Virus record (IMG/VR): IMGVR_UViG_3300009408_000003
Span: 1 to 64,000 of that record
Source: a virus
Reading direction: 5' to 3' (one strand)
Length of the DNA stretch: 64,000 bases
Part shown: piece after piece, positions 1 through 64,000 of the stretch
How the letters are laid out: each line of letters starts with the position of its first letter
How positions within the stretch are numbered: the stretch's first letter is position 1
The notes under the pieces: model-generated
Seen by the model: the letters and a program-made list of their open reading frames with translations, nothing else
What the model was told of the DNA's origin: nothing
The model's database searches: none
Made by a program: the position numbers and the translations under genes

Positions 1-1755
1 TCTATCTGGCGGTAATATACTATATAATTTAGATAATTTTTCTGCGCTTGGTATTGTTAATAAACTTGGATATATATTTTGTTGTTTAATAGCAGCATAT
101 TCATATCCCGCTGAATTAGGATAATAAGTAGCTCCATCATTTATAACGGTATCCCTGTAATTTGCAATATATGATTCTCCAAATGAAATATTTCTTTGTG
201 ATATTATTAATGTAGATTGCGGTGAAATCTGTTGTAGCGTTACAAATTCATTAGGATTTACTGCATCTTGTCCAGATTGAGGTACACTAAAATTATTATC
301 TGTGTCTGTATGAGCTACATTGACCGGTATATTAGTCAAATCTGAATATCCAACTTGATGTGGATTGCCTGATGTTAATTGAGAATGCGCATATCCCGCA
401 TTCCATTCAGTACTACTACCACTTAATGCGGCTATATAACCACTAAATATAGCATCGTTTCCATATAGTGTTCCTGTCAATGCACTTCCAGTACCTACAG
501 TAAGTGGTAAATAATTATTTATGTTTGTTGTTTGAGATGCATCGATTTGTGAACTTCCGCTTACAATACCAGCTGGAATGCTTACAATATTTGGATAAAT
601 TACTTGTGAACTTCCGCTAAATAAAGTTGGTAGATTAGATATGTTAGAATAATCAATATCAGCTGCAGTTACGCCAGTTACTTGTGAACCATCTCCTTTA
701 AATCCTATCGACGATGAAACTTGATAATTTAATAAAATAGTTTGTGATGCGTGTTCCCAAACTAATGATGGATTTGCTTGACTTAAAATATCAATCTCAA
801 TACCGCCACCATCAGCAGTAGCTGAATTTATTGAACCACTTGCAACTGTAATTAATTTATCTGTTATTTTTAGTGCACTTGTTTTAATTTCTGTAGCAGC
901 GCCTAATACAACTAAATCACCATTTATTGTTAAATCGCCAGTAAACGAGCCAGTATTAAATGTTACATTAGATATACTATTTATATCTTGGTTTAAGTTA
1001 CCGACATAACCCCATTGCACACTAGAAATTGTACTTGAATCAATATTTGCAAGTTGAGTGATTTCACTCGGTGTTAAACTATTTAATAAAGATTGAGATA
1101 CTACTCCATCTATATCTAGTTTGTTCTTTATACCGTTTGTAAAGTGGTTCGAACCAGTATCTAACGTTATTGTTTTTGAAGTAACAAGTGTACCACCACC
1201 ACTTAATCCGTTACCTGCAGTTATTATTAGTGTTGAATGGTCTATATGTTGATTTAAAACATAGTTTGTAGTTAAGTTATGATCAATTTGAGCAGAACCA
1301 CTAACTAATGTTGGGTTGTTTATAATATTAGGCCAATCAACTATAATTGAACCACTAATATTAATGGCGTCAATTGTATCTGCATATATTTTATTCCATT
1401 GTTTAGCAGGAGAACCTAAATCATATGTAGCATCAATTTCTGGAATTAAAGAGCCTGATAAAGGAGCTCCTACAATAATTGTATCATTGCTACCACTACC
1501 AAGTGTAATACTACCGCCTATAAATAAATTACCTTCTAAATCTATGTTCCCAGAAAAAATTGCTGATGATGCAGTTATGTTACCAATTAAATTTAAATCA
1601 CCTGTATTTGATCCATCTAATTTAATTAATGTTATATAACTACCAAATTCATCAATTCCAATATTAAAAGTAGTATTAGTAGTTTCTAAAAAAGGTTCTG
1701 CAGTGACTAAACTTTCTATTGTTGTGTTATTTCTTAATTGTAATATTGCAGCCAT
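1..1755 (-). CDS. Tail-fibre-like structural protein, C-terminus beyond window
   Basis: The frame is open from the ATG at 1753-1755 to the left edge, so 585 codons are visible and the C-terminus is missing. The product is rich in Gly, Ser, Thr and Asn, with recurring VSGSSQI-type segments. A YDLGSPAKQWNKIYAD segment near residue 130 is typical of phage fibre and appendage proteins, where it often introduces a beta-structured shaft. No catalytic motif is seen. It lies downstream of the neck genes gp13-gp15 with a candidate promoter motif 27 nt before the ATG, so it may be its own transcription unit. A virion fibre or decoration role is inferred from composition and position; the exact appendage is unknown. 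Confidence 0.75.
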   Translation of the reverse strand, partial: MAAILQLRNNTTIESLVTAEPFLETTNTTFNIGIDEFGSYITLIKLDGSNTGDLNLIGNITASSAIFSGNIDLEGNLFIGGSITLGSGSNDTIIVGAPLSGSLIPEIDATYDLGSPAKQWNKIYADTIDAINISGSIIVDWPNIINNPTLVSGSAQIDHNLTTNYVLNQHIDHSTLIITAGNGLSGGGTLVTSKTITLDTGSNHFTNGIKNKLDIDGVVSQSLLNSLTPSEITQLANIDSSTISSVQWGYVGNLNQDINSISNVTFNTGSFTGDLTINGDLVVLGAATEIKTSALKITDKLITVASGSINSATADGGGIEIDILSQANPSLVWEHASQTILLNYQVSSSIGFKGDGSQVTGVTAADIDYSNISNLPTLFSGSSQVIYPNIVSIPAGIVSGSSQIDASQTTNINNYLPLTVGTGSALTGTLYGNDAIFSGYIAALSGSSTEWNAGYAHSQLTSGNPHQVGYSDLTNIPVNVAHTDTDNNFSVPQSGQDAVNPNEFVTLQQISPQSTLIISQRNISFGESYIANYRDTVINDGATYYPNSAGYEYAAIKQQNIYPSLLTIPSAEKLSKLYSILPPDR

Positions 1756-1782
1756 TTATTTGTATTCTATCTCTTATCTTTA

Positions 1783-1791
1783 TATAAATAT
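1783..1791 (-). promoter_or_regulatory. Candidate phage promoter motif ATATTTATA
   Basis: Exact ATATTTATA on the minus strand, 27 nt upstream of the ATG of the fibre gene. Same motif and orientation as at many other starts in the window. Confidence 0.5.
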
Positions 1792-1813
1792 AACTAATTA
1801 ATAATTGTGAACT

Positions 1814-1843
1814 ACCCATCCACGTAAAAAGCGATGAATGGGT
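1814..1843 (-). other. Hairpin between gp15-like gene and fibre gene
   Basis: ACCCAT and ATGGGT arms flank a short loop, and G-U pairs can extend the stem. No U-tract follows, so it is not a clear intrinsic terminator. It sits between the gp15-like stop and the next promoter motif and could be a transcript end or processing site. Confidence 0.3.
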
Positions 1844-1872
1844 TTTACACTCATTCTATAAAAATTAACCAT

Positions 1873-2613
1873 TTATAATGTTGTTTCGGAATTCCATATT
1901 ACTTTTTTTATTGTTAACGCTTTTTGAGTAGTTGGTTGATTTGCAAATTTTTCGGGTAATAAATATGCATTCACTACCATACTAAAATTTGTTTTAACAA
2001 CACGTTGCGCACCATCAGTAACCTCCGTTGTATTATCAAATGAATCTATTTTTGTTCTAAATTTAAATCCATTTTTATTACCCCAATAATCATCGGTTGC
2101 ATATTGAAATGCTTCTACTATTGTATTCATTTGTTCTATAAAATCAGTCCAAATAATCACTTCGTATGTTAATGTTACATAATCTGGCATTGTAATATTA
2201 TATTGTATAACTGGTCTAGTAGTATTTATCATGCTAGAAAATAAATCATACTTATGTTTTGCAGAATATCTTGACACAGCTGGATATGTAACATGACGGT
2301 TCATCATACTTTGTAAATTTTCATCACGATCAACAGATGTTCGTTTAAATATTACCAACGGTATTTGCACTTGACCTTTTTTATCACGTAAAAATCCCTC
2401 TTTTTGTATAGATGTCCAACGTTCTAATCCAGCATATAAAACGGGTACTTTTACGGAATCGCCCAAAATTTCAAGAGTTGGCATAATGTTATCAATCATG
2501 TGTTCCGCTATTGTTGAATCAATATCGTATAATTTAATACCAGCATTAAATTGTTTTTCAGTTTTTAGTTGAGTTGCTCGGTTTAAATCTTTTTTTAGTG
2601 GATCAGTTGCCAT
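1873..2613 (-). CDS. 15: gp15-like tail sheath stabiliser/completion protein
   Basis: 246 aa. The order of segments follows T4 gp15: a VPVLYAGLERW strand near residue 55 (T4 has VPITYAS), a central proline-containing strand block, then YNITMPDYVTLTYEVIIWT followed by a helix corresponding to T4 YELSIFTRYEDDMFQIVEQ, and a final strand ending NAYLLPE where T4 has NGWMYP. In T4, gp15 caps the finished tail and joins it to the head. The start overlaps the stop of the preceding gp14-like gene (TAATG), and gp13-gp14-gp15 are contiguous, which supports the call. Length is close to T4 gp15 (about 270 aa). Similarity is recalled from memory and not aligned. Confidence 0.75.
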   Translation of the reverse strand: MATDPLKKDLNRATQLKTEKQFNAGIKLYDIDSTIAEHMIDNIMPTLEILGDSVKVPVLYAGLERWTSIQKEGFLRDKKGQVQIPLVIFKRTSVDRDENLQSMMNRHVTYPAVSRYSAKHKYDLFSSMINTTRPVIQYNITMPDYVTLTYEVIIWTDFIEQMNTIVEAFQYATDDYWGNKNGFKFRTKIDSFDNTTEVTDGAQRVVKTNFSMVVNAYLLPEKFANQPTTQKALTIKKVIWNSETTL

Positions 2614-3167
2614 TAGTATATCCTATCTTCTATTTGTATTTGTGATCTTCTTACCATAAATCCAGCTACTATTAATTCCATTCTTGCATCTTGAAATGAA
2701 TTTGTTTTTTCATCATAAATTGTTGGTGAACCACCTACTAATTTATGTTCTCGTGTATGATTAATTTCATAATACGCACTATCAAATTTAATAATATCAC
2801 CGATTTGTGGATAACCATAAATACTGTTTTGAATAGCACCTGCTGGAATTTGTACTCCGTTTATATCATGTAATTGTGGTATTTGATGAGTTCGTAATCT
2901 ATGTCTCATAAATCTAAATTCTACTAATTGTGTTTTATCTGGCCCAAATCCTTCATAAATTACGTTTTGCGGTTCTCTATCCACAATACACATTAGATTT
3001 GTTGGCATATGATATATTTTACCTAGTGATTCTCCATATAAATTTGTTTTACTTTCGCCTACTGACATTTTAAATAATGTAATACTTTGCTCTGTTACAT
3101 AATCTACAACTTCTTCTGAAATTGTCTTTATAAACGTTAAATCTTTATTATTAAAAAACTTTGGCAT
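2613..3167 (-). CDS. 14: gp14-like neck (head closure) protein
   Basis: 184 aa, beginning MPKFFNNKDLTF. T4 gp14 (256 aa) is a neck protein that, with gp13, closes the filled head and makes the docking site for the tail. This protein is shorter, but it lies between the gp13-like and gp15-like genes in the T4 order and shows the strand-rich, hydrophilic character of head-completion proteins, for example IPAGAIQNSIYGYPQIGDII around residues 107-126. The stop overlaps the next start by one base, indicating translational coupling. The assignment rests mainly on synteny plus recalled similarity to marine myovirus gp14. Confidence 0.65.
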   Translation of the reverse strand: MPKFFNNKDLTFIKTISEEVVDYVTEQSITLFKMSVGESKTNLYGESLGKIYHMPTNLMCIVDREPQNVIYEGFGPDKTQLVEFRFMRHRLRTHQIPQLHDINGVQIPAGAIQNSIYGYPQIGDIIKFDSAYYEINHTREHKLVGGSPTIYDEKTNSFQDARMELIVAGFMVRRSQIQIEDRIY

Positions 3168-3183
3168 ATTTTATAGTTTTATA

Positions 3184-4335
3184 TTATGCGATATATATTG
3201 GTAATGGGACTCTACCCATTATAGCTTCTTGCTGTTCACTTATTGCTGCTTCGTTTTCCATTCGTTGTTTTCTACTTACCTCATTTAAATTTTCGCGAAG
3301 TTGAGCGATTAATGTATCCTTTTCAGTTTGCGCTTCAGAACGAAGTGCAGCACCATCTAAAGATACTTCTGAACCTGGAATTGGTACTTGCGAATATTTT
3401 TCTCTAATCGCTCCTAGTAATTCTTTGGATAATGCCAAGGTATATTTTCGTATCCATTGAATACCCACATCATTAATTGTAGAATAATTTGCAAAATCGT
3501 ATCCGATATTTGAATAATCCGAAATCACTCCTGGCGTAACTGTTGTACTTCCACTTACAAATTCACTTTGTACTATATATTCGAACCATAATTTATCCTT
3601 TTTTAATGGTGACGGAAATACTTGTATTTTATTATTAACTATATTAAATGTAAATGCTGATTTTCTAATTTGATCATTTAATTCAATAGCTTGCATTCTT
3701 TGTAAATCTTCGTAGATAGGCATCAAAATAAATTGAGAAGCAGGTGAGAACGAACCAAACCCAAATTCATCTATTAAATTTAATGTTCCTTGTCCACTTA
3801 CTGAATATGGATCAAAAAAACGTTGTATAGCTGGAATTGCTTCATAAAATACTCGTGTTATATCAATACGTTCACCGCTTTCACTTACGTCTCCCCACAT
3901 AGCCTGTAAATCATAAGATTGTGTTCCAGGATATATAATTATTGAACCCTTTTTAACATCAGTTTTACCGCCAACATTAGTATATGTTCCGTATGTATCT
4001 GCTATTCTAAAAATGTTATTTAATTCTACTCCATTAACTGATTGACCAGTATAATTTGTAGTAGTTGCGTGTCCTTGCAACATTCCAAGATTATTTCTGA
4101 TATTAAATTGATTTACTTGAGCAGAATATTCAGATACAGCTTCTTCAAAACACGCAAAAATATTATCGCCGCCTAGTTCAACATCAATAATAGGATATCC
4201 TAATCTTGTTGCAACCCAACCAGCAACAGCCGGTGCATCTGTTTGAAACGTTGTATCTGAATCATACGTTCCAAACGGAGTTGAACTTCCAGATACAAAA
4301 TCTGCTGAGCCTGTCCATACAATATTTAATGACAT
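3184..4335 (-). CDS. 13: gp13-like neck protein
   Basis: 383 aa. The N-terminal region (about residues 35-85) reads as the conserved head of gp13-type neck proteins: a helix with VAGWVATRLGYPIIDVEL followed by a helix containing FEEAVSEYSAQVNQF. The C-terminus is a charged helix rich in Glu, Arg and Gln. In T4, gp13 forms a ring on the portal vertex together with gp14. The start is preceded by AAGGAAC, one of the better Shine-Dalgarno sequences in the window, and a candidate promoter motif lies 31 nt upstream. It is the first gene of a tight gp13-gp14-gp15 operon. It is longer than T4 gp13 (309 aa), as in marine relatives. Confidence 0.7.
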   Translation of the reverse strand: MSLNIVWTGSADFVSGSSTPFGTYDSDTTFQTDAPAVAGWVATRLGYPIIDVELGGDNIFACFEEAVSEYSAQVNQFNIRNNLGMLQGHATTTNYTGQSVNGVELNNIFRIADTYGTYTNVGGKTDVKKGSIIIYPGTQSYDLQAMWGDVSESGERIDITRVFYEAIPAIQRFFDPYSVSGQGTLNLIDEFGFGSFSPASQFILMPIYEDLQRMQAIELNDQIRKSAFTFNIVNNKIQVFPSPLKKDKLWFEYIVQSEFVSGSTTVTPGVISDYSNIGYDFANYSTINDVGIQWIRKYTLALSKELLGAIREKYSQVPIPGSEVSLDGAALRSEAQTEKDTLIAQLRENLNEVSRKQRMENEAAISEQQEAIMGRVPLPIYIA

Positions 4336-4366
4336 ATTTAGTTCCTTTGTTTATATAGTTTACTAT

Positions 4367-4375
4367 TATAAATAT
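4367..4375 (-). promoter_or_regulatory. Candidate phage promoter motif ATATTTATA (neck operon)
   Basis: Exact ATATTTATA read on the minus strand, followed by ATAG, 31 nt upstream of the gp13-like ATG and just downstream of a terminator hairpin. This is what a late promoter for the neck operon should look like. Confidence 0.55.
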
Positions 4376-4410
4376 AGGTTTTTGAAAAACAAAAGAAAAA
4401 ATATAGACAT

Positions 4411-4442
4411 AAAAAAAATAGACCGATTAAAGTCTATTTTTT
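4411..4442 (-). terminator. Intrinsic terminator after zinc-ribbon gene
   Basis: An 11-bp stem (AAAAAATAGAC/GTCTATTTTTT) with an 8-nt loop, flanked by A-runs that read as a U-tract on the minus strand. It lies directly after the stop of the 4468-4713 gene and separates the accessory cluster from the neck operon. Confidence 0.75.
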
Positions 4443-4467
4443 AAAAAAAAGAATAAATAAAGAAATA

Positions 4468-4713
4468 CTAACTTATTCGTTCATGTACTGTATGAATATC
4501 ACCACATTTATTACAGATACATATATTGTTATCTTTAAAACCTTCTGAATCTTCATAATCAAAAATGCTACTTACATTTTTCATTTTATAATTATTGAGT
4601 TCATAACATCTAGGACATCTAAGATGTTTTTTATTATATATTTCAATGAAATCTTCATATTGTTTACGATTAATCTTCCAATTTTTTCGTAAATTATTTA
4701 TGTGATTTTTCAT
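4468..4713 (-). CDS. Small zinc-ribbon protein
   Basis: 81 aa, with a CPRC knuckle near residue 34 and a CNKC knuckle near residue 69, forming a likely four-Cys zinc ribbon. The segment between and after them (FKDNNICICNKCGDIHTVH) closely matches the protein at 45136-45426 (YKDANICKCEKCGDTHIVH), so the two are paralogues 40 kb apart. The N-terminus is a basic helix. The gene overlaps the 3' end of the preceding lipoprotein gene by 20 bp and is followed by a terminator. Molecular function is unknown; nucleic-acid or protein binding is the usual role of such ribbons. Confidence 0.6.
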   Translation of the reverse strand: MKNHINNLRKNWKINRKQYEDFIEIYNKKHLRCPRCYELNNYKMKNVSSIFDYEDSEGFKDNNICICNKCGDIHTVHERIS

Positions 4714-5359
4714 TATTACGAATTGGATGCCTTTGATATGTTTTTTGTGGTGAATATCGTCTAATTGGTCTTACACTACGTCTTTTATTTCGAGTATATG
4801 GTGTTGGAGTTACATATCTAATTGGGTGTGGTTTACTATTATAATGTTGTCTTGTATATGTATGTGAACGATTGTATCTAGTAGGCTGTTTAATTAGTCT
4901 AGTATTACGATGTATATTGTGAATATATTTATATGTATGTTTTGGATGTTTACGACCAACTGTATTCCATGAATTACGTTGATTCAATTCATTAATGTAA
5001 CGTAATCGTTGCATATAATAATAGTTTTGGTATGGTGGACTCCAATAATTCGTATAGTTGCGGTCATATAATGAAACACCATTCCACATATTGCAGTACT
5101 GCAATCCATTAATATATTGTGAATGTCTAAAATAATAGTAATCGTAAGGATGAATACCATTATATAAGGTATTATAATTCCAATGTGACCAAGGCGAATA
5201 AAAAAGACGGGTTTGATTATAATTATAATAATCAATTGTACGACTAAACGGACAGTTAATTGTCTCAGTATATCCAGATTGAACTGGAGTTTCAATAGAA
5301 CCGCATGATACAAATAAAAATGCGGTTAGTAACAATAATAATTTCAAAAAGTTTTTCAT
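4694..5359 (-). CDS. Tyr/Asn/Arg-rich predicted lipoprotein
   Basis: The start is set at MKNFLKLLLLLTAFLFVSCG rather than eight codons upstream, because this gives a textbook lipoprotein signal: a basic start, a Leu-rich core and a Cys preceded by VS (lipobox). The mature part is unusual: rich in Tyr, Asn, His and Arg with many YY, NYN and RYN strings, ending very basic. It would be anchored in a membrane after secretion. Phage lipoproteins can act in superinfection exclusion, and small ones as outer-membrane spanin subunits, but nothing here identifies either. It overlaps the downstream zinc-ribbon gene by 20 bp. Confidence 0.6.
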   Translation of the reverse strand: MKNFLKLLLLLTAFLFVSCGSIETPVQSGYTETINCPFSRTIDYYNYNQTRLFYSPWSHWNYNTLYNGIHPYDYYYFRHSQYINGLQYCNMWNGVSLYDRNYTNYWSPPYQNYYYMQRLRYINELNQRNSWNTVGRKHPKHTYKYIHNIHRNTRLIKQPTRYNRSHTYTRQHYNSKPHPIRYVTPTPYTRNKRRSVRPIRRYSPQKTYQRHPIRNNEKSHK

Positions 5360-5393
5360 ATCTATAAGTATTACAAAAATCATACCAGCTATT

Positions 5394-5612
5394 CTAACTC
5401 AGTAAAAACGCTGATGCTAATAAACCGCCGAACCAATACCACCAACTTATATCAGTTGGAGAAGTCCATGCTAAAAATAATATAATTGTGGCTAATCCAA
5501 AAACAAAATTTAATGCTGAAAATATTCGTTTGTTGCTTTTAACAAGTCCTATAATTGTTGCAATTAAGGTAAACAATATAGTTGTTATGATTATTATTAA
5601 TTTTGGTTTCAT
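5394..5612 (-). CDS. Small membrane protein
   Basis: 72 aa with two or three hydrophobic segments: IIIITTILFTLIATIIGLV near residues 5-24, a second around 33-48 (FVFGLATIILFLAW) and a third at the C-terminus (WWYWFGGLLASAFLLS). No family recognised. Its start overlaps the stop of the upstream gene by four bases (ATGA type), so it belongs to the accessory operon. Confidence 0.5.
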   Translation of the reverse strand: MKPKLIIIITTILFTLIATIIGLVKSNKRIFSALNFVFGLATIILFLAWTSPTDISWWYWFGGLLASAFLLS

Positions 5613-5806
5613 TGTTTTAAGTTTAAATATTTAAATATAATTATATTATTATCATTATTAAGTTCAAAATCATAGCAATTTGTATTGTTTACAAACGTAG
5701 TTACATTTGATATTGTATCTGTTTCGAATGTTTCTAATGATAATTTAACATTTAGTTCATTATAATGATTAAGTACATCTTTTTTATTTTGATTATATAA
5801 TCGCAT
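5609..5806 (-). CDS. Hypothetical protein
   Basis: 65 aa, hydrophilic and Asn-rich. No motif recognised. It overlaps the downstream membrane-protein gene by four bases, the usual sign of coupled translation, which is the main reason to accept it as real. Confidence 0.4.
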   Translation of the reverse strand: MRLYNQNKKDVLNHYNELNVKLSLETFETDTISNVTTFVNNTNCYDFELNNDNNIIIFKYLNLKQ

Positions 5807-5852
5807 TTTGTTGCACCTTGATAATTTTTTCTTTATGAGTTTTTATTTCATA

Positions 5853-6461
5853 TCATTTCATTTTAGGTCTAAATGAACGTTTTTTATCAAATCCATGTGA
5901 TACTATCTTACCAACGTTAGTTTGATTATCTGGTAATGGTGGGTTATCAATTAAAAATCCTAAAAATGTTTCAATATTAATATACATTTTTTTTGCACTC
6001 ATTATTTTATTAAAATCAAAGGTTTTTAATAGTGGAATTACATATTCATCAGCAGTTCCCCAACCGAAATCTTTTATTAGTATTGGTTCTCTATATTTTA
6101 GGTTTACATCAGTCGATACCCCATTTTTGGTATCGTAAAATGTTTGATATGAATTATCCGTAAGTGGATAAAATCTATATGGTATTTGCAAATTAGTATT
6201 ATGTTTAGTTCTTAATAGTGTATCCAACTGTTTTAATTCTTCCGCAGTATGATAAAATTCACCTCTAAAATCAAATATCGTATATAGTACACCACATATA
6301 TGGAATGTAAGTTCAGTTGGAGCTCCAGCTGATTCATTAAAGAATGGATATTGTTTAACATATGCAACAGTATTTCGTCTATCATATGTTTTAGTAGTAT
6401 CTATACCAAATACTCCTTGATAATAATCATAATAATCTTTTTGCTTACGTATAATTCTCAT
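5853..6461 (-). CDS. Hypothetical protein, 202 aa
   Basis: Soluble protein with an aromatic-rich N-terminus and alternating hydrophobic strands (LTFHICGVLYTIFDFRGEF near residues 51-70), ending in a basic tail (KKRSFRPKMK). No signal peptide or known domain is visible. It lies in the accessory cluster four bases after the SEC-C gene stop. Codon use and length make it a credible gene. Confidence 0.55.
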   Translation of the reverse strand: MRIIRKQKDYYDYYQGVFGIDTTKTYDRRNTVAYVKQYPFFNESAGAPTELTFHICGVLYTIFDFRGEFYHTAEELKQLDTLLRTKHNTNLQIPYRFYPLTDNSYQTFYDTKNGVSTDVNLKYREPILIKDFGWGTADEYVIPLLKTFDFNKIMSAKKMYINIETFLGFLIDNPPLPDNQTNVGKIVSHGFDKKRSFRPKMK

Positions 6462-6464
6462 AAT

Positions 6465-6936
6465 TTATATTTTATTGATTTTAGTATAACAACATTTTTT
6501 ATATTTCTTTCCACTTCCACACAAACAGTTATCGTTTCTGCCTAATTTATGAAATTTAACTTTAAGTTCTAAATCTTGTTTACGTTTAATTAATTGAGTT
6601 TCTAGTAATTTTTTTATTTTTAATCTATGCAATTCATCAAGTTTTTTTTGTCCTGCATCACTTTCTTGAATTTTAAATTTATAATTTGAAGTTGTAAATG
6701 AACTTAATAAACTCATTCCACTTGTTAAAATACTTGAATATATTTGTAAATGTTCTTTTTTTACTTGTTCTTTGTTTTTCAAGTTTTTCGATTGGAATAG
6801 TAGATAATAATACGGATTCATATTTAGTATCGCATTCATTACAATAATAATCTGATTTAAATATATCATGTTTATCATGAAGTGTAAAATCATTACAATG
6901 TTTGCACCAAATTCGTTTTACTATTTTAGTTGGCAT
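6465..6936 (-). pseudogene. Zinc-ribbon/SEC-C protein split by a frameshift
   Basis: Two overlapping frames together make one sensible protein. The upstream frame starts at 6936 with MPTKIVKRIWCKHC and a CNEC knuckle (zinc ribbon, residues about 11-37). The downstream frame ends with GRNDNCLCGSGKKYKKCC, a canonical SEC-C zinc motif of the kind found at the end of SecA. They join at a run of seven A on the minus strand (6756-6762): removing one A gives a single 156-aa ORF from 6936 to 6465. The remainder of each frame beyond the junction looks non-coding. It could be a true mutation, a +1 recoding site or a homopolymer sequencing error. Confidence 0.6.
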
Positions 6937-7297
6937 TACTTTTAAATTTTAAATAATTATTTAATAATCCATTAATATTCGATTTCGCAACAGTATTTGC
7001 TGATTGGACTTCCCAGTTTGGTAACGGTTTATTGTTATCCATGCAATATTCAACTACATACTTCGCTGCGTCATATCCTTCCATTTTTTCACCCAAATCA
7101 TTATCAAACGCAATTGTATCTGGTAATCCATTTTTTATAATCCAATCACAAAACTCATGATAAGTTTTTACCCATACTACATTGTTTCTATCAGCATTCC
7201 ATTCAGGTACATACATTAATAGCCAATCACATAAAAACGGATTTCTAATATCATCAAGCCAAAGAAGAATTTTTCTATTATTTGTTTGTTGTTTCAT
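6926..7297 (-). CDS. cREC-like receiver-domain protein
   Basis: 123 aa from the second ATG (7297), chosen because the longer start would overlap the upstream gene and add a low-complexity leader. Conserved segments are ILLWLDDIRNP, AFDNDLG with an acidic pair, GYDAAKYVVEYC and NWEVQSANTVAKSNI. This pattern matches the small phage and bacterial family I know as cyclic-phosphate-processing receiver (cREC), a response-regulator-like fold proposed to act on RNA ends with cyclic phosphate. The Asp residues expected in a receiver pocket are present (LDD, DND). The family link is from memory; the biochemical role is not established here. The 3' end overlaps the zinc-ribbon/SEC-C gene by 11 bp. Confidence 0.6.
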   Translation of the reverse strand: MKQQTNNRKILLWLDDIRNPFLCDWLLMYVPEWNADRNNVVWVKTYHEFCDWIIKNGLPDTIAFDNDLGEKMEGYDAAKYVVEYCMDNNKPLPNWEVQSANTVAKSNINGLLNNYLKFKSNAN

Positions 7298-7328
7298 TTT
7301 CTTATTATTAATAAATATGAAAATAAAA

Positions 7329-7511
7329 TTAGGATATCTCAATTTTATTTTTATATTCTAAAAGTTCCACTAAAACTTCAAGTTTACCTATTAATTTAGC
7401 TTTTTCTGCTATGCTGTCTAATGATACATGTGAGGATATCTTACCAATTAAATCATAGTGTTTATTATTTTCTATAATTTTTTTTTCTAAGTATTCGGAT
7501 GTTATAATCAT
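7329..7511 (-). CDS. Small hypothetical protein
   Basis: 60 aa, mostly helical and charged, with a leucine-rich C-terminal helix (KLIGKLEVLVELLEY). Its start overlaps the stop of the 54-aa gene upstream as ATGA (7508-7511). No family recognised. Confidence 0.45.
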   Translation of the reverse strand: MIITSEYLEKKIIENNKHYDLIGKISSHVSLDSIAEKAKLIGKLEVLVELLEYKNKIEIS

Positions 7512-7672
7512 TTGTTTGAATTTAAAAATTTATATATTTCTCTAATACCACTGTCCATTATTTTAATATAATATGGTTTCCAACTTGTATCAAGCCACCC
7601 TTTTTTATAAAGTGTTTTACATTTTTTTCTGACTGCAGCTTGTAAATCACCCATCAAATAGCTATCTATCAT
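7508..7672 (-). CDS. Small hypothetical protein, 54 aa
   Basis: A short gene from ATG 7670-7672 to TGA 7508-7510, translating to MIDSYLMGDLQAAVRKKC and ending FLNSNK. It fills the space between 7677-7913 and 7329-7511 exactly, with four bases to the former's stop and an ATGA overlap with the latter's start. That packing is the main evidence that it is real. Basic, Trp-containing, no known domain. Confidence 0.5.
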   Translation of the reverse strand: MIDSYLMGDLQAAVRKKCKTLYKKGWLDTSWKPYYIKIMDSGIREIYKFLNSNK

Positions 7673-7676
7673 AATT

Positions 7677-7913
7677 TTATATTTTAGTTCCGTATTTATC
7701 TATTAATTGTTTTGCAATATCTACATCAAATTTCGTTCCCCAAGATAAAATATGTAAAATAGATTCATATTCATCTCTATTATCATATGTTCCAATATAT
7801 GCTTTAGACTCGTTCGAAATAGTATCAATAGCTAATACAACACCAATTCCATCTCGACCAGTAATCCAACAATAGCCAGTTACTTCTACATTGTTATTTA
7901 TAATTTTTTTCAT
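7677..7913 (-). CDS. Hypothetical protein, 78 aa
   Basis: Compact alpha/beta protein: strands around YCWITGRDGIGVVLAIDTI and AYIGTYDNRDEYESI, then a C-terminal helix. No family recognised. The start overlaps the end of the LPD29-like gene by four bases, so it is co-translated with it. Confidence 0.5.
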   Translation of the reverse strand: MKKIINNNVEVTGYCWITGRDGIGVVLAIDTISNESKAYIGTYDNRDEYESILHILSWGTKFDVDIAKQLIDKYGTKI

Positions 7914-8272
7914 TTTTTAATATAATTATAGGGTTTATCCCATTTTCCGATAGTGATACTAGTATAAAAGTTTGGTATGTTTCCATAATCGCCATCAACC
8001 GATTCAATAGCGTTATCTTCATCAATTATTTCATAAACTTTAGATAAAAAATCAGATTTTTCTGAAAACTCTTTATAATGACTTTTAATATGAAAACAAT
8101 TTATTTGTTCATATTTTTCATCTATATCTTTTACTAAATCAATAGGGCCGGACAGTATTGATACATTAATACCTGAATAGTTATCTGTTCTTACTGAAAA
8201 CTTAAAATCAGGAAATGCTGATTTTAATAAGTTTCGTTTAATCTTTACACTTTCTTTTGATATATAAGGCAT
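7910..8272 (-). CDS. LPD29-like domain protein
   Basis: 120 aa. The N-terminal pattern (a helix with KRNLLKSAFPDFKFSVRTD, then INVSILSGP) matches the domain known as large polyvalent-protein-associated domain 29, which is common as a free-standing small protein in phages and conjugative elements. Its biochemical function is unknown. One of two near-identical 62-bp regions lies 30 nt upstream of its start, so it probably heads a small operon with 7677-7913, 7508-7672 and onward. Confidence 0.55.
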   Translation of the reverse strand: MPYISKESVKIKRNLLKSAFPDFKFSVRTDNYSGINVSILSGPIDLVKDIDEKYEQINCFHIKSHYKEFSEKSDFLSKVYEIIDEDNAIESVDGDYGNIPNFYTSITIGKWDKPYNYIKK

Positions 8273-8301
8273 AATTTATAATTGTTATTGTTTATTTATT
8301 T

Positions 8302-8363
8302 TTACATAGTAAATATACAAAAAATAAATCAGACTTCCTAATATTTTTGAAATTATTTTGCAT
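8302..8363 (-). repeat. 62-bp direct repeat copy 1, candidate promoter region
   Basis: Differs from 9091-9152 at two positions only. Read on the minus strand it carries TTAGGA, then a T-rich stretch and TGTATATTTACTATG, and lies 30 nt upstream of the LPD29-like gene. Shared position relative to two gene starts suggests a duplicated promoter. Confidence 0.6.
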
Positions 8364-8391
8364 AAAAAAAGGGAATATTAGTATTCCCTTT
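8364..8391 (-). terminator. Intrinsic terminator
   Basis: A 10-bp perfect stem (AAAGGGAATA/TATTCCCTTT) with a TTAG loop and a run of seven U on the minus-strand transcript. It ends the transcript of the small membrane protein gene 8415-8591. Confidence 0.85.
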
Positions 8392-8414
8392 ACTCTGAAT
8401 GTCAACTGAGTTAA

Positions 8415-8591
8415 TTATTTATCAATTAATTCTTTAATTTTACCGTAATTGAAATGTATAAACAATCCAAAACAAGCTCCAGCTACAAATGACCATCCTA
8501 AAATAAGTGAAACTACAAATCCTGCACCCCAACCTAAATTAGTAATGCCAGTTGTTTTAATCCATTCTTTAATTTTTTCAATAAATTTCAT
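8415..8591 (-). CDS. Small membrane protein, 58 aa
   Basis: The start is set at MKFIEKIKEW (8589-8591); a longer frame exists, but its extra N-terminus is the translation of a promoter region. One long or two short hydrophobic segments (LGWGAGFVVSLILGWSFVAGACFGLFI, residues about 19-45) with small-residue GxxxG spacing. It is flanked by a candidate promoter motif 21 nt upstream and a strong terminator downstream, so it is a single-gene unit. Function unknown. Confidence 0.6.
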   Translation of the reverse strand: MKFIEKIKEWIKTTGITNLGWGAGFVVSLILGWSFVAGACFGLFIHFNYGKIKELIDK

Positions 8592-8612
8592 AATATATAG
8601 TTTTAGTTCTAC

Positions 8613-8621
8613 TATAAATAT
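8613..8621 (-). promoter_or_regulatory. Candidate phage promoter motif ATATTTATA
   Basis: Exact ATATTTATA followed by GTAG on the minus strand, 21 nt before the small membrane protein start. Confidence 0.5.
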
Positions 8622-8628
8622 AAAATTT

Positions 8629-9054
8629 TTATTTTTTATGACCGGAACAAACTGGTCCAACTCCTTTTTTTATACTGTTGGCATCTGTTAATGTTTTACC
8701 ACAAACTAAACAATGACCTTCGTGCATTATTTCTACATTTTTATCTAGCCATTCAAATTTACCCTTTTCAACCCAATTCAAAATAAATGCGATTGCGGTT
8801 GCAGCGGGGTTTTTATTTATTAAACCTTTTTTAAAAAGTTTTCCGTTAAAGTATGAACCTAAATAATTAAAATTTAAATATTGATTTTCGCAACGCACAT
8901 GGGTGTACCATTTGTTTTTCCAAAATTTTCTACTTATTTTATACGTATAATCTTTATTAGTTTTTAAAGATTTAATGGTAAAAATTGCACCGTTATTATT
9001 CTTTTCTCGTGTTAACACGTTAGATAACGATTTTGATGAAATTACTACTGTCAT
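8629..9054 (-). CDS. DUF6011-like zinc-binding protein
   Basis: 141 aa. The C-terminus has GHCLVCGKTLTDANSIKKG followed by GPVC, the CxxCGRxL...GxGPxC pattern of DUF6011-type proteins often seen in phages and plasmids. The N-terminal 100 residues form a strand-rich domain with many aromatic residues and no catalytic signature. The second 62-bp repeat lies 37 nt upstream of the start. Domain name from memory; function unknown. Confidence 0.6.
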   Translation of the reverse strand: MTVVISSKSLSNVLTREKNNNGAIFTIKSLKTNKDYTYKISRKFWKNKWYTHVRCENQYLNFNYLGSYFNGKLFKKGLINKNPAATAIAFILNWVEKGKFEWLDKNVEIMHEGHCLVCGKTLTDANSIKKGVGPVCSGHKK

Positions 9055-9090
9055 ATCTTTTTAAATTTTAAAGGTTTAATTATTTCTTAA

Positions 9091-9152
9091 TTACATAATA
9101 AATGTACAAAAAATAAATCAGACTTCCTAATATTTTTGAAATTATTTTGCAT
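9091..9152 (-). repeat. 62-bp direct repeat copy 2, candidate promoter region
   Basis: Near-identical to 8302-8363 (two substitutions). Located 37 nt upstream of the DUF6011-like gene. A diverged third version is seen near 50956-50992, upstream of the primase. Confidence 0.6.
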
Positions 9153-9244
9153 TAAAAACGTTAAAAATATTTTATGTTTTTATTTTTACACCGTTACTAC
9201 TTATAATTATGGTAAAATTACCCAAACGTTAAAAATAAAGTCTA

Positions 9245-10591
9245 CTATATTTTAAATTCATATACAAAGTTACCAGTATTCCATATTCGGTAGTATCCCC
9301 TCTCTGTCATAATTTCATATTCAGTTTTATTTTTATCATATCCTTGTTCAACAAGTTTATGCTTTTGAAATTTATATCTATGATATTTTATATGACTTTT
9401 AACATAAAAATAACCAGGAAGAGTAAATTTTTTAAATTTAAAATTTAATTTTTCATACACATTACCAGTTGCCCAATCTCTATTTGCATATGATATTATA
9501 TAATTAGATTTATAATTTTTAATAAAATATTTAAATAATTTATTAGCTCCTCCTGTAATTTGGGTGTTTAATTTACTACACATTCTGACTAGCTCATATG
9601 AGTTTTCTTTATGATGCAATCCAGTAGCAATTCTCAATTTTCCAAATGTCATTACTTGTACCAATTCACCATCAAAAAATAATCCTAATCTTATATTGGA
9701 AACACTACTTCCTTGCAAATGATTATTATTTAAAAATAATTGTGCATCCTTATTTGATATCTCATTTACAACGCATTTACGTGCCATAATCTTATTAGTT
9801 ATCCCCCCAAGTTTACTAAGTAATATTGATTTTATAATATCTTTACGTTTTATCCAATCAAACATCCAAATATGTATTAAATGTATATGCTGAGCAGTAC
9901 ATTCTTTTGTTTTATTTAAATGATATGATTTTTTCTTAAATAAATCACTATGGAATCTATCTCCATTTAATTCAATTGCGAGGTGTAAATCTGGTAAATA
10001 AATATCTAATTCAAGTCCGCTTAAAATTTCTTTATCGCCAGTTAGGATTTTTCCATTATAATTATTTTTTATAAATTCTAATAAGTTTAATTCTTCTTTT
10101 GATACCCCATTATAAAAATACACTCCCTTTTTATCTTTTATTCTCTTTATAGCAGCTTTTCTCATTCTCATCCGAGTTTCCTTAGTTCGAGCCATACCAA
10201 TATGCATATATACATTATGCCCAGTTTTAAATCGTCTGAAATATGGATAATATCCAAGTACCTTAGTACGTTCACCACAACCACATTCACATACAGGAGG
10301 TACACCGTTAAAAATATATTTTAAAACATATTCTTTTTTCGTAAATCCATGAGTTTTCACATGGAATGACAAATGCCGGTCTGATGCACATTGTTTTTTA
10401 CATATTTTACATTCAAATTGCTGTTTTTTTCTTATTTCGTAATTTAGATATTTTTTGCGATATTCCCCATATTTTGAAATATAGGCATCTACCGTCATAT
10501 CATGTGTATGTTTAATATGTTCAGCAATTCCATTACTCTTTGTAATAAACCCGCATTTTTTACAAACCACTTTTGATAATTCTCGTTTCAT
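9245..10591 (-). CDS. Vsr-like (EDxHD-type) homing endonuclease
   Basis: 448 aa from MKRELSKVVCKKCG; a longer frame runs upstream through a terminator and is rejected. The N-terminus has two C2H2-type zinc fingers (CKKC...H...H, then CKIC...H...H) and a CECGCGE knuckle. The central domain reads LELDIYLPDLHLAIELNGDRF then H, K and HIHLIHIWMFDW, the Vsr-fold nuclease core of EDxHD homing endonucleases. The C-terminal part has a NNHLQG motif and a strand-rich region seen in the same family. It would cut DNA at an intron-less or unoccupied allele to drive its own spread. It follows the major capsid gene and a second mobile gene, typical of free-standing phage homing endonucleases. Confidence 0.75.
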   Translation of the reverse strand: MKRELSKVVCKKCGFITKSNGIAEHIKHTHDMTVDAYISKYGEYRKKYLNYEIRKKQQFECKICKKQCASDRHLSFHVKTHGFTKKEYVLKYIFNGVPPVCECGCGERTKVLGYYPYFRRFKTGHNVYMHIGMARTKETRMRMRKAAIKRIKDKKGVYFYNGVSKEELNLLEFIKNNYNGKILTGDKEILSGLELDIYLPDLHLAIELNGDRFHSDLFKKKSYHLNKTKECTAQHIHLIHIWMFDWIKRKDIIKSILLSKLGGITNKIMARKCVVNEISNKDAQLFLNNNHLQGSSVSNIRLGLFFDGELVQVMTFGKLRIATGLHHKENSYELVRMCSKLNTQITGGANKLFKYFIKNYKSNYIISYANRDWATGNVYEKLNFKFKKFTLPGYFYVKSHIKYHRYKFQKHKLVEQGYDKNKTEYEIMTERGYYRIWNTGNFVYEFKI

Positions 10592-10639
10592 ATATTTACT
10601 AAAAAGTTCACTATACCTATATATATAATACTTTTGGTC

Positions 10640-10695
10640 AAACGTTAAAAATAAAGCATAAAAAAGGGAAGTAAAAACTTCCCTTTGTAAATATA
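10640..10695. repeat. 56-bp direct repeat copy flanking the nuclease-methylase gene (left)
   Basis: Identical to 12695-12750. It contains AAACGTTAAAAATAAAG and the terminator hairpin. A partial copy of the first 17 bases recurs at 9224-9240 after the other homing-endonuclease gene, and AAACGTTAAAAATA again at 9156-9169. Confidence 0.8.
10659..10686 (-). terminator. Intrinsic terminator after nuclease-methylase gene
   Basis: A 10-bp perfect stem (AAAGGGAAGT/ACTTCCCTTT), AAAA loop, U-tract on the minus strand. Identical to the terminator after the major capsid gene. Confidence 0.85.
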
Positions 10696-10706
10696 TAAGA
10701 TATATC

Positions 10707-12653
10707 TTAGATTTTTTTAACAATTACTTCATAGTTGTCTGATTTTCCTTTATTAAATGGCGATCTATTACTGTATATTTTACCTACTTCAATAAATTTA
10801 TCATCTAATCTATCTAAAATATTATTATTCATATTAATATATAAATTATCATAGTCTAATAGTTTGCTAATAAATGTTTCTTTCCAAATATCAAACGTAT
10901 CATATTCAAATTTATTATTATAGTTCTCTAAATCAAAATATGGTATAGAAGTAAATCCAAAATCATATGTTATTTTTTCATTAAAATCTTCAATTTTACA
11001 ATTATACAATTTAACATTAGTAAAATTTCCAAGCGTTAGTAATTTATTTAATTCATTAAATGCTTCTATATTAGGTTCTACCCCAATATATGTTCCATTT
11101 GGATATATAGATTTATATCCAAGCAATCTACCTCCGAAACCAGCACATGGATCAAAAACAACAGGAGATTGGGTATTCTTTAGATATTTTTTATAAATAG
11201 CGGCCGCTAACATTGGTTTAAAAAACGAAACTGAATATCGATTTACCGTTATTCCAGTTAATAATTGTTTTAAGCTAAAATCGAATGGATTATTATTAGC
11301 TGCGCCAATTCTATATTTAATAATACGAGTCATTATTCCATCATTATTCCAAGCATCTATTGGAGATAATGAATTTTTATATGATGCTGACCAATATGAT
11401 TTAAATATTGATTTTAAAAATGAAATACCTGTATTATAATATTTATTATTAAAATCGCTGTCATTGATATTAAGTTTATCCAAATTACTATGGTTTATAT
11501 GATGCATAATATCAGATATATTTTCATTATTAGTTATAATTGGAAATTCTGATTGTATGGTTCTGATAAATTTTAGTAATAATGGAATATATCGTTCTAA
11601 TTTCGCAAGTCCTTGCTTTTCTTTGTATTTTTTTAAATACTCTTTAGAAATTATTACATCGTTAAATTTAATATCGTAATTTGGAATATATGCATTTTTT
11701 TTAATACCATCGATATTAATATCATCGGGTAAATCTGAAACGTGTATTCTAATTAAATTATATTTTGATTTTTTTATTATCTCATTTTTTTGATAATCAT
11801 TGATTATTGATGAAATCTGAGTAAATGTTAAATTTGAAATATTGCTGGGATGGAAAAAATCACCATCTACTTCAATTATATTATTATCAATAATTATATC
11901 AAACTCTTTATTTTTATAAAAAAATTTATGTTGTGCATTAAGTTCTTCGCATACATACGTTTCTATTTTAGAAGTTTTTCCATTATATTTTTTTCTGAAA
12001 GCAGGTATCTGTAAATTTGTTTTAAACCCATATTTTTTTAAATTACTATTTGCTGTTTTTACCTTTACACTATTAAGCTTAGCTGGGTTTGTTACTCCAT
12101 ATTTTTTTAAATTATTTTTTTTAATAGTATCTTTCCCTTTTTTAGTGGATGTATATGCATTTGCGCCATATTTTTTCTGATTTGTATTTTTTATTTTATT
12201 AATAGTATTATCTGATTGTAAATGCCAAGCCAATTTTTTAATTTCATCGTTTTTCATTGGATTATCCACTCCATATTTTTTTAGATTTGTTTCTTTTATT
12301 GTTTTCTGTACTTCTTTTAATAAAAAAACATTATCTACACCGTATTTTTTTCGTATAGCTTTTTTTGTATTTTTCTTAATTAATGCTTTTGTTTTTTCTG
12401 AGTGGGGCTTTCTTGGGAAGTGGTTTTTGGTGTAATCTGACCATTGTAGGACATTTTTATAAAATTTAACCGTAACTGGTGTATTACATCCACATTTACA
12501 AGTCGGATGCATCCCATCAAAATATACATTAATTATATAATCATTAAATGAAATTAAATGCGTATTTAAAATATGTAAATTTCTATCTCTAGCTGTCAAA
12601 AATTCCTTTTTACATAATTGACAAATTAAAAAATCTTTTATTTCTCGTTTCAT
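10707..12653 (-). CDS. Homing-endonuclease/DNA methyltransferase fusion
   Basis: 648 aa. Residues 1-60: zinc finger (CQLC...H) plus CKCGC knuckle, like the neighbouring homing endonuclease. Residues 100-215: five KKYGxxN-type repeats (RKKYGVDN, LKKYGVDN, QKKYGAN, LKKYGVTN, LKKYGF), known as DNA-binding modules in phage homing proteins. Residues about 225-305: degenerate Vsr-like core (KEFDIIIDNNIIEVDGDFFH then IRIHV). Residues about 495-648: class I SAM methyltransferase with motif I DPCAGFGGRLLG (501-512) and motif IV-like TSIPYF (568-573), where many DNA amino-methylases have (N/D/S)PPY. This joins a cutting domain to a modifying domain in one mobile gene. Activity of either domain is not proven by sequence. 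Confidence 0.7.
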   Translation of the reverse strand: MKREIKDFLICQLCKKEFLTARDRNLHILNTHLISFNDYIINVYFDGMHPTCKCGCNTPVTVKFYKNVLQWSDYTKNHFPRKPHSEKTKALIKKNTKKAIRKKYGVDNVFLLKEVQKTIKETNLKKYGVDNPMKNDEIKKLAWHLQSDNTINKIKNTNQKKYGANAYTSTKKGKDTIKKNNLKKYGVTNPAKLNSVKVKTANSNLKKYGFKTNLQIPAFRKKYNGKTSKIETYVCEELNAQHKFFYKNKEFDIIIDNNIIEVDGDFFHPSNISNLTFTQISSIINDYQKNEIIKKSKYNLIRIHVSDLPDDINIDGIKKNAYIPNYDIKFNDVIISKEYLKKYKEKQGLAKLERYIPLLLKFIRTIQSEFPIITNNENISDIMHHINHSNLDKLNINDSDFNNKYYNTGISFLKSIFKSYWSASYKNSLSPIDAWNNDGIMTRIIKYRIGAANNNPFDFSLKQLLTGITVNRYSVSFFKPMLAAAIYKKYLKNTQSPVVFDPCAGFGGRLLGYKSIYPNGTYIGVEPNIEAFNELNKLLTLGNFTNVKLYNCKIEDFNEKITYDFGFTSIPYFDLENYNNKFEYDTFDIWKETFISKLLDYDNLYINMNNNILDRLDDKFIEVGKIYSNRSPFNKGKSDNYEVIVKKI

Positions 12654-12672
12654 AGTTTAATAGTTTCTTTTA

Positions 12673-12681
12673 TATAAGTAT
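12673..12681 (-). promoter_or_regulatory. Candidate promoter motif ATACTTATA
   Basis: The C variant of the ATA(T/C)TTATA motif, 19 nt upstream of the nuclease-methylase start and just after the capsid-gene terminator. It would let the inserted gene be transcribed independently. Confidence 0.45.
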
Positions 12682-12694
12682 TAAGAAACTATAA

Positions 12695-12750
12695 AAACGT
12701 TAAAAATAAAGCATAAAAAAGGGAAGTAAAAACTTCCCTTTGTAAATATA
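12695..12750. repeat. 56-bp direct repeat copy flanking the nuclease-methylase gene (right)
   Basis: Identical to 10640-10695. Lies between the major capsid gene stop and the nuclease-methylase promoter. It contains a complete terminator, so both the capsid gene and the inserted gene end with the same sequence. Confidence 0.8.
12714..12741 (-). terminator. Intrinsic terminator after major capsid gene
   Basis: Stem AAAGGGAAGT/ACTTCCCTTT with AAAA loop and minus-strand U-tract, 30 nt after the capsid stop codon. Confidence 0.85.
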
Positions 12751-12770
12751 GTTAATAGTCTAGTATCTTA

Positions 12771-14375
12771 TTAAATAAGAGCTAAATCTTTTACATAAAT
12801 TTTACCATAAAATTCAGGTCTAACCAATTTCTTAGCATATCTCGTCATTACACCGCGTCTAGGAGTAAAATTTGTTGGATCATATACAAGTGGTGTCATA
12901 ATTAATGGTACATATGGTGCATAAACTGCACCACTTTCTAAGAAGTTAGTACCTTTAAATCCTAACAATATTTCATTAGATGTCATATATGGATTTTTAT
13001 ACACTTGGTATCTGTTACTCATAGATCCAATTTGAGTTACACCTGCTGCGAATGTTAATGCATCCTTATCAGCATTTACTGTAAATCCTGGGATTGATTC
13101 AAGGATTGTAGCTACATCAGGAGAACATACTACGAAATTAGCGCCACCCCTTAATGTTAATTGGTGAATCTTATTAGATACTTTATTTATTTTAATACCT
13201 AAAGTTTGATACCATGTATTTTTTTGGTATGCAAATGCTGCGTTAGCACCACTCCATAATCCAGAAGTTGGGTCATATTCTTCTCCAACAGTTGTTGACC
13301 AATAATCAACACTTAAAGCATTAGATTTAAGTAAATCAAGTATTTCTAAGTCAATTTCTAATGAAATATACTCAGATAACATTGATGTTAATTCAGCTTC
13401 TGCATCAATTGAATGATAAGCATTTAAATCTTGAGCCAATTCAGGTGTCCAAACGGCTTTTAATTTACGTGTTTTAGCAACAATTGGTTCAGATTTTAAT
13501 TCTAAATTAACTTCTGGGATACCTATATCAGTTGCTGGTTCTGTTGGTGTTTTATCTTCAAAATCACCTCTGTTAGAAGCAATTGGTTGTTGAGAATATT
13601 TAAATTCATAAGTACCAGCTCCTAATGCTGCTGTTTCTTTTACAAAGAACACAAAATCAGTTGCTGTTTTTTGTGAATGAGCAGGATAGAATGCGTCTGC
13701 TGCAACGAATGCAGAAGATGATACATAGAATGAACGTACCGCATCAACATCAGGTCTTGTGAACGCAGATTGTGCTATAGTTACTTTTTGAATACTTCCA
13801 GCTGCGATAGATGCAGATAATGATGCATCAAAACCTACTTCTGCCCATGATGCAGTTGCAAATGTTAATGAACCAGTTCCAACTCCTGATAATGTTTGAT
13901 CATTTATAGAGTATGCGAATCTACCTTCACCATATAAACCTTTTACGGCTGCGTCAGTTGATCCTAATTTAGTACTGTTACCACCAAATACTGATGTTCC
14001 AGCAAATGCAGGGTTACCTGCTTGGTTTGTGCCATATTTAAAATCAAGATAGAATATTAATCCTGATGGTAAGTTCATTGGTTGAACTGACACGAATTCT
14101 TTAGCTGCGATTTCTCCGAAGATACGTCTTACTAAAGGTAAAGCCACACCACTCCATTCTTCTGAACCTGCAGAAGTACCGGTAGCAGTTGCTTCATCAA
14201 GCAATTGTTTTGCTTGGTTTTCTAACAACACGGCTACTTGTCCTTGTTGTGTTTTTTCTAAACCTTCTAAAAGTCCAGTTTTTTCCCATTTTCCTTTTAA
14301 TCCACGAGTTTCCTCTAGCATTACGGCTTGTGGGTTCTTTCCTTCCATTAATTTAGATAAATCGAAATTTGCCAT
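12771..14375 (-). CDS. 23: Major capsid protein, gp23-like
   Basis: 534 aa, close to T4 gp23 (521 aa). The first 60 residues are a charged helical pro-region ending QLLDEATATG; LLDE followed by A (cut after residue 61) fits the (L/I)xE consensus of the gp21 protease, as in T4, where gp23 is cleaved after residue 65. Next come conserved gp23 segments WSGVALPLVRRIFGEIAAKEFVSVQPM (residues 74-100) and LPSGLIFYLDFKYG. The C-terminus has RRGVMTRYAKKLVRPEFYG, also characteristic. It forms the hexameric lattice of the head. A good AAGGAA ribosome site precedes the ATG. The scaffold gene lies 16 bp upstream in the same operon. Confidence 0.93.
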   Translation of the reverse strand: MANFDLSKLMEGKNPQAVMLEETRGLKGKWEKTGLLEGLEKTQQGQVAVLLENQAKQLLDEATATGTSAGSEEWSGVALPLVRRIFGEIAAKEFVSVQPMNLPSGLIFYLDFKYGTNQAGNPAFAGTSVFGGNSTKLGSTDAAVKGLYGEGRFAYSINDQTLSGVGTGSLTFATASWAEVGFDASLSASIAAGSIQKVTIAQSAFTRPDVDAVRSFYVSSSAFVAADAFYPAHSQKTATDFVFFVKETAALGAGTYEFKYSQQPIASNRGDFEDKTPTEPATDIGIPEVNLELKSEPIVAKTRKLKAVWTPELAQDLNAYHSIDAEAELTSMLSEYISLEIDLEILDLLKSNALSVDYWSTTVGEEYDPTSGLWSGANAAFAYQKNTWYQTLGIKINKVSNKIHQLTLRGGANFVVCSPDVATILESIPGFTVNADKDALTFAAGVTQIGSMSNRYQVYKNPYMTSNEILLGFKGTNFLESGAVYAPYVPLIMTPLVYDPTNFTPRRGVMTRYAKKLVRPEFYGKIYVKDLALI

Positions 14376-14391
14376 TATTTTTTTTCCTTTG

Positions 14392-15612
14392 TTATTTAAT
14401 GTTAGCTAATTCTTTGAATCTGTCCGCCATAGTATTGCCTTCAGCAATAATTTCTTTTTTCGGTGCGGTACTTGGTACAGCATTCGATGCGAATGATTCA
14501 GTTATTTTTTTTCTTCGTTTAGCAGTACTACCACTTAATTTAAGTGATTCTGCTAATGTAGCGAATACAAGTTTTACTTCTCTCACGTTAATTGTTCTAT
14601 CTAATGTTTCAACCACTTTCATTTTTTGATTGTTGGTTAAATCATAAGAACGGAATAATTTGTTACTATAAAGTAATTTTGCGTTTAATAAGTTAACTTC
14701 ATTGATTGTTCCTTTTAATGAACGAATTGCATTATAAGCTTCTTTAAGTTCATTTTCTTTTTCGTCATTCCAAGGTTTATCGTTGTCATCTGTTTCATCA
14801 GAGCCTTTTTGACTATCATCATCATCGCCATATCCCATTTCTTTTAGGATTTCGTCAAGATCAATATCGTCATCATCATCTGTTTCATCAGTGTCTGCAG
14901 TTGAACTATCATCTTGTCCATCTGCTGCTGGTTCTTTGGTAACGGTGGTATTGACATCATAATCAGCATCAGTATCACCATCTGCATCTGTGTCATTATC
15001 ATTATCGTTATCATCATCAGTAGAATCTTCATTCATACTGTCATCATCATTATCATCTTCAGAGTCATCATCAAGTTCACCTTCTAATTCCGCGATAATA
15101 GATTCTAAATCTAAATCATCATCGGTAGGTGTATCTTCATCTGTATCTGAATCAGCATCCATGTCATCATCTTCTGTTACTGATGCTCCTGTTGGATCAT
15201 CGATTACACCGTCTCCGTAATAATCTTCTCCATCACCTTCTTTAACAACTGATGTGTTGCTATCTTCTGAACCTACTGGTTTAGAGATTTTTGTAGTTTC
15301 TGGGTCAAGTTTAGTATGAACGCCAGTTGGTTGTTCAACACTTGTACCAGGTGCTGCTCCGTCTTTACCTGCTCCTAATTTAGTAGAAGCACCTGTTGGT
15401 GCATCTTCAGCTCCATATTCCTCGTTTTGCATATCATCATCATCTTCCTCATCATCTCCTTCAATTTCTTGTTGAAGTTTTTGTGAAAGAATAGATTGTA
15501 AACGTGGAGTAAAAGCTTCTTCAAGAGCAATTTTAGCATTGGCGATTGCAGTTTCACGTACAGCCTTAGCATCAGCAATTGCTTCTTTTAACAATTTTGA
15601 ATTGTTTTTCAT
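14392..15612 (-). CDS. 22: Prohead scaffold/core protein, gp22-like
   Basis: 406 aa. Residues about 8-48 (KEAIADAKAVRETAIANAKI, then LEEAFTPRLQSILSQKLQQE) are the conserved N-terminal helix of T4-type gp22 scaffolding proteins. The middle 200 residues are extremely acidic runs of D and E with S, T and N, and the C-terminus is helical, ending AEGNTMADRFKELANIK. Scaffold proteins fill the prohead and are degraded by gp21; several IxE and LxE sites are present. T4 gp22 is 269 aa, so the acidic insert makes this one longer. It lies directly upstream of the capsid gene, as in T4. The codon-repetitive DE region produces long spurious frames on both strands. Confidence 0.85.
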   Translation of the reverse strand: MKNNSKLLKEAIADAKAVRETAIANAKIALEEAFTPRLQSILSQKLQQEIEGDDEEDDDDMQNEEYGAEDAPTGASTKLGAGKDGAAPGTSVEQPTGVHTKLDPETTKISKPVGSEDSNTSVVKEGDGEDYYGDGVIDDPTGASVTEDDDMDADSDTDEDTPTDDDLDLESIIAELEGELDDDSEDDNDDDSMNEDSTDDDNDNDNDTDADGDTDADYDVNTTVTKEPAADGQDDSSTADTDETDDDDDIDLDEILKEMGYGDDDDSQKGSDETDDNDKPWNDEKENELKEAYNAIRSLKGTINEVNLLNAKLLYSNKLFRSYDLTNNQKMKVVETLDRTINVREVKLVFATLAESLKLSGSTAKRRKKITESFASNAVPSTAPKKEIIAEGNTMADRFKELANIK

Positions 15613-15824
15613 TGTTAGTTTACCTTTTTGTTTGTTTCTGAAATTATTAGGAATTTCAATATGAAGTTAAATTGATTGTTCGCTAACCTCACATAGTACG
15701 TGGGTATTCATTAATCAACTAATTTAAATTAATCCAATATTACGTGGATTATACATAAATATACATTTTTAAAAGAAAAAGTATAAAAACGATAGTTTTT
15801 ATCAAAAAAAAGAGGATTATTGTA
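15613..15824 (-). promoter_or_regulatory. Leader region of the scaffold-capsid operon
   Basis: 212 bp without a gene. It holds a terminator at its upstream edge, a near-motif ATATTTATG at 15754-15762, and beyond it about 140 nt of leader with a short AATCC/GGATT hairpin and a TAATTTAAATTA palindrome. CCACGT occurs twice (minus strand). This is where the operon's late promoter should be; the exact site is not certain. Confidence 0.4.
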
Positions 15825-15833
15825 TTAATCCTC
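15804..15833 (-). terminator. Intrinsic terminator after bS21 gene
   Basis: An 8-bp stem (GAGGATTA/TAATCCTC) whose proximal arm includes the TAA stop of the bS21 gene, followed by a U-run on the minus strand. Confidence 0.8.
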
Positions 15834-16037
15834 TAGTTTTTCTGTTATTATTCTTCTATTATTGGCTCTAATTGCCTGCTGCTTCTTTTTTCGTCTAGCA
15901 GTTGTTGGTTTTACATATGCTTGTCTATCACGTAATTCTTGGAGATGACCGGATTCTATAATACGTCTTTTAAAGATTTTAAGAGCCCTAACAATATCGC
16001 CATTTCTTACTTCTACTTTAATTTTTTCTTTACTCAT
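15825..16037 (-). CDS. rpsU: Ribosomal protein bS21 homologue
   Basis: 70 aa. The whole length follows bS21: KVEVRNGDIVRALKIFKRR near the N-terminus (bacterial form: basic, two helices), then a conserved Arg-Lys-rich tail (TTARRKKKQQAIRANNRR). bS21 sits at the 3' end of 16S rRNA on the 30S platform near the anti-Shine-Dalgarno sequence and helps initiation. Phage-borne bS21 is known from metagenomic and pelagic phages. In Bacteroidetes, bS21 is part of the pocket that hides the anti-SD, so a phage copy could change start selection on host ribosomes. It is embedded in the head locus, 14 bp after the 624-aa modular protein, and has its own terminator. Confidence 0.9.
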   Translation of the reverse strand: MSKEKIKVEVRNGDIVRALKIFKRRIIESGHLQELRDRQAYVKPTTARRKKKQQAIRANNRRIITEKLED

Positions 16038-16051
16038 TTTATTATTTTTAA

Positions 16052-17926
16052 TTATTTACTTAAAAGGTATAAAGCTTCTTCAGCTTCTTCTCTATTTTTA
16101 ATTTTTGAGTCTTTATACATATCTACTTTATAACCACGTAATGCATTTGATAACCATTTCATATATTTAGGATAACCAATTTTATCTTCTAGTTTTTCTA
16201 GTTCATCATAAAAGTTTCGTTCGTTTCCATTAACTTTTTTAAAAAAATGTTTAGCTAGTTTATATTCATCATTATGACTATTTATATATGTTGCATTAGA
16301 TACATCGTATTCACTTAATTTTTTAGGTTCAACTGATTCTTGTAGTCCACCTGCTATATTGCCTATTACAAAATCTGGATTAGATACATATTTTTTATTT
16401 ATCAATATAAATTTTTGTTTATCATCTTTTTTCTTTTTAAGTATAATATGAGGTGGTATATTATCCATCATTATAAAATCAGAGTTCCAACCTATTTTTT
16501 TAAAAATTGGACTTAAACCTATTAATTTTTTTTCCTTAGATACTATTTTTTTTATTTTATTAATATCATCTGGAGAAAAATTTTCAGTTATTGATTCATT
16601 TGTATTTTTTCTGTATTTTTTATATATATTATAGTATTTTTCTGCTTGTTTCGTAGCATCATTAACAAAATCTATATCTTCTATAATATCACCATCTATA
16701 TATTTTTTTGCTGATAAATCTAATTCTCTACTCCAAAGTTTAATAAAGTTTTCTAAATTGAATTTACTACGTATAACTTCATTATTAAGAAATTTCTTAA
16801 ATACACTTACACTAAATCCATTTTTAAATAAACTGTAAAATTTATTATCGGTTTTTCCGTCATCCATTGAATACAAACTTAGTGCGCCTTTAACATCGCG
16901 TGTATTTACTGTTTCAGTTATTGATTCATTTTGTTTTGTATATTTGTTAATAACATCTTTTGGTGTCATTAAAGCTGATGGTGGTATTTCTGTTATTGTG
17001 TGTGTTGGACTAGTTAATTTTTTCGCATTTACTAATTTATGTGCGCGTGCTAATTTTAATATTAACTCTATTCGTTGAGTATTTGATAATGGCGAATGTT
17101 TAGAATTCATTATATAATCATCAGAAGCCCATCCAGCGCCAGTTACAATATCATGTAGCATATTATTTACAATACTATCTTCTTTTATTGCTACATTCTC
17201 TTTAATAAATTTTTTAGTAAACAAATCTTTAAGATGTTTTAAAGTTAATTTATTTTTTGGTAATTGTGGAAATTCTTGATATGATTTCTTTACAAAAATT
17301 TTAAAACTTGGTGATTCTTGAGCAATTGTGACAAGTGTAGCTGTTACGGACTCTTTTAATATAGATTCAGTTACAACTGATTTAATATATTTAGTTGAAA
17401 TAACTTGGGTACTTGTTGGGTCTGTTCTAACTTTAAGTGGATTAAATGATTCTATTTTACCTTTAATAGTACGTCCATCTTTTAAAGTTATTTTAACAGT
17501 ATCGCCTTTTTTAGCATTAATTGTTTCGGTTTTCAGTCCTAATCGTTTTTTCATTTCGTTTTCGTTAATATCTCCCAACTTATAGTATCGTGATAATATG
17601 TGTCCCATATCTTCATATAATCCAGTTAATCGTTGATCAAGTTTTTTAGATTCAGTTACAACTGTATCAAATTGTCCGCCTAATTTTTTTAATTCACCCA
17701 TGTTTCGTTTAACTGTACGTCTATCAAACCAATCATCTGTTTCATTTATAGCTAATTCTTGAGCGGCTTCAATAATTCCACCAAGTGTTTCAGCAATCTC
17801 TGTAATATCTGATTTTCTATCTAATTGGTCTTGATATTTATTATAGGTAGATACTATTTCTAAAAAATGACGTTTTGTATCATTTGAAAATTGTTTTGGG
17901 GATTCTATGTTATTATTAGTATTCAT
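16052..17926 (-). CDS. Modular head-locus protein with protease-type linkers
   Basis: 624 aa, no single family. N-terminal 115 residues are helical (ITEIAETLGGIIEAAQELAI...) and resemble a head-associated protein of marine myoviruses. Residues 140-180 look like a small beta-barrel (DTVKITLKDGRTIKGKIESF). Further segments are separated by short linkers carrying (I/L)xE: ILKE at 189-192, ESITE ending 338, ESITE ending 448. Each segment (about 190-330, 340-445, 450-530, 535-624) is a compact basic domain of unknown function. The linkers fit T4 gp21 protease sites, so I infer the product is packaged in the prohead and cut into pieces. It lies in the operon between the ParB-like protein and bS21. 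Confidence 0.6.
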   Translation of the reverse strand: MNTNNNIESPKQFSNDTKRHFLEIVSTYNKYQDQLDRKSDITEIAETLGGIIEAAQELAINETDDWFDRRTVKRNMGELKKLGGQFDTVVTESKKLDQRLTGLYEDMGHILSRYYKLGDINENEMKKRLGLKTETINAKKGDTVKITLKDGRTIKGKIESFNPLKVRTDPTSTQVISTKYIKSVVTESILKESVTATLVTIAQESPSFKIFVKKSYQEFPQLPKNKLTLKHLKDLFTKKFIKENVAIKEDSIVNNMLHDIVTGAGWASDDYIMNSKHSPLSNTQRIELILKLARAHKLVNAKKLTSPTHTITEIPPSALMTPKDVINKYTKQNESITETVNTRDVKGALSLYSMDDGKTDNKFYSLFKNGFSVSVFKKFLNNEVIRSKFNLENFIKLWSRELDLSAKKYIDGDIIEDIDFVNDATKQAEKYYNIYKKYRKNTNESITENFSPDDINKIKKIVSKEKKLIGLSPIFKKIGWNSDFIMMDNIPPHIILKKKKDDKQKFILINKKYVSNPDFVIGNIAGGLQESVEPKKLSEYDVSNATYINSHNDEYKLAKHFFKKVNGNERNFYDELEKLEDKIGYPKYMKWLSNALRGYKVDMYKDSKIKNREEAEEALYLLSK

Positions 17927-17977
17927 TATTAGTTTAAACTTATTTTATATATATATTATATTAAATTAAAACCCATT

Positions 17978-19669
17978 CTATTTTTTTGTGTCATCTATTG
18001 TAGATATTGTAGAAATGATAGATTTTAATGATACAGATTTAATATTTTCTGTAATTGATTGTATTGTATTTGCTAATTTGTTAGACCCGTTCTTTTTTAA
18101 ATCATTCGTGATTGCATCTATAATATCTTTTCCTGTCCATTGAGCTTTAGCAGATATAGTTGTTGCTATTTTTTCTGTTTTTTCGTCTGGATTTACATAA
18201 TCAGATCCAAATACAGATTTTTTTCTCCAATCGTTATAATTTGGACTAGAAACTCCACCTTTAGGACGTGATAACATTGGATCTTTTTCAAATTCTGGGT
18301 TGTTTTCCAATTTAGCTACCATTTTTCTAGCTTCTTCATCAAAATTAGCATCAACTAATGCAGAATATGCAATTTGTGCCATAGTTTTTTCATATTTTTC
18401 TTTGCCAAGTTTTTTTGGAGTAATACCTGTTTTTTGAATTAAAGAACTAGTAAATTTATTAATTTTTGGATTTCCAACACTAACATTATTATTAGTAGTT
18501 GCTGAACCTTGTTTTTTAAGTTGTGTATTAATATCTTTAATACGTTGATTATTAGCATCCATTTTTTGTTTAACCGCTCTTGAACTTGCAGTTTTTCCTG
18601 CTAATATATCTTGTTGTTTTATTAATTTCTTTTTTAATTTTAATAAATCATCGGTACTTTTAGTATCACTACTAGTATCAGCTTTCTTAGTAGCTACACC
18701 AATTTTTTCAGCAAATTTGTTAGCCATTGGAATAATATCTTTTGCATCTCTATCGATTACAATAACTTTCATATTTTTTGGCTTGCCAGTTTGAATTGCT
18801 CGTGATGTTATAGCAGCCCAACGATGATGACCATCTATTATATATCCATCTCTACTCACATATATAGGTGCGGTTATTCCTGAATTATTAGGATCTTTTT
18901 CTAAAGCTTTTGTCATACTTGCAACCTTAGTACCTATTAGTTCGTTTTGAGTGGCTTTTAGTGAGTCTGATGGTAATTCTGTTTGGTATGTTTTTATTCC
19001 GTTTGTTGCCAGCATTTTTCTAAATAATGGTTCAGTATCAACTTCTCCCGATTTATCCTTTTTCATTTTAGCAGCAATCGTGTTTGCTTCTGGTTTACCT
19101 TTAAATTGAGGCATTTCTGAACGAGGAATACCTAAATTGTTATCACAATATAAGTTAGTACCTGGTATAGTTATTTTACATAAATTATAGTTAGGTGCAG
19201 TTTTTCCTTTTGCACGTGCTTCTTTAGCTAGTTCATCAAGTTTATCAATTTTCATTGATATGATGTGTCGTTCTTTAGGTGAAATATCATCAATATCAGA
19301 TTTAGCATCAAATGTTTTTTTGTTAGCTTTAGGTAATAAATCTGTTATTTTAGTGGATGATACTTCTTTAGGTTTTGGAATATTTGTTATAGATTGACTA
19401 CTTTTGTTATCGGTTGAACTTGCGGATGTTGACTTATCAAATATATTTACTTTTGGTTTAGTACTAGTTGATGTAGTTGCTTTTTTATCTGTCTTTGGTT
19501 TATCTACCACGTAGTTACCGTGCTCATCCTTAATAAATGTTGGCGCATTAGCATCTGTTTCTTTACCCGTTTGTTTGTATCGTCCATGACCAACATGAGT
19601 ATATTTAGAGTCATCTGATTCATTTACTAAAAATGGTCGTAATGTTACTAATCCGCCTATTTTTATCAT
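17978..19669 (-). CDS. ParB-like domain modular head-locus protein
   Basis: 563 aa. Residues 18-57 (DDSKYTHVGHGRYKQTGKET then NAPTF...GNYV) form a small module repeated in the 1913-aa protein. Residues 175-315 contain NLGIPRSEMPQ and then GYIIDGHHRWAAI (DGHHR 279-283), the signature of ParB/sulfiredoxin-fold nucleases, where this segment binds nucleotide. A Lys-rich coiled region (340-390) follows, then a helical C-terminal domain ending SITEN, a candidate gp21 site. Substrate unknown: ParB-like domains bind or hydrolyse CTP or ATP, and some nick DNA. N-terminal FLVNE followed by S looks like a pro-peptide boundary. A virion-internal role is inferred from linkers and location. Confidence 0.6.
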   Translation of the reverse strand: MIKIGGLVTLRPFLVNESDDSKYTHVGHGRYKQTGKETDANAPTFIKDEHGNYVVDKPKTDKKATTSTSTKPKVNIFDKSTSASSTDNKSSQSITNIPKPKEVSSTKITDLLPKANKKTFDAKSDIDDISPKERHIISMKIDKLDELAKEARAKGKTAPNYNLCKITIPGTNLYCDNNLGIPRSEMPQFKGKPEANTIAAKMKKDKSGEVDTEPLFRKMLATNGIKTYQTELPSDSLKATQNELIGTKVASMTKALEKDPNNSGITAPIYVSRDGYIIDGHHRWAAITSRAIQTGKPKNMKVIVIDRDAKDIIPMANKFAEKIGVATKKADTSSDTKSTDDLLKLKKKLIKQQDILAGKTASSRAVKQKMDANNQRIKDINTQLKKQGSATTNNNVSVGNPKINKFTSSLIQKTGITPKKLGKEKYEKTMAQIAYSALVDANFDEEARKMVAKLENNPEFEKDPMLSRPKGGVSSPNYNDWRKKSVFGSDYVNPDEKTEKIATTISAKAQWTGKDIIDAITNDLKKNGSNKLANTIQSITENIKSVSLKSIISTISTIDDTKK

Positions 19670-19707
19670 AATTTATTTTAATTTGTTAAGGTTTAATTTT
19701 ATTATAA

Positions 19708-20355
19708 TTATTTAAACCATTTAATACCTGTTTTATATTTTTTGTCAAATTTTTTTATTTCGTTAATTAAAAAATCTGCAGTTTGTGTTTCAGTTAATTT
19801 TTGTGGTATAAGTTTAGTTATTTTTTGTAAAGAACGTTCATCTCTAATAAAATAAGTTATTCCTTCATAATTACCTCTATAAATACCATTATGTATTGCA
19901 ACTTTTCCCATACGATTATCTACAAATAATTCAATAAGATTACCATATGAGTCTCTATTAACATCATATAATTTTTTTTCCAAAATTGATGCCAATTTTA
20001 TCATATAACCATTAGCTAATTTGTTACCTTGACTTGAAAGTTTTGCACCGATTGAATTATATTTTTGTTGAGCTGCATCTAATTCTTTTTTAGCTTTTAT
20101 TACTTCAGCATCTGTGTTTTTATATGAATCTATAATATCTGCAATTTTAGTTTCATTAAGTGAACTAGGATTGTTTCCTGTTATAATTGCTTTATGAGTA
20201 TATAAATCTAGTTTACCGTTTTCAGTAATTCTAACATCATATTGAGTTTTACGAATATCGGATATTCCTTTTGAAACGTGTGTTCCAACTTCTTTTTTAA
20301 CTGAACCTAGCTCAATTTTATTTTCTGCTAAATATTTTTTTATATCAAATCCCAT
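19708..20355 (-). CDS. Head-locus protein with capsid-targeting-like N-terminus (copy A)
   Basis: 215 aa. The first 14 residues, MGFDIKKYLAENKI, are identical to those of the next gene. They resemble T4 capsid-targeting peptides (for example MKTYQEFIAE of the internal proteins), with LAE at the place where gp21 would cut (after residue 11). The rest is a strand-helix protein without a known domain: DVRITENGKLDLYTHKAIIT near residue 40, a coiled helix (residues 80-110), then a basic C-terminus. I infer an internal head protein ejected or retained after processing. The N-terminus and 5' flank share a 59-bp DNA repeat with copy B. Confidence 0.6.
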   Translation of the reverse strand: MGFDIKKYLAENKIELGSVKKEVGTHVSKGISDIRKTQYDVRITENGKLDLYTHKAIITGNNPSSLNETKIADIIDSYKNTDAEVIKAKKELDAAQQKYNSIGAKLSSQGNKLANGYMIKLASILEKKLYDVNRDSYGNLIELFVDNRMGKVAIHNGIYRGNYEGITYFIRDERSLQKITKLIPQKLTETQTADFLINEIKKFDKKYKTGIKWFK

Positions 20356-20373
20356 AATTTATTTTATTTTTAT
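20315..20373. repeat. 59-bp direct repeat at gene start (copy A)
   Basis: Identical in sequence to 20648-20706. Covers the leader, the ATG and the first 14 codons of the 215-aa gene. The identity extends over the non-coding leader, so it reflects recent duplication or recombination rather than selection on the peptide alone. Confidence 0.8.
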
Positions 20374-20688
20374 TTTATTAATATGTTGCAATGATGCCTT
20401 TATTTCAGCTAAATCTGATGATAATATTTTTACATATTCTCCGTCAAAATTTTCTTTATTATTTATACGTGCAGTTGTAAAAACTTTTATTAAATATTCA
20501 AGATTTTTTATGGTGTCTTCTTTTGCTAATTTTACGTTACCTATTCCTTTATTATTATCTATATCAGTAGCCGCTATTTGCAAATATGCTTCTTTTGGAA
20601 ATTTACTTCTATCTCCGGCTTCATACATATTATGCATGCCAGTCCTTATTTTATTTTCTGCTAAATATTTTTTTATATCAAATCCCAT
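20359..20688 (-). CDS. Head-locus protein with capsid-targeting-like N-terminus (copy B)
   Basis: 109 aa. Same MGFDIKKYLAENKI start as copy A, then a different body (PKEAYLQIAATDIDNNKGIG..., ending HINKIKIK) with no recognised domain. A different cargo behind an identical N-terminal tag is the arrangement expected of capsid-targeted internal proteins. The gene ends three bases before copy A begins and starts 14 bases after the prohead protease stop. Confidence 0.6.
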   Translation of the reverse strand: MGFDIKKYLAENKIRTGMHNMYEAGDRSKFPKEAYLQIAATDIDNNKGIGNVKLAKEDTIKNLEYLIKVFTTARINNKENFDGEYVKILSSDLAEIKASLQHINKIKIK

Positions 20689-20706
20689 AATTTATTTTAT
20701 TTTTAT
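20648..20706. repeat. 59-bp direct repeat at gene start (copy B)
   Basis: Second copy of the repeat at 20315-20373; it also runs over the stop codon region of the protease gene. Confidence 0.8.
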
Positions 20707-21290
20707 ATTAATTCTTCTATTATTTCTCGCATTAATGATTGTGCCTTACAATATTTACTGCATACTATTGGTGTACCAAAAGTTTTTGATTCATTAACCG
20801 GTCTCATAAATGCACCTTGTGTTGACGGATTAGATACAAAATCCCAACTAATTAATTCAAAATCTTCGCCTACTCGTACTCCGCCTTCATTACGAGCAGT
20901 AACTGATCCCATTCCACGAGATGAAATTCCCAATAAAATACCAGCTCTTAATAATTCTTTTAAAATGTTTCCAGATGGGGTTGGTAATACTTCAATTGTA
21001 CCAACTAAATCATTTCCATCCCAATGAATTTCTCTAACGTTGTGTGATACGTTTTTTAGATTAATTACTGAACTGTCCGGGTGATCTAATTCACCTAAAG
21101 CGCGTCGTTCTTTAATTAATTGACCATATTTTACTGCTTCGCGTTCTAATACGCGTTTTGGATATACTCTTTCATTTTGATTTGGAGCATCTGCACGTTG
21201 TAAAACACCGCGAACAATAGTTCTACCGTGCGAATCTTCATTAAGTTGTCCTTTAAACAAACTTGTTTCTATTAGTAATTGTCTTTCCAT
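20703..21290 (-). CDS. 21: Prohead protease, gp21-like
   Basis: 195 aa (T4 gp21 is 212 aa). Catalytic segments of the U9/herpes-assemblin-like serine protease fold are visible: His70 in GELDHPDSS and Ser123/124 in LGISSRGMGS, followed by the conserved WDFVSNPST. It matures the prohead by cutting scaffold, capsid and internal proteins after (I/L)xE. Its own N-terminus carries LIE (residue 8) and LNE (residue 18), and its C-terminus many Glu, consistent with self-processing. Its place directly next to genes with candidate cleavage linkers supports the processing model for this locus. Confidence 0.92.
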   Translation of the reverse strand: MERQLLIETSLFKGQLNEDSHGRTIVRGVLQRADAPNQNERVYPKRVLEREAVKYGQLIKERRALGELDHPDSSVINLKNVSHNVREIHWDGNDLVGTIEVLPTPSGNILKELLRAGILLGISSRGMGSVTARNEGGVRVGEDFELISWDFVSNPSTQGAFMRPVNESKTFGTPIVCSKYCKAQSLMREIIEELI

Positions 21291-21346
21291 TTATTATATA
21301 AGTTCTATTTTTAAATTTAAATGAATATTCATTTCTTTTAATAAAA

Positions 21347-21523
21347 TTATCCTCCCCAACTTCTTCTTTTTTTGAATAAATCGAAAAATATTGCTGAAAC
21401 TTCCTTCCTAATTATTGAACGTATTTTTTCAATATCTTCTGAGTCGAGATTTTCATTAACTCTACCCCACTTAACATTTTCAATTTCTTCGTTTATTATT
21501 TTTATTATAGCAGATGTTTTCAT
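21347..21523 (-). CDS. Small conserved-type head-locus protein, 58 aa
   Basis: ATG at 21521-21523, stop at 21347-21349. Sequence begins MKTSAIIKIINEEIENVKWG and ends FDLFKKRRSWGG: two amphipathic helices and a basic aromatic tail. Small genes ending FDLF(K/R)KR(R/K) occur beside the portal and protease in other marine T4-like phages, as I recall. It is likely a prohead core or portal-associated peptide (T4 gp67/gp68 position). This gene fills most of the gap between the protease and the 300-aa protein. Confidence 0.6.
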   Translation of the reverse strand: MKTSAIIKIINEEIENVKWGRVNENLDSEDIEKIRSIIRKEVSAIFFDLFKKRRSWGG

Positions 21524-21685
21524 ACATTACATTTTATTTTGTTGGTCTCGGATATTTCTTTTGCAATTAATTTTTAATTTTATTCCAAATTTCTGGTGTA
21601 AATTTAGGTGGTACTTGATTTTTTTGTCCAATATACAAAACGAATAACATCTGTTTTAGGATAGTTCCATCATTATTTAATACCT

Positions 21686-22588
21686 TTACCGTTTACCAAA
21701 ATCCTTTACAGTTTCATTTATAGGATACCAATTTTTACGACTTGACGGTGCAAGTGATTTCCAGATTTCTACTCCTTGTTTTTTTAATCCTGCTTTATTT
21801 ATTTTACGAATAATATTAGTAATAGTATCAAATTGTGCTTTACCAGCATTATATGCGCGATGATCATCTGAACGTTCATAATACCAATCAAATCGACTTA
21901 ATTCTTTTTTAAGTTGATTTAATAAATCAGAAGATGAATCTTCGTTTATATTTTCATCAATTGCATTAGGATATTTTGTTTTGCTTGCTAAATCTAATAA
22001 TTTCTGTATATCTTGCGGATTATTTCTATTATATTTATTCGCGTTTTTCTTATTTTTAAATATTGCTGCTACTTTTTTTCCATTATCATTAATCATGATA
22101 ATAATACCGTTTTTACCATAATATCGTTCATCAGAAATTGAAAGTTTATTGTTAGTATTTTCATTTATAGATTCGGATGTTCCTTTTGGCCAATGTTGTT
22201 TTGCACGAATTGCAAAAGTAATTTGATGTTCTTTTTTAGTTATTTTATCAGGAACATCTTGACCTTTATCTTGATATGTTTTACTTTGTTTTTTTAACGC
22301 AGTTAATTCAGATTTCAATTGTTCAATAGTTTTAGCAGAATTTTCTCCGGTTGATTTTATATCAGCATCACCTAACCATTTTTCATTAAGTTCATCTTTA
22401 GATTTCCATGCTGCGTTAATTTTATTGAAAAATCTGGGTTTTTCATCTTTACTCATTTCTGGAATACTTTTACCAGTTTTTGCTAAAGCTCGTTTGAAAA
22501 ATTCTTTATACTTATTATCAGAAGTTATAACTTCTCTAACTATTTCTTTTAATTTAGTTCTTGTAATTTTCATATTATTGTTTTCCAA
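21686..22588 (-). CDS. Modular head-locus protein, 300 aa
   Basis: N-terminal helix TRTKLKEIVREVI, then a module (residues 27-70, YKEFFKRALAKTGKSIPEM...FFNKINAAWKSKDELNE) of a kind I have seen in many head-locus proteins of marine phages. Linkers ESINE (ending residue 143) and ENINE (ending 216) separate a GIIIMINDNGKKVAAIFKN strand module and a final helical module (FDWYYERSDDHRAYNAGKAQF). These linkers match (I/L)xE protease sites. The function of each module is unknown. A second frame continues from the 3' end for about 40 codons (see rejected items). Confidence 0.55.
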   Translation of the reverse strand: MENNNMKITRTKLKEIVREVITSDNKYKEFFKRALAKTGKSIPEMSKDEKPRFFNKINAAWKSKDELNEKWLGDADIKSTGENSAKTIEQLKSELTALKKQSKTYQDKGQDVPDKITKKEHQITFAIRAKQHWPKGTSESINENTNNKLSISDERYYGKNGIIIMINDNGKKVAAIFKNKKNANKYNRNNPQDIQKLLDLASKTKYPNAIDENINEDSSSDLLNQLKKELSRFDWYYERSDDHRAYNAGKAQFDTITNIIRKINKAGLKKQGVEIWKSLAPSSRKNWYPINETVKDFGKR

Positions 22589-22624
22589 CCTTAATTTTTT
22601 CGTTTATATCTATTGATTTCATAT

Positions 22625-24043
22625 TTATTTTTCAATTTCTTTTAAAGTTCTTGCAATATTTACAAGACGTTCCTTTATTTTATAAATATGTCTATTTGTT
22701 CGTTTCCAATAGGAATCTGATTCTAATTCATTAATATTCTTGATTTTATTATACCAACCTAGAAATTTTTCCACTTCTTGTAATTGGTTTTGTAAACCTT
22801 TTAATCCCATAGCAAGTTTTTTATGTGGAGATATGGATTTATCATTTTTTAAATTTAGCCACCTATTCACTTTAGGTGGTGCAACTTCTTTTATATTTTT
22901 TTTACCTAATTTTTTTAAAATTGAATTTACTGAATCGTTACCTTTAATTGTTAATATTCGTTTACCATTATAATATAAATCTTTATCAACTACATGCCAC
23001 ATTCCTTTTTTATAGATATTAAGTTCATGTCGTAATACAGTTTCTAGTGAAGTTGGTAATTTTGATTTTGGCCAAAACACTCCTTCTTTTATATTTTCAA
23101 AAATTACATTAAATCTATTATTTATTGATTCATCAACATTTGTTTCTTGCGGAACTGCATTAAATTTATATTTCATCCATGATACTGAATGACTGTTGTC
23201 AGACCAATCTAATGTCCATCTATTCGGATTCCATGAATTATGTTTATTTAATATTACAACAGCATCACCTAATTTAAATTCAATTTTATGATTATCAAAT
23301 GTAGTTTCAGCTATTGATTCATCTTCAACAGTTGCAAGTTTTGTATAATATTTTGGATCTTCAAATAAATGATCTAATGTAATTTCTTTAGCAAGATTTA
23401 TATCTGTTGTGTGTTCTATTTCAACTTTAATTCCTCGTTGAAATTCTTTTGTTAACTCATTAATATCATTATTATGCTTGCGTGCAATATCTCCAAGATT
23501 TAATCCTTTAGCTAAACCACCAGGAATTAAATCTTGAATTTCTTTTATTGAATGAGCTGTATTAGATTCATTAGCATTTTCTGCAAATACCAATAAATCT
23601 TTAGTACGTTTTATTAATGTTTCTTTTGAAATACCAAGTGAATCAGCAGTTACACTCAATAAAAAGTTATTTTTAAGAAAAGCTTTTACTTGGGGTTTAG
23701 TTGCGATTGCTGATTTAAAGTAAGTATGTGCTATATTATTAAGTTCTTTTGATGTAAGTTTTCCTTTAAAATACGCAGTCATCGCTTCACTTTTAGTATT
23801 ATAAGTTGCTTCACTTATATTATGTACATCATTACCAATAACTTCATAACCGGCTTGGGTAGAAACCGTTTTAGTTTTATCTTTTGATTTTTTAGAATTA
23901 TCTCCGAATACATTCGGAGTATTATACCCAGCAACAGCGCCTGTAGTTGTTTCTTCTAATTCTTCATCTTTCTTAATTTCAAGAAATACTTCATCGATTA
24001 TTTCATCAATATATTTAGACAGTTTTTTTCTTTTTTGCATCAT
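22625..24043 (-). CDS. Modular head-locus protein with DUF5661-like domain
   Basis: 472 aa. N-terminus: coil-forming basic/acidic helix, then TTTGAVAGYNTPNVFG (residues 33-48), a motif common in marine phage head proteins. Residues 173-240 (IPGGLAKGLNLGDIARKHNN... then EIEHT..., ITLDHLFEDPKYYTKLATVE) match DUF5661. Linkers ISE (ending 78) and ESIAE (ending 246) lie at module edges. A SH3-like strand module (residues 250-295) and basic helical tail follow. Overlaps the upstream gene by 29 bp. Function unknown; inferred processed internal protein. Confidence 0.55.
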   Translation of the reverse strand: MMQKRKKLSKYIDEIIDEVFLEIKKDEELEETTTGAVAGYNTPNVFGDNSKKSKDKTKTVSTQAGYEVIGNDVHNISEATYNTKSEAMTAYFKGKLTSKELNNIAHTYFKSAIATKPQVKAFLKNNFLLSVTADSLGISKETLIKRTKDLLVFAENANESNTAHSIKEIQDLIPGGLAKGLNLGDIARKHNNDINELTKEFQRGIKVEIEHTTDINLAKEITLDHLFEDPKYYTKLATVEDESIAETTFDNHKIEFKLGDAVVILNKHNSWNPNRWTLDWSDNSHSVSWMKYKFNAVPQETNVDESINNRFNVIFENIKEGVFWPKSKLPTSLETVLRHELNIYKKGMWHVVDKDLYYNGKRILTIKGNDSVNSILKKLGKKNIKEVAPPKVNRWLNLKNDKSISPHKKLAMGLKGLQNQLQEVEKFLGWYNKIKNINELESDSYWKRTNRHIYKIKERLVNIARTLKEIEK

Positions 24044-24899
24044 TGATTTCCTTAATTAGTTCATACGATAACATTAACGCAGAAACGTATGAATCAGTTA
24101 TTTTTTTACCAATCTTTTGTTTTTTTAATACATTAATAGTTTCTTTTAATTTAATTTTGGTTACTGTATCACTTATGCTAGAATACATATTGTATAATTC
24201 AGTTATTACATTTTTAAGTTGTTTATTATAATATTCTCCGAATTTAGACGTATTATTCACATTATTTATGTATTCACGTAATAATGATTTTTGCAAAACA
24301 TTTAAATTTGTATATTTTTTATTAAAACTTTCAACCAAAATCTTATATGTAAGTAATCTTAAATCTTTTGTTTGGTGTTTATATGTTTCAAACACCATAT
24401 CAGAAATTGGTTTAGCTGATTTAGCAGGGTTAGATGCAATGTGTTCTACTAATGTATATTTTGAATTAAATACATCTTGAATATTTGATATATCATTCTT
24501 TTTTGCTTCAAATAATTTATTAATCGATGCCAATACTTTATAATTTGTTACTGGTGATGATAAAAATTGAGAAATATCAAAATTTTCTTTGATAGCTTTT
24601 ATAAGTTTATATTTTTCCCTTGCCAATTTATCTTCATTTATTTTGCTTCGGGCATCTAATATAGCATCAATAAATTTTTCAGCTTTTGTTTCTGAATTAT
24701 ATTTTTCATTTATTAATAATGTATATAGTTTTAATTCTTTCGCTAGTTGAGTTTTATTACCAAAAAATTCTTGTATTATTTTTTTAGCTTTTTCTTCTGG
24801 ACTATTATTTAAGATTTCTAGTGTGATTTGTCTAGTTAACAATTCAAAAAGAAATCCTGTATTTTTAAATTTCGAATGGCGAATCTTTGATTTTTTCAT
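24015..24899 (-). CDS. Conserved-type head-locus helical protein, 294 aa
   Basis: Almost entirely helical and basic, beginning with SKFKNTGFLFELLTRQITLEIL, a phrase shared by proteins next to portal genes in other marine T4-like phages. No enzyme motif. Candidate prohead core component (scaffold-associated), based on position between portal and protease, composition and operon membership; it overlaps the next gene by 29 bp. No linker of the ESITE type is seen, unlike its neighbours. Confidence 0.5.
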   Translation of the reverse strand: MKKSKIRHSKFKNTGFLFELLTRQITLEILNNSPEEKAKKIIQEFFGNKTQLAKELKLYTLLINEKYNSETKAEKFIDAILDARSKINEDKLAREKYKLIKAIKENFDISQFLSSPVTNYKVLASINKLFEAKKNDISNIQDVFNSKYTLVEHIASNPAKSAKPISDMVFETYKHQTKDLRLLTYKILVESFNKKYTNLNVLQKSLLREYINNVNNTSKFGEYYNKQLKNVITELYNMYSSISDTVTKIKLKETINVLKKQKIGKKITDSYVSALMLSYELIKEINDAKKKKTV

Positions 24900-25164
24900 A
24901 TTTGTTTTGTATAAATCTGCGCAATAGAAAATTTTTTGATTTCCTTTGACTAATTATATCTTTTTTTTCTTAATTTAGTGTATTTACAATAATATTTTTT
25001 ACCTTTTTTTATAAACTTCGTATTTTGATATATTCAAAAACTCATATATAAATATAAAGTTAAAAACTTTAAGTTAATTTTTTAGATTATCTAATATTAA
25101 TATGATTTAACATTATAATATATGTATCAATCTTATCTATATTATCATACAACTTAAATATGAT
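24900..25164 (-). promoter_or_regulatory. Gene-free leader before the head operon
   Basis: 265 AT-rich bases without a credible ORF. Contains an exact minus-strand ATATTTATA at 25047-25055, 147 nt from the next start, farther than usual. Otherwise nothing recognised. Confidence 0.4.
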
Positions 25165-26892
25165 TTAATTATCATTAAGAATGTTAGATTCGTCTAGCAT
25201 ATTGTGTTGCTCACGTATAAGTTTAAATTTAGCTGATATTCCATTAATATATTTAGTAACTTGTTGTTCAGATTGGCGACCTGTAACTACTGATTGTCGT
25301 TCTTTGTTGCCCAATGGATCTCTACCGTATGGATGTTTATCTTTTCCATAAGTATTACCTTCGCGTGGGCGACCGCCAGTATCTTTTAACTCTTGACTTA
25401 ATTTATTTAAACTATCTTCTACATCAGTAGGTTTAGCCTGTTTGGCAGGGTCTATTCCATTACTTTGAATTGATTCTTGTCTAAATTTATCTTTTAAATC
25501 TTCGATAACTTTAGCACTTTCTAATTTACGTTCGTCTTTACTTAATTTAAAAATATTATCATATACCCAATCTTTTGAAAGCATATTTAAATCTTTAATA
25601 TCAGATGCTAATCTGATTTTTTCAGACCAAAGATTTACTTTTTCTTGTTCGTAAATTGTTGATGGATTAACTAATTGTAAATCAAAATCAGTTATTTCAT
25701 TACGAGGGATTCCATGTGAAAATAGATGAATTACACCAATTTTTGCTAATTCAGAAACAACTGTTCTTTGTATTCTATCGATTGTTCTTGCAAATCGTAC
25801 ATCTTCTGCAGCTAATGTTGCTTTTCCATTTACTTGTTCTTCATATCCTAAATATGCTTTTGGTATTTTTAATGCTGCAAATAATTTTGCTTTTAAATAA
25901 TCAATATCTTCAACTGCACTATATTCTAATCCACTTATATTTTCAATACTTGTACCACTATCTGAACCACGTACTGGTAAATAAAAATCTTCAGTAATAT
26001 TTTGCATATTATATTTTAAATTATAATCACCTGTATTTTTATCCAAAAATGGAACTTTTTTCATTTTATTAATAATACGTTGCATATAATTATCAACCTC
26101 ATTAGGTGTGATATTACCAATATCTATTTTAAATACACGTTTTTCTGGCGCTCTAATGATACGGTTTATTAACATAGCATCTTCCATTAATGATAATTGT
26201 TTCCATAATCGTCTACCATTTTCAATCATAGCTTTTCCGTATGGTAACCAATTGGTATCTGAAAGCAATCTAAAATGTGCCATTTCTGAATTATCATATT
26301 CACCTTTCATTAAAGGGTCATTTTCAACTTTAAATTTTACTGCGTTTGGAAAGTGTGGATCAAACCCTTCTATTCGTTCAGTATTATATACAGATTGAGG
26401 TATCACATTCACAACTCCTTTACCTTCTGCAATTTCTAAAGCAAGAAATAAATCGCCATATTTACAAAGATTTCGTACCCATGGCCATAAATTAAATTCA
26501 ATATTTAAAACATCATAATATAAATTATTTAATAATTCTCGGATTTTTGGATTATCAGAACGAATAACAAGAGAATCGCCTGCCTCATTTTTTAATGTAG
26601 ATTCATCAGCATATATATCCAATGCAGATGCTATTATTGGATCATTATCCATTGCATCAAAATCTCGAAATACTTCTCTACGTACTTGCTGATAGGCCAT
26701 TGATTGTGCTCCACCAGCTTGTTCATAGAATGATTTTTGAATTTTTGTATATCTATCACGCAACCCTGATAAATTTGTTTGTTGTTTATTATCACTATCA
26801 AAAACATTACGATTACCGTTTTTATCAATCGTTACTACTGCATTTGCTCTAAATAGTTTTCTTAATCTTGTAAAAAAGCCTGTATTTGCCAT
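25165..26892 (-). CDS. 20: Portal protein, gp20-like
   Basis: 575 aa (T4 gp20 is 524 aa). Conserved portal segments: RREVFRDFDAMDNDPIIASALDIYADE (residues about 62-88), NLWPWVRNLCKYGDLFLALE, FRLLSDTNWLPYGKAMIENG (residues about 206-226), EDAMLINRIIRAPEKRVFKID and the crown region with YLGYEEQVNGKATLA and RFARTIDRIQ. It forms the dodecameric ring through which DNA is packed and which docks the neck. It lies between the large terminase and the head-core genes, the T4 order. A candidate promoter motif is 35 nt upstream. C-terminal low-complexity tail (GGRPREGNTYGKDKHPYGRD). Confidence 0.93.
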   Translation of the reverse strand: MANTGFFTRLRKLFRANAVVTIDKNGNRNVFDSDNKQQTNLSGLRDRYTKIQKSFYEQAGGAQSMAYQQVRREVFRDFDAMDNDPIIASALDIYADESTLKNEAGDSLVIRSDNPKIRELLNNLYYDVLNIEFNLWPWVRNLCKYGDLFLALEIAEGKGVVNVIPQSVYNTERIEGFDPHFPNAVKFKVENDPLMKGEYDNSEMAHFRLLSDTNWLPYGKAMIENGRRLWKQLSLMEDAMLINRIIRAPEKRVFKIDIGNITPNEVDNYMQRIINKMKKVPFLDKNTGDYNLKYNMQNITEDFYLPVRGSDSGTSIENISGLEYSAVEDIDYLKAKLFAALKIPKAYLGYEEQVNGKATLAAEDVRFARTIDRIQRTVVSELAKIGVIHLFSHGIPRNEITDFDLQLVNPSTIYEQEKVNLWSEKIRLASDIKDLNMLSKDWVYDNIFKLSKDERKLESAKVIEDLKDKFRQESIQSNGIDPAKQAKPTDVEDSLNKLSQELKDTGGRPREGNTYGKDKHPYGRDPLGNKERQSVVTGRQSEQQVTKYINGISAKFKLIREQHNMLDESNILNDN

Positions 26893-26927
26893 TTTTATTT
26901 GAATTTATTAATATTTTGTGTTATAAT

Positions 26928-26936
26928 TATAAATAT
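26928..26936 (-). promoter_or_regulatory. Candidate phage promoter motif ATATTTATA (portal)
   Basis: Exact motif on the minus strand after a T/A-rich tract, 35 nt before the portal start and overlapping the short space after the terminase stop. Confidence 0.5.
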
Positions 26937-26946
26937 ATATTTTTTT

Positions 26947-28581
26947 TTATTTGGATGGTTCAGATGGAGGTTGACCAATTAACCACGTTAAATCTTCGGT
27001 TTCTCCGCCCACATTCCATGTCCACGGATTATCATTCATTTGAGTTCCACTATAAAATCCAGATTCTTGTTCAGTTTGTGATATATTACCTAATGCTTTT
27101 TGTGTTAAATCAATACCAGATTGTTTTAATCGTAATGCTGTATCGCGTACCCATAATCCAATTGACAAGGACATAACTAAATCATCATTGTATCCTCTCA
27201 TTGCTTGCGCTCGATTTCCAACCCAAATAAATACAAATAATTCATCAATTAACCTAGTCGAACGTATCGTGATTGATTTTTCTCTGAAATATAAATCTAG
27301 TTTAGAAATAATAAGTGGTCTTGTTCTGGCTGTTGTTGAAAATCCAGCAACCATACCACGTTCTTCAGCTCTATATTTATTATTCATTTGGCGTTGAGTA
27401 TCCACATATTTTAAATCTTTACTCATATAGAATAAATTACCATAATTTCTATCAATCACTTGTTGAATTACTGCCCAACCAATATTTGCGTTTTCTATTA
27501 CTAGTAGTGCATCATTATATTCGGTTGCTAATGATACTAAAAAGTTTCCATAATCTTTTGTAGATAATTTACCTTTATATTCAGCAACTTGTACAGCTGC
27601 TTCAATATCAAGTACATGACATGCCGAAAAATCGACAGAATCACCACGCGAAACATCAGCAACTACCATGTATGATTTAGCTGGGTCAGAATATTCCCAC
27701 CTCCATAAGTTTCCGTCAAAACCAGTCTTTTCTAGTGGTTCTTGACAATAGGTTTCTTTATAAAATGTTAATAATGATGCATCAATAACAGAATTACCAG
27801 AAGAAATAAAATCACAATCACATTCTTGTGCAGCTGCTTTAGGGCCTAATAAAAGTTCTTGTTCATCTCTCCAGTTTTGGTCTCGTTCTGGATGTAATGA
27901 CCAATGTAATCTAATCGGATTGAATTTATTCCAATCATTGCCTGTCAGATGTGCACCTTGCCATGTTTTATGAAAGAAATTACCTACTCCGTTTGGTGTA
28001 GATAATATAATTGCATCACCACCGGTTGATAATGTAGATTGAGCTGATATCCAAATATCATCTATACCATCGATAAATGCTGCTTCATCAAATACCAATA
28101 ATGATAATGATTCTGACCTACCTGCATCACCGCCAGATGATGTAGCTTTAATTTGTGATCCGTTTGTATAACGTAATGATAATTTATTATCTTCCTCTGC
28201 TTTTTGTTTTAGCCAAGACGGAAGATAATCATTCATTACACGTACTTTAGTTACTAAATTTTTTGCAACTTCTTGTTTTGTTGCAATTACTAATATATTA
28301 AAATCTTCATTAAATAGCATTTTCCATAAAGAATATCCGCCTACAAGTGTCGATATACCAGTTTGTCGAGATTTTAATACAATATTGTATCTGTTTTCAT
28401 TAAATTCCTTTAAAGTCTTTGCTTGATATGGATATAAATTAAATGGTATTTTTCCGCGAGTTGGATGCTGAATCATACAGTATTTTTTCATAAAATATAC
28501 AGGATCTACTGCACATTTCTTATACTCTAACTTTATAATATCCTTTAATGATAATTTTTTTTGGGGTTGATTTACTGCCAT
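26947..28581 (-). CDS. 17: Terminase large subunit, gp17-like
   Basis: 544 aa. ATPase: Walker A SRQTGIST (71-78), Walker B LLVFDEAAF with catalytic Glu166, coupling motif LSTPNG (193-198). Nuclease: MVVADVSRGD (Asp309), LLVIENANIG (Glu363) and a downstream YNDDLVMSL acidic pair, giving the RNase-H-fold metal site. It pumps DNA into the prohead and cuts concatemers. Shorter than T4 gp17 (610 aa) at the C-terminus. It follows the 214-aa membrane protein by one base. No separate gp16-type small subunit is certain; 29211-29867 holds that position. Confidence 0.95.
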   Translation of the reverse strand: MAVNQPQKKLSLKDIIKLEYKKCAVDPVYFMKKYCMIQHPTRGKIPFNLYPYQAKTLKEFNENRYNIVLKSRQTGISTLVGGYSLWKMLFNEDFNILVIATKQEVAKNLVTKVRVMNDYLPSWLKQKAEEDNKLSLRYTNGSQIKATSSGGDAGRSESLSLLVFDEAAFIDGIDDIWISAQSTLSTGGDAIILSTPNGVGNFFHKTWQGAHLTGNDWNKFNPIRLHWSLHPERDQNWRDEQELLLGPKAAAQECDCDFISSGNSVIDASLLTFYKETYCQEPLEKTGFDGNLWRWEYSDPAKSYMVVADVSRGDSVDFSACHVLDIEAAVQVAEYKGKLSTKDYGNFLVSLATEYNDALLVIENANIGWAVIQQVIDRNYGNLFYMSKDLKYVDTQRQMNNKYRAEERGMVAGFSTTARTRPLIISKLDLYFREKSITIRSTRLIDELFVFIWVGNRAQAMRGYNDDLVMSLSIGLWVRDTALRLKQSGIDLTQKALGNISQTEQESGFYSGTQMNDNPWTWNVGGETEDLTWLIGQPPSEPSK

Positions 28582-28582
28582 G

Positions 28583-29227
28583 CTATTTTCGTCTTAGTTT
28601 TATCTTCCAATATAATGATATCCCTATATAGGGTGTTATACTTGAACCATTACGATATGAATTAGATAATCCCATATTTAATCCGTATATTTTATCTTGT
28701 TTAGTTTTAAGTAATAATCCAACATTCACATTATTCAAAAATTTACGTTTATCAATACCAACACTACCCCCAAAGAATACTTTGGCTTTTGGTAATGATT
28801 TAATAGTTATGGTTTCTTTTACAATTGGTATGTTTAAATCCCACATAATACTGCGTGATATTATTTTATTTTTACTTATGGTATCATTAATAACGCCGTT
28901 ACCATATTTAGATACTTTAACAGTATCTTTATAGAAATATTTTGCATAATAATCTTTTAATATTGCTAATGTATCTATATTTACTGGAATTGGTTGTGGT
29001 ATAGGGGATATGCTTACAGGAGTTGGAATATAATTAGGTATTTTTACGGTGTCTTGCTTTATCCATAATGTATCTATTTTTTTTGATAATAATTCATATT
29101 TTTTACCGCCAATTTTGATATATTTTTTTAAATCAACTGGTTTAGGTTCAAAAACCTTTAATAATATAATGACACCTATTAATATAAAAATTAATATATT
29201 TTTTATATTTTTATAAATAGCAGTCAT
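28583..29227 (-). CDS. Membrane-anchored protein with beta-barrel-like C-terminus
   Basis: 214 aa. One N-terminal membrane segment (NILIFILIGVIILLKVF, residues 10-26) with little before it, then a Pro-rich periplasm-like stretch (IPTPVSISPIPQPIPV), and a C-terminal third of alternating strands (VFFGGSVGIDKRKF, NVGLLLKTK, YGLNMGLSNSY, ITPYIGISLYWKIKL) typical of outer-membrane barrel or barrel-like sequence. A two-membrane linker such as a unimolecular spanin is a reasonable guess but unproven. It overlaps the gene upstream by 17 bp and abuts the terminase gene. Confidence 0.5.
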   Translation of the reverse strand: MTAIYKNIKNILIFILIGVIILLKVFEPKPVDLKKYIKIGGKKYELLSKKIDTLWIKQDTVKIPNYIPTPVSISPIPQPIPVNIDTLAILKDYYAKYFYKDTVKVSKYGNGVINDTISKNKIISRSIMWDLNIPIVKETITIKSLPKAKVFFGGSVGIDKRKFLNNVNVGLLLKTKQDKIYGLNMGLSNSYRNGSSITPYIGISLYWKIKLRRK

Positions 29228-29867
29228 AATTGTTTTTTTTCAAAATTTCAAAAACTTCATTTCGTTTAGTTTCCAACTCACTAATTTCAGTTGTGCCCTT
29301 TTTTATTAAGTCTTTCATATCAGATTTTACATTTTCTACTGAATCTGGTAATCTCCAATGTTCTAATGTACCATCTTCATTTACATAATCATAAACTTGT
29401 TTTGCGTCATCATGAGCTTGTTTAATTAATTCTAGTTGTGTCTTTCCTTGCTTAATCATTTCTGTCCAAATTCTGTAATTTTGATAATCTTTCCAAAATC
29501 CTTCGGCTTTAATTTTTGTTTCAATTTCTGCCAAACAATCTATACAGTAACCTGTTTTTTTAATTAGTTTTTTATCTGTTTTGGATTTATTAATTCGTTT
29601 ACATTTTGGATTTTTACAAATTGTTGTTTCATTTAAATAATCACGTATTTCTTGAAATACTTCTGAATTTTTAGATGCTTTAACAATATATCCGTCTTTT
29701 TGTTCATATCTGTTATGTTCATCTTCCCAAATATCGCCAATTTTATGAAATTCGGTTGGAGAGCTCCACCCGGATACGGTTGATGTTTCATATTCGCCAG
29801 TATGAACCATATCTGCAAGTCTTCTTCTAGTTTTATGCATAAAACTTCGTTTAAATTCTTTAGCCAT
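29211..29867 (-). CDS. Zinc-finger protein upstream of terminase (possible TerS-position gene)
   Basis: 218 aa. MAKEFKRSFMHKTRRRLADMVHTGEYET N-terminus, aromatic acidic region, then a four-Cys finger (CKNPKC near residue 84, CIDC near 108), and a long charged helical C-terminus with coiled-coil character. It occupies the slot of a small terminase, but the zinc finger is not typical of T4 gp16, so I give only the positional suggestion. DNA or protein binding is likely. Candidate promoter motif ATACTTATA lies 47 nt upstream. Confidence 0.5.
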   Translation of the reverse strand: MAKEFKRSFMHKTRRRLADMVHTGEYETSTVSGWSSPTEFHKIGDIWEDEHNRYEQKDGYIVKASKNSEVFQEIRDYLNETTICKNPKCKRINKSKTDKKLIKKTGYCIDCLAEIETKIKAEGFWKDYQNYRIWTEMIKQGKTQLELIKQAHDDAKQVYDYVNEDGTLEHWRLPDSVENVKSDMKDLIKKGTTEISELETKRNEVFEILKKNNYDCYL

Positions 29868-29914
29868 AATATTATTTTTTTTATATTGTTATATATTAGT
29901 TACATATCTATGTA

Positions 29915-29923
29915 TATAAGTAT
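29915..29923 (-). promoter_or_regulatory. Candidate promoter motif ATACTTATA
   Basis: The C variant of the window's promoter motif, in the context TTGACAATACTTATATAC, 47 nt before the zinc-finger gene that heads the packaging operon. Confidence 0.4.
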
Positions 29924-30020
29924 TGTCAAAATGAAAAAAGGAATTATAGTAAGGGATTACTCTTTTAATTTAAACTACGAAAATTATGTTTTTTTGAAGT
30001 TTTAGATAAATTTACAGGTA

Positions 30021-33000
30021 CTATTTTTTATAAAAAATACCTAAAAGTTGATTAAGGGCAGCAAAACCGCCGGTCATTTTAATCGTATGATCATTATATA
30101 CAAAAACGATTCCTTCGCTTGGTACAATTCTATCGATACCACCTATTGAATCTAATCGTTTTAATTCTAATTTTAATTTTTCAATTTTTTTAGGATCTTT
30201 TGATTGAGTAACATCTTTAATCGTTTGAGTTATTCTATCTTTTATTTTTTGTAAAGCTTCATCTGGATTAACGGTAAGTACTGATTTTGTAAATTCTAAA
30301 ACATCTGCACCAATACCTAAAAATATATTTTCGAATTTCATTAAATTTTGTTTTGAAATTTTATCGTGATCATTACTATCAATTTGTTTAGCCCAAGTTA
30401 ATGCTTTATCATCTGATATAGTTTTTGTATTTAATCTAAATGATTTATCTGAAAATGCCCATCGTTTAACTAATCCGACTAACGCAGTTTTATCTAATGT
30501 TGTAGGTGAATTTTTTATAATATAGTTTTCCCACCAAGCTTGATGATACGCAGCTACTCCATCAGTATCTTTTAATCCAAATTCTTTTTCTAAATTATTA
30601 ATTTTACTAATATATGCCGGTTTTTTAGCACTTAAATTTTGATTTTTAGGTAACTTAATAATAGGTGGGCCTTGAATAGTATAAGTATTTTGAACATTTT
30701 GATTTATTTGTTTTATCATACCTGCAAGTAGTTTGGCATCGGTTGTAGATTCTCCAATCGGTTTTCCGTCTAATCCATATTCAAACGTACCATGAAATAT
30801 TAATAATGATTGACCATACGCTATTACATTTACTGATTTTGGAAATATAACTTCAAGCTGCATGAATTTTGCACCATTAGCAAATATTTTATCTTTTTGT
30901 TTTTGAGATAATCCACCAATAGCTTTTGTTAAATCTTGCATTGCGAAATTATATGCATCGGTTAATCCACCTCTACCTTTAAATTTAGCCGCTATTCCTT
31001 TAATATCCATTGCATTTTCTCCGTGGTTCTTTAATTGTCCCGTATTTCTTGCAGCTATCAATTTTCCGTTTTTCCAACTAATTGACAGTGCTACGCCATC
31101 TGTTTTTTCGCGTGTAAATTCTAAATTTCCGTCTAAAGCTTTATTAGCAATATCTTTAAGTTGACCAAACGTTAAATTTACATCAATATCGAATGGGTGG
31201 CTCATGTGTCCATAAGTTCCGCCGCATTGTAATAAAATTTTATCGTTATCTTTATAGTTATTATCTGCTAATACAAACTGTTCAAGATTTTCATCCAAAT
31301 CATCTACTAAATCGTGTATAGATTCATGAACTGTGTTCTTAAATTTAGATACTGAAATTTCATTTTTAGATTCTATATGTAATTCTGGCGTTTTATTTTG
31401 GTGCCACGTAGCGGTTCTTAATATAGTTTTTGCAATGAGTTTATTTGCAGTTTTTATAAATGGTATATTAATATTAGTTTTATCATCTTTTACCATTATT
31501 TCGTTATAGTTAGAAAGAAAATCCTTTAATTCTGATTTATGTTTTGATAATCGTGTAAAGAAATCTATTAATTCTTTTTCTGTTATTTCTATCTTGTTTC
31601 TAGGATCATTAACTCTATCAAAAAAATGATTAGTAAATATAATATCTTCTGGCCTCATTTTATTATCTGCAACTTTATCAATCGTATTTAATTGTTGCCA
31701 TCCCATTTCATGCAAACCACCTTTATCCATTTTATCCGAAAACTTTTTTAATTTATCAAATGAACCAAAACTTTTTAATTTTCGTTGTTTAGCTAATCTC
31801 ATATTATCAAAATTTTTCATTCTCATATGATTTTTTACAATAAAAAATATTTTTGATGGTGTTCCTCCTAAATTAATGATAATATTACGATATTTTTTTA
31901 TTAATGCTGCTGATATTTTTTCATGATCATAATGAGTTATACGACCAGTCTTTGGATTAATTCCGCTAGTTTCATCTTTACCGATATCATGAAACAATCC
32001 CGCTATAGCTAAATTAATATCATCTGGACTTTGTTTTAATGCTCGATTAACTACTGTTATTGTATGTTTTAAAACGTTTCCTTCTGGGTGGTGTATTGTA
32101 TCTTGTCTTATGTGTTTTAGATTTAAAACACGTTTCTGTAAATCAGTAGGTAGTTTACTAAAAAGCTCTTTAAACGTTCTTATTTGCAATTTATTATTTA
32201 TATTAGATTCATTTAAATATCGTTTTTCTTCTTCATTATTAATCCAGTTTCCAATTTCTTTACCTTTTATATTAGCCGGTGCATCTTTCCCAGTTACATT
32301 AATACTAAATTTGACAAATTTAGTATAATCTACTTTATTATGATTACCATAATCTATAATTTGTTTATTTGTTAATGTTGTTCGTTTTTGCTGTTTTTTA
32401 TACTCAACAATATCTTTTGGTTTGAATTTATCTAATGATTGTAAAAATATTACATTAATAATATCTTTTGTAGTATATCCTATTTTATTTAAAACATTTT
32501 CTAATAAATCTTTACTATTTTTCTTTAATAATTGAGCCATTACTACAATATAATCTGAATCATCTATGTATGGTTTATTTATTTTTAAATTTGGAAATGT
32601 TAATGATAAAAATTTTAGTTTTTCCATTAAATCTAAATAGGTTTTAGTTGATTTAGCAGATTCTATTGATTTTATAAATTCCATTCTAATTCTATTTGGA
32701 CTGACATCCTTTAATGTAGGATCTTTCTTAATTGCAAGTAAGGTATCTGTATCCATGCTTCCACCTAATTTAGAAGTAAATCTAACAGCTCGTAATTTAC
32801 GTAAATGATCTTCTGCAAACCTATCTGCTGCATTTCCTACTGTTCTAATTTTTTTATCTTTTAAATCTTTTATACCACCAACTAAATCAACAATTTCTTT
32901 ACGATCAATATCATAAAATAGTGCATTAATTGTTAAATCTCTGCGTTTTACATCCCCCTCAATATCAGTATAATCTATTCCAGTTAGTTTACGATTTTTA

Positions 33001-35762
33001 CCTATATCAGTTCTAAATTGTGTTACTTCATCGCCATCTATTATAACTGTTCCATATTTTATACTGATAGTATCACATTTTAATCCTTCTTTTTTACAAA
33101 TATCAACCATTTCATCTGCTTTTGCATCGGTTGATAAATCGAAATCATGTGGCTTTTTGCCTAAAATAGCATCTCTAACTGCTCCACCTACTACATATAA
33201 TTTTTTACCGTGTTTTTTAAATGCTTTATCAATTTTTTTAACACTTGCTGGTAATGCAAGATTTAATGTATGTTTAGCTTCTGTAATTATGGTATTTTCA
33301 GTTACATTTTCTTTATTATAATTAGTAATAATACGTTTCATTATTTCTGGCGGAATTTTCTCCGTACCAAATCGTTTAAGTACTATTTTTAAAAATGTTT
33401 CTAATGCTTTATCATCAGGTTCGACACCGGCAAATAATGCTGCTTTACCAGCCCCTTTTAATATAGTTTCAGCAACTACGTGTGGAATAAATTCTTGTGC
33501 AACATGACCGGCAAATGCTATAAGACCATGACCAATTCCGCCAGTTGCAACGCCAAAAAGAGCTGTTGTAACTACTTTTATAGCTACACCTTTTAACGCA
33601 GATTTTTCTTCATCTGATAGATTTTTTCCAGACATGAAATGTTTTGCTGCTATTCCTGCATATTTAAATTCTTCTATTTCTTCTTTTGCACCGTGTTTTA
33701 TCTTAATTAAACTACCTTTTAATTTATCTTTAATAGTTTCTGCTATGGTTCGTCTTAATTTAGACTCGCCATTATGCATTTCTTGCACAAAAAAATGTTT
33801 TTCTTCATCAGACCATGTTTCTAATTTTTTACGTACATCTGCAAATTTATCAGTCGTTTTTTGTTTTATTGTTCCAGATACATTTGATTTAGATTTATCT
33901 GAGGTTGATTTATCAAAAATATTTGGTGTTGGACTTGCAGTTTTTTTACCTAATTTTTTTGTACTGGTGGTTACATAGTGACCACTAGCGTTTTTAGTAT
34001 ATACAGGTGCTGATTTATCCTTTTCAGAACCAACTTTTTTATATCTACCGTATCCAATATGTGTGAATTTGTCATCTTCACTTTCAATTATAATATTTGA
34101 GGCTAGTTCGTGTATATGTTTAAATGATACGTCATCCCATTTACGAGAAAGTTTTAATAATGGAATAATATCTAAATTTATTCGTACTGCAACTATCTTA
34201 GCTTTGTTATTTAATGCATATAAGGCCAACACTCTATGATGACCATCTAAAATATATCCGCCTTTAGAAACTACAATTGGTTTAGATAAATTAGATACAG
34301 ATTTAGTCATTAATGTTTCTACTTTATCTCTATTAATATTTTTTTGTGTAAGATTTAATTTTGATATTGGTATTTTTTCAATTTTATATGAATAACCATT
34401 AGCTTTAATATATTTTAAATAGTTTTTTAATTTACTAGATTCAATTTGTGGCATATCTTTACGAGGAATACCTAAATTTTTAAATCCTGTTGTTATATCT
34501 TCGGTTACTATACTTTCAAAAACGTTTGGTGCTTTTTTAAATAATCTGAATGTTGTTATGCTTCTACCATTAATAGTAGGCATGCCGTGTGCATCAACTC
34601 CTATATCTTTAACTACTACTTTTTTATTTTTGAATTTTCCCATTAAAATAGTATCGCCAATATCAACTGGTAATGTTATATTTTCATTCATGTATAATTC
34701 AAATTCGAACTCAATTTCCCTGTCAGCATGGGCTATTTCGCCAGATAACGCTTTTATTTGTGCTTCTGCATTTTTTTCAAGTTGAGTTTTTAATAATTCA
34801 TAACCAGCTAATGTAGCTTTTCGTGTTGCATGTGCATACCATTTTGTATATGCATTACTTGAATAAATATCAATTTGGTTATTCGGTGTCATAGCTCCAA
34901 TTACACCTGCAGGATAGAATGATACAGCTGTTACTGGGCCTTTTGGATAAGTCGGATAATTCTGATAATCTTCAACATCTTTAGTCATTATCATATTAAT
35001 AACCTCGTATCCTATTTTTTTAGCTCGTATTGTTGACACTTTAGAAAATGTATCGAACGTTCCAATAAAACTAGATGGCCCATCATCAGCATCAACTGTA
35101 CCGAGCGAGTTTTCATTTAATAACCATTCTTCAATTGTTTCTTTACTAATTTCAACTATTTCATTTAATTTAGATGTAACTAAATTAAAAATTGTTTTAT
35201 TGTAACTAGGAAAAGCTACCGTTTCAAAGAATTTTTTCTTTTCATCTGTTGTTCCTAATGCTAATCCGTTTCTAACGGTTGTACCACTTAATGTACTAAG
35301 TGTTGGCGCGATAAATACATATCCAGCATCTTTATATGGTTCAGTTGGTTTATTATTATCAAGTTTTCTAAAATATTTTCCGCCTAGCCTTGTTGAATCT
35401 TTTTTACCAACTACAGCAACATATGCAGTAGTATTTTCATCAAATTTACTTAAAATTTCAACTGGTTTATATGGATTTCTAATCTGAATTACATTTGATT
35501 TTGGAATATCAAACATAGTAGTTATTATTTTAAATTTTTCTTTAAAATTAAATGGTGATTTATCTTTAGAAACAACATTAGAAGTACCTATATAGATATT
35601 ATTTTTTCCGAATTTTTTAACTAAATATAAATATATTGCATAATGACCATTATGAAATGGCTGAAATCGGCCTGTAAAAATTACAATTGTTCTTTTTATT
35701 TTATCAGGTGTATCTTCTAAAAGTATTTGTTTTACTAAATAATTACTTAATTTTGTATTCAT
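30021..35762 (-). CDS. 1913-aa multi-enzyme head-locus protein (NMNAT-ParB-CCA/PAP-HD-ligase)
   Basis: One intact ORF. Domains in order: 25-200 NadM/NadR-type adenylyltransferase (GRFQPFHNGH 31-40, SGTTVR 159-164); 240-360 unknown strand-helix module; 425-560 ParB-like (NLGIPRKDMPQ, DGHHR 506-510); 561-600 THIGYGRYKK module; 720-780 Gly/Ala-rich hydrophobic stretch; 850-1080 class II nucleotidyltransferase of CCA-adding/poly(A)-polymerase type (GGAVRD, then DFD 873-875, RRDLTINAL 940-948); 1220-1320 HD phosphohydrolase (HHPEGNVLKH, HD 1258-1259); 1500-1913 ligase/capping-type domain (KTDG 1553-1556, LEV Glu1637, EGIV 1883, IKMTGG Lys1895). Linkers LLE (16), LLNE (217), IIIE (560), IITE (828) and YLNE (1185) fit the gp21 protease consensus. 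I infer a packaged polyprotein cut into NAD- and RNA-repair enzymes; substrates are not known. Confidence 0.8.
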   Translation of the reverse strand: MNTKLSNYLVKQILLEDTPDKIKRTIVIFTGRFQPFHNGHYAIYLYLVKKFGKNNIYIGTSNVVSKDKSPFNFKEKFKIITTMFDIPKSNVIQIRNPYKPVEILSKFDENTTAYVAVVGKKDSTRLGGKYFRKLDNNKPTEPYKDAGYVFIAPTLSTLSGTTVRNGLALGTTDEKKKFFETVAFPSYNKTIFNLVTSKLNEIVEISKETIEEWLLNENSLGTVDADDGPSSFIGTFDTFSKVSTIRAKKIGYEVINMIMTKDVEDYQNYPTYPKGPVTAVSFYPAGVIGAMTPNNQIDIYSSNAYTKWYAHATRKATLAGYELLKTQLEKNAEAQIKALSGEIAHADREIEFEFELYMNENITLPVDIGDTILMGKFKNKKVVVKDIGVDAHGMPTINGRSITTFRLFKKAPNVFESIVTEDITTGFKNLGIPRKDMPQIESSKLKNYLKYIKANGYSYKIEKIPISKLNLTQKNINRDKVETLMTKSVSNLSKPIVVSKGGYILDGHHRVLALYALNNKAKIVAVRINLDIIPLLKLSRKWDDVSFKHIHELASNIIIESEDDKFTHIGYGRYKKVGSEKDKSAPVYTKNASGHYVTTSTKKLGKKTASPTPNIFDKSTSDKSKSNVSGTIKQKTTDKFADVRKKLETWSDEEKHFFVQEMHNGESKLRRTIAETIKDKLKGSLIKIKHGAKEEIEEFKYAGIAAKHFMSGKNLSDEEKSALKGVAIKVVTTALFGVATGGIGHGLIAFAGHVAQEFIPHVVAETILKGAGKAALFAGVEPDDKALETFLKIVLKRFGTEKIPPEIMKRIITNYNKENVTENTIITEAKHTLNLALPASVKKIDKAFKKHGKKLYVVGGAVRDAILGKKPHDFDLSTDAKADEMVDICKKEGLKCDTISIKYGTVIIDGDEVTQFRTDIGKNRKLTGIDYTDIEGDVKRRDLTINALFYDIDRKEIVDLVGGIKDLKDKKIRTVGNAADRFAEDHLRKLRAVRFTSKLGGSMDTDTLLAIKKDPTLKDVSPNRIRMEFIKSIESAKSTKTYLDLMEKLKFLSLTFPNLKINKPYIDDSDYIVVMAQLLKKNSKDLLENVLNKIGYTTKDIINVIFLQSLDKFKPKDIVEYKKQQKRTTLTNKQIIDYGNHNKVDYTKFVKFSINVTGKDAPANIKGKEIGNWINNEEEKRYLNESNINNKLQIRTFKELFSKLPTDLQKRVLNLKHIRQDTIHHPEGNVLKHTITVVNRALKQSPDDINLAIAGLFHDIGKDETSGINPKTGRITHYDHEKISAALIKKYRNIIINLGGTPSKIFFIVKNHMRMKNFDNMRLAKQRKLKSFGSFDKLKKFSDKMDKGGLHEMGWQQLNTIDKVADNKMRPEDIIFTNHFFDRVNDPRNKIEITEKELIDFFTRLSKHKSELKDFLSNYNEIMVKDDKTNINIPFIKTANKLIAKTILRTATWHQNKTPELHIESKNEISVSKFKNTVHESIHDLVDDLDENLEQFVLADNNYKDNDKILLQCGGTYGHMSHPFDIDVNLTFGQLKDIANKALDGNLEFTREKTDGVALSISWKNGKLIAARNTGQLKNHGENAMDIKGIAAKFKGRGGLTDAYNFAMQDLTKAIGGLSQKQKDKIFANGAKFMQLEVIFPKSVNVIAYGQSLLIFHGTFEYGLDGKPIGESTTDAKLLAGMIKQINQNVQNTYTIQGPPIIKLPKNQNLSAKKPAYISKINNLEKEFGLKDTDGVAAYHQAWWENYIIKNSPTTLDKTALVGLVKRWAFSDKSFRLNTKTISDDKALTWAKQIDSNDHDKISKQNLMKFENIFLGIGADVLEFTKSVLTVNPDEALQKIKDRITQTIKDVTQSKDPKKIEKLKLELKRLDSIGGIDRIVPSEGIVFVYNDHTIKMTGGFAALNQLLGIFYKK

Positions 35763-35788
35763 ATGATATTATATTATATTATCTAATA

Positions 35789-35797
35789 TATAAATAT
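35789..35797 (-). promoter_or_regulatory. Candidate phage promoter motif ATATTTATA (1913-aa gene)
   Basis: Exact motif on the minus strand, 26 nt before the ATG and immediately after the groEL terminator, in the context TTTTTGTTATATTTATATA. Confidence 0.55.
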
Positions 35798-35799
35798 AA

Positions 35800-35841
35800 C
35801 AAAAATGAGAACTCGATAAAACTTTACCAAATTCTCATTTT
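35800..35841 (-). terminator. Intrinsic terminator after groEL
   Basis: A 10-bp stem (AAAATGAGAA/TTCTCATTTT) with a 20-nt loop and a U-rich end on the minus strand, 26 nt after the groEL stop codon. Confidence 0.7.
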
Positions 35842-35866
35842 AAAATTTATTTTTATAAAATATTTT

Positions 35867-37483
35867 TTATCTCATTCCAGGAAGTTGCGGCTGTAATACT
35901 GGTGTTTTTTCTTGTTTAGTAGCAATAACACATGATGTCATTAATAGTAATCCGGCAACAGATGCACTGTGTGTTAATGCAAGTCGTGTTACTTTTGTAG
36001 GATCTATAATTCCAGCTTTTAGCATATTTACATATTCATTTGTTCTTACATTATATCCATAATTTTTTTTAGATGCTTCTATTTTACTAAGAATAACATC
36101 TGGCGATATTCCTGCGTTTTCAATTATTATTCTAAAAGGGGCCTCAATTGCAGTTTGTACAATTTTTACTCCTAGTTGTTCATCTTCGGTTAATGTTTGA
36201 TTTATTTTTAGATTTTTCGATGCGTTTATTAATGCTAAACCACCGCCGATTACAATCCCTTCTTCTACTGCAGCACGTGTTGCATGCAACGCATCATCAA
36301 CTCTATCTTTTTTCTCCTTCATTTCAGTTTCAGTAGATGCTCCAATATAAATTATCGCAACACCACCACTTATTTTAGCTAAACGTTCTTGAAGTTTTTC
36401 TTTATCATATTCTGATGTTGAATTTTCTATTTGTTGTTTTATAACACTTATACGAGATTTAATATCAGTTGATTTACCACCTCCGTTAATAAATGTAGTT
36501 GTATCTTTATCAATATTTATTTTTTCGCAAGTACCCAAGTGTGAAAGTGTTGCATCTTCTAATTTTAATCCAACTTCATCAGATATTACTGTTCCGCCAG
36601 TTAAAACGGCTGTATCTTCTAATATTTCTTTTCTTCTATTTCCAAATGCTGGTGCCTTTATTGCTGCTATTTTTAATGAACCTCTTAATTTGTTTACTAC
36701 GAGTGTTCCAAGTGCTTCACCATCGATATCACTTGCAATTATTAATAATGGTCGACCACTATTAGCAACAGGTTCTAGTAATGGTAATAAATCGTTTATT
36801 GTAGATATTTTTTTATCATACAATAAAATATAAGGATTTTCTAATTCGCATACTAGCGTTTCTTGATTTGTTATAAAATATGGTGAAAGGTAACCTTTAT
36901 CATATTGCATGCCTTCTACCGTTTTTACTTCAATTTCAGTACCTTTAGCTTCTTCTACAGTAATTACTCCGTTTTTACCAACTTTTTCCATAGCATCTCC
37001 AATCATTAATCCAATAGTTTCATCATTATTTGCTGAAATTGTTGCTATTTGTACAATTTCTTCTGGTGATGATACTAATTTTGAATTTTTTCTTAGGTTA
37101 TCTACTATATGATTAACCGCTATATCAATACCACGTTTTAATTCAGTTGGATTTGCGCCTGATGTAACTAGTTTTAATCCTGAATTAAATATTGATTGAG
37201 TTAATACAGTAGCGGTAGTAGTACCATCACCTGCTAAATCATTCGTTTTTGAAGCAACGTCTTTTACAAGCTGAGCTCCCATATTTTCAATTGGATCATC
37301 AAGTTCTACACTTTTTGCAACAGTAACACCATCCTTTGTAATATGAGGAGAAGAAAGTTTTTTACTTAAAACTACATTTCTACCTTTTGGCCCTAATGTA
37401 CAGCTTACTGCAGCTGATAATTTATCAACTCCTTGTTTAAGTTTCATTCTTGATTCGTTACCATGTATTATAATTTTTGTCAT
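35867..37483 (-). CDS. groL: Full-length GroEL chaperonin
   Basis: 538 aa (bacterial GroEL about 545). Group I signatures: [10 protein letters not shown] near residue 30, [21 protein letters not shown] (the nucleotide-site Asp), and [22 protein letters not shown] with the catalytic Asp equivalent to E. coli Asp398. The C-terminus ends PQLPGMR and lacks the GGM repeats of bacterial forms. It should form a ring that folds phage proteins, for example capsid or the giant structural proteins. T4 instead encodes only a co-chaperonin (gp31); no GroES is seen in this window, so it may use the host's. It is flanked by a long leader and a terminator, so it is probably a single-gene unit. Confidence 0.95.
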
Positions 37484-37538
37484 ATTGTATTTAATTAAAT
37501 TTGTAATGTTCTAGTATGTATTTGAATTTTTAATTTTT

Positions 37539-37665
37539 ACATTTTATTTAAGCATAATCTATAATAAATTATATTTTATAATAAAAAATCGCCAGTCTTC
37601 TCTATTATAGTTGAAAATGGAGTTCAACATTTTTAGTTGATAAAATAAATGCTTAAATAAAATGT
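37539..37665. repeat. 17-bp perfect inverted repeat with 93-bp loop
   Basis: ACATTTTATTTAAGCAT at 37539-37555 and its exact reverse complement at 37649-37665. In the groEL transcript this would fold into a long hairpin 56 nt upstream of the start codon. Confidence 0.75.
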
Positions 37666-37708
37666 GAAATGTATTTTTTTTAATTACATTATATAGTCTA
37701 TAAGTTTT

Positions 37709-37838
37709 ATTATATATTTAAAAAATAGGATAAGTAAGAATTTATACTTGTAGGCTAAGCTTATAAGCTTATAAGCTGTATTATATATATTTAAAAAAAT
37801 AGTATAAGTAAGAATTTATACTTATAAGCTTATAAGCT
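37709..37838. repeat. Two imperfect tandem repeats with AGCTTATAAGCT-type palindromes
   Basis: Unit 1 (about 37709-37777) and unit 2 (about 37780-37838) share ATTATATAT..TTTAAAAAA, ATA(G)..ATAAGTAAGAATTTATACTT and end in ATAAGCTTATAAGCT. The palindrome is 20 bp and perfect in unit 1 (37758-37777) and 16 bp in unit 2 (37821-37836). The layout resembles iterons. Confidence 0.7.
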
Positions 37839-37990
37839 AGTCATAAATATATATATAAAAATATATAAAATGTACAAAAAAAATCATTTTTATTGATAAT
37901 TTATTTTTAATACAGTTTTATTACGATATTCTTATTATAGTACAGTATTTTAATAAAAATTAATAAAATACTTTTTGTTTCTTCTTTCAC

Positions 37991-38043
37991 CCAGCTACTA
38001 GTGTAGTACTGTCCAGAAGCGTTAATTCGGGACTACTCATCCC
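37991..38043. ncRNA. Candidate structured element (consecutive hairpins)
   Basis: Hairpin 1: CAG-CTAC/GTAG-TA-CTG (37992-38011). Hairpin 2: TCC-a-GAA/TTC-g-GGA (38012-38032). Hairpin 3: GGGA/TCCC (38029-38043), which competes with hairpin 2. The stretch is clearly less AT-rich than its surroundings. It does not form a complete tRNA cloverleaf. Strand of transcription, if any, is unknown. Confidence 0.35.
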
Positions 38044-38072
38044 TATTTTATTGTTAATACTTATAATATAAG

Positions 38073-38119
38073 AAAAAACTACAGATTTTTAATTAAATAA
38101 TATTTTATTGTAGTTTTTT
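38073..38119 (-). terminator. Terminator-like hairpin after tail assembly chaperone gene
   Basis: An 11-bp stem (AAAAAACTACA/TGTAGTTTTTT) with a 25-nt AT-rich loop, just after the stop at 38125 on the minus strand; A and T runs at both ends make it potentially bidirectional. Confidence 0.65.
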
Positions 38120-38124
38120 TCATA

Positions 38125-38502
38125 TTATTTAGGCTTTGTTGGGAATATATATGGTTTAGTTTTAGTAATATCACGTAATTGTTGTCTATATGTTGCCCAT
38201 TCTGCTTGTTTATTGGCAGAAATAGGTGAATTTAATAGTTGTGTCCAATCTGATTGTTTTAATAAGTGATTTCTTTTGGCTCTAATTACACTTTTATCTC
38301 TAACTTCTGTTTCAGTTGCAGTTAACGGTTCTTTAGTATGTAATCCATTAACTACTTTACAACGTGTTTCTATTGCATCTAACCACTCTTGTTTAGTTAA
38401 TTCAATAAAAGGTACTGGAATATTTTTAAGTTCCCATACATCTGATGTATAGAACCCTTTATAATAACCGTTTGTTCCGTAATTTCCGTAATATTTTTTC
38501 AT
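38125..38502 (-). CDS. Phage tail assembly chaperone-like protein
   Basis: 125 aa. The C-terminal half has RAKRNHLLKQSDWTQLLNSP and EWATYRQQLRDIT, the RxxLLxxSDWTQ...WxxYRQxLRDIT pattern of tail-fibre assembly/tail assembly chaperone (Phage_tail_APC type) proteins. The N-terminus is a short aromatic strand region (YYGNYGTNGYYKGFY). Such genes sit directly after a tail-fibre gene and help its folding or trimerisation; here it follows the fibre-tip frame by 16 bp. The operon ends at a terminator. Confidence 0.75.
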   Translation of the reverse strand: MKKYYGNYGTNGYYKGFYTSDVWELKNIPVPFIELTKQEWLDAIETRCKVVNGLHTKEPLTATETEVRDKSVIRAKRNHLLKQSDWTQLLNSPISANKQAEWATYRQQLRDITKTKPYIFPTKPK

Positions 38503-38518
38503 TTTTTAATCTTTTTTT

Positions 38519-39049
38519 TTAATATCCTAACGCTACCCAATAACAATCGTATGGACTATCAAGTATTACTGTTGCTCCCGTTGTGCTAATTGAAGAAACG
38601 TAATTAAATCCATTTGCACCAGAGCTATTTCTTATTGTGTTAACAGTTACAGCTTTACACTCAATCATAAATGATGTTGGAAATGTAATATTTGTAGTTG
38701 CACTAGTTCCATTAGCTCTTCCCCATTGCATCATAAATCCATTAGGTAATCTTTGATATCCTGTTGTATTATATGTTCCACTATTTCCAAATGTTAAATC
38801 TGAACCGTCTAATGTTAATCCTCCTGCTATGTTTACTAAATTATTTCCTATATTAGCAGTAGAAGTATCTACAGTTACATATCTACTAGTATCACTATTA
38901 ACTAATACACCAGCACCATTAAGAGTTATACCAGGATTAGCAGTTCTAACTGAAATAGTACTTGTATTTGCAACTGTTGTAATATATGCAGCAGGATTAA
39001 GTGTTGGTGAAGATCCGTAATATCTAAATATATGATGCTGTGCGTATTT
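38519..39049 (-). pseudogene. Tail-fibre tip frame without a start codon
   Basis: An open frame from 39049 (just after a stop) to 38519 translates as a fibre tip: FRYYGSSPTLNPAAYITTVA, SVRTANPGITLNG, VNSDTSRYVTVDTS, GNSGTYNTTGYQRLPNGF and finally MMQWGRANGTSATTN to the end DCYWVALGY. The LPNGFMMQWG phrase is common at the C-terminus of phage fibres. The first ATG is at 38734, inside that phrase, so a natural start is missing. The frame overlaps the 3' end of the 1948-aa gene (stop 39024-39026) and is +1 relative to it. A shift near 39024-39030 would append the tip (EIRTASY... then FRYYGSS). Indel, programmed shift or an unusual start are all possible. Confidence 0.6.
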
Positions 39050-42000
39050 CTAATGTTAATCCAATATTAGTAAAACCACCAGAAGGTGATGCTGCATTAA
39101 ATATTAAAGAAGGAATATCCCATACAGCTGAATATAATGTAGTACTTCCAGCCAGTACTGCAGGTGTATCATAATATATATATTGGTTTGCATCAGCATT
39201 AATAAAATATCTAGCTCCATTAAAAAAATAGGATGTATGAATTACATTACTTACAACAACTGATTTATCATGAATTTCGCCAATAGTTGGGTCAGGTAAT
39301 ATTGTATCTGTATTAATTGATAATTTTATAGCATCATTAGAATCTCTAACTATAATAGACTCATTAGATGCATCTAAAGATATTCTATTAAAAGCTGATG
39401 ATAATGTATTTGAATTAAAATCCCAAGAACCTATATTACCACTTGATGCTGAAATACTTCCTATAAATCCAGCATTATTATTATTACTATAAAATACTGG
39501 AGTTGATATTGTGCCATCTGTTAACGTAAATACAGAACCAGTTGCAGCGAAATTACTAGCATTATCAAAAATATAATTTGCTGATTTTAAAACGCCAGTT
39601 GTAATATTATCACCGTTAATTACAGTTGTATTACTACCACTTAATGCAGAGAATGTTGCGATATCTGTAAATTGTAATGAATTGCTTGCGGCAGTAAACG
39701 TTGGGATACCTATATTACCTAAAGCAGTGGTTTCTGTTACATTATAAACCGAAACCCAATACTTACTATCACCCGTAGCAATTGGAGGTGTTTTAGACCA
39801 CTTAGCAGTTAATCCTGAAAATGAGAATGTTGAAAATGTATATGATGTCGCACTTGGAGTTGATGGTTGTGTTAGCGCTGCTAATTGATAGTACACATAA
39901 CCAGTAGTTGACTTTTTAGCATCAGTACCATTTGTACCATTTGTACCATTTGAACCGTTTGAACCTGTTGCACCAGTTCGTGAAACGCCAAATGTAAATG
40001 TTTTTGAAAAGGTTGTGCCTGTCGTATTATCTATTATATTTACAACTACATTACCAGTATCGGCTGTTAATGCACTTTGTGTAAATTTTCGTTGAGATGA
40101 TACGGTGGATTGAGAAGTTGATATTCCACTTGTAGTAACTGTTCCTATACTGTATGTATTAGTACCACTTACAGCATATGTGTATTGAATATTGCCTCTA
40201 AATACTCTAATTTCGAATGAACCGTTTGTATATTGAATGCCACTAAATCCAGATACAGGAGCTGAAAATGTATGACTATCATTTGTTAAAAAAACAGTAA
40301 ACGCATCTGAACCCTCTCGGATACCATTTAAATCTATATTATCAAATGCTAGAACTGCACCGCTTCCGTTCTCTTTAACATTTACAGTCCAATTATCTGC
40401 TGTATTAGATATTGGATATTGAGATGAATTTATTGGAGTATGAGTAGCAGTTGGCGAATATGATTGAACAACAGATGAGCCACTTCTGAATTCATAATAT
40501 GGCGTTGTAAAATTTTGTGCCGTAGCTGTTAATAAAATTGATTGGCCTGCAACTAAATTATCATCACCATCATAATTTACTACATATTTATCACTTGTCA
40601 ATGATACTGCTCGAGCATTATTTCCGTTAGAACCACTAGCACCAAGTTTTGATTTACTAAATGTTTGTATTTTTGAAATATTAAACAAATCGCCACCTGC
40701 GCGCGAACCACTAATTTCATATAATATACTAGCAACATCAGACATCATATTTGATTGATTACTAATCGTTACAAAATCACCAGAATCTATAATAGATCCA
40801 TTTGAGATATTTGTTGGTGTAAGCGATATATTCCATGTACCATTTACTGTGCCAACTCCATCATAACTTAATTCAGTAGTACCTTCATATATATGAATTT
40901 CAGTGCCTGAACCAGCATAGTTACCGTTATTACCGTTATTATCGGTTGGAATTGTATGACTATCATTCGTTAAAATAGATGTTATAGCGTCATATCCATC
41001 TTGACCATCAGAAACAATATAAAATGTTTCATGTGTTTTTGTTATTACATTTGTTTGTGGATCTGTAAAAGTATAAGTTACTTGTACATCTTTTGTTGCT
41101 ATAGCAATATTTTCAGTTAATATATTTCCATCACCGTCATCTACGATTACCGTAATATTTGGATCACTTGTCCCAATATTATATTTATAATAATCTAATG
41201 GATTTACATAGTTTGGTGTAAGTATTAAATCACTTGTATAATTTATATTATCTGTTCCATAAAATGAGCCAGTAACATTTAAAACGGTTGGCGAATATGA
41301 CCAACTTGGATTATCTTTAGTATTTGTATTAACACGGGTTGTATTTAAGGTAGATGATATAATATTTCCGCCTGCTACACCATCGGTTACATCTAATAAT
41401 GTAATTGTATCTAAAACATTTAATGATGCATCTTTTAATGATATAGTTTTAGGTAAATTTAAAGTACCTTGATTATTTTTTAATTGAGTACCGTTAATGG
41501 GTTTAATATAATAAAATTCAGAACTATCACCTGAAGTACCTGGTTTTATTGCCAATAATGTAACTGTATCAAATGCTAATTCTGTTTGATTACCATCTGC
41601 GACACCGACTCTTACATTTATTGGTGAGATAAAATAAGTTGTTGGAATTGTTACTGAAAACTGATCAAAGTTTGAACCCATTCCTGGAGTATAAGATGTT
41701 TCATTGGGTGTTTCAGCTGAATTAGTTGTGAACTTAAAATATGCATTAGTAAAATTTTGAGAAAACGCACTAAAAATAAGTGTTCCACTTGGTGCTGGAG
41801 TATTACCAGCTGCATTATATGTTATGACATAAGTTGCCGCTGATAATTTTACTACTTTTGCATCTATTCCACCAGAACCAGTAATTCCATCAAGTGTTTT
41901 ACTAATAGTAGCAACTAATGTTTGTGTACCTGGCGTACCCTCCGTATCGGTATAATTTATTGGGATATTTATAATTCCATTATTAGCAAACATCACACTT

Positions 42001-44870
42001 GCATCTGAAGTAACAGTTACTATATTTGTCGATTGTGTTGTAGTTATACCTCCAGTAGTTGTAATTGTTCCAATACTAGTAAACACATCAGTCGAACCTT
42101 CTATTGCAGAAACTTCTATACTAGTTGGAACAGTAGAACCACTTCCACTAGAATCAGCTTGAATTACTTGTGATAACGGATTTGCAAATGTGATAACACT
42201 TGGAGTAGCATTTTTAGCTTTACTATATGTAACTATTCTTTGAAAATCCGTTGTTATTCCATTTCCGGCTTTGTATCTTAATGATAATTCTATTGAACCA
42301 CTATCATTAAATAATGTAGATATTCCATAAGTGTTTGTTGATGGATTTATTTGATTTGGTGTACACCCAGAACCGGTTACAGCAATAATATCAAATCTAT
42401 TATTTGTACTTAATCCAGATTCAAAGGATATCGGTGTAAATCCTACGTTTACCGAAATTGCTCCGTCTCCAGTATCGTATGTGTTTGATGATGCATTACC
42501 GGTGGATAATGACGGAAAAACAACACTTTCTTTAGTAAGACTTACAGAAATTGCATCAAAATTAATTAATGGGGTTATTGTTACTGAATCCGAATATTCA
42601 TTTGCAAGCGAATCTGACCCAGTAAATTCATATGTTACACTTCCGACTGAATAATTATAGTTTGAACCTTGTAATTGAAAAACACGTTTTCCACCGTTAT
42701 CTAAAACTAATTCTAATGGTGGTGCTCCACTTCCAGAATTTACTGTTATTGGAGTTGTATTTGAAGCTAAATTTAATCGTTCTACTTGAAAATCTATAAT
42801 TTGGTTACTAGGTCGTATAACCAGTTCGGTTGGTTCGTAATAAAAATTTGTAGAAGTAGATGAAGCTAATAATGATGAAATTCCTAATGCATCTTCAAAT
42901 CGATAAATAGTTTGAAATTTAGTAGTATCTTCAACAGATGCAGAATATATTATTGAACCAACGGTTACTGCTGAATTGCTTCCTGTATAATTTGAGATAG
43001 TTAATGTCGCACCATCATCAGTTACATTTGTTAAAAATCCAGGATATTGTCCACCTGCATATGAAGCTGATGTTAAATATGTACCTACATCATCAAAAGC
43101 TGAAGATGCGTATGTAGTACTACCAGTTAATAAATTTTTAGTTATCGTAAATCCTATTTGTTGAAACACAGGATTTCCACTTGAACCTGATGAAAATCTG
43201 AAAGTTGATGTATCTGTAGTAAACTCTAAAAATTTTGTTAATTGAGATGCATTAGAAGTATTACCGCCTGTAAATGTGTAAGTTGAAGTTACATCAACTG
43301 GAATAAAATTATTATTTATATCATAAAATTCAAATTTAAAATCAAATGTTTCTTCTGGTAGTATTCTTGGTACATTTTGTATCAATGTAATTTCATCAGG
43401 TGAAAATGAAGTTTCTTGTGAATTTCGTAAGCTAACATCAGATATATACCAATCATCACCCATAAATTCGAATACAAGTTTAGCATTTGCATCATTTGTA
43501 GCTATTATATTTTTACTTACGCGTGTTATTTCTAAATTAGAATCACTACTTACAGTATCAAAAAAAGTTTGTTCATAGGTAGATGAACTAAGATATGCTT
43601 TAACTGTCTTAGAACTATCTGGAGTACCGTTTAATATTAGTTTAAATGATAATGTATATTCTACATCATTCGCAACTGCAATTGTATTTACTGTTTCAAC
43701 TTTTTGAACTCCACCAACTCCAACATTATAATCTATAAATAATGAATTTAATAATTCTGTATTGTTTATTGATACTGGATGCGCGTTTGATGATGTTATC
43801 CAATATGTTGGGAAATTAGTTTCAGTAAAGTTACCGTATGAAATATCATTTGCATTTTGAATTGTAACATCTTTTAATAATTCGGTTGATTCTATTCTTG
43901 TATCTTGAATAAATTGATAATCTCCTACATCGTTACGAGATTTACGATACACTTTAACGCGTGCTACATCTCCTACAAAAGTTTTTAGTTGATTTATTTT
44001 AATATTAGCAAATGAGCCTGTTAAAGCTGATGCTGTAAATGACTGATTTTCAATATGTTCAAATGTGGTAGTGTATGATGCAGTAGTAAAAGTTTTTACA
44101 ATATTATTTTCCGTGTATGGAGTTTCAACTAAAACATCACGATTATTTAATACGTCGCGTACTGTTCCTGAATAATTTAATGATGGAACTGAAATTATAT
44201 TTTCATCTACTGAACCTGTCCAAAATGAATCGTCTACGGTATGTAATTTATATAACGTACCAGCACTCCAGTTAGTTAAATCAGTATTTTCGGTTGGAGT
44301 AATAGGAATTCCAACTAAACTTCCGGTTTGAGTAATATTAGGGGTTACAACTGTAAATATCGGTTTGATAAGTTCAACTATTGTTATATTTGGCCGTTTA
44401 TAAAATCGGACTTTATCCTCGTTTAAAAGTAATTTATTTATTTTAAATTCGTGTTCCCATTTTACATTGTATAATCCGCTCCATTCAACTGGAACATCTA
44501 CTGTTGCGCCAACATCATTAACATAAGTTTTTAGTTCGCCTAATATTGTGATTTTTCCTATGCCAATTGGGGTATCATCATACACATGAATAGATACTAA
44601 TATGGAAGTACCTTCATAATAATCAACTGGAATACCATTTCCAGATTCAAAATATACTGGATTACCTGCTACATCTAAAACTTCTATTTTAATTTCAGAT
44701 GTTGCTTGTAAATGAGGTGTACCCTCAATTAAAAATCCGTTTTTACCACCAGTTAATGTATTATTAAACTCGGTAATTCTAAAATAATTAGAATTTGGAT
44801 TAGTATCTTCTAAAAATGTTTGATAATTAGATAAATTTAAAAGAGGCGCGTATTTTTTGATTATTGCCAT
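39024..44870 (-). CDS. 1948-aa tail-fibre/adhesin-like structural protein
   Basis: Very long protein rich in Thr, Ser, Gly, Asn and Val, almost all predicted strands, with repeated Ig/Big-like blocks of roughly 90-150 residues (for example TNDSHTIPTDN and TNDSHTFSAP copies). A collagen-like GSNGSNGTNGTNGTDAKK run lies near residue 1650. N-terminal 160 residues (MAIIKKYAPLLNLSNYQTFL... FYKRPNITIVELI) look like a virion-attachment domain. C-terminal part contains DNAIKLSINTDT and VWDIPSLIFNA segments as in fibres. Likely a long tail fibre or baseplate-attached adhesin; it is the first gene of an operon with the tip frame and tail assembly chaperone. Promoter motif 19 nt upstream, divergent from the plus-strand RHH gene. 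Confidence 0.75.
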   Translation of the reverse strand: MAIIKKYAPLLNLSNYQTFLEDTNPNSNYFRITEFNNTLTGGKNGFLIEGTPHLQATSEIKIEVLDVAGNPVYFESGNGIPVDYYEGTSILVSIHVYDDTPIGIGKITILGELKTYVNDVGATVDVPVEWSGLYNVKWEHEFKINKLLLNEDKVRFYKRPNITIVELIKPIFTVVTPNITQTGSLVGIPITPTENTDLTNWSAGTLYKLHTVDDSFWTGSVDENIISVPSLNYSGTVRDVLNNRDVLVETPYTENNIVKTFTTASYTTTFEHIENQSFTASALTGSFANIKINQLKTFVGDVARVKVYRKSRNDVGDYQFIQDTRIESTELLKDVTIQNANDISYGNFTETNFPTYWITSSNAHPVSINNTELLNSLFIDYNVGVGGVQKVETVNTIAVANDVEYTLSFKLILNGTPDSSKTVKAYLSSSTYEQTFFDTVSSDSNLEITRVSKNIIATNDANAKLVFEFMGDDWYISDVSLRNSQETSFSPDEITLIQNVPRILPEETFDFKFEFYDINNNFIPVDVTSTYTFTGGNTSNASQLTKFLEFTTDTSTFRFSSGSSGNPVFQQIGFTITKNLLTGSTTYASSAFDDVGTYLTSASYAGGQYPGFLTNVTDDGATLTISNYTGSNSAVTVGSIIYSASVEDTTKFQTIYRFEDALGISSLLASSTSTNFYYEPTELVIRPSNQIIDFQVERLNLASNTTPITVNSGSGAPPLELVLDNGGKRVFQLQGSNYNYSVGSVTYEFTGSDSLANEYSDSVTITPLINFDAISVSLTKESVVFPSLSTGNASSNTYDTGDGAISVNVGFTPISFESGLSTNNRFDIIAVTGSGCTPNQINPSTNTYGISTLFNDSGSIELSLRYKAGNGITTDFQRIVTYSKAKNATPSVITFANPLSQVIQADSSGSGSTVPTSIEVSAIEGSTDVFTSIGTITTTGGITTTQSTNIVTVTSDASVMFANNGIINIPINYTDTEGTPGTQTLVATISKTLDGITGSGGIDAKVVKLSAATYVITYNAAGNTPAPSGTLIFSAFSQNFTNAYFKFTTNSAETPNETSYTPGMGSNFDQFSVTIPTTYFISPINVRVGVADGNQTELAFDTVTLLAIKPGTSGDSSEFYYIKPINGTQLKNNQGTLNLPKTISLKDASLNVLDTITLLDVTDGVAGGNIISSTLNTTRVNTNTKDNPSWSYSPTVLNVTGSFYGTDNINYTSDLILTPNYVNPLDYYKYNIGTSDPNITVIVDDGDGNILTENIAIATKDVQVTYTFTDPQTNVITKTHETFYIVSDGQDGYDAITSILTNDSHTIPTDNNGNNGNYAGSGTEIHIYEGTTELSYDGVGTVNGTWNISLTPTNISNGSIIDSGDFVTISNQSNMMSDVASILYEISGSRAGGDLFNISKIQTFSKSKLGASGSNGNNARAVSLTSDKYVVNYDGDDNLVAGQSILLTATAQNFTTPYYEFRSGSSVVQSYSPTATHTPINSSQYPISNTADNWTVNVKENGSGAVLAFDNIDLNGIREGSDAFTVFLTNDSHTFSAPVSGFSGIQYTNGSFEIRVFRGNIQYTYAVSGTNTYSIGTVTTSGISTSQSTVSSQRKFTQSALTADTGNVVVNIIDNTTGTTFSKTFTFGVSRTGATGSNGSNGTNGTNGTDAKKSTTGYVYYQLAALTQPSTPSATSYTFSTFSFSGLTAKWSKTPPIATGDSKYWVSVYNVTETTALGNIGIPTFTAASNSLQFTDIATFSALSGSNTTVINGDNITTGVLKSANYIFDNASNFAATGSVFTLTDGTISTPVFYSNNNNAGFIGSISASSGNIGSWDFNSNTLSSAFNRISLDASNESIIVRDSNDAIKLSINTDTILPDPTIGEIHDKSVVVSNVIHTSYFFNGARYFINADANQYIYYDTPAVLAGSTTLYSAVWDIPSLIFNAASPSGGFTNIGLTLEIRTASYI

Positions 44871-44889
44871 AAGAATATTCTGTATATTC

Positions 44890-44898
44890 TATAAATAT
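44890..44898 (-). promoter_or_regulatory. Candidate phage promoter motif ATATTTATA (fibre operon)
   Basis: Exact motif on the minus strand, 19 nt before the 1948-aa gene. TTAGGA lies about 15 nt upstream followed by a TTTTTTG tract, similar to the arrangement in the 62-bp repeats. Confidence 0.55.
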
Positions 44899-44917
44899 AT
44901 CAAAAAATTAAATCCTA

Positions 44918-44926
44918 ATATTTATA
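44918..44926 (+). promoter_or_regulatory. Candidate promoter motif ATATTTATA (plus-strand RHH gene)
   Basis: Exact motif on the plus strand, 25 nt before the ATG of the only plus-strand gene. Together with 44890-44898 it forms a back-to-back promoter pair 19 bp apart. Confidence 0.5.
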
Positions 44927-44951
44927 CTAAAGAAATCTAAAGAAATATCAC

Positions 44952-45149
44952 ATGGAAAAATATAAAATGGTTCAGCTAAATAATAATACCCACTCTCTAT
45001 TACGTCAATACGCAAAAGAAAATGGATATTCTATAAAAGGATTAATTCACAAAATGATTAGTGAACGAATTGGTAATAGAAATATAAAAATTGACCCAAA
45101 TAAAGTTATAAAGTCTCAGCCAAGAATGATAAGTTCTAAGTTTTTGTAG
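44952..45149 (+). CDS. Ribbon-helix-helix-like DNA-binding protein
   Basis: 65 aa and the only convincing plus-strand gene. MVQLNNNTHSLLRQYAKENGY then SIKGLIHKMISERI reads as a strand followed by two helices, the Arc/CopG (RHH) fold, with a basic C-terminal tail. RHH proteins bind DNA as dimers through the strand and often repress their own promoter. Its promoter region is shared with the fibre operon on the other strand, so the fibre genes are a plausible target. The 3' end overlaps the convergent zinc-ribbon gene by 14 bp. The RHH call is by eye. Confidence 0.6.
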   Translation: MEKYKMVQLNNNTHSLLRQYAKENGYSIKGLIHKMISERIGNRNIKIDPNKVIKSQPRMISSKFL

Positions 45150-45426
45150 TTGATATTTTATTATGGACTATGTGTGTATCACCACATTTTTCACACTTGC
45201 AAATATTTGCATCTTTATATTTTTCGGGATGTTTTTTATCATAAAGAAAATTTACTAATGTAGATGTATGTTCAGCTGCTCCACATTTTGGACAGCATTC
45301 ATGCTTTTTATGATATTGTTGCATAAATTTTCTACGTTCTTTATCTTGAATTTCACATTTAGCTTTAAATTTTTTTAAAGTTGTATCTGACCAGTTTTGT
45401 GGTTTTGCATATTCGTCTATATTCAT
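45136..45426 (-). CDS. Small zinc-ribbon protein, paralogue of 4468-4713
   Basis: 96 aa, with CCPKCG near residue 44 and CKCEKCGD near residue 79 as zinc knuckles. The stretch YKDANICKCEKCGDTHIVH matches the paralogue's FKDNNICICNKCGDIHTVH. Lies six bases after the gp46 stop, in the recombination operon, and converges on the RHH gene. Function unknown; presumably a zinc-stabilised binding protein. Confidence 0.6.
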   Translation of the reverse strand: MNIDEYAKPQNWSDTTLKKFKAKCEIQDKERRKFMQQYHKKHECCPKCGAAEHTSTLVNFLYDKKHPEKYKDANICKCEKCGDTHIVHNKISTTKT

Positions 45427-45431
45427 GTTTT

Positions 45432-46958
45432 TTAAAATTTTACGTGTGAAAATCCGTTTTCTTTTTTAATTTCAACTAAATTATCTACAGCATCACGCAT
45501 TGTATCTATGTGTGATATTATCATTACAAACTCAAATTGAGTTTTTAGATATATAAATAATCTATATAATGATTGCATATTTTCACTATCTAATGTACCA
45601 AACCCTTCATCAATAATTAAAAAATTTGGCCTTGGTAAATTACAAATATTAATTAATGCAACTCTAATTGCTAAACCTGATACGAACCGTTCCATTCCAC
45701 TCGACATTTCTAAACTCCATTTTTGGTCGCCATATACAAGATTTGCATTTATATTTTTTCCATCTATTTCAAATTGAATACCAAATTCTACTATTTGAGC
45801 AAGTATATTATTTACTTCTCCCTCAATCATCGGTAACGCTTTTTCAATTAATTCATATGAAACACCATCTTTACTTAATGCGTTCAAATAATATTTAAAT
45901 AAATTAGTTTGTTGCTCTAAATCTTTAACTTCTTGAATTCTATCTTTAATAGTTTGTATTTGAGATTTAAGACCAGAATACGTTCCATTAAGACTTAAAA
46001 TTATTTTGTTTAATTTTCGTTCATGCTCCTTAGTGGCAACTAGACTATTACGAATTACTGATAGTTGACCACGTACTATTTTATTTTTATTTATTTGAGC
46101 TTCATTTTTATAGTATTCTTCAATTAATTTAGTTTGAGTATAAAGTTGAGATTCATTTTTAGCTTCGGCCGTTTCATACGTAGCAATTTTATTTATAAGA
46201 TTTGATAGTTCTCTTTCAACTTGTATTTCTTTAGATTGCGTATCTTTTAATATAATATCAGTTTCTTCTATATTTTTTAATTCTAATAATTTATTATCTA
46301 ACCGTAGTTTTTCATTATTATAAGATTCTAATAATTTATTTTGACGTTGTAATTCAAGTTTTGCGCTTTCTTTTGATGCAATTATACTTGTTGAGTTCTC
46401 CATACAAATTTTACAGTTGGGATTATATTTATGCGAGTTTAAATGAGCTAATCTTTGAATTAATGAATCATTTTTAATAATTAATTTATCAATTTCATTT
46501 TTTACAATAATCATTTGATTATTTACTGTATGTAATTTTACTAAATCAATACTTAGTTGTTCTTCATCGATACTATCAAGTATTTCTTCTAATCGTAATT
46601 GTAACCGTTCTAATTCTAATATTCTTGTTTGAGTTTGATTTTTTTGGCGTAATGTTTCTACTGATTGATTTTCCAATAAATGTTTTCGCTTTAATAGTTC
46701 AGTAATACCCACTAAATCAGAATCAAGTCGAACAATTTGACTATTTAATTTAATAATTTTTTTGTTAAATTCATCAAGTTTGTTTCGTTCTTGCTGTAAT
46801 TCAAGATCTTTTGTAGCATATTCGCTTTTTACCTTAATAAGTTCAGTTTCATTTTTAGCTAATTTAGTCGTAAAATCATCTTTATTAAATTTTCTGATAA
46901 TGGTCGCCGTATCACGATTTTCATCACTAGCTAATTGATACAGTTTATCAAAAGTTGC
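45432..46958 (-). CDS. 46: gp46 (Rad50/SbcC-like) C-terminal part, frame-split
   Basis: The frame is open from 46958 without an early ATG; a GTG near 46712 is the first start-like codon. It begins with the strand-helix FDKLYQLASDENRDTATIIRKF, continues with long coiled coils around a CKIC zinc hook, and ends with SSGMERFVSGLAIRVAL (ABC signature) and PNFLIIDEGFGTLD (Walker B, D-loop). It completes the ATPase whose Walker A lies in 46931-47869. The two meet at a T4 run (46950-46953): adding one T joins them as NGEQLFDKLYQ. In T4, gp46/gp47 process ends for recombination-dependent replication. Confidence 0.75.
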   Translation of the reverse strand, partial: ATFDKLYQLASDENRDTATIIRKFNKDDFTTKLAKNETELIKVKSEYATKDLELQQERNKLDEFNKKIIKLNSQIVRLDSDLVGITELLKRKHLLENQSVETLRQKNQTQTRILELERLQLRLEEILDSIDEEQLSIDLVKLHTVNNQMIIVKNEIDKLIIKNDSLIQRLAHLNSHKYNPNCKICMENSTSIIASKESAKLELQRQNKLLESYNNEKLRLDNKLLELKNIEETDIILKDTQSKEIQVERELSNLINKIATYETAEAKNESQLYTQTKLIEEYYKNEAQINKNKIVRGQLSVIRNSLVATKEHERKLNKIILSLNGTYSGLKSQIQTIKDRIQEVKDLEQQTNLFKYYLNALSKDGVSYELIEKALPMIEGEVNNILAQIVEFGIQFEIDGKNINANLVYGDQKWSLEMSSGMERFVSGLAIRVALINICNLPRPNFLIIDEGFGTLDSENMQSLYRLFIYLKTQFEFVMIISHIDTMRDAVDNLVEIKKENGFSHVKF

Positions 46959-47869
46959 TCACCATTTAATGATTTAACTACTCCTGCGGTTTCTTTCCAA
47001 AAATTTACATTTACTTTAAGATTAGTTTTTTTACGAGTCCACTTTGCGGTACGTTCAATAAAATATTTAGTTTCATCTATTTCAAATTCAAATTTACAAT
47101 AAAAACTGTCTTTTCTATTATTTAATATATGTTTAGATGAATTACTTCTTGAAGTTTTATCAAATATACAAAATAATAATGCAGAAAATAATGATGATTT
47201 TCCTGCAGTATTTGGAGCAAAAACACCTATCATGCCTCTTGCTTTATCAAAATTTATTATATTGTGTTCACCATATGAAAACATATTATCAAACTCAAAT
47301 TTTATTGGAGTCCAAATTATATTTTCTACTCGGTTAGTATCATTTATTTGTGAATTAATATTTGAATTTATATCAGTTATATAATTTAAATCTGATTCAT
47401 CTAGCAGATATTGTCTTTTTAAATAGTCTCGTATTAATTGATTCTGAAAAGTTACGTCATGTACTTCACCAACAATATTTTTATTTAAGTTTGAGTTTGT
47501 TTTAAGATTACCAATCGTATCAGTACGTGTTACCGTAACTTCTGCAACTTTAAACAGTTTTTTTAATTCTGTGATTCGAAGTTTCATATCTGCAGCTTCT
47601 GTTTTGGTAAATCGCAATCTTAAATGAGGATATTTCGGTAATTTTGTGTTAACTTCATCATACACCCAATCTGGTATTATTCCGTTTATAACATCTATTG
47701 TTAAATATCCATAATCATTGCGAATATTATGTTCGGTAAAGTTTCTTTTTTTGACATCCCATAATAAATATCCATGCTTTTCTAAAAGTTCGCCATGATT
47801 CTGTTGTACCAAACTGCCACAATATGCAACTGCAGGCCGTATTCGTTTAATTTTTATTTTTTTACCCAT
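46931..47869 (-). CDS. 47-46: gp47 C-terminus fused to gp46 N-terminus
   Basis: 312 aa. Residues 8-60 (RIRPAVAYCGSLVQQNHGEL then GYLLWDV) are the capping-side end of an Mre11/SbcD-type nuclease (gp47). Residues about 183-312 start a Rad50/SbcC-type ATPase (gp46) with FDNMFSYGEHNIINF and Walker A APNTAGKSS (219-226). So two proteins that are separate in T4 are fused here. The frame is the same as the gp47 N-terminal part upstream, separated by one TAA and five codons. It ends with a stop shortly after the frame change. Whether it is translated alone from the ATG at 47869 is unclear. Confidence 0.7.
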   Translation of the reverse strand: MGKKIKIKRIRPAVAYCGSLVQQNHGELLEKHGYLLWDVKKRNFTEHNIRNDYGYLTIDVINGIIPDWVYDEVNTKLPKYPHLRLRFTKTEAADMKLRITELKKLFKVAEVTVTRTDTIGNLKTNSNLNKNIVGEVHDVTFQNQLIRDYLKRQYLLDESDLNYITDINSNINSQINDTNRVENIIWTPIKFEFDNMFSYGEHNIINFDKARGMIGVFAPNTAGKSSLFSALLFCIFDKTSRSNSSKHILNNRKDSFYCKFEFEIDETKYFIERTAKWTRKKTNLKVNVNFWKETAGVVKSLNGEQLLINCIN

Positions 47870-47884
47870 GTATTTTTTTAATAG

Positions 47885-49516
47885 TTATTTATCAACAATC
47901 CATCCTTTATCTAAATATAATTGCAAATCATCTTCATCTATTTCCATGTATTCTTCGCTAAATTTTTGTAGAAGTTGTCGTTTGTGTATATCTCCAAGCA
48001 TCGAAATTTGAAATCCATCGAACATATCAACTATAAATGAATTCGATGCTACTGTATATCCAATATCGGTTTGAGCTTTATTAACTGGCCCATGAAAACA
48101 ACATATTTTATTTTTCATATTAATATCATACCCATTTGGCCAGTTAATTTTATTGTCCATTATAGAATATACTACCCAATTTAAATTTTTAAATGGATAT
48201 ATCCCAGTTTCTCGTAAATAATGAAGTTTTGGATTATTTAAATTTTCAACTATTGGTGTTAATACATCTAATCGATAATTATTATTTAAGTTGCAATTCC
48301 CTGAAATTGATATTTTATCTTTATACCGTATTAATAAATTATCATTTGGTACTGTTAAACAATATACATCATCATCATAATCAATTAAATTTATTTCTTT
48401 AATTATTGAATTTCTTATTTTATTTGAATCAGTACAACTTGCATGATATTGCTGTTTTGAATTAGTATATTTTCCAACTATAACAGATTTATTTAAACGA
48501 GATGTATACCCAGCTAAACGTGCAATTGTAAATAATATATCAACACTATTTTTATTAATTGATGAAAATCTCCAATAGTTTCCACGAGAAGTATTCCCAT
48601 CACCATGTAAATAGCCATCAATAAATGATCTATAAAAACTTAAATTTTTATTTAATATTTCAATAGGAATTTCTTTTTTACCATCAAAAAAATTATAAAT
48701 ATTTTTAGCTAAAGTTGAATAAATATTAATATAAACAGTCCCATCTGATTGCACGTTTATATTATATGAATAATTTAATTCATCTAATAAATTAGATAAA
48801 TATTTTATTTTACGCTGTTTTTTTAAATGAAATTGTATTCTACAACTTCCTGTTTTTTTATTTTTCAAAACAAACGTACCATCTGCAAATGAAAATCCTA
48901 ATAATTTTGCATATATATTTGGGATATAATTATTTACAATACCATTTAAAGGTATTGGTGTATTAATTTTAATATCTTTAGCCGTTTTTTTGTAAAATTT
49001 ATTAGGATAGTGTGAATATGTATACAAAATATTGTGAGTAGGTGTTACAATTTGCTCAATATCTTTTCCTTTTAAGTGAATTAAATTTACTTTATATCGC
49101 TTTTTAATGTTAGCTATAGGTGTTTGAAATTCAATTTCTGAATTATTTATATTAAATGTTGCAACATCATCTTTTTTAGAATTATTTACATAATCTGCAA
49201 ATGTTATCCACCCAGTTTTTGTTAAAACTTCATGATTAGGTGTAAAACAATCGTGATTGCCGGCAATTATAAAAGTATCTCGTAAATTAGCACATTCGGT
49301 AAAAAACCAACTTATTTCTTGCACTAATTCAGGTGACATTTCAGTTTTAGCATGAGCTATATCACCCGCTATATAAATAACTGAATTTTTGATGTTATCT
49401 GTTTTTACTTGTTTTAAGAATTTTCTAAATACTGCTCTATATTCTTTATGTCTTTGAATATTTCTTATATGCAAATCAGAAATATGATATATATGTGTGA
49501 TATCGGTATTATTCAT
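47885..49516 (-). CDS. 47: gp47 (Mre11/SbcD-like) N-terminal part with intein
   Basis: 543 aa. N-extein (1-89): metallophosphoesterase motifs HISDLHIR, AGDIAH and AGNHD. Residues 90-407 are an intein (separate entry). C-extein (408-543): CNLNNNYRLDVLTPI..., CCFHGPV and LGDIHKRQ, the remaining metal-binding motifs. After splicing, the GNHD active-site motif is restored as GNHDCN. It stops at a TAA (47885-47887), before the final gp47 segment, which is encoded in the same frame by the next ORF. In T4, gp47 is 339 aa; here the extein has only 225 aa. A nonsense change is the simplest explanation. Confidence 0.8.
   Translation of the reverse strand: MNNTDITHIYHISDLHIRNIQRHKEYRAVFRKFLKQVKTDNIKNSVIYIAGDIAHAKTEMSPELVQEISWFFTECANLRDTFIIAGNHDCFTPNHEVLTKTGWITFADYVNNSKKDDVATFNINNSEIEFQTPIANIKKRYKVNLIHLKGKDIEQIVTPTHNILYTYSHYPNKFYKKTAKDIKINTPIPLNGIVNNYIPNIYAKLLGFSFADGTFVLKNKKTGSCRIQFHLKKQRKIKYLSNLLDELNYSYNINVQSDGTVYINIYSTLAKNIYNFFDGKKEIPIEILNKNLSFYRSFIDGYLHGDGNTSRGNYWRFSSINKNSVDILFTIARLAGYTSRLNKSVIVGKYTNSKQQYHASCTDSNKIRNSIIKEINLIDYDDDVYCLTVPNDNLLIRYKDKISISGNCNLNNNYRLDVLTPIVENLNNPKLHYLRETGIYPFKNLNWVVYSIMDNKINWPNGYDINMKNKICCFHGPVNKAQTDIGYTVASNSFIVDMFDGFQISMLGDIHKRQLLQKFSEEYMEIDEDDLQLYLDKGWIVDK
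48296..49249 (-). mobile_element. Intein with LAGLIDADG-type endonuclease in gp47
   Basis: 318 residues (90-407 of the host ORF). Starts CFTPNHEVLTKTGW (block A, nucleophile Cys), block B LIHLKGKDIEQIVTPTHNIL with TxxH, two LAGLIDADG-like helices (LLGFSFADG near 207 and FIDGYLHGDG near 298), block F VYCLTVPNDNLLI, and end ISISGN before Cys408. The penultimate His of most inteins is Gly, which is found in some active inteins. It sits in the most conserved motif (GNHD) of the nuclease, the usual choice of inteins. Confidence 0.9.
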
Positions 49517-49950
49517 TTATTGATATATTATTTTGTATATTAATTTATTATGTTTACAGTATTCTATTGCAGCTTTATTTTTTTCATCTATAATTTCTTG
49601 ATTATATATTCTTCCTTTTAATTCTATTAAATGCAATTCACCATTTGTATATGTAATTAAAAAATCTGGGGAGTATGTATGTAATTTTCCGTTATACGAA
49701 TATTCTATTAAAATTCCATGCTTCTTTGTCCATTTAGCCACACTATCATCTTTATCATATTTTTTCATATATTCAAGTTCAAATCCAGACGAATACTATT
49801 CATCCATACCAGTCTTAATGCTCACATAATGGCCACGTTTATACATCTTGGGCCCACTTTATCTTGATTATTTAATGCCCAGTTTGCAAGAAAATTTTTC
49901 CTCTTAGCGGAGTTCCACACTTCTGATTTTTCTTTTGATTTAGATATCAT
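49517..49950 (-). pseudogene. Decayed PD-(D/E)xK-like (TnsA/head-completion-type) nuclease gene
   Basis: Three fragments in register make one recognisable protein. Frame 1 from ATG 49948-49950: MISKSKEKSEVWNSAKRKNF and NNQDKVGPR. Frame 2 from ATG 49844-49846: MYKRGHYVSIKTGMDE, then TAG (49796-49798), then YSSGFELEYMKKYDKDDSVA... and YSPDFLITYTNGELHLIELKG. The final part has the PD...ExK signature (PDF, ELK). The order (KRGHYxS, YxSxxE, YxPDF, ExK) is that of small phage nucleases related to T4 gp4/TnsA. It carries one frameshift near 49850 and one nonsense codon. The intact 83-aa tail (49517-49768) starts at an internal Met and stops one base before gp47 begins. Confidence 0.65.
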
Positions 49951-50000
49951 CGGTGTTTTGCTTAATCATGTATGTGAAGTTGTAATCGTTACTATTATAA

Positions 50001-50939
50001 TTACAAATTATTTAATTTTTGTGAAATTATATCGCTATAATTGGTGTGGTCTGTTTCGCGAATTATTTTAGTGGTGGCTGCAAACCCCATTTCTGATGCA
50101 TCCTTATGATTAGGTATTATGTTTTTTACCCTCACTCCTTGCGCTCTAAAGAAATTTGTATAGTACAATGCTTGTGATTGTGCATCTGCATCCAACATTA
50201 TATTAATATCGGTTGTATTAGATACAAATATTTTTTTCATTAATTTTTTAGGTATAAATTTACCAAGTAGCGGTATAGCATTTCGTTTTATACTCATCGC
50301 ATCAAATATTCCTTCGCATAGCGTTAGGGGTTCATTCCAACATATTTGATTTTCTAATGCAATTATATTTTTACTATATAATGGGTTTTTATATTTATAT
50401 TCTTCGTCATCAAATACAGTTCTAGCTACAAAATAATTAAGTTTACCGTTAATATCGTATGATGGAATAATTATTCTACCTGCATATCTACCAGTTTTAC
50501 AATATCCTATATTGTACCGTATAATATCACATTTAGTTATATTTCGATTATTAAGATAATAAATTACACGTTTATATAACGGATTAAATGTTGTGTCCTC
50601 TTTTGCTAACGATATAAATTCTTCTGGTAATAATAATTCAATTTCAGGTTCAGTTGTTGTATGTGCAACTATATAATCATTGCCATATATTTTATTTAAT
50701 GTAGTTAATGTTTTTGGTTCAACATTAAGTTTTTTGAGTAAATTATAAATTTTTAAACCTTTAGCACCGCAAACCCAACATTGCCATTTTTGGGATTCAA
50801 CATGTACTTCAAGTTTTTTCTTATGATGATGACAAAATGGACAATAATATGCTCTGTTATCTTTAGCGGTTGGTGTTCCAACCCCTAATATAATATCAAG
50901 AATTTGTATTACCTTTGTTTTATCGTGTTGTGAAAGCAT
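50001..50939 (-). CDS. 61: DNA primase, gp61-like (DnaG-type)
   Basis: 312 aa (T4 gp61 342 aa). Zinc-binding domain: CPFC (33-36) and CWVC (54-57). RNA-polymerase basic region: YAGRIIIPSYDINGKLNYFVAR. TOPRIM: LTLCEGIFDAMS with catalytic Glu, then INIMLDADA with the DxD metal pair. It makes RNA primers for the lagging strand with the gp41 helicase, which is not in this window. A single upstream region related to the 62-bp promoter repeats (about 50956-50992) precedes it. The neighbours are recombination genes, so this block is a replication/recombination module inserted between tail genes. Confidence 0.88.
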   Translation of the reverse strand: MLSQHDKTKVIQILDIILGVGTPTAKDNRAYYCPFCHHHKKKLEVHVESQKWQCWVCGAKGLKIYNLLKKLNVEPKTLTTLNKIYGNDYIVAHTTTEPEIELLLPEEFISLAKEDTTFNPLYKRVIYYLNNRNITKCDIIRYNIGYCKTGRYAGRIIIPSYDINGKLNYFVARTVFDDEEYKYKNPLYSKNIIALENQICWNEPLTLCEGIFDAMSIKRNAIPLLGKFIPKKLMKKIFVSNTTDINIMLDADAQSQALYYTNFFRAQGVRVKNIIPNHKDASEMGFAATTKIIRETDHTNYSDIISQKLNNL

Positions 50940-50955
50940 AATTTATAGTTATAAC

Positions 50956-50992
50956 TACAAATATACGAAAAAAAAATGAGAAATCCTAATAA
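50956..50992 (-). promoter_or_regulatory. Candidate promoter region related to the 62-bp repeats
   Basis: Minus strand: TATTAGGATTTCTCATTT, a T-run, then CGTATATTTGTAG. Same order as in 8302-8363 (TTAGGA, T-rich stretch, GTATATTTACTA). It lies 17 nt before the primase ATG. Confidence 0.45.
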
Positions 50993-51430
50993 TTAAACGT
51001 CTTTTCTGAAATATGTTCCGTTTATGTTTGAATTATAATAATTTGTATGCGGTTCTATAACTTCATTTAAAAATAATTCTTTGGTTTCTAAATAACTTAA
51101 TTGTTTTTTGGTTTTTGCAAAATACAGAATTTTTTTAGTATATTTCATACCGTTTTTTATATCTTCGTTTAATTCTGTATTAGAACCAGTATATACTTTC
51201 CAATTAGATTCTTTTTTTGCCATTTCGTAAAGTTTCAATCGTTTATCAGTAACTAATGCTGCTTCTTTTTTTCCGAATTTTCGTTTTCTAACGGTATATA
51301 AAAGTTTTCTTCCCACATATTTTTTATTAGTTTTAGTAGTAATTTCATATACGAATCCGATTGTATCATCTGGCATATCTGATAAATCAGTTATTAAGAC
51401 GTTATTATATGTCCATATTGGTACTGTCAT
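50993..51430 (-). CDS. GIY-YIG-like nuclease-fold protein
   Basis: 145 aa. IGFVYEITTKTNKKYVGRK (residues 24-42) is the GIY-YIG core (usually G-I/F-V-Y...K-Y-I/V-G), followed by basic RKRKFGKKEA, NWKVYTGSN and YLETKELFLNEV, where the conserved Glu of the family would be. Related phage proteins are listed as Seg-type or unassigned GIY-YIG endonucleases. It could be a free-standing homing enzyme or a repair/host-DNA nuclease; no target can be named. It lies next to the primase. Confidence 0.65.
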   Translation of the reverse strand: MTVPIWTYNNVLITDLSDMPDDTIGFVYEITTKTNKKYVGRKLLYTVRKRKFGKKEAALVTDKRLKLYEMAKKESNWKVYTGSNTELNEDIKNGMKYTKKILYFAKTKKQLSYLETKELFLNEVIEPHTNYYNSNINGTYFRKDV

Positions 51431-51578
51431 GTTTTTTAATATTTAAATTAATATAGATAGTTTGTCATTTAAATTATGAAATAATGAATTAGATATATTT
51501 CATTCTTGAACTATCTAATTTTGAAAAATGTTAGATTATTGTTTCGGAGTTATCCCGATTTATTTTTTGGTGAATAAA

Positions 51579-51761
51579 TTATTTATTAACCGTATCAGAA
51601 TATAGAGTGGTTGGTACTACTCCACGACGTGCAGCATCTATAAGACTTTTATCTGCAATTAAATTTTTACCTCCATCATTTGATAATGGGGTTTTATCAC
51701 TTTTAGTTTTGATTTCGTATTGATCTTTATTTTGATTAAATATGTCTATTATTGATGCCAT
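51579..51761 (-). CDS. Small structural-cluster protein, 60 aa
   Basis: Ends SLIDAARRGVVPTTLYSD, a phrase I recall from short proteins in the tail cluster of marine myoviruses. Strong AAAGGAG ribosome site and an ATACTTATA motif 20 nt upstream of the start. Function unknown; likely tail-associated by location. Confidence 0.55.
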   Translation of the reverse strand: MASIIDIFNQNKDQYEIKTKSDKTPLSNDGGKNLIADKSLIDAARRGVVPTTLYSDTVNK

Positions 51762-51781
51762 AGTATGTCTCCTTTATATTA

Positions 51782-51790
51782 TATAAGTAT
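51782..51790 (-). promoter_or_regulatory. Candidate promoter motif ATACTTATA
   Basis: The C variant, in TTTAATACTTATATAATATAAAGGAG, 20 nt from the ATG of the 60-aa gene. The motif and a good Shine-Dalgarno lie next to each other. Confidence 0.45.
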
Positions 51791-51882
51791 TAAATATTTT
51801 TGTTTGCGATAAATTTGTAATTATTAAAATGATATCGTTTCATATTAGGTAAACCACCTTCTTTATTTCAAAAAACGAACCC

Positions 51883-53016
51883 TTACGTATCTAAACGTAT
51901 AATGAAATTCAAATTATAATCTGGGAGTTTTTTAATTGGTTGAGGTAATTTTGCAACCGCAACCATGTTTTGTTCTGCATCATATAATCCAATAGTAGTA
52001 ACAAATGTAGATATGTATGAACCAGTAGGGTCAGTTGTTCCATAATTATAATAATCATCCCAACTACCAGTTGAACTTCCAACTGAACCAAAAAACTCAG
52101 ATTTTTGTCTTATATCTGCGATTTCATTAATAATAGTTGTTCCAGCTGGTTTTGAATTTGCTATTGCTGTTGTATTAAATTCATACGAGTTAGATACTGT
52201 TATATCAATCGCTGTTGGATTTTGGGATGCGTTAAATTCGCCTTTTGTTGCTGAAACTAATACTTCGGTTTCATACAACGTTTGTGTTGAACGATATGAT
52301 AAATCATAATCAACAACTGAACCAGTATAATTTGTTACTACTATTAATCCGTCTGAATAAAAAACGTTACCTTTTTTAGTTGCTTGTATATCTGTTGCTG
52401 GAAATACTAATTGTTGACTTAACGTCATTATTCCAGTTTCAAAATTTATTTGAGTTATATAATAATTATCGGTATTACCATCAATTGTAAATATTGCTAT
52501 TCCACTATTAACATCAAAAAAAGATACAGTTACTACATAGGTAGTTACACCATCATTAAATGTAATTGTTTGAGCATTATTATCATAATTGGTAAATTCA
52601 TACGTAGGATTTGGTGTAATTAGTTGTCCATATGAATTATCAATAAACGATTCTAATGCTCCACTAATTTGTAATGTGACACTACCTTTTTTTATTTGCT
52701 CACCATACATTGGCTGCGCAATATCAATTATGTGTAATACCGTACTAAAAGGACGTTCTGTTTCATATTCTGCAGGATTTTTCATTACACCATATTGTGT
52801 GATGGTGTTTCCATTTGCTGAATAATATTTTGCTATTATAGAATTATATAATGGATGTACATATAATCCGTTACTTTGAGTAGAAGTCTCTAAATCAAAT
52901 AAACCATCTTCATTATACGCAGTAGTTACTGGTACAACGGTTTGATCCGTAATCCATTCTTTATATACTTTAAATTGTCTTTGCGATATATTTGATTTTG
53001 GTATCTGTTTAAACAT
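51883..53016 (-). CDS. Tail/baseplate structural protein, paralogue of 53174-54385
   Basis: 377 aa, strand-rich. The C-terminus (YISTFVTTIGLYDAEQNMVA then VAKLPQPIKKLPDYNLNFII) aligns by eye with the end of the neighbouring 403-aa protein, so both derive from one ancestral subunit. N-terminus MFKQIPKSNISQRQFKVYKEW is specific. No enzyme motif. A baseplate or tail-associated role is inferred from its place among tail genes. Promoter motif 50 nt upstream, with a hairpin in the leader. Confidence 0.6.
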   Translation of the reverse strand: MFKQIPKSNISQRQFKVYKEWITDQTVVPVTTAYNEDGLFDLETSTQSNGLYVHPLYNSIIAKYYSANGNTITQYGVMKNPAEYETERPFSTVLHIIDIAQPMYGEQIKKGSVTLQISGALESFIDNSYGQLITPNPTYEFTNYDNNAQTITFNDGVTTYVVTVSFFDVNSGIAIFTIDGNTDNYYITQINFETGIMTLSQQLVFPATDIQATKKGNVFYSDGLIVVTNYTGSVVDYDLSYRSTQTLYETEVLVSATKGEFNASQNPTAIDITVSNSYEFNTTAIANSKPAGTTIINEIADIRQKSEFFGSVGSSTGSWDDYYNYGTTDPTGSYISTFVTTIGLYDAEQNMVAVAKLPQPIKKLPDYNLNFIIRLDT

Positions 53017-53066
53017 ACTTAATTTGTGCTACCACTCTCTAAAGAAAGTGTGGTTAGATTAATATC

Positions 53067-53075
53067 TATAAATAT
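53067..53075 (-). promoter_or_regulatory. Candidate phage promoter motif ATATTTATA
   Basis: Exact minus-strand motif followed by GATATT, 50 nt before the 377-aa structural gene. An imperfect hairpin (ACCAC...GTGGT) lies in the leader between motif and start. Confidence 0.45.
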
Positions 53076-53173
53076 TAAGAAATTAAATTATCAAGTGGTG
53101 TGATACCTTTTTTAATATCATGTTCCAAGACTATTTTTAATTCGCTATTTAACTTAACTTTAATAACTATTTA

Positions 53174-54385
53174 TCAAAAATCAAGTTTTACTTTTATGAG
53201 TATCTCGGTCGCGAATGATTTTGGTATCGGTTGTGATGTTTTAGCAACAGCTAATAATTCGTTTGAATCATTAAATAATCCCACAGTTGTAACATATGCT
53301 TTTGGATCATTTTCAAAACTTGCAATTGCAAATGTACCATCTGAACCAGACACGAATGTTGGATTATTAGAAAAATTGTATTCTCTATTTGTTGCTCGTA
53401 CAAAATAATGAGCTGTAGATATATTTTCAGTACGTCTACCTTGAAAATCACCGCCTAAATTAATTGATTGAAATAATCTTCTATGATTGTATTGTTCTGC
53501 AGTAACTAATAAACTACCATCTAACGAACCGTATGGTACACTTCCTACTAATCCACCTATTGCTGATGGGTTTAGTATAATTATTCCTTGGTCTGGATAA
53601 AATAGTCCATATCCTTCGCCAGTAGTTGTTTCATATGTATTTTCTATCGTTGCAGCAGCTTCTGTTCCTAAATTAAGTGAACCACTTACAATATTAAATA
53701 CTCTGCCTGCTTTTCCAACAGTATCATTGAATTTTTTAGCACTATCATCAATAAGTGTAAAAGAACCGTTTGAACCACTTAACGTTAATGAAATGTTTCC
53801 CGGATCCATCGATTCTTTGTATCTTGCACGTGATACATTTATTGCATAAATATCATCTGAATCATGAGTACCAGCTGCACTTGAAGAACCGAATGTAAAT
53901 AAGTTATCAGATTGGTCTAATAATATTGAACGATATTGAGCATAAGTAGCTTTTGTAGATAATGTTGAATTATCATCATTTGCTAATGATACTGAACCTG
54001 ACCCGTTTTTGTTACCATATGCTATAGCAAATTGTACAGCCGCGGTAGAATCAACTGCAGGGTCTTTATCATATGCATTAATATAATAGCTTTCAGCTGG
54101 TTGAGTTGATGATGAAAATATTGAAGTTAAACTTCCTGTGTCGCCACTCCATATACCAGTTGTTACAACTTCTGTTTTACCAGTTATTTGGTCGAATTCT
54201 CCAAATCGTTTATAAATACCTGTATTTATTGTGCCACCTTGAGCTGTTAGTTTATCTCCACCTGTTAAATATCCATTTAAAATACTAACGATTTGTTCGG
54301 AAGTTAAATTTCCTTGATTTGCTGATAAATATTGAGCAAGTTCGGTTGATAAATTAGTTCCTGCTTGGCCAGTTATATTTGCCAT
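53174..54385 (-). CDS. Tail/baseplate structural protein, paralogue of 51883-53016
   Basis: 403 aa. Begins MANITGQAGTNLSTELAQYL; strand-rich with SSS, GSG and SNG loops. Contains GYGLFYPDQGIIILNPSAIG and a C-terminal block KAYVTTVGLFNDSNELLAVA then KTSQPIPKSFATE, which matches the neighbouring 377-aa protein. This C-terminal block is common in marine T4-like virions. The exact position in the particle is unknown. It is not a sheath protein: the length and typical sheath domains do not fit. Confidence 0.6.
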   Translation of the reverse strand: MANITGQAGTNLSTELAQYLSANQGNLTSEQIVSILNGYLTGGDKLTAQGGTINTGIYKRFGEFDQITGKTEVVTTGIWSGDTGSLTSIFSSSTQPAESYYINAYDKDPAVDSTAAVQFAIAYGNKNGSGSVSLANDDNSTLSTKATYAQYRSILLDQSDNLFTFGSSSAAGTHDSDDIYAINVSRARYKESMDPGNISLTLSGSNGSFTLIDDSAKKFNDTVGKAGRVFNIVSGSLNLGTEAAATIENTYETTTGEGYGLFYPDQGIIILNPSAIGGLVGSVPYGSLDGSLLVTAEQYNHRRLFQSINLGGDFQGRRTENISTAHYFVRATNREYNFSNNPTFVSGSDGTFAIASFENDPKAYVTTVGLFNDSNELLAVAKTSQPIPKSFATEILIKVKLDF

Positions 54386-54462
54386 TTTATTTTTTTGTTT
54401 TTATATGATTTGTATGTAAATACATTCATTAGTTATATTTATTATTTATTTTTTATTGTGTA

Positions 54463-54774
54463 TTATGCAACTTTAGTTACTTTAATATTCATTAATTTTT
54501 GTACTTCTAACTTTTTACCTTTATTACTAACAAAAAATCCTAAACCGTCATTATGTTTAACAGCACCTTTAAATTTAGTTGGTATATTACTAGCGATATT
54601 GTATGCTATTTCATCTCCCACTTTTGGTTCGTAGTGTCTAGTCGATGTGAAATCATCAGTAATTCGAGCTTCTTCATTCAACGAAATTATAGAGTTCTCA
54701 AAATGTTTTGATACAACTTTGCCTATCGCAAATTTATTTTTAGATATGTATTCTTTATAATTAAATTTTTTCAT
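54463..54774 (-). CDS. Small protein with targeting-like N-terminus
   Basis: 103 aa. MKKFNYKEYISKNKFAIGKV is reminiscent of the MGFDIKKYLAENKI start of the head-locus proteins but has ISK where they have LAE. The body has a SH3-like strand pattern (PKVGDEIAYNIASNIPTKFK then GAVKHNDGLGFFV). Lies between two tail structural genes. Function unknown. Confidence 0.5.
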   Translation of the reverse strand: MKKFNYKEYISKNKFAIGKVVSKHFENSIISLNEEARITDDFTSTRHYEPKVGDEIAYNIASNIPTKFKGAVKHNDGLGFFVSNKGKKLEVQKLMNIKVTKVA

Positions 54775-54780
54775 AATTTA

Positions 54781-55410
54781 TTATGTTGGTTGTATATATG
54801 AAACTGTTACTGGTATCGTAGAAGAACCGCCAGTTTCGTTACCATATACTGTAATTGTTGTTTTTATAGTTTGTGTAATATTTGGATTTGGTATAAATGT
54901 AAACGTCATTCCACGTTCAACTTGAGCAGTTGTACTTATTTCGTCACCCAAGAAGATTGGTGCTGTACCACTACCTACTGCAAGACCTGTACCACTAATC
55001 ACACCAGAATTTTTATTAGCTAATACAACTGTATATCCAGAAACGGTGTTTCCGCTTGGTGAAGTTGTTGGTGATAATGATACTTGACCAGATGTTTGAT
55101 TTACTAAAATTGATGGTATACCAAATTCTACTTTAGGTATTTTTTTAGTACCTTTTGGTAACGTTACTAATTTATATCGTAATGTTTGAGTTTCATCTGG
55201 TGATGCTTCTGTAATTGGAATTGCCTTAATTGCTGAATCATAATATGCACTACCTTTTGGATGAGCTGGTTCATATAAGGTATAATCTATTTCATCATCA
55301 CCTAATGCAAATTGTGTAATATTAAGACCAGAGCCTGCTGCTAATTTTTCTCTACCTTTTTTGGTAAGAATTGCATCTACGGTAATCTCTGTATTGTTCA
55401 AGTAAGCCAT
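54781..55410 (-). CDS. Virion structural protein of the marine T4-like type
   Basis: 209 aa. The N-terminal half (MAYLNNTEITVDAILTKKGR, ALGDDEIDYTLYEPAHPKGS, ITEASPDETQTLRYKLVTLP) is a highly recognisable block in marine myovirus tail/baseplate gene clusters, usually listed as structural or unnamed. The second half is a strand-rich, Gly/Ser/Thr domain. Candidate promoter motif 41 nt upstream. I cannot name the T4 counterpart. Confidence 0.65.
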   Translation of the reverse strand: MAYLNNTEITVDAILTKKGREKLAAGSGLNITQFALGDDEIDYTLYEPAHPKGSAYYDSAIKAIPITEASPDETQTLRYKLVTLPKGTKKIPKVEFGIPSILVNQTSGQVSLSPTTSPSGNTVSGYTVVLANKNSGVISGTGLAVGSGTAPIFLGDEISTTAQVERGMTFTFIPNPNITQTIKTTITVYGNETGGSSTIPVTVSYIQPT

Positions 55411-55451
55411 TTTTATTATATTTTTTTAATTATTTTGTTAGTTTATACATG

Positions 55452-55460
55452 TATAAATAT
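55452..55460 (-). promoter_or_regulatory. Candidate phage promoter motif ATATTTATA
   Basis: Exact minus-strand motif, 41 nt before the 209-aa structural gene. Confidence 0.45.
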
Positions 55461-55483
55461 AAGTTTTTTATTTTTCGGTTATT

Positions 55484-55828
55484 TTACTTACTTCCGTTAT
55501 AGTGTTTACCATTAAGTGCTTTACTTATAATTTTATTATGTAACCAATCCACAATATCTTTATAATATGGTTCGCCTCTGTGTTGTCCTACATGATGCAC
55601 CATAGCTGTTCCATCATTTACAGCTTTTTCATTATTTGTCATTACAAAATGTGTACTATCACCATGCTTTTTTAAATACCATGGATAACCATTAATGAAT
55701 ATTTTTATCGTATCATTATTATCAGTTGGTTTATTCATTGAATTTTTTGATACTGCTTCTGTTAACAGATTATCCATTCGGATTTCGTATTTATATTTTT
55801 TTTTCATACTGTATTTATTTTCATGCAT
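55484..55828 (-). CDS. Hypothetical protein with LLTE-type N-terminal site
   Basis: 114 aa (107 aa if MKKKYKYEI at 55807 is the start). YEIRMDNLLTEAVSKN near the N-terminus has LTE followed by A, a perfect fit to the gp21 consensus, so it may be another processed internal protein. The body has GYPWYLKKHGDSTHFVMTNN and HHVGQHRGEPYYKDIVDWLH, aromatic and His-rich; no family recognised. Confidence 0.5.
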   Translation of the reverse strand: MHENKYSMKKKYKYEIRMDNLLTEAVSKNSMNKPTDNNDTIKIFINGYPWYLKKHGDSTHFVMTNNEKAVNDGTAMVHHVGQHRGEPYYKDIVDWLHNKIISKALNGKHYNGSK

Positions 55829-55860
55829 TTTATATAATATAATCGATTTCTAAAAACGGT

Positions 55861-58800
55861 TTACGATACGTCAAGGATAGGTTCGCCTGAGCCTCTGCCT
55901 GTATTAGATACTTTAAGTATATTAGGGTTAGTAATAAATGTTTCTACTGCAGGGCCACCATCTAATGTTGTTGCCGATGTTTGTTTTGAACCATTAAAAA
56001 ATGCATTTGCTAATCCACTAGTTAAATCGTTTGTATATCTGTAATGACTTGGTAAATAGCCATCTAATGCTACTACTTCTGTAATATTACCGGTTATAAT
56101 TGGTGCGGGTTGGTCAAAATTTAAAAAAGTAACTTTATAATCATAAAAAGTGGTAGGAACTAAGTGTGTTCCAACCGTAGGATCATTAGGATCAATATTT
56201 TCTGGTATTAATTTTATATTACTCTCTTGTATTCTGTATACCTTTTTCCTATCTTGTACTCGATTACCATCTTTATCAATATATGTTCTAATAGTGTTAC
56301 CATTAGTTGCCCATATACCAAATCCAGCAACTGTAACAGAATTTGGATTAATTCCTATTGTTTCTAAACTAATACCAAAAAATGCGCCAGTAAGTGTACC
56401 CTCTATTTTAGCATCTATTGATACCTCGTGATTACTATAATTATCTGATATTAAAACTAAATCATCTGATACTGGGATTATTCCATTATAAAATGGAGTT
56501 GTACCCGCAAGCGATAAATCCGTTTCCGTATTAAGTGTACCATTATATTGGTCATTATTTGCTATTAGTTCAATATCTTCTTGCGTATTTAATATTCCAG
56601 TTTTACCAACCGTTGAAGCTTCTAATTCGCTATAATTATCTACATCTATTGAACTTTCTTTATATAGTTCTTTTGCTATTGGTTTTGTATGTTTATATTT
56701 GTTACGTTCTAATAAATGAGGTTCAATCAATAATCCACTAGCAACTTTAGCTCTAGCAGGTATTAATGATTCTAGTGTTGTAAATAAAGTTTGGTCTATA
56801 TATCGTACTAATTGAATATATTCATAAATATTTAAATTAAAACGAGTAAAATAATATTTTCTTAATGAATCTAGTTCAGAATAATTATTTTTATAAATAT
56901 CAGCTGGATTACCAATATAATTATCAATATTAAATTGTCCTAATGAACGTAATATATTCATATTGATTTCGCGAGTTGGCGAAAAGAATAACCCTAGTTT
57001 GTTAGAATCATCAGCGTTATCAAAACTTGTTACATTCGAAGTTGAACCGAAATTTAAATAATTTTCTAATGTTTGCGATTCAAATCTTACTTTATTACTA
57101 TATCCTATACCAGTTGCAGGAACATTAGCAGTTACAGTTCTTTCATATGATACGTATTGGTATGGATATGAAGTTATTGATGGAAATCCAACTGCAGTAG
57201 CAACCGGTTCACCATAAAAGGTATTAATAGCCACATTTTTAATATTTGGGTCAGCATTTCTATCTTTTGGATATTCAAAATCTAATCTAAATATTAAATC
57301 TTCTGTTGATGAAGAAACGTGGTTTCCATCTATCGCATCTGGCAATAATGTATGGTTTGTAATTCTTGATTCATCTAATGCTATTGACCATAGTCTAAAT
57401 TCATCAATTGAACCAGATAATGTTGTACCAATTGAAATATTAGTGTCCCATCCCCAACTTTGACTTCCGGTTGGAACAATAAGTGAGCCAGTTCCCTCAT
57501 TTCTAATACGTTCATTAAATCCTTCTTTTCCATAAATATCAAATACATAATCGCTACCACTCAATGTACGGTTAACTACAATTTGTGTGTATTCATCATT
57601 AAATACTGGAAAATATGTAGTTGATCCACTTACGATGTTACCACCACTTCCTGATAAACTTAATTCTACGGATGCTAATGAGCCTGTTCCTGCTAATAAT
57701 TTTAATGACCAAGCATCACTTGAAACTAAAGTTTGATCATATCGATATTCGGTATTAATTCGCATTTCTACTGAATTTGGATACTTGTAATCATCTGGAG
57801 TTATAATAGAACTTGACTCATATTTTTTCCACGGAACAATAACTGATGCTGTTTGATCAAAATTAAGAGCTGATGTTCTATCATCAAATGTAAATTTAGT
57901 TACACCAGATTGTGTAGGATCTACTGGCCCACCAAATTCTAATATAGATAGCATTGAAGTTGGAATTCCATAACAGGCCATTGCAGCATGCAAAGCTCGT
58001 TTTGTACCTTTATGTTTGTATAAATATGGTAAATTGTTTAATAAACGTCTCCAAATTTCTTGCTGACGTTCCTTTCCAGTCATAGCCGAAGCGTTTGTAC
58101 CATCTTTATTTTTACCGAATGCATATTCCCAAAGATACTGAGAACGAACCCCCATATCTGCATCCCAACCAAGCGATTCTAACATATGATAAATTAAATC
58201 ATTGGTAATTCCTTCGGTATTTGAATGGGTGAGTGTTTTAGATGTAGCAACACCTTTTATATAACTTGAAAGTACGTCAAAGTGTTGTCCTATCATGTGA
58301 AAAAACAGAACAAAATCTTGACCGTTTGGATCATTTAAAATATGTTGTGGTATATTATTTACTAATAAGTTTTTATTATTAGTATCATACAAATCTGCAG
58401 AAGATATTATATTATTGTACCATGTTTGAGTATCTAAATCGGTAGAACCACTTAAAGTGTTTTGTTCAGCACCAGGATATGATAGTGAACCACTTTTAGT
58501 ATATAATAATTTTTCGAAAGCGTCAAAACCTTTTTTAACATTACTAATTTGTTCTTCAACTCTTGCTATTTGGTTAAGTATCGAAATAGAACCACTTGCA
58601 AGTGAAGTATCTGTTAATGAATTTAATGCAGTTTCATGAAATTCTATTAATTTTACTTTATAAAAGAAATTCTCAGCTCGTTCTGTAGCTGATGAATACT
58701 TTACAAAATTATCCCAGCGATATTCACTACCACTTATATAATTAATATTTAATTTAGCTAAACTAAATTCGTTGTTACCAACATATTCATTTAATAATTC

Positions 58801-60783
58801 AGTTGATGTTACTGAACCACTAGCTACTAAATCATCAAGTATTTGATATCCAATATCATCACCCATTTCTAAATTAAAATTTGGTGTTAACGAAATACAA
58901 TCAGTTATTTCTTCATTAATTAATGATAATTGATCAATAATAGAAAGAGATTGAATCTTAGATATCCATAACTGCTGATTTGGTTGTATTTTATTTGATA
59001 ATGGTTCATATAATTTTAAAACTAATGATTTTACTTCATTTGTTTTTCGTATTTTGCTAGTTTCTTTGTTTTCTGTATATGTGGAGAATGTTTCAGTATC
59101 AATTGCCCATGCTGCAATCAATTTGTTATTTCCATCTCCTAAATGAGCATAATGAGTTAAATATTGTGAAGTTTCATTTTTAAATATATTTGTATTAAGT
59201 TCAGATTCAAATGCAGATTTAATATCTTGAATTACTTGAGCACGTTTTAAACGTAAATTACCTTTATCAAATAAAATAGTAATTTTTTCTTCTTTTCCAC
59301 TTGTTAATTTATCACCTTCTGCATTAAATGGAATTAAAATTAAATCAAATGATATTTTATCTGTATTTTTATTTACAGTTTTTTTAGATATTTTTAATAT
59401 ATTTTCTATCGATAACGTAATTGCGCCAGTTTCGCTTCCTTTTGTTATAAAAAACTCTTTATCATGTTTTGTTACATAAATTTCTATGTAATTTGTATTA
59501 ATTGATTGCCAACTAATTTTAAAATGCTCTTTAAACCCTTTAAAATCTGCACCTTTAATATTGTATGGATAATTTATTTTAGTAATATCAGGCCCGTCTA
59601 AATATGTTTTATTTACTACATTAATATGTACTCGTTTAAGTGGGCCACTACCAAATGCAGTAGATACTGGTTGTAAATATAATGTATATTGGCCTATACC
59701 GTTTCTGAAATCAGCTGATTTTAATCGTATTATTCCATTTGGGTCTAATGTACGTGTGGTTGTTCCAAGTGTATATAATACTAATTGTGAATTATGCGAG
59801 TTGTAGACAACATTTAATGGATTTGCTGAAGATATGTTGTATTCTAAATTATCATTTTCTACCTCAACGTCTGGTGTATTTATACTATCGGTTGCAGCTA
59901 TTTTATTAGCTATTACAATAATTCGAGTTAAGCCAGGTAATAATTCTTTTCTAAAATCATTTGATAATTGAGTTGGATTAGCATCGTTTGGATTATAAAT
60001 TTTATAATTAACCGAATGTGTAAAGTTTGAAATACCAGATTTTTCAAATTGAATCCATGCTATATCTGCATTATTATAATTATTAACGGTTATTGTAGTT
60101 GGAATATCATCTTCTACAAATGCAGTACTTCCATCAGAAGTTATATATTTAATAATGTTATTTTCACTTACATCACCAACTATTTCAACTTTGTATTCTG
60201 TTTTGGTACTAGTTGCATTATCAGGCGGTCTAATTACATTATTAGTTATATCGAATTTTAAATTAAGGTTAGTAACTGATGAGTTTGATAAATCAACTTC
60301 TAATGGTTTCCATTCATTATTAACTAATTTTGCTAATTCAATTATATAAATTTTAAATCCTGCAGAATTAATTTTGGTTTTTGAAGTAACTTTATATTGT
60401 ACATTATCAGTATTATCGCTTTGGCCTGCTTTAAATATTTTTGTTTCTAATAATTCTTTAGCATTAAAGGTTAGTGTCCATGGACAATGAAATTGTGTTA
60501 CTTTATCATCTATTATAATTCCAGTATTAGTTGGTATTGATGTTAGATGTATATAAACTGTGTTTTCAATTATAACATTCGTACTAGTATCAACTGGTAT
60601 TGGTTTGAATTTACAAGAACCATCATCAATTGTAGCTAATGAATTATAATTTATTGCTTTTGAATTAGTGCATCCTCGTACTAAATTAATCGTATTGTCG
60701 CCACTATCGGTATTACTACCGCCACCGCCACCGCCACCATTATTTAAATAAAAATCTGCATTTATGAATTTATCAACTGACAT
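55861..60783 (-). CDS. 1640-aa baseplate/tail protein with LamG-like domain
   Basis: N-terminus MSVDKFINADFYLN then an eight-Gly run and a GCTNSKAINYN...DDGSC repeat (residues about 36-57). Central part (about 850-960) includes a helical region typical of large baseplate-linked proteins (KHKGTKRALHAAMACYGIPT). Residues about 1000-1180 form a concanavalin/LamG-type sandwich (FTFDDRTSALNFDQTA... SWGWDTNISIGTTLSGSIDE). The C-terminus is strand-rich. A LamG domain suggests glycan binding at the host surface. The set of three large genes 55861-63704 is contiguous and resembles the baseplate wedge region, but no T4 gene number can be given. Confidence 0.65.
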   Translation of the reverse strand: MSVDKFINADFYLNNGGGGGGGSNTDSGDNTINLVRGCTNSKAINYNSLATIDDGSCKFKPIPVDTSTNVIIENTVYIHLTSIPTNTGIIIDDKVTQFHCPWTLTFNAKELLETKIFKAGQSDNTDNVQYKVTSKTKINSAGFKIYIIELAKLVNNEWKPLEVDLSNSSVTNLNLKFDITNNVIRPPDNATSTKTEYKVEIVGDVSENNIIKYITSDGSTAFVEDDIPTTITVNNYNNADIAWIQFEKSGISNFTHSVNYKIYNPNDANPTQLSNDFRKELLPGLTRIIVIANKIAATDSINTPDVEVENDNLEYNISSANPLNVVYNSHNSQLVLYTLGTTTRTLDPNGIIRLKSADFRNGIGQYTLYLQPVSTAFGSGPLKRVHINVVNKTYLDGPDITKINYPYNIKGADFKGFKEHFKISWQSINTNYIEIYVTKHDKEFFITKGSETGAITLSIENILKISKKTVNKNTDKISFDLILIPFNAEGDKLTSGKEEKITILFDKGNLRLKRAQVIQDIKSAFESELNTNIFKNETSQYLTHYAHLGDGNNKLIAAWAIDTETFSTYTENKETSKIRKTNEVKSLVLKLYEPLSNKIQPNQQLWISKIQSLSIIDQLSLINEEITDCISLTPNFNLEMGDDIGYQILDDLVASGSVTSTELLNEYVGNNEFSLAKLNINYISGSEYRWDNFVKYSSATERAENFFYKVKLIEFHETALNSLTDTSLASGSISILNQIARVEEQISNVKKGFDAFEKLLYTKSGSLSYPGAEQNTLSGSTDLDTQTWYNNIISSADLYDTNNKNLLVNNIPQHILNDPNGQDFVLFFHMIGQHFDVLSSYIKGVATSKTLTHSNTEGITNDLIYHMLESLGWDADMGVRSQYLWEYAFGKNKDGTNASAMTGKERQQEIWRRLLNNLPYLYKHKGTKRALHAAMACYGIPTSMLSILEFGGPVDPTQSGVTKFTFDDRTSALNFDQTASVIVPWKKYESSSIITPDDYKYPNSVEMRINTEYRYDQTLVSSDAWSLKLLAGTGSLASVELSLSGSGGNIVSGSTTYFPVFNDEYTQIVVNRTLSGSDYVFDIYGKEGFNERIRNEGTGSLIVPTGSQSWGWDTNISIGTTLSGSIDEFRLWSIALDESRITNHTLLPDAIDGNHVSSSTEDLIFRLDFEYPKDRNADPNIKNVAINTFYGEPVATAVGFPSITSYPYQYVSYERTVTANVPATGIGYSNKVRFESQTLENYLNFGSTSNVTSFDNADDSNKLGLFFSPTREINMNILRSLGQFNIDNYIGNPADIYKNNYSELDSLRKYYFTRFNLNIYEYIQLVRYIDQTLFTTLESLIPARAKVASGLLIEPHLLERNKYKHTKPIAKELYKESSIDVDNYSELEASTVGKTGILNTQEDIELIANNDQYNGTLNTETDLSLAGTTPFYNGIIPVSDDLVLISDNYSNHEVSIDAKIEGTLTGAFFGISLETIGINPNSVTVAGFGIWATNGNTIRTYIDKDGNRVQDRKKVYRIQESNIKLIPENIDPNDPTVGTHLVPTTFYDYKVTFLNFDQPAPIITGNITEVVALDGYLPSHYRYTNDLTSGLANAFFNGSKQTSATTLDGGPAVETFITNPNILKVSNTGRGSGEPILDVS

Positions 60784-60808
60784 AAATTATTCTAACTGTT
60801 TTTCTTAC

Positions 60809-60817
60809 TATAAATAT
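60809..60817 (-). promoter_or_regulatory. Candidate phage promoter motif ATATTTATA
   Basis: Exact minus-strand motif followed by GTAAG, 25 nt before the 1640-aa gene. Confidence 0.5.
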
Positions 60818-60824
60818 TAGTATT

Positions 60825-62423
60825 TTAAATATTAAGATTATTACCAGAAATAGTTACAATAGGACTACTTCCACCATGTAATAATTCACCTTCCGAATAT
60901 GTAGTGACAGTTGGGTCAATAAGAGGAACTGGATTATAAATACATTTACCAGCTTTACCGTAATTTAATGCGTTACGGTCACTGCATATAGGAAGATCCA
61001 CTTGAATTTTTGCGTATTCTCTAACATCGCCAGTAATTTTAAAATATTTTGATGGATTATATGATATTGTTGTTGACTGATATTCGTTACCATGCCAATT
61101 ATGTAATCCAGTTTTATTCGTATATTGAATTACACCAGTGGTCGACCATACATAAAATGTTTTAAATGTGCTAGTTTTATTTTGAGAATTATCTGAAATT
61201 ACGCAGCTTCCGTCATCAATTGTGGCTAATGGGTTATAATTAGTAGCTGCAGGATTTGTGCAACCACGTACATCTGTATTTGTAATTACTTCTATATCTG
61301 AACCGTTATCCTCATTTAGATAAGTACAACTTCCGTCATCCTTAATAGCTAATGCATTGTAGTTTAATGCGTGAGGATCAGTACAACCACTAATAACAGC
61401 AGCAACACTTTCGGGTATTGTTGTTTCATAATTAGAATCTTCAGTAGTAGTTTTTAAAATTTTACTTATAGGATCAAATGTTATTTGATCCTCTTTAGAT
61501 AATACGCTATCCTTAATGATTGTTCGTTGATATAAATAAAAATCAATAATAGTTTGTAATGTAGTTACCGCAGTTGTTTTAATAGTATCTATTGATAACT
61601 CGACTGATGGTTCAGTTGATATTGAATTACCATATATTAAAGAATTAATATCATATACTTTATTTTCCACAAAATAGTTCATTGCTTCGACATATTTTGT
61701 TTTTATTTGTTCTAAAAATGCATCAAAATTGGGTATTTTAAATTCATCTTTTAATAACTTAATATATTCTTTACCTTCAACTGTAATCCCTTTTATTTTT
61801 AAGAAGTTTTCAACAACTCGATGAATATCAACATTATCAATAAATTGTTTGACAAACGATATTGTATCATCTCTAAATTCTCCATTATCTGTATATACTT
61901 TGTATCGTTCTGCTAAATCTGTTAATACTTCATCATCACCATTTTTAACTGGTAATACTCTAATTTCTGTACGTGATGGTGATATTTCATGTATCCATAA
62001 TTTATCAAATTTACGGTTTTCTGAGCCAACTCGTCTATTTAATAGAGTTATTTGTGTTTTGAAAATACCATTAGTATAACCGGCTTCATTTATCAATTTT
62101 TCAGTATCTACCATATACTGACGAGCTTCGTTTGTTTTAGTAGTATCTGGATTATTATTAATTAAAAAATACTTAGAAATATTAGCATCATCTAAATAAA
62201 TATAGCGAACTAGCATATTAGTATCGCCTTGTGGTAGTTGATTATTATTAGAATCATATAGAATAAATTCAATAACATCAGTTTTTCCATGACGAAACCA
62301 TTGTGTACCATCTAGCCCAAATAAAGATTTACTAAAATCTCTTTCGAAAATTTTTCTATCTTTAGAAGTTATAGCGAATCCTTTATTTCCTATTATATCT
62401 TTAAATTGATTTATATTGCTCAT
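60825..62423 (-). CDS. Baseplate/tail protein with GCTxPxAxNYN repeats
   Basis: 532 aa. N-terminal 190 residues are a strand-helix domain (MSNINQFKDIIGNKGFAIT..., WFRHGKTDVIEFILYDSNN) of the kind found in wedge or tail-hub associated proteins. Residues about 340-420 hold two GCTxPxAxNYN...DDGSC repeats (Cys pairs) and a shortened third near 490 (ICSDRNALNYGKAGKC). The repeats resemble Asp-rich calcium-binding TSP3-like units and recur in the next protein. Virion-surface role inferred. Confidence 0.6.
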   Translation of the reverse strand: MSNINQFKDIIGNKGFAITSKDRKIFERDFSKSLFGLDGTQWFRHGKTDVIEFILYDSNNNQLPQGDTNMLVRYIYLDDANISKYFLINNNPDTTKTNEARQYMVDTEKLINEAGYTNGIFKTQITLLNRRVGSENRKFDKLWIHEISPSRTEIRVLPVKNGDDEVLTDLAERYKVYTDNGEFRDDTISFVKQFIDNVDIHRVVENFLKIKGITVEGKEYIKLLKDEFKIPNFDAFLEQIKTKYVEAMNYFVENKVYDINSLIYGNSISTEPSVELSIDTIKTTAVTTLQTIIDFYLYQRTIIKDSVLSKEDQITFDPISKILKTTTEDSNYETTIPESVAAVISGCTDPHALNYNALAIKDDGSCTYLNEDNGSDIEVITNTDVRGCTNPAATNYNPLATIDDGSCVISDNSQNKTSTFKTFYVWSTTGVIQYTNKTGLHNWHGNEYQSTTISYNPSKYFKITGDVREYAKIQVDLPICSDRNALNYGKAGKCIYNPVPLIDPTVTTYSEGELLHGGSSPIVTISGNNLNI

Positions 62424-62429
62424 AATTTA

Positions 62430-63704
62430 TTAATTTCCACTACCGCCTTTACGTAATTTTCGCCACATTCTAGCTTTTATTGCGAATGTATCGCCTAACG
62501 AGGTTGTTACTGATATTGTATCATCAAAATTTTTACCCCTACCTTTTGGACTATTTATATTACGGATTTTAGTAAAATTAGCAGTTACTTTTCCTGCCAC
62601 TTTTCCAACTCTAGGGTCTATACTCAATGAAGTTGGGCCACCTATCCATGGTGAATTATGTCCGCCCGTATCTACTGCATAACTAAATGTAATTGTTATG
62701 CTTTGGTCTGATTTTAAATTATAAAAATCAATTACATTACCATTAGGCCATATGTGGAATGTTCTCCAACTTTCAAATTTTAAAACATTACCATTTAATA
62801 ATTCTTTAGGTTTTGTAATATTTGATTCTGGTATTTTCCAACCAACATTTGTAGTTTGACGGAACGAACCAGGTGGGCCCGTTAATATTAAAGCAGCAGC
62901 AGCCGCTTCATCTTTAGATTGTATTGTTTGTAATAATTCAGTTTGTGTTAACTGTAAATTTTTCACTACTGTTTCTAAATCTTTTAATTGTTGTTGCAAC
63001 ACTTCTTTTTGAGCTTGTAATCCTCTTACTTGTGCTTCTAGCGAAACTCGTTCAATTGCTTCTTCTATTCCTTTTGTTAATGCAGTTTGAAAATCTGATA
63101 ATAACGATGAATATCTATCATTAGATGCTTGTGTTTCATTATTCGCAACTGATGTTAAAATTTTTTCGGAATCTACTGTTTGGTTTAATGTTTCAATTTG
63201 ACTTTTTAATTGATCTATTAAACTCAATGTCTTATTCAGAGCTTCAGTTTGCTTTGCTAATTCATCAATTTTTATACCAAGTTCTTTAACTTTTGCATCA
63301 TATTTTGATTTAGCAATAGTTTCTAATTTTTCTGTTGGTGGAGTTTTAATAAGTTCATCTACTATTACATCAACCGCTTTTGTTAATTCATCCTCAATAT
63401 AAATTGGTTTTTCAATATTACCAACTGTGCCGCCTTTTGTCGTATTAAGTGTGAATCCATTTTTATTTACTTTACTTTTGGAAATACCAATTTTTTCATT
63501 TTTAGTAGAATCACCTGCATATAAAGTAGATACATTTTCAGTTATACTAGTAGTTACTTGAATATTATTTAAATCAGTCCAACCTAAATAATCTCGTATC
63601 ATTTCTTTATACGTTTCAGTATATTGATCTGACGCTAGAATTATAGCAACACCCTGCTGCATTATTTCTGAATTTTCATATTTAGTTTTAAAATCTATAT
63701 TCAT
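62430..63704 (-). CDS. Coiled-coil baseplate/tail protein
   Basis: 424 aa. Long heptad-rich helix (residues about 125-275: ELAKQTEALNKTLSLIDQLK..., LQAQKEVLQQQLKDLETVVK), then a PPGSFRQTTNVGWKIPES linker and a strand-rich domain with FHIWPNGNVIDFYNL and WIGGPTSLSIDPRVG, ending in a basic tail. Coiled coil plus beta domain suggests a trimeric stalk or tail needle-like part. The start overlaps the stop of the upstream gene by one base. Confidence 0.6.
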   Translation of the reverse strand: MNIDFKTKYENSEIMQQGVAIILASDQYTETYKEMIRDYLGWTDLNNIQVTTSITENVSTLYAGDSTKNEKIGISKSKVNKNGFTLNTTKGGTVGNIEKPIYIEDELTKAVDVIVDELIKTPPTEKLETIAKSKYDAKVKELGIKIDELAKQTEALNKTLSLIDQLKSQIETLNQTVDSEKILTSVANNETQASNDRYSSLLSDFQTALTKGIEEAIERVSLEAQVRGLQAQKEVLQQQLKDLETVVKNLQLTQTELLQTIQSKDEAAAAALILTGPPGSFRQTTNVGWKIPESNITKPKELLNGNVLKFESWRTFHIWPNGNVIDFYNLKSDQSITITFSYAVDTGGHNSPWIGGPTSLSIDPRVGKVAGKVTANFTKIRNINSPKGRGKNFDDTISVTTSLGDTFAIKARMWRKLRKGGSGN

Positions 63705-64000
63705 TATGTTTCGACAGTAAATGTTAAATTATCATCTGTAAAATATTCAATGATTCCGTTACGTTCTGTTTTTATTTCTATATAATAACTTCTATTAGTA
63801 TTCCAACTTTTTAAATTTAAATTAAAATAATTACCATTTTCATCACAGCTTACTTTACTATATTCTCCAAATGGTATTACAATTTCATTTGTAATTGCAT
63901 CTCTAATTTGATAATAAGTAGTAATTGGTAAAAATTTTATATCATTATATGAATATAAATTTGTATAAGTTTTTAATGGATATTTTTCTCTACCGAAAAC
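63704..64000 (-). CDS. Structural protein, C-terminal 98 residues only
   Basis: The frame is open from the right edge to TAA at 63704-63706, overlapping the next start (TAATG). The visible part is a strand-rich domain (YYQIRDAITNEIVIPFGEYS, NYFNLNLKSWNTNRSYYIEI, ending FTDDNLTFTVET), as in baseplate or fibre proteins. The N-terminus is beyond the window. Confidence 0.65.
   Translation of the reverse strand, partial: VFGREKYPLKTYTNLYSYNDIKFLPITTYYQIRDAITNEIVIPFGEYSKVSCDENGNYFNLNLKSWNTNRSYYIEIKTERNGIIEYFTDDNLTFTVET

What the first reader, a model, noticed from the sequence alone, without database searches (positions are those of the whole stretch)
20315..20706. Two different proteins share an identical 14-residue N-terminus resembling T4 capsid-targeting peptides
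MGFDIKKYLAENKI starts both genes and is carried on a 59-bp DNA repeat including the non-coding leader; the bodies differ. T4 internal proteins carry a short leader such as MKTYQEFIAE that is removed by gp21. The layout suggests cassette-like acquisition of new cargo behind a targeting tag, perhaps by recombination through the repeat.
Basis: partly seen in the sequence, partly recalled or inferred. Interest (0 to 1): 0.72.

Follow-up and report, generated by a model that had tools for sequence, protein, structure and literature searches.

The report
Shared packaging tag on phage proteins
Two neighbouring genes of a T4-like environmental phage begin with the same short protein tag, which turns out to be one case of a widespread, apparently undescribed leader that such phages put in front of dozens of unrelated proteins, most likely to carry them into the virus head before a phage protease trims them.

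Summary
In detail: 62 of 63 bases are identical between 20315-20377 and 20648-20710, covering an A-rich translation leader and the first 14 codons of two minus-strand genes (109 and 215 aa) just downstream of a T4 gp21-type prohead protease. The bodies are unrelated. The targeting-tag idea gains strong comparative support. A DNA-pattern scan for F[DN]xKK[FY]LxENK, not required to be N-terminal, put it 2-4 residues after an ATG in 88 of 93 matches, on 56 unrelated bodies; 13 of 20 such contigs of 30 kb or more carry both gp21-type protease and gp23. A cultured Flavobacterium phage (immuto) has four such proteins; this phage has a probable third at 54463-54774. Some relatives fuse two tagged proteins in frame with LxE at the joint. 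Packaging and cleavage are untested. T4 internal proteins work the same way, so this is a new variant of a known kind.

The parts
20315..20377 (-). Repeat copy 1: A-rich leader plus start codon and first 14 codons of the 215-aa gene (tag MGFDIKKYLAENKI at 20314-20355)
   Evidence: 63-nt direct repeat, 62 of 63 identical
20648..20710 (-). Repeat copy 2: the same leader plus first 14 codons of the 109-aa gene (tag at 20647-20688)
   Evidence: 63-nt direct repeat
20359..20688 (-). 109-aa tagged protein; body found only in this virus and one near-identical contig; LxE-type motifs YLAE11|N and NMYE23|A
19708..20355 (-). 215-aa tagged protein; its N-terminal ~57 residues are a conserved domain of the gene that follows the protease in relatives
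20185..20355 (-). Conserved N-terminal domain (residues 1-57, FDIxxYxxxNKxxLGxV...NDIRKT...GKLDLYTHK), proposed leader/propeptide of the 215-aa protein
   Evidence: alignment A1; HMM hits
20152..20163 (-). SLNE68|T, candidate prohead-protease site at the end of the N-terminal domain; the predicted body helix starts at residue 68
   Evidence: model of low confidence; homologues have LxE at the matching junction
20703..21290 (-). Prohead core protease, T4 gp21 type (Peptidase_S77)
   Evidence: Pfam PF03420 E 8e-29, PHROG head maturation protease
17978..19669 (-). 563-aa protein with a second leader type, MIKIGGLVTLRPFLVNE|S (relatives: MIKLGGLVTLKPINE|A)
16052..17926 (-). 624-aa protein with the KHFLEI(V/I)STY body, which in relatives carries either the FDI domain or an MKLTxLLKE leader
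14392..15612 (-). Probable scaffold/core protein, acidic; starts MKNNSKLLKE|A
   Evidence: position between protease and gp23; no family match
12771..14375 (-). Major capsid protein, gp23 type, with conserved propeptide site LLDE|A
   Evidence: Pfam Gp23 1.4e-78; the site has Glu in 28 of 28 distinct relatives
54463..54774 (-). Probable third tagged protein in the tail-gene region, MKKFNYKEYISKNKFAIGKV..SLNE34|E
   Evidence: N-domain HMM E 7.5e-5 within this genome, next best 0.087; not recovered by the independent tag HMM

Best explanation
MGFDIKKYLAENKI is the front of a prohead-targeting leader that works like the capsid targeting sequence of T4 internal proteins. The leader docks newly made proteins onto the prohead core, so that unrelated bodies are enclosed in the head; the gp21-type protease encoded next door then cuts at an LxE site behind the leader. 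The 215-aa protein is the old resident of the slot after the protease, with a ~57-residue leader probably cut near SLNE68. The 109-aa gene is a recent addition: a copy of the ribosome-entry leader plus 14 tag codons now stands before a new body. SHOWN: the repeat, the unrelated bodies, the position next to the protease, the recurrence of the leader on dozens of unrelated proteins in phages with this protease, LxE motifs at leader-body joints. INFERRED: docking to the core, cleavage, presence in the virion, origin by recombination through the repeat.
For: Repeat and unrelated bodies. Gene order protease - tag genes - scaffold-like - gp23. The gene after the protease begins with the same kind of N-terminus in 67 of 79 loci fetched with the protease alone, fused to several unrelated bodies or standing alone. 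One body (KHFLEI) is found behind either this leader or a short MKLTxLLKE leader, switching at the LxE site. Pattern scan without N-terminal constraint: 88 of 93 matches lie 2-4 residues after an ATG, on 56 unrelated bodies, with a second LxE at F+20/21 in 55 of 85. Reversed-peptide control: one match in the whole collection. Both S77 protease and gp23 in 13 of 20 tag contigs of 30 kb or more and in immuto. Immuto has four tagged proteins. In-frame fusions of tagged proteins with LxE at the joint. An HMM made from tags of other phages ranks the two window proteins first in this genome (5e-8, 4e-7; next 0.53). gp23 propeptide site has Glu in 28/28.
Against: No virion proteomics or packaging assay. 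Glu11 is missing in 77 of 83 homologues of the 215-aa protein, so the leader there is not generally cut after residue 11, and many family members are only ~62 aa with no body, more like a core peptide than a cargo carrier. Seven of the 20 tag contigs show neither protease nor gp23 (possibly fragments). LxE is short and common by chance (0.72-0.78 per 22-residue window for the 215-aa family). AlphaFold models are of low confidence (pLDDT 55 and 53).
Confidence: 0.72

Rival explanations
1. The N-terminus is a docking or oligomerisation helix of small prohead-core (scaffold) proteins, comparable to T4 gp67/gp68. Proteins carrying it are core components digested on maturation, not cargo delivered to the host.
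For: Position between protease and scaffold/gp23; many family members are ~62 aa with no body; 107 of 124 distinct protease loci (a partly selected sample) have an F[DNS]I-type start in this slot.
Against: Tagged genes also lie far from the head cluster (immuto_3 and immuto_178; window 54463-54774), bodies are extremely diverse (56 clusters), and up to 7 tag matches occur in one 64-kb contig. These fit accessory cargo better than core parts.
Confidence: 0.17
2. The shared start is only a translation-initiation cassette (A-rich leader plus favourable early codons) duplicated by chance or recombination; the peptide itself has no function.
For: In the window the identity is at DNA level and includes the non-coding leader; genes of this genome mostly lack Shine-Dalgarno sites and have A-rich leaders.
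Against: In other phages the peptide is kept while codons differ: 42 of 181 conserved codons carry synonymous changes between tag copies of one contig, and upstream sequences differ.
Confidence: 0.05
3. The 109-aa gene arose by duplication of the whole 215-aa gene followed by rapid divergence of the body, not by joining a foreign body to a copied tag.
For: The genes are tandem neighbours; an analogous pair (101 and 189 aa) occurs in L070.
Against: Near-perfect DNA identity over tag and leader beside a body with no detectable similarity would need an abrupt switch in rate. L220 shows the same pattern (about 65 identical bases, unrelated bodies).
Confidence: 0.06

Closest known systems
T4 internal proteins IPI, IPII, IPIII and Alt with their capsid targeting sequences (CTS), cut by gp21
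   Same: Short N-terminal leader shared by unrelated bodies (IPII and IPIII leaders identical); aromatic-[LI]-x-E core; gp21-type protease in the same phage; leader-identified genes vary between phages (PMC9026906, PMC12373910).
   Different: Sequence differs (FD[IL]KK[FY]LxENK); leader of the 215-aa family is ~57 residues, mostly with no Glu at the T4-like site; genes sit in the slot directly after the protease as well as elsewhere; in-frame fusions of tagged proteins with LxE at the joint; packaging and cleavage untested.
Propeptides of SPN3US and phiKZ head proteins (e.g. SPN3US gp53/gp54)
   Same: Strongly diverged head proteins share an identical 15-residue N-terminus with xxE sites; propeptides of up to more than 100 residues (PMC5694885).
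   Different: Giant phages with a diverged protease; similarity of sequence to this tag was not tested.
Flavobacterium phage immuto proteins immuto_3, _178, _193, _194 (MW353176)
   Same: Four proteins with the leader M..F[DN]L[KR]xFLxEN[KR]LTxN...LxE on unrelated bodies; protease 50% identical.
   Different: Annotated as hypothetical (one as cobalamin adenosyltransferase); no virion proteomics was found in the literature held.

Membership tests
T4-type capsid targeting sequence / internal proteins | Short N-terminal leader shared by otherwise unrelated proteins of one phage | tested here: met
   Two proteins with identical 14 residues plus a probable third; 56 unrelated bodies in other phages
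T4-type capsid targeting sequence / internal proteins | Phage encodes a gp21-type (S77) prohead protease and gp23 | tested here: met
   Window; 13 of 20 other tag contigs plus immuto
T4-type capsid targeting sequence / internal proteins | Cleavage site [LI]xE directly at the end of a 10-20-residue leader | tested here: inconclusive
   YLAE11|N present in both window proteins, but Glu at that position in only 6 of 83 homologues of the 215-aa protein, whereas 143 of 149 members of the wider tag family have it (most of those loci were fetched with a Glu-requiring pattern)
T4-type capsid targeting sequence / internal proteins | Leader is removed in the mature virion | not testable with these tools
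   Needs N-terminal mass spectrometry
T4-type capsid targeting sequence / internal proteins | Leader is sufficient to package a foreign protein | not testable with these tools
   Needs a reporter fusion
T4-type capsid targeting sequence / internal proteins | Sequence homology to the T4 IPIII leader | not tested
   Only the aromatic-[LI]-x-E spacing was compared by eye; too short to show descent
T4 gp67/gp68-like core proteins | Small core protein encoded beside gp21, with no mature body | tested here: inconclusive
   35 of 85 distinct N-domain proteins have no or a very short tail, the two window proteins do not; no search against gp67/gp68 beyond Pfam and PHROGs, which gave nothing

The most novel reading that the evidence does not exclude
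A widespread, undescribed packaging code of T4-like phages (probably of Bacteroidota): one leader, F[DN][IL]KK[FY]LxENK, admits an open-ended and rapidly exchanged set of unrelated proteins into the head, in some phages as precursors of two tagged proteins in one chain that the prohead protease separates at LxE sites. The leader would allow injected proteins of uncultured phages to be listed by sequence alone.
Probability: 0.5. Interest if true: 0.75.

Novelty: new variant of a known kind. Interest (0 to 1): 0.6.

Why it matters
In T4 the proteins carrying the shared leader are injected anti-restriction factors (Ip1, Ip2 and Ip3 each block a different GmrSD enzyme; PMC12373910), and such genes were found in T-even phages by recognising the leader. 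A recognisable leader outside the T-even phages, on 56 or more unrelated bodies of unknown function, would give a direct list of candidate injected counter-defence or host-takeover proteins for phages that have hardly been studied. The natural leader swaps and tagged fusions also make the rules of targeting and prohead processing testable in a cultured phage (immuto).

Tried and rejected
Relatives of the 109-aa body: none beyond the near-identical contig. Pfam and PHROGs for both window proteins: nothing; for 56 tagged proteins: almost nothing. AlphaFold models of the 215-aa and 109-aa proteins had pLDDT 55 and 53, so no fold search was made. LxE within 22 residues of the domain end (49 of 49) was discarded as a statistic because shuffled or background windows give 0.72-0.78. 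The gapless N-terminal score null was contaminated by the tag itself and is not used. Single-linkage clustering of MKL-leader bodies merged multi-domain proteins and is not used for counts. Portal_T4 and gp19 searches in contigs lacking the protease were uninformative. The idea that the 14 residues alone are the conserved unit of the 215-aa family was rejected.

Full report
THE OBSERVATION. The window holds a 63-nt direct repeat, 20315-20377 and 20648-20710, with one mismatch. On the minus strand each copy covers an A-rich stretch before the start codon and the first 14 codons, MGFDIKKYLAENKI, of a gene: 109 aa (20359-20688) and 215 aa (19708-20355). A contig from another IMG/VR record, nearly identical over the region, has the same arrangement. 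The 109-aa frame has coding-like codon usage (0.34; real genes median 0.28; antisense frame -0.18). After the tag the bodies are unrelated.

SURROUNDINGS. The gene just upstream (20703-21290) is a gp21-type prohead protease (Peptidase_S77, E 8e-29), and gp23 follows further down (12771-14375, E 1.4e-78), with a scaffold-like acidic protein between. The window is part of a 120,327-base virus record. Its genes have A-rich leaders and only 8% show a Shine-Dalgarno-like stretch, as is usual for Bacteroidota (general knowledge); the closest isolates by protease infect Microcystis and Flavobacterium. The repeat holds the ribosome-entry region and tag codons only; it reaches about 22 bases upstream of the start codon, too short for a promoter of its own.

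THE 215-AA PROTEIN IS THE OLD RESIDENT. Of 79 other loci fetched with the protease alone, 67 have in the slot after it a gene whose N-terminus matches (FDIxxYxxxNKxxLGxVxxEVG...NDIRKT...GKLDLYTHK). The conserved unit is ~57 residues. Behind it stand different bodies: none (35 of 85 distinct proteins end shortly after it), a KHFLEI(V/I)STY body (25), an ISFGELDSNKQKQ-type body (22), the window's own body, and a short body in L016/L018. The residue matching Glu11 of the window is N 32, K 28, D 10, H 7, E 6. A T4-like cut after residue 11 therefore cannot be general for this family. LxE motifs stand instead at the end of the domain, and the window has SLNE68|T there. The chance rate of an LxE within 22 residues is high (0.72-0.78), so this rests on the consistent position (E at +2 or +4 in 44 of 49), not on mere presence.

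LEADERS ARE SWAPPED. The KHFLEI body occurs behind the FDI domain in some phages and behind a short leader of the type MKLTQLLKE|NEERP, MIRLSKIVKE|GEEP or MIKLTQLMNE|SEEK in others. In L034 and in L101-type loci the sequence after the switch point is the same...VLIRE|NEERPLATEVKRHFLEI against MKLTQLLKE|NEERPLSNEVKKHFLEI. The switch lies at an LxE site. The window's own copy of this body (16052-17926) has neither leader.

THE TAG IS WIDESPREAD. A profile of the N-terminus found, in the cultured Flavobacterium phage immuto, proteins starting MENFDLKKFLVENKLTTNS. That phage has four proteins with this leader on unrelated bodies: immuto_3, _178, _193, _194. Of 93 matches, 88 start 2-4 residues after an in-frame ATG; a few of these lie inside a longer frame and are the fusions described below. 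With the tag removed, 85 distinct proteins with at least 65 residues fall into 56 clusters (blastp E < 1e-3). A second LxE has its Glu at position 20 or 21 from the F in 55 of 85. In the window's 109-aa protein NMYE23|A falls at position 21. The reversed-peptide pattern had one match in the same collection. In 257 billion bases of bacterial and archaeal genomes there were 10 stretches; clear N-terminal tags lie on one contig that itself carries an S77 protease and on a short contig, L360. Of 20 tag contigs of 30 kb or more, chosen without regard to head genes, 13 have both S77 protease and gp23 and 7 neither. In 8 of 9 protease loci from such phages the next gene starts with an F[DNS][ILM]xx[FW]-type tag, again with different bodies. 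An HMM built from tags of other phages ranks the two window proteins first in their own genome (E 5e-8 and 4e-7; next 0.53). The 54463-54774 protein scores with the N-domain HMM (7.5e-5) but not with this one, so it is only probable.

FUSIONS. In immuto the tagged genes 193 and 194 are neighbours. In L223, L224, L232, L258, L261 and L311 an orthologue of 193 (E 3e-51 to 1e-106) continues in frame into a second tag and a C-terminal body that differs from phage to phage, with ALQE|G, ALQE|N, SLAE|N, ALAE|N or MKE|G before the second tag. L223 and L311 have no Met at the joint, so they are true fusions. This fits a precursor that the prohead protease separates; the cut itself is inferred.

AGE OF THE REPEAT. 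Tag copies on one contig usually differ by synonymous changes (42 of 181 conserved codons) and have different upstream sequences, so the peptide is what selection keeps. In the window, leader and tag are identical at DNA level, so this duplication is recent or recently homogenised. L220 gives a second case: about 65 identical bases across the start and tag of two genes with unrelated bodies.

MODEL. The T4 literature held says that residues 4 and 7 of the IPIII leader serve targeting and residues 8 and 10 processing, that Asp at 10 still allows targeting, and that IPII and IPIII leaders are identical (PMC9026906). The aromatic-[LI]-x-E core of the present tag has the same spacing. The N-domain family keeps the aromatic residue but mostly not the Glu, as expected if targeting and cutting are separable and the cut has moved downstream. 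Established here are the architecture and its recurrence. Core docking, cleavage, virion content and injection are inferred.

KNOWN OR NEW. Sharing of a leader by unrelated internal proteins is known for T-even phages (PMC12373910) and an identical 15-residue N-terminus on two diverged head proteins for SPN3US (PMC5694885). No paper in the library holds the strings FDLKKFL, FDLKKYL or FNLKKFL; absence from this library does not prove that the tag is undescribed. It is best filed as a new variant of a known kind.

Noticed in passing
54463-54774 and 55484-55828: Two small genes between tail genes have leader-like starts: MKKFNYKEYISKNKFAIGKV (probable third tag) and, from an internal Met, MDNLLTE|A.
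   Followed up: partly
30021-35762: 1913-aa protein starting MNTKLSNYLVKQILLED followed by a nucleotidyltransferase-like motif (GRFQPFHNGH); a leader-like start on a giant, possibly virion, protein.
   Followed up: no
15825-16037: A ribosomal protein S21 gene lies inside the head gene cluster (Pfam 1.3e-14), and similar short genes lie at the same place in relatives.
   Followed up: no
35867-37483: GroEL-like chaperonin gene in the phage genome (by inspection of the translation); immuto also has GroES/GroEL annotated.
   Followed up: no
L224, L261, L258, L223, L232, L311: Orthologues of immuto_193 are fused in frame to a second tag plus a different C-terminal body, with an LxE motif before the tag.
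   Followed up: yes
L090:9676-10140: Microcystis phage Mel-JY01, the closest isolate by protease, lacks the tag gene; its next gene carries a KHFLEI-like body with another start (by eye).
   Followed up: no
window 14549-15042 against L085: The near-identical contig breaks alignment within the acidic, repetitive part of the scaffold-like gene; either assembly trouble or real variation in repeat number.
   Followed up: no

What the first reader, a model, noticed from the sequence alone, without database searches (positions are those of the whole stretch)
30021..35762. A 1913-aa intact ORF that strings together NAD-, tRNA- and RNA-repair-type enzymes
Seen: GRFQPFHNGH/SGTTVR adenylyltransferase, DGHHR ParB-like, GG..VRD/DFD/RRDLTINAL CCA-adding/PAP-like, HD phosphohydrolase, and KTDG/EGIV/IKM ligase-type motifs in one protein, separated by (I/L)xE linkers. 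Known: NadM/NadR-type enzymes make NAD; CCA-adding enzymes and RNA ligases mend tRNA; T4 counters a tRNA-cutting defence with an end-healing/ligase pair. Inference: a polyprotein packaged with head proteins, cut by the gp21-like protease and released into the cell, countering NAD-depleting and tRNA-cleaving defences before early expression. I do not know a described system of this composition.
Basis: partly seen in the sequence, partly recalled or inferred. Interest (0 to 1): 0.92.

Follow-up and report, generated by a model that had tools for sequence, protein, structure and literature searches.

The report
Phage head-cargo enzyme polyprotein
A T4-type phage encodes one very long protein that looks like a string of separate enzymes for making NAD and mending RNA, probably cut apart inside the virus head and injected with the DNA; hundreds of uncultured aquatic phages carry shuffled versions of the same string, always next to the head genes.

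Summary
One IMG/VR scan gave 498 relatives. The adenylyltransferase and ligase are nearly always paired; the modules between them are gained, lost and reordered. Module boundaries coincide with hydrophobic-x-Glu, the cut site of T4 prohead protease gp21 (65% versus 31% of random positions). The same modules also occur as separate ORFs behind a 6-20-aa leader ending in that motif. In 26 loci the ligase itself is split. The gene lies just upstream of terminase in 151/153 loci; the window encodes gp21, gp23 and portal; cyanophage relatives of the first domain have been found in virions. Best reading: a head-packaged, protease-cut cargo polyprotein, a new variant of published 'polyvalent proteins' and T4 internal proteins, with gp21-type processing and an NAD/RNA-repair core. 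Packaging, cleavage, activities and counter-defence are inferred. In this phage the cleavage Glu directly before the ligase is replaced by Cys.

The parts
35715..35762 (-). Leader, aa 1-16, MNTKLSNYLVKQILLE: predicted head-targeting propeptide ending in L-L-E
   Evidence: Similar leaders precede whichever module comes first (adenylyltransferase, beta module or ligase) in relatives; T4 internal proteins have 10-19-aa propeptides cut at L/I-x-E (PMC9026906)
35112..35714 (-). NMN-adenylyltransferase-like (HIGH-superfamily) domain, aa 17-217
   Evidence: PF01467; profile matches archaeal NadM 1f9a E 1.5e-7; GRFQP, H40, SGTxxR invariant in 30 diverse sequences
34683..35111 (-). Module of unknown function, aa 218-360 (DDGP..F motif)
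   Evidence: A similar (D)DGPP(T)F stretch follows the leader of separate ORFs such as L187:12387-13139 (motif resemblance by eye)
34500..34682 (-). ~55-aa beta module (GDTxLMGKFKNKK), aa 361-421
   Evidence: 23 aligned copies, start preceded by invariant Glu; stand-alone ORFs L220:6527-6835 and L187:13825-14112
34083..34499 (-). ParB-like module, aa 422-560 (DGHHR)
   Evidence: phrog_620 2.3e-4, phrog_2859 7.1e-27; Pfam ParBc_2 below cut-off
33279..34082 (-). GRYKKVG module plus hydrophobic helical module, aa 561-828
   Evidence: GRYKKVG stretch shared with head-region ORF 17978-19669 (46%, E 5.7e-13) at the same x-Glu boundary; helical module shared with about 10 relatives
32208..33278 (-). 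Class II CCA-adding/poly(A) polymerase-type nucleotidyltransferase, aa 829-1185
   Evidence: PF01743 5.8e-26, PF12627 1e-5; phrog_2244 4.9e-55; closest solved structures are poly(A) polymerases and CCA-adding enzymes, E 1e-30
31707..32207 (-). HD phosphohydrolase module, aa 1186-1352
   Evidence: PF01966 4.5e-7; HDIG 7.7e-7
31290..31706 (-). RelE/ParE/RegB-like predicted RNase module, aa 1353-1491
   Evidence: Present in about half of full-length relatives; invariant HFFxR..D.RN; AlphaFold pLDDT 79; top PDB fold matches mostly ParE, YafQ and RelE, E from 0.06
30024..31289 (-). RNA-ligase-like covalent nucleotidyltransferase, aa 1492-1913 (K1553 in EKTDG; E1637; EGIVF; K1895)
   Evidence: Alignments; AlphaFold pLDDT 88, pTM 0.84; nearly all of the top 29 PDB fold matches are RNA ligases, remainder DNA ligases
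20703..21290 (-). gp21-type prohead serine protease
   Evidence: PF03420 8.2e-29
26947..28581 (-). Large terminase, downstream on the same strand
   Evidence: PHROG terminase matches; found downstream on the same strand in 151 of 153 loci
25165..26892 (-). Portal protein
   Evidence: phrog_213 1e-56
12771..14375 (-). gp23-type major capsid protein
   Evidence: PF07068 1.4e-78
17978..19669 (-). Second probable cargo protein sharing modules with the polyprotein
   Evidence: LVNE-SDDSKYTHVG boundary shared with the polyprotein; phrog_2859 5.7e-19
22625..24043 (-). Head-region ORF with the DUF5661 module that 15 of 36 related polyproteins also carry
   Evidence: PF18905 3e-14; shared stretch E 1e-27; count

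Best explanation
The ORF encodes a head-packaged cargo polyprotein of a T4-type phage. A 16-aa N-terminal leader targets it to the prohead core. The phage's gp21-type protease cuts after hydrophobic-x-Glu sites, releasing separate modules: an NMN-adenylyltransferase-like enzyme, a small beta module, a ParB-like module, a CCA-adding nucleotidyltransferase, an HD phosphohydrolase, a RelE/RegB-like RNase and an RNA-ligase-like nucleotidyltransferase. These are ejected with the DNA and act before phage genes are expressed. The always-paired adenylyltransferase and ligase point to NAD/nucleotide chemistry and RNA-end repair; the CCA-type and HD modules fit maintenance of tRNA ends. Shown by computation: domains and conserved catalytic residues, module shuffling, hydrophobic-x-Glu at boundaries, leaders, linkage to terminase, portal and protease. 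Inferred: packaging of this protein, cleavage, ejection, each activity, and benefit against host NADases or tRNA-cutting nucleases.
For: Boundaries: [ILVMF]xE lies within 10 aa of 65% of 223 non-redundant breakpoints versus 31% of random positions in the same proteins; ten residues were compared in that set and only Glu shows this, strongest with the hydrophobic residue at -2. The signal stays when core-domain starts are excluded (60% vs 31%, n=137); all 20 residues were compared on the redundant set. The ligase start is [hydrophobic]xE-GG in 89% of 72 non-redundant contexts although upstream sequence differs. The same modules occur as separate ORFs with short leaders ending in the motif, e.g. 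MIKLMDLLNE-GVNDPG, MIRLQKILNE..LLKE-GGAYGHM. In 26 loci the ligase is split at one place; the piece with the catalytic Lys starts after [hydrophobic]xE-GG and the other piece, where printed, mostly follows ITE; the split falls in the loop between two predicted strands. Terminase on the same strand downstream in 151/153 loci, portal in 141, protease in 99. gp21, gp23 and portal in the window. gp21 cuts after L/I-x-E, and T4 internal proteins carry 10-19-aa targeting propeptides (PMC9026906). Cyanophage cytidyltransferase T4-GC190 was detected in the S-SM1 virion (PMC3037559) and a cytidylyltransferase in the S-CREM2 virion (PMC10665884); T4-GC190 from S-PM2 is related to the N-terminal domain (hhalign prob 92, E 6e-7). 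Ligase; a relative carries an intein-like insertion exactly between the catalytic Lys and the rest of motif I (L061; Pfam Intein_splicing among these proteins). Genome context: 31 tRNA genes, at least 26 without an encoded CCA; RtcB, NADAR and TROVE genes.
Against: No protein data exist for this phage. Here the Glu directly before the ligase is Cys (LLQC-GG), so the ligase may stay joined to extra residues or to the upstream module. Three homology starts in this protein (273, 642, 1303) lack the motif. 31% of random positions also have the motif nearby, and breakpoints from related proteins are not independent. Ligase fold matches to solved structures are individually weak (best E 0.0098) and motif V is K-x-T rather than K-x-K. 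RelE-type matches are weaker (E 0.06) and comparison with T4 RegB was inconclusive. Near-complete relatives with 25-28 tRNA genes lack the CCA module. An adenylyltransferase alone needs NMN, and no NAMPT gene was found in this 120-kb record, which may be incomplete.
Confidence: 0.68

Rival explanations
1. It is an ordinary multifunctional enzyme made inside the infected cell and used uncut for phage nucleotide and tRNA metabolism; x-Glu sites merely mark flexible linkers.
For: Fusions of related enzymes are common in large phages (own knowledge); linkers tend to be Glu-rich; no protein data show cutting.
Against: Asp, Lys, Gln or Asn in place of Glu show no enrichment and the -2 spacing is favoured; modules recur as separate ORFs with short x-Glu leaders; the gene sits with terminase, portal and protease in nearly all loci; cyanophage relatives of the first domain are in virions.
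Confidence: 0.12
2. The CCA-type and HD modules serve ordinary maturation of the phage's own tRNAs, and the package aids phage translation rather than counter-defence.
For: 31 tRNA genes, at least 26 without encoded CCA; the CCA module is an optional cassette.
Against: Related phages with 25-28 tRNA genes have no PF01743 gene, so the host enzyme can suffice; it does not explain the universal adenylyltransferase-ligase pair (60 of 61 loci) or the virion-type leader.
Confidence: 0.22
3. It is mainly a prohead core or scaffold protein; the enzyme folds are kept for packing and the catalysis is vestigial.
For: Core proteins of T4 are cut by gp21 at many sites (PMC9026906); the gene is in the head region.
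Against: Catalytic residues of both core enzymes are invariant or nearly so across diverse relatives; protein length varies from about 640 to 2460 aa, unlike a size-determining scaffold; an intein-like insertion sits in the ligase active site.
Confidence: 0.07

Closest known systems
Polyvalent proteins of phages and conjugative elements (Iyer et al. 2017, PMC5512222)
   Same: Long proteins of 2-15 domains with unrelated activities, encoded beside virion genes of portal/terminase phages, predicted to be injected; ParB-like, GNAT and RelE-superfamily (BECR) RNase domains occur in both
   Different: That paper proposes cutting by embedded zincin peptidases. Its main text does not use the word adenylyltransferase and mentions RNA ligases only as separate phage proteins. 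Here a separate gp21-type prohead protease and x-Glu sites are implied, around an adenylyltransferase-ligase core
T4 internal head proteins (IPI-III, Alt) with capsid-targeting sequences
   Same: Short N-terminal propeptide ending in L/I-x-E, gp21-type protease, cargo ejected with DNA (PMC9026906)
   Different: T4 proteins are separate gene products; here many modules are concatenated, and cutting would separate enzymes as well as remove the propeptide
Cyanophage 'cytidyltransferase' T4-GC190 and its upstream neighbour T4-GC71
   Same: Related adenylyltransferase-type domain, detected in cyanophage virions (PMC3037559, PMC10665884); GC71-type protein directly upstream carries KWDG and EG-V..K motifs in ligase order; 468 phage records carry it
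   Different: Usually two short genes and none of the shuffled cassettes; the sequence link between the window's ligase and GC71 is not significant, resting on motif order and a fold match to an S-PM2 entry (E 2.8e-5)
Microcystis phage Mel-JY01 WWT39297.1
   Same: Adenylyltransferase plus the same ligase (39.7% identity), a few genes before terminase and prohead protease
   Different: Only these two domains, 639 aa
T4 Pnkp/Rnl1 tRNA repair; RNA ligases Rnl1 and Rnl2
   Same: Ligase-type fold and motifs I, III and IV; RNA-end repair idea
   Different: No match to RNA ligase families, about 200-residue helical insertion before motif IV, K-x-T in motif V, virion-type context
Phage NAD+ reconstitution pathways (e.g. 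NARP1, PMC12774641)
   Same: NAD resynthesis as a counter to NAD depletion
   Different: NARP1 uses Adps and Namat; here only an NMNAT-like enzyme, predicted to be delivered by the virion

Membership tests
Polyvalent proteins | Several domains of unrelated activity in one polypeptide | tested here: met
Polyvalent proteins | Encoded among late virion genes of a portal/terminase phage | tested here: met
Polyvalent proteins | Carried in the virion and injected | not testable with these tools
   Only by analogy with cyanophage virion proteomics
Polyvalent proteins | Embedded zincin-like peptidase as likely processor (theme, not strictly required) | tested here: not met
   No peptidase domain in the window protein; some relatives have Zn_protease or SprT-like modules
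T4-type internal head protein | 10-19-aa N-terminal propeptide ending in L/I-x-E | tested here: met
   MNTKLSNYLVKQILLE, 16 aa
T4-type internal head protein | gp21-type protease in the same phage | tested here: met
   PF03420 8.2e-29
T4-type internal head protein | Present and processed in the mature head | not testable with these tools
   No protein data
NMN adenylyltransferase (NadM/NadR type) | GRFQPxHxGH and SGTxxR motifs, HIGH fold | tested here: met
   H37/G39 not kept in the L026/L081 branch
NMN adenylyltransferase (NadM/NadR type) | Scores above the NCBIfam equivalog cut-offs | tested here: not met
   28.6 vs 127 bits and 22.7 vs 181 bits
Class II CCA-adding enzyme / poly(A) polymerase | GG-VRD, DxD, RRDxxxNA, EDxxR motifs and PolyA_pol head domain | tested here: met
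   Sequence
CCA-adding rather than poly(A)-adding | Substrate specificity | tested here: inconclusive
   CCA and PcnB models score alike, 160.7 vs 159 bits
RNA ligase (Rnl1/Rnl2) | Nucleotidyltransferase fold with motifs I, III, IV | tested here: met
   individual fold E-values weak
RNA ligase (Rnl1/Rnl2) | Two lysines in motif V | tested here: not met
   K1895-x-T1897; K and T conserved
RNA ligase (Rnl1/Rnl2) | Sequence match to a known RNA ligase family | tested here: not met
RegB/RelE-type RNase | BECR fold | tested here: inconclusive
   Most top fold matches are RelE/ParE/YafQ but E >= 0.06
RegB/RelE-type RNase | Sequence homology to T4 RegB | tested here: inconclusive
   hhalign prob 0.3%, E 0.21, though His and Arg align; Pfam REGB_T4 E 0.09

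The most novel reading that the evidence does not exclude
The inseparable adenylyltransferase-ligase pair is one coupled machine: a new class of RNA ligase that takes its AMP from NAD+ and releases NMN, which the partner turns back into NAD+ with ATP. It is delivered in the virion as gp21-cut pieces and, in one lineage, as a ligase reassembled from two separately encoded pieces. Nothing here excludes this; nothing directly shows the AMP donor.
Probability: 0.1. Interest if true: 0.92.

Novelty: new variant of a known kind. Interest (0 to 1): 0.74.

Why it matters
It would show that T4-type phages can build a processed polyprotein of enzymes for delivery at infection, with the prohead protease acting as the polyprotein protease. 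It assigns a likely ligase fold to a protein family with no Pfam or PHROG entry, and suggests what the cyanophage T4-GC71/T4-GC190 gene pair does, whose second member is already known from virions. It makes testable whether phages bring NAD- and RNA-repair enzymes with them rather than waiting for early expression. Because cassettes are swapped cleanly at x-Glu sites, the family is also a catalogue of candidate early-acting proteins, most still unnamed.

Tried and rejected
Ligase profile against PDB sequences: only chance matches. RegB-type profile against PDB and against T4 RegB: not significant. Ligase against cyanophage GC71/GC190 proteins by hhalign: not significant. P-loop kinase module against PDB to test for a polynucleotide kinase: no match, only AAA_33/Zeta_toxin. 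T4 late promoter TATAAATA: not enriched in the window, and the copy before the gene is on the other strand. No NAMPT and no classical RNA_ligase family in this phage. PADLOC: only marginal matches, taken as chance. Rejected: the PHROG label 'NAD synthetase' for ORF 50993-51430 as support for NAD metabolism; it is a GIY-YIG SegE-type endonuclease. Rejected as an explanation of the CCA module by itself: number of phage tRNA genes. Caution: 40 'ligase-only' frames include short N-terminal pieces of split ligases, so that number is not a count of stand-alone ligases.

Full report
What is there. The ORF at 30021-35762 on the minus strand is intact and 1913 aa long. It lies in a 120,327-base IMG/VR virus record of a T4-type phage: on the same strand the window holds a gp23 major capsid protein (PF07068, 1.4e-78), a gp21-type prohead protease (PF03420, 8.2e-29), a portal protein and a large terminase. 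Sequence searches confirm an NMN-adenylyltransferase-like domain, a ParB-like module, a CCA-adding/poly(A)-polymerase-type domain and an HD domain. The C-terminal 400 residues match no Pfam or PHROG family.

The ligase-like domain. Across 42 diverse relatives the residues expected of a covalent nucleotidyltransferase are kept: Glu-Lys-x-Asp-Gly (K1553), Arg1572, Glu1637, Glu-Gly (1883-1884) and Lys1895. AlphaFold gives pLDDT 88 and pTM 0.84, with strands at motifs I, III, IV and V and a helical insertion of about 200 residues before motif IV. The top 29 solved-structure matches are ligases, nearly all of them RNA ligases, including fungal tRNA ligase, T4 Rnl1, T4 Rnl2 and Naegleria RNA ligase; single E-values are weak (best 0.0098). 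One relative (L061) has an intein-like insertion exactly between the catalytic lysine and the following residues, and Pfam's intein model matches one of these proteins. I call it RNA-ligase-like; it is not a member of a known RNA ligase family, and motif V is K-x-T.

A missed module. Residues 1353-1470 form a module present in about half of full-length relatives, with invariant HFFxR...D.RN. Its model (pLDDT 79) resembles mostly RelE/ParE/YafQ toxins (E from 0.06). A direct comparison with T4 RegB was inconclusive.

A family of shuffled strings. One IMG/VR scan found 498 relatives; further scans gave more, and a few sit in contigs binned as bacterial or archaeal genomes. The adenylyltransferase and ligase are almost always together (60 of 61 loci with enough upstream sequence). 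Between and around them modules are gained, lost and reordered: NMN-SH3-LIG, SH3-NMN-LIG, NMN-REGB-SH3-LIG and so on, with proteins of about 640 to 2460 aa. Cassettes include GNAT acetyltransferase, P-loop kinase (AAA_33/Zeta), zinc or aspartic peptidase-like (PF05618), DUF5661 and many without a name. The CCA/HD cassette is found here and in few relatives (L003, L026, L045).

Cut sites. Homology breakpoints in 74 non-redundant proteins were compared with random positions in the same proteins. [ILVMF]xE lies within 10 aa of 73% of breakpoints versus 30%; after removing similar contexts, 65% versus 31% (n=223), and 60% versus 31% when core-domain starts are excluded (n=137). Asp, Lys, Gln, Asn and others in place of Glu show no such rise, and spacing -2 is the strongest. 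Breakpoints share ancestry, so the binomial p-values overstate certainty. In the window's own protein, homology starts cluster at 14, 358, 826, 1183 and 1349, that is 2-3 residues before Glu16, 360, 828, 1185 and 1352. gp21 of T4 cuts after L/I-x-E (PMC9026906).

Leaders and stand-alone modules. The same modules occur as separate ORFs with short leaders ending in the motif: MIKLMDLLNE-GVNDPG, MIKLLDILNE-YSHNN, MIRLQKILNEVLLKE-GGAYGHM. In locus L187 several are separate neighbouring genes upstream of terminase. In the window itself, ORF 17978-19669 begins MIKIGGLVTLRPFLVNE-SDDSKYTHVG, matching IIIE-SEDDKFTHIG at Glu560 of the polyprotein. T4 internal proteins carry 10-19-aa targeting propeptides of this kind (PMC9026906).

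A split ligase. In 26 loci the ligase is encoded in two pieces in different ORFs, always cut at the same place just after the catalytic-lysine strand; the first piece follows [hydrophobic]xE-GG, and the second, in the 14 sequences printed, mostly follows ITE right behind the adenylyltransferase. The split falls in the loop between two predicted strands. This is hard to explain unless pieces are released and reassemble.

Position. Terminase lies downstream on the same strand in 151 of 153 loci with at least 5 kb of downstream sequence, portal in 141 and protease in 99.

Link to known virion proteins. The cyanophage protein T4-GC190 (S-PM2 copy) is related to the N-terminal domain (hhalign probability 92%, E 6e-7). 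T4-GC190 was detected in the S-SM1 virion (PMC3037559), and a cytidylyltransferase in the S-CREM2 virion, whose authors call it an NMNAT homologue and propose delivery into the host (PMC10665884). Directly upstream of GC190 lies T4-GC71, a hypothetical protein with KWDG and EG-V..K motifs, found in 468 phage records. Its sequence link to the window's ligase is not significant; the link rests on motif order and on a fold match to an S-PM2 'cytidyltransferase-like' entry of 591 aa (E 2.8e-5), whose length fits GC71 plus GC190 (my inference).

Genome context. The rest of the record carries 31 tRNA genes (ARAGORN), at least 26 without an encoded CCA end, and genes for RtcB, NADAR, TROVE and peptide deformylase. 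This supports an RNA-maintenance theme. Number of tRNA genes alone does not explain the CCA module: two large relatives with 25-28 tRNA genes lack it. No NAMPT gene was found in this record, though one related phage has one.

Verdict. The most likely reading is a head-packaged, gp21-cut cargo polyprotein. It is a new variant of the polyvalent proteins (PMC5512222) and of T4 internal proteins. Packaging, cutting, activities and counter-defence remain to be shown. A limit specific to this phage: the cut-site Glu directly before the ligase is replaced by Cys (LLQC-GG).

Noticed in passing
L187:8937-10679 with L187:12387-13139; 26 loci: Ligase encoded in two pieces in separate ORFs, the catalytic-lysine piece downstream of the rest; always the same split point.
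   Followed up: partly
L061:1903-7065, protein residues about 1230-1366: Intein-like insertion between the catalytic Lys and Thr-Asp-Gly of the ligase.
   Followed up: partly
L002:9995-15525: Contig nearly identical to the window whose copy of the gene is broken into two frames with about 200 bases missing; real variant or assembly error unknown.
   Followed up: no
L187:4982-5794, L186:9953-10717, N-terminus of L132:878-4033: P-loop kinase module (AAA_33/Zeta_toxin) as separate ORF or as first polyprotein module; a polynucleotide kinase role is possible but not shown.
   Followed up: partly
window 50993-51430: PHROG label 'NAD synthetase' is misleading; Pfam says SegE-type GIY-YIG endonuclease.
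   Followed up: yes
window 45432-46712 and 46931-47869: gp46/SbcC-like subunit in two ORFs matching different parts of one family: split or interrupted gene.
   Followed up: no
window 39024-44870 and 55861-60783: Two further very long ORFs (1948 and 1640 aa); no PHROG match for either, and no Pfam match for the first.
   Followed up: no
window 35867-37483: Phage-encoded GroEL directly upstream of the polyprotein gene (phrog_5725, 3e-175); rare in the other loci (2 of 153).
   Followed up: no
G000:C1:93.5-105.2 kb: Dense array of 31 phage tRNA genes covering most amino acids.
   Followed up: partly
L251:3371-4549, L252:1592-2824, L255:295-1221: Cyanophage/pelagiphage 'hypothetical' T4-GC71 protein has ligase-like KWDG and EG-V..K motifs and, in the two cyanophages, sits just before T4-GC190.
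   Followed up: partly
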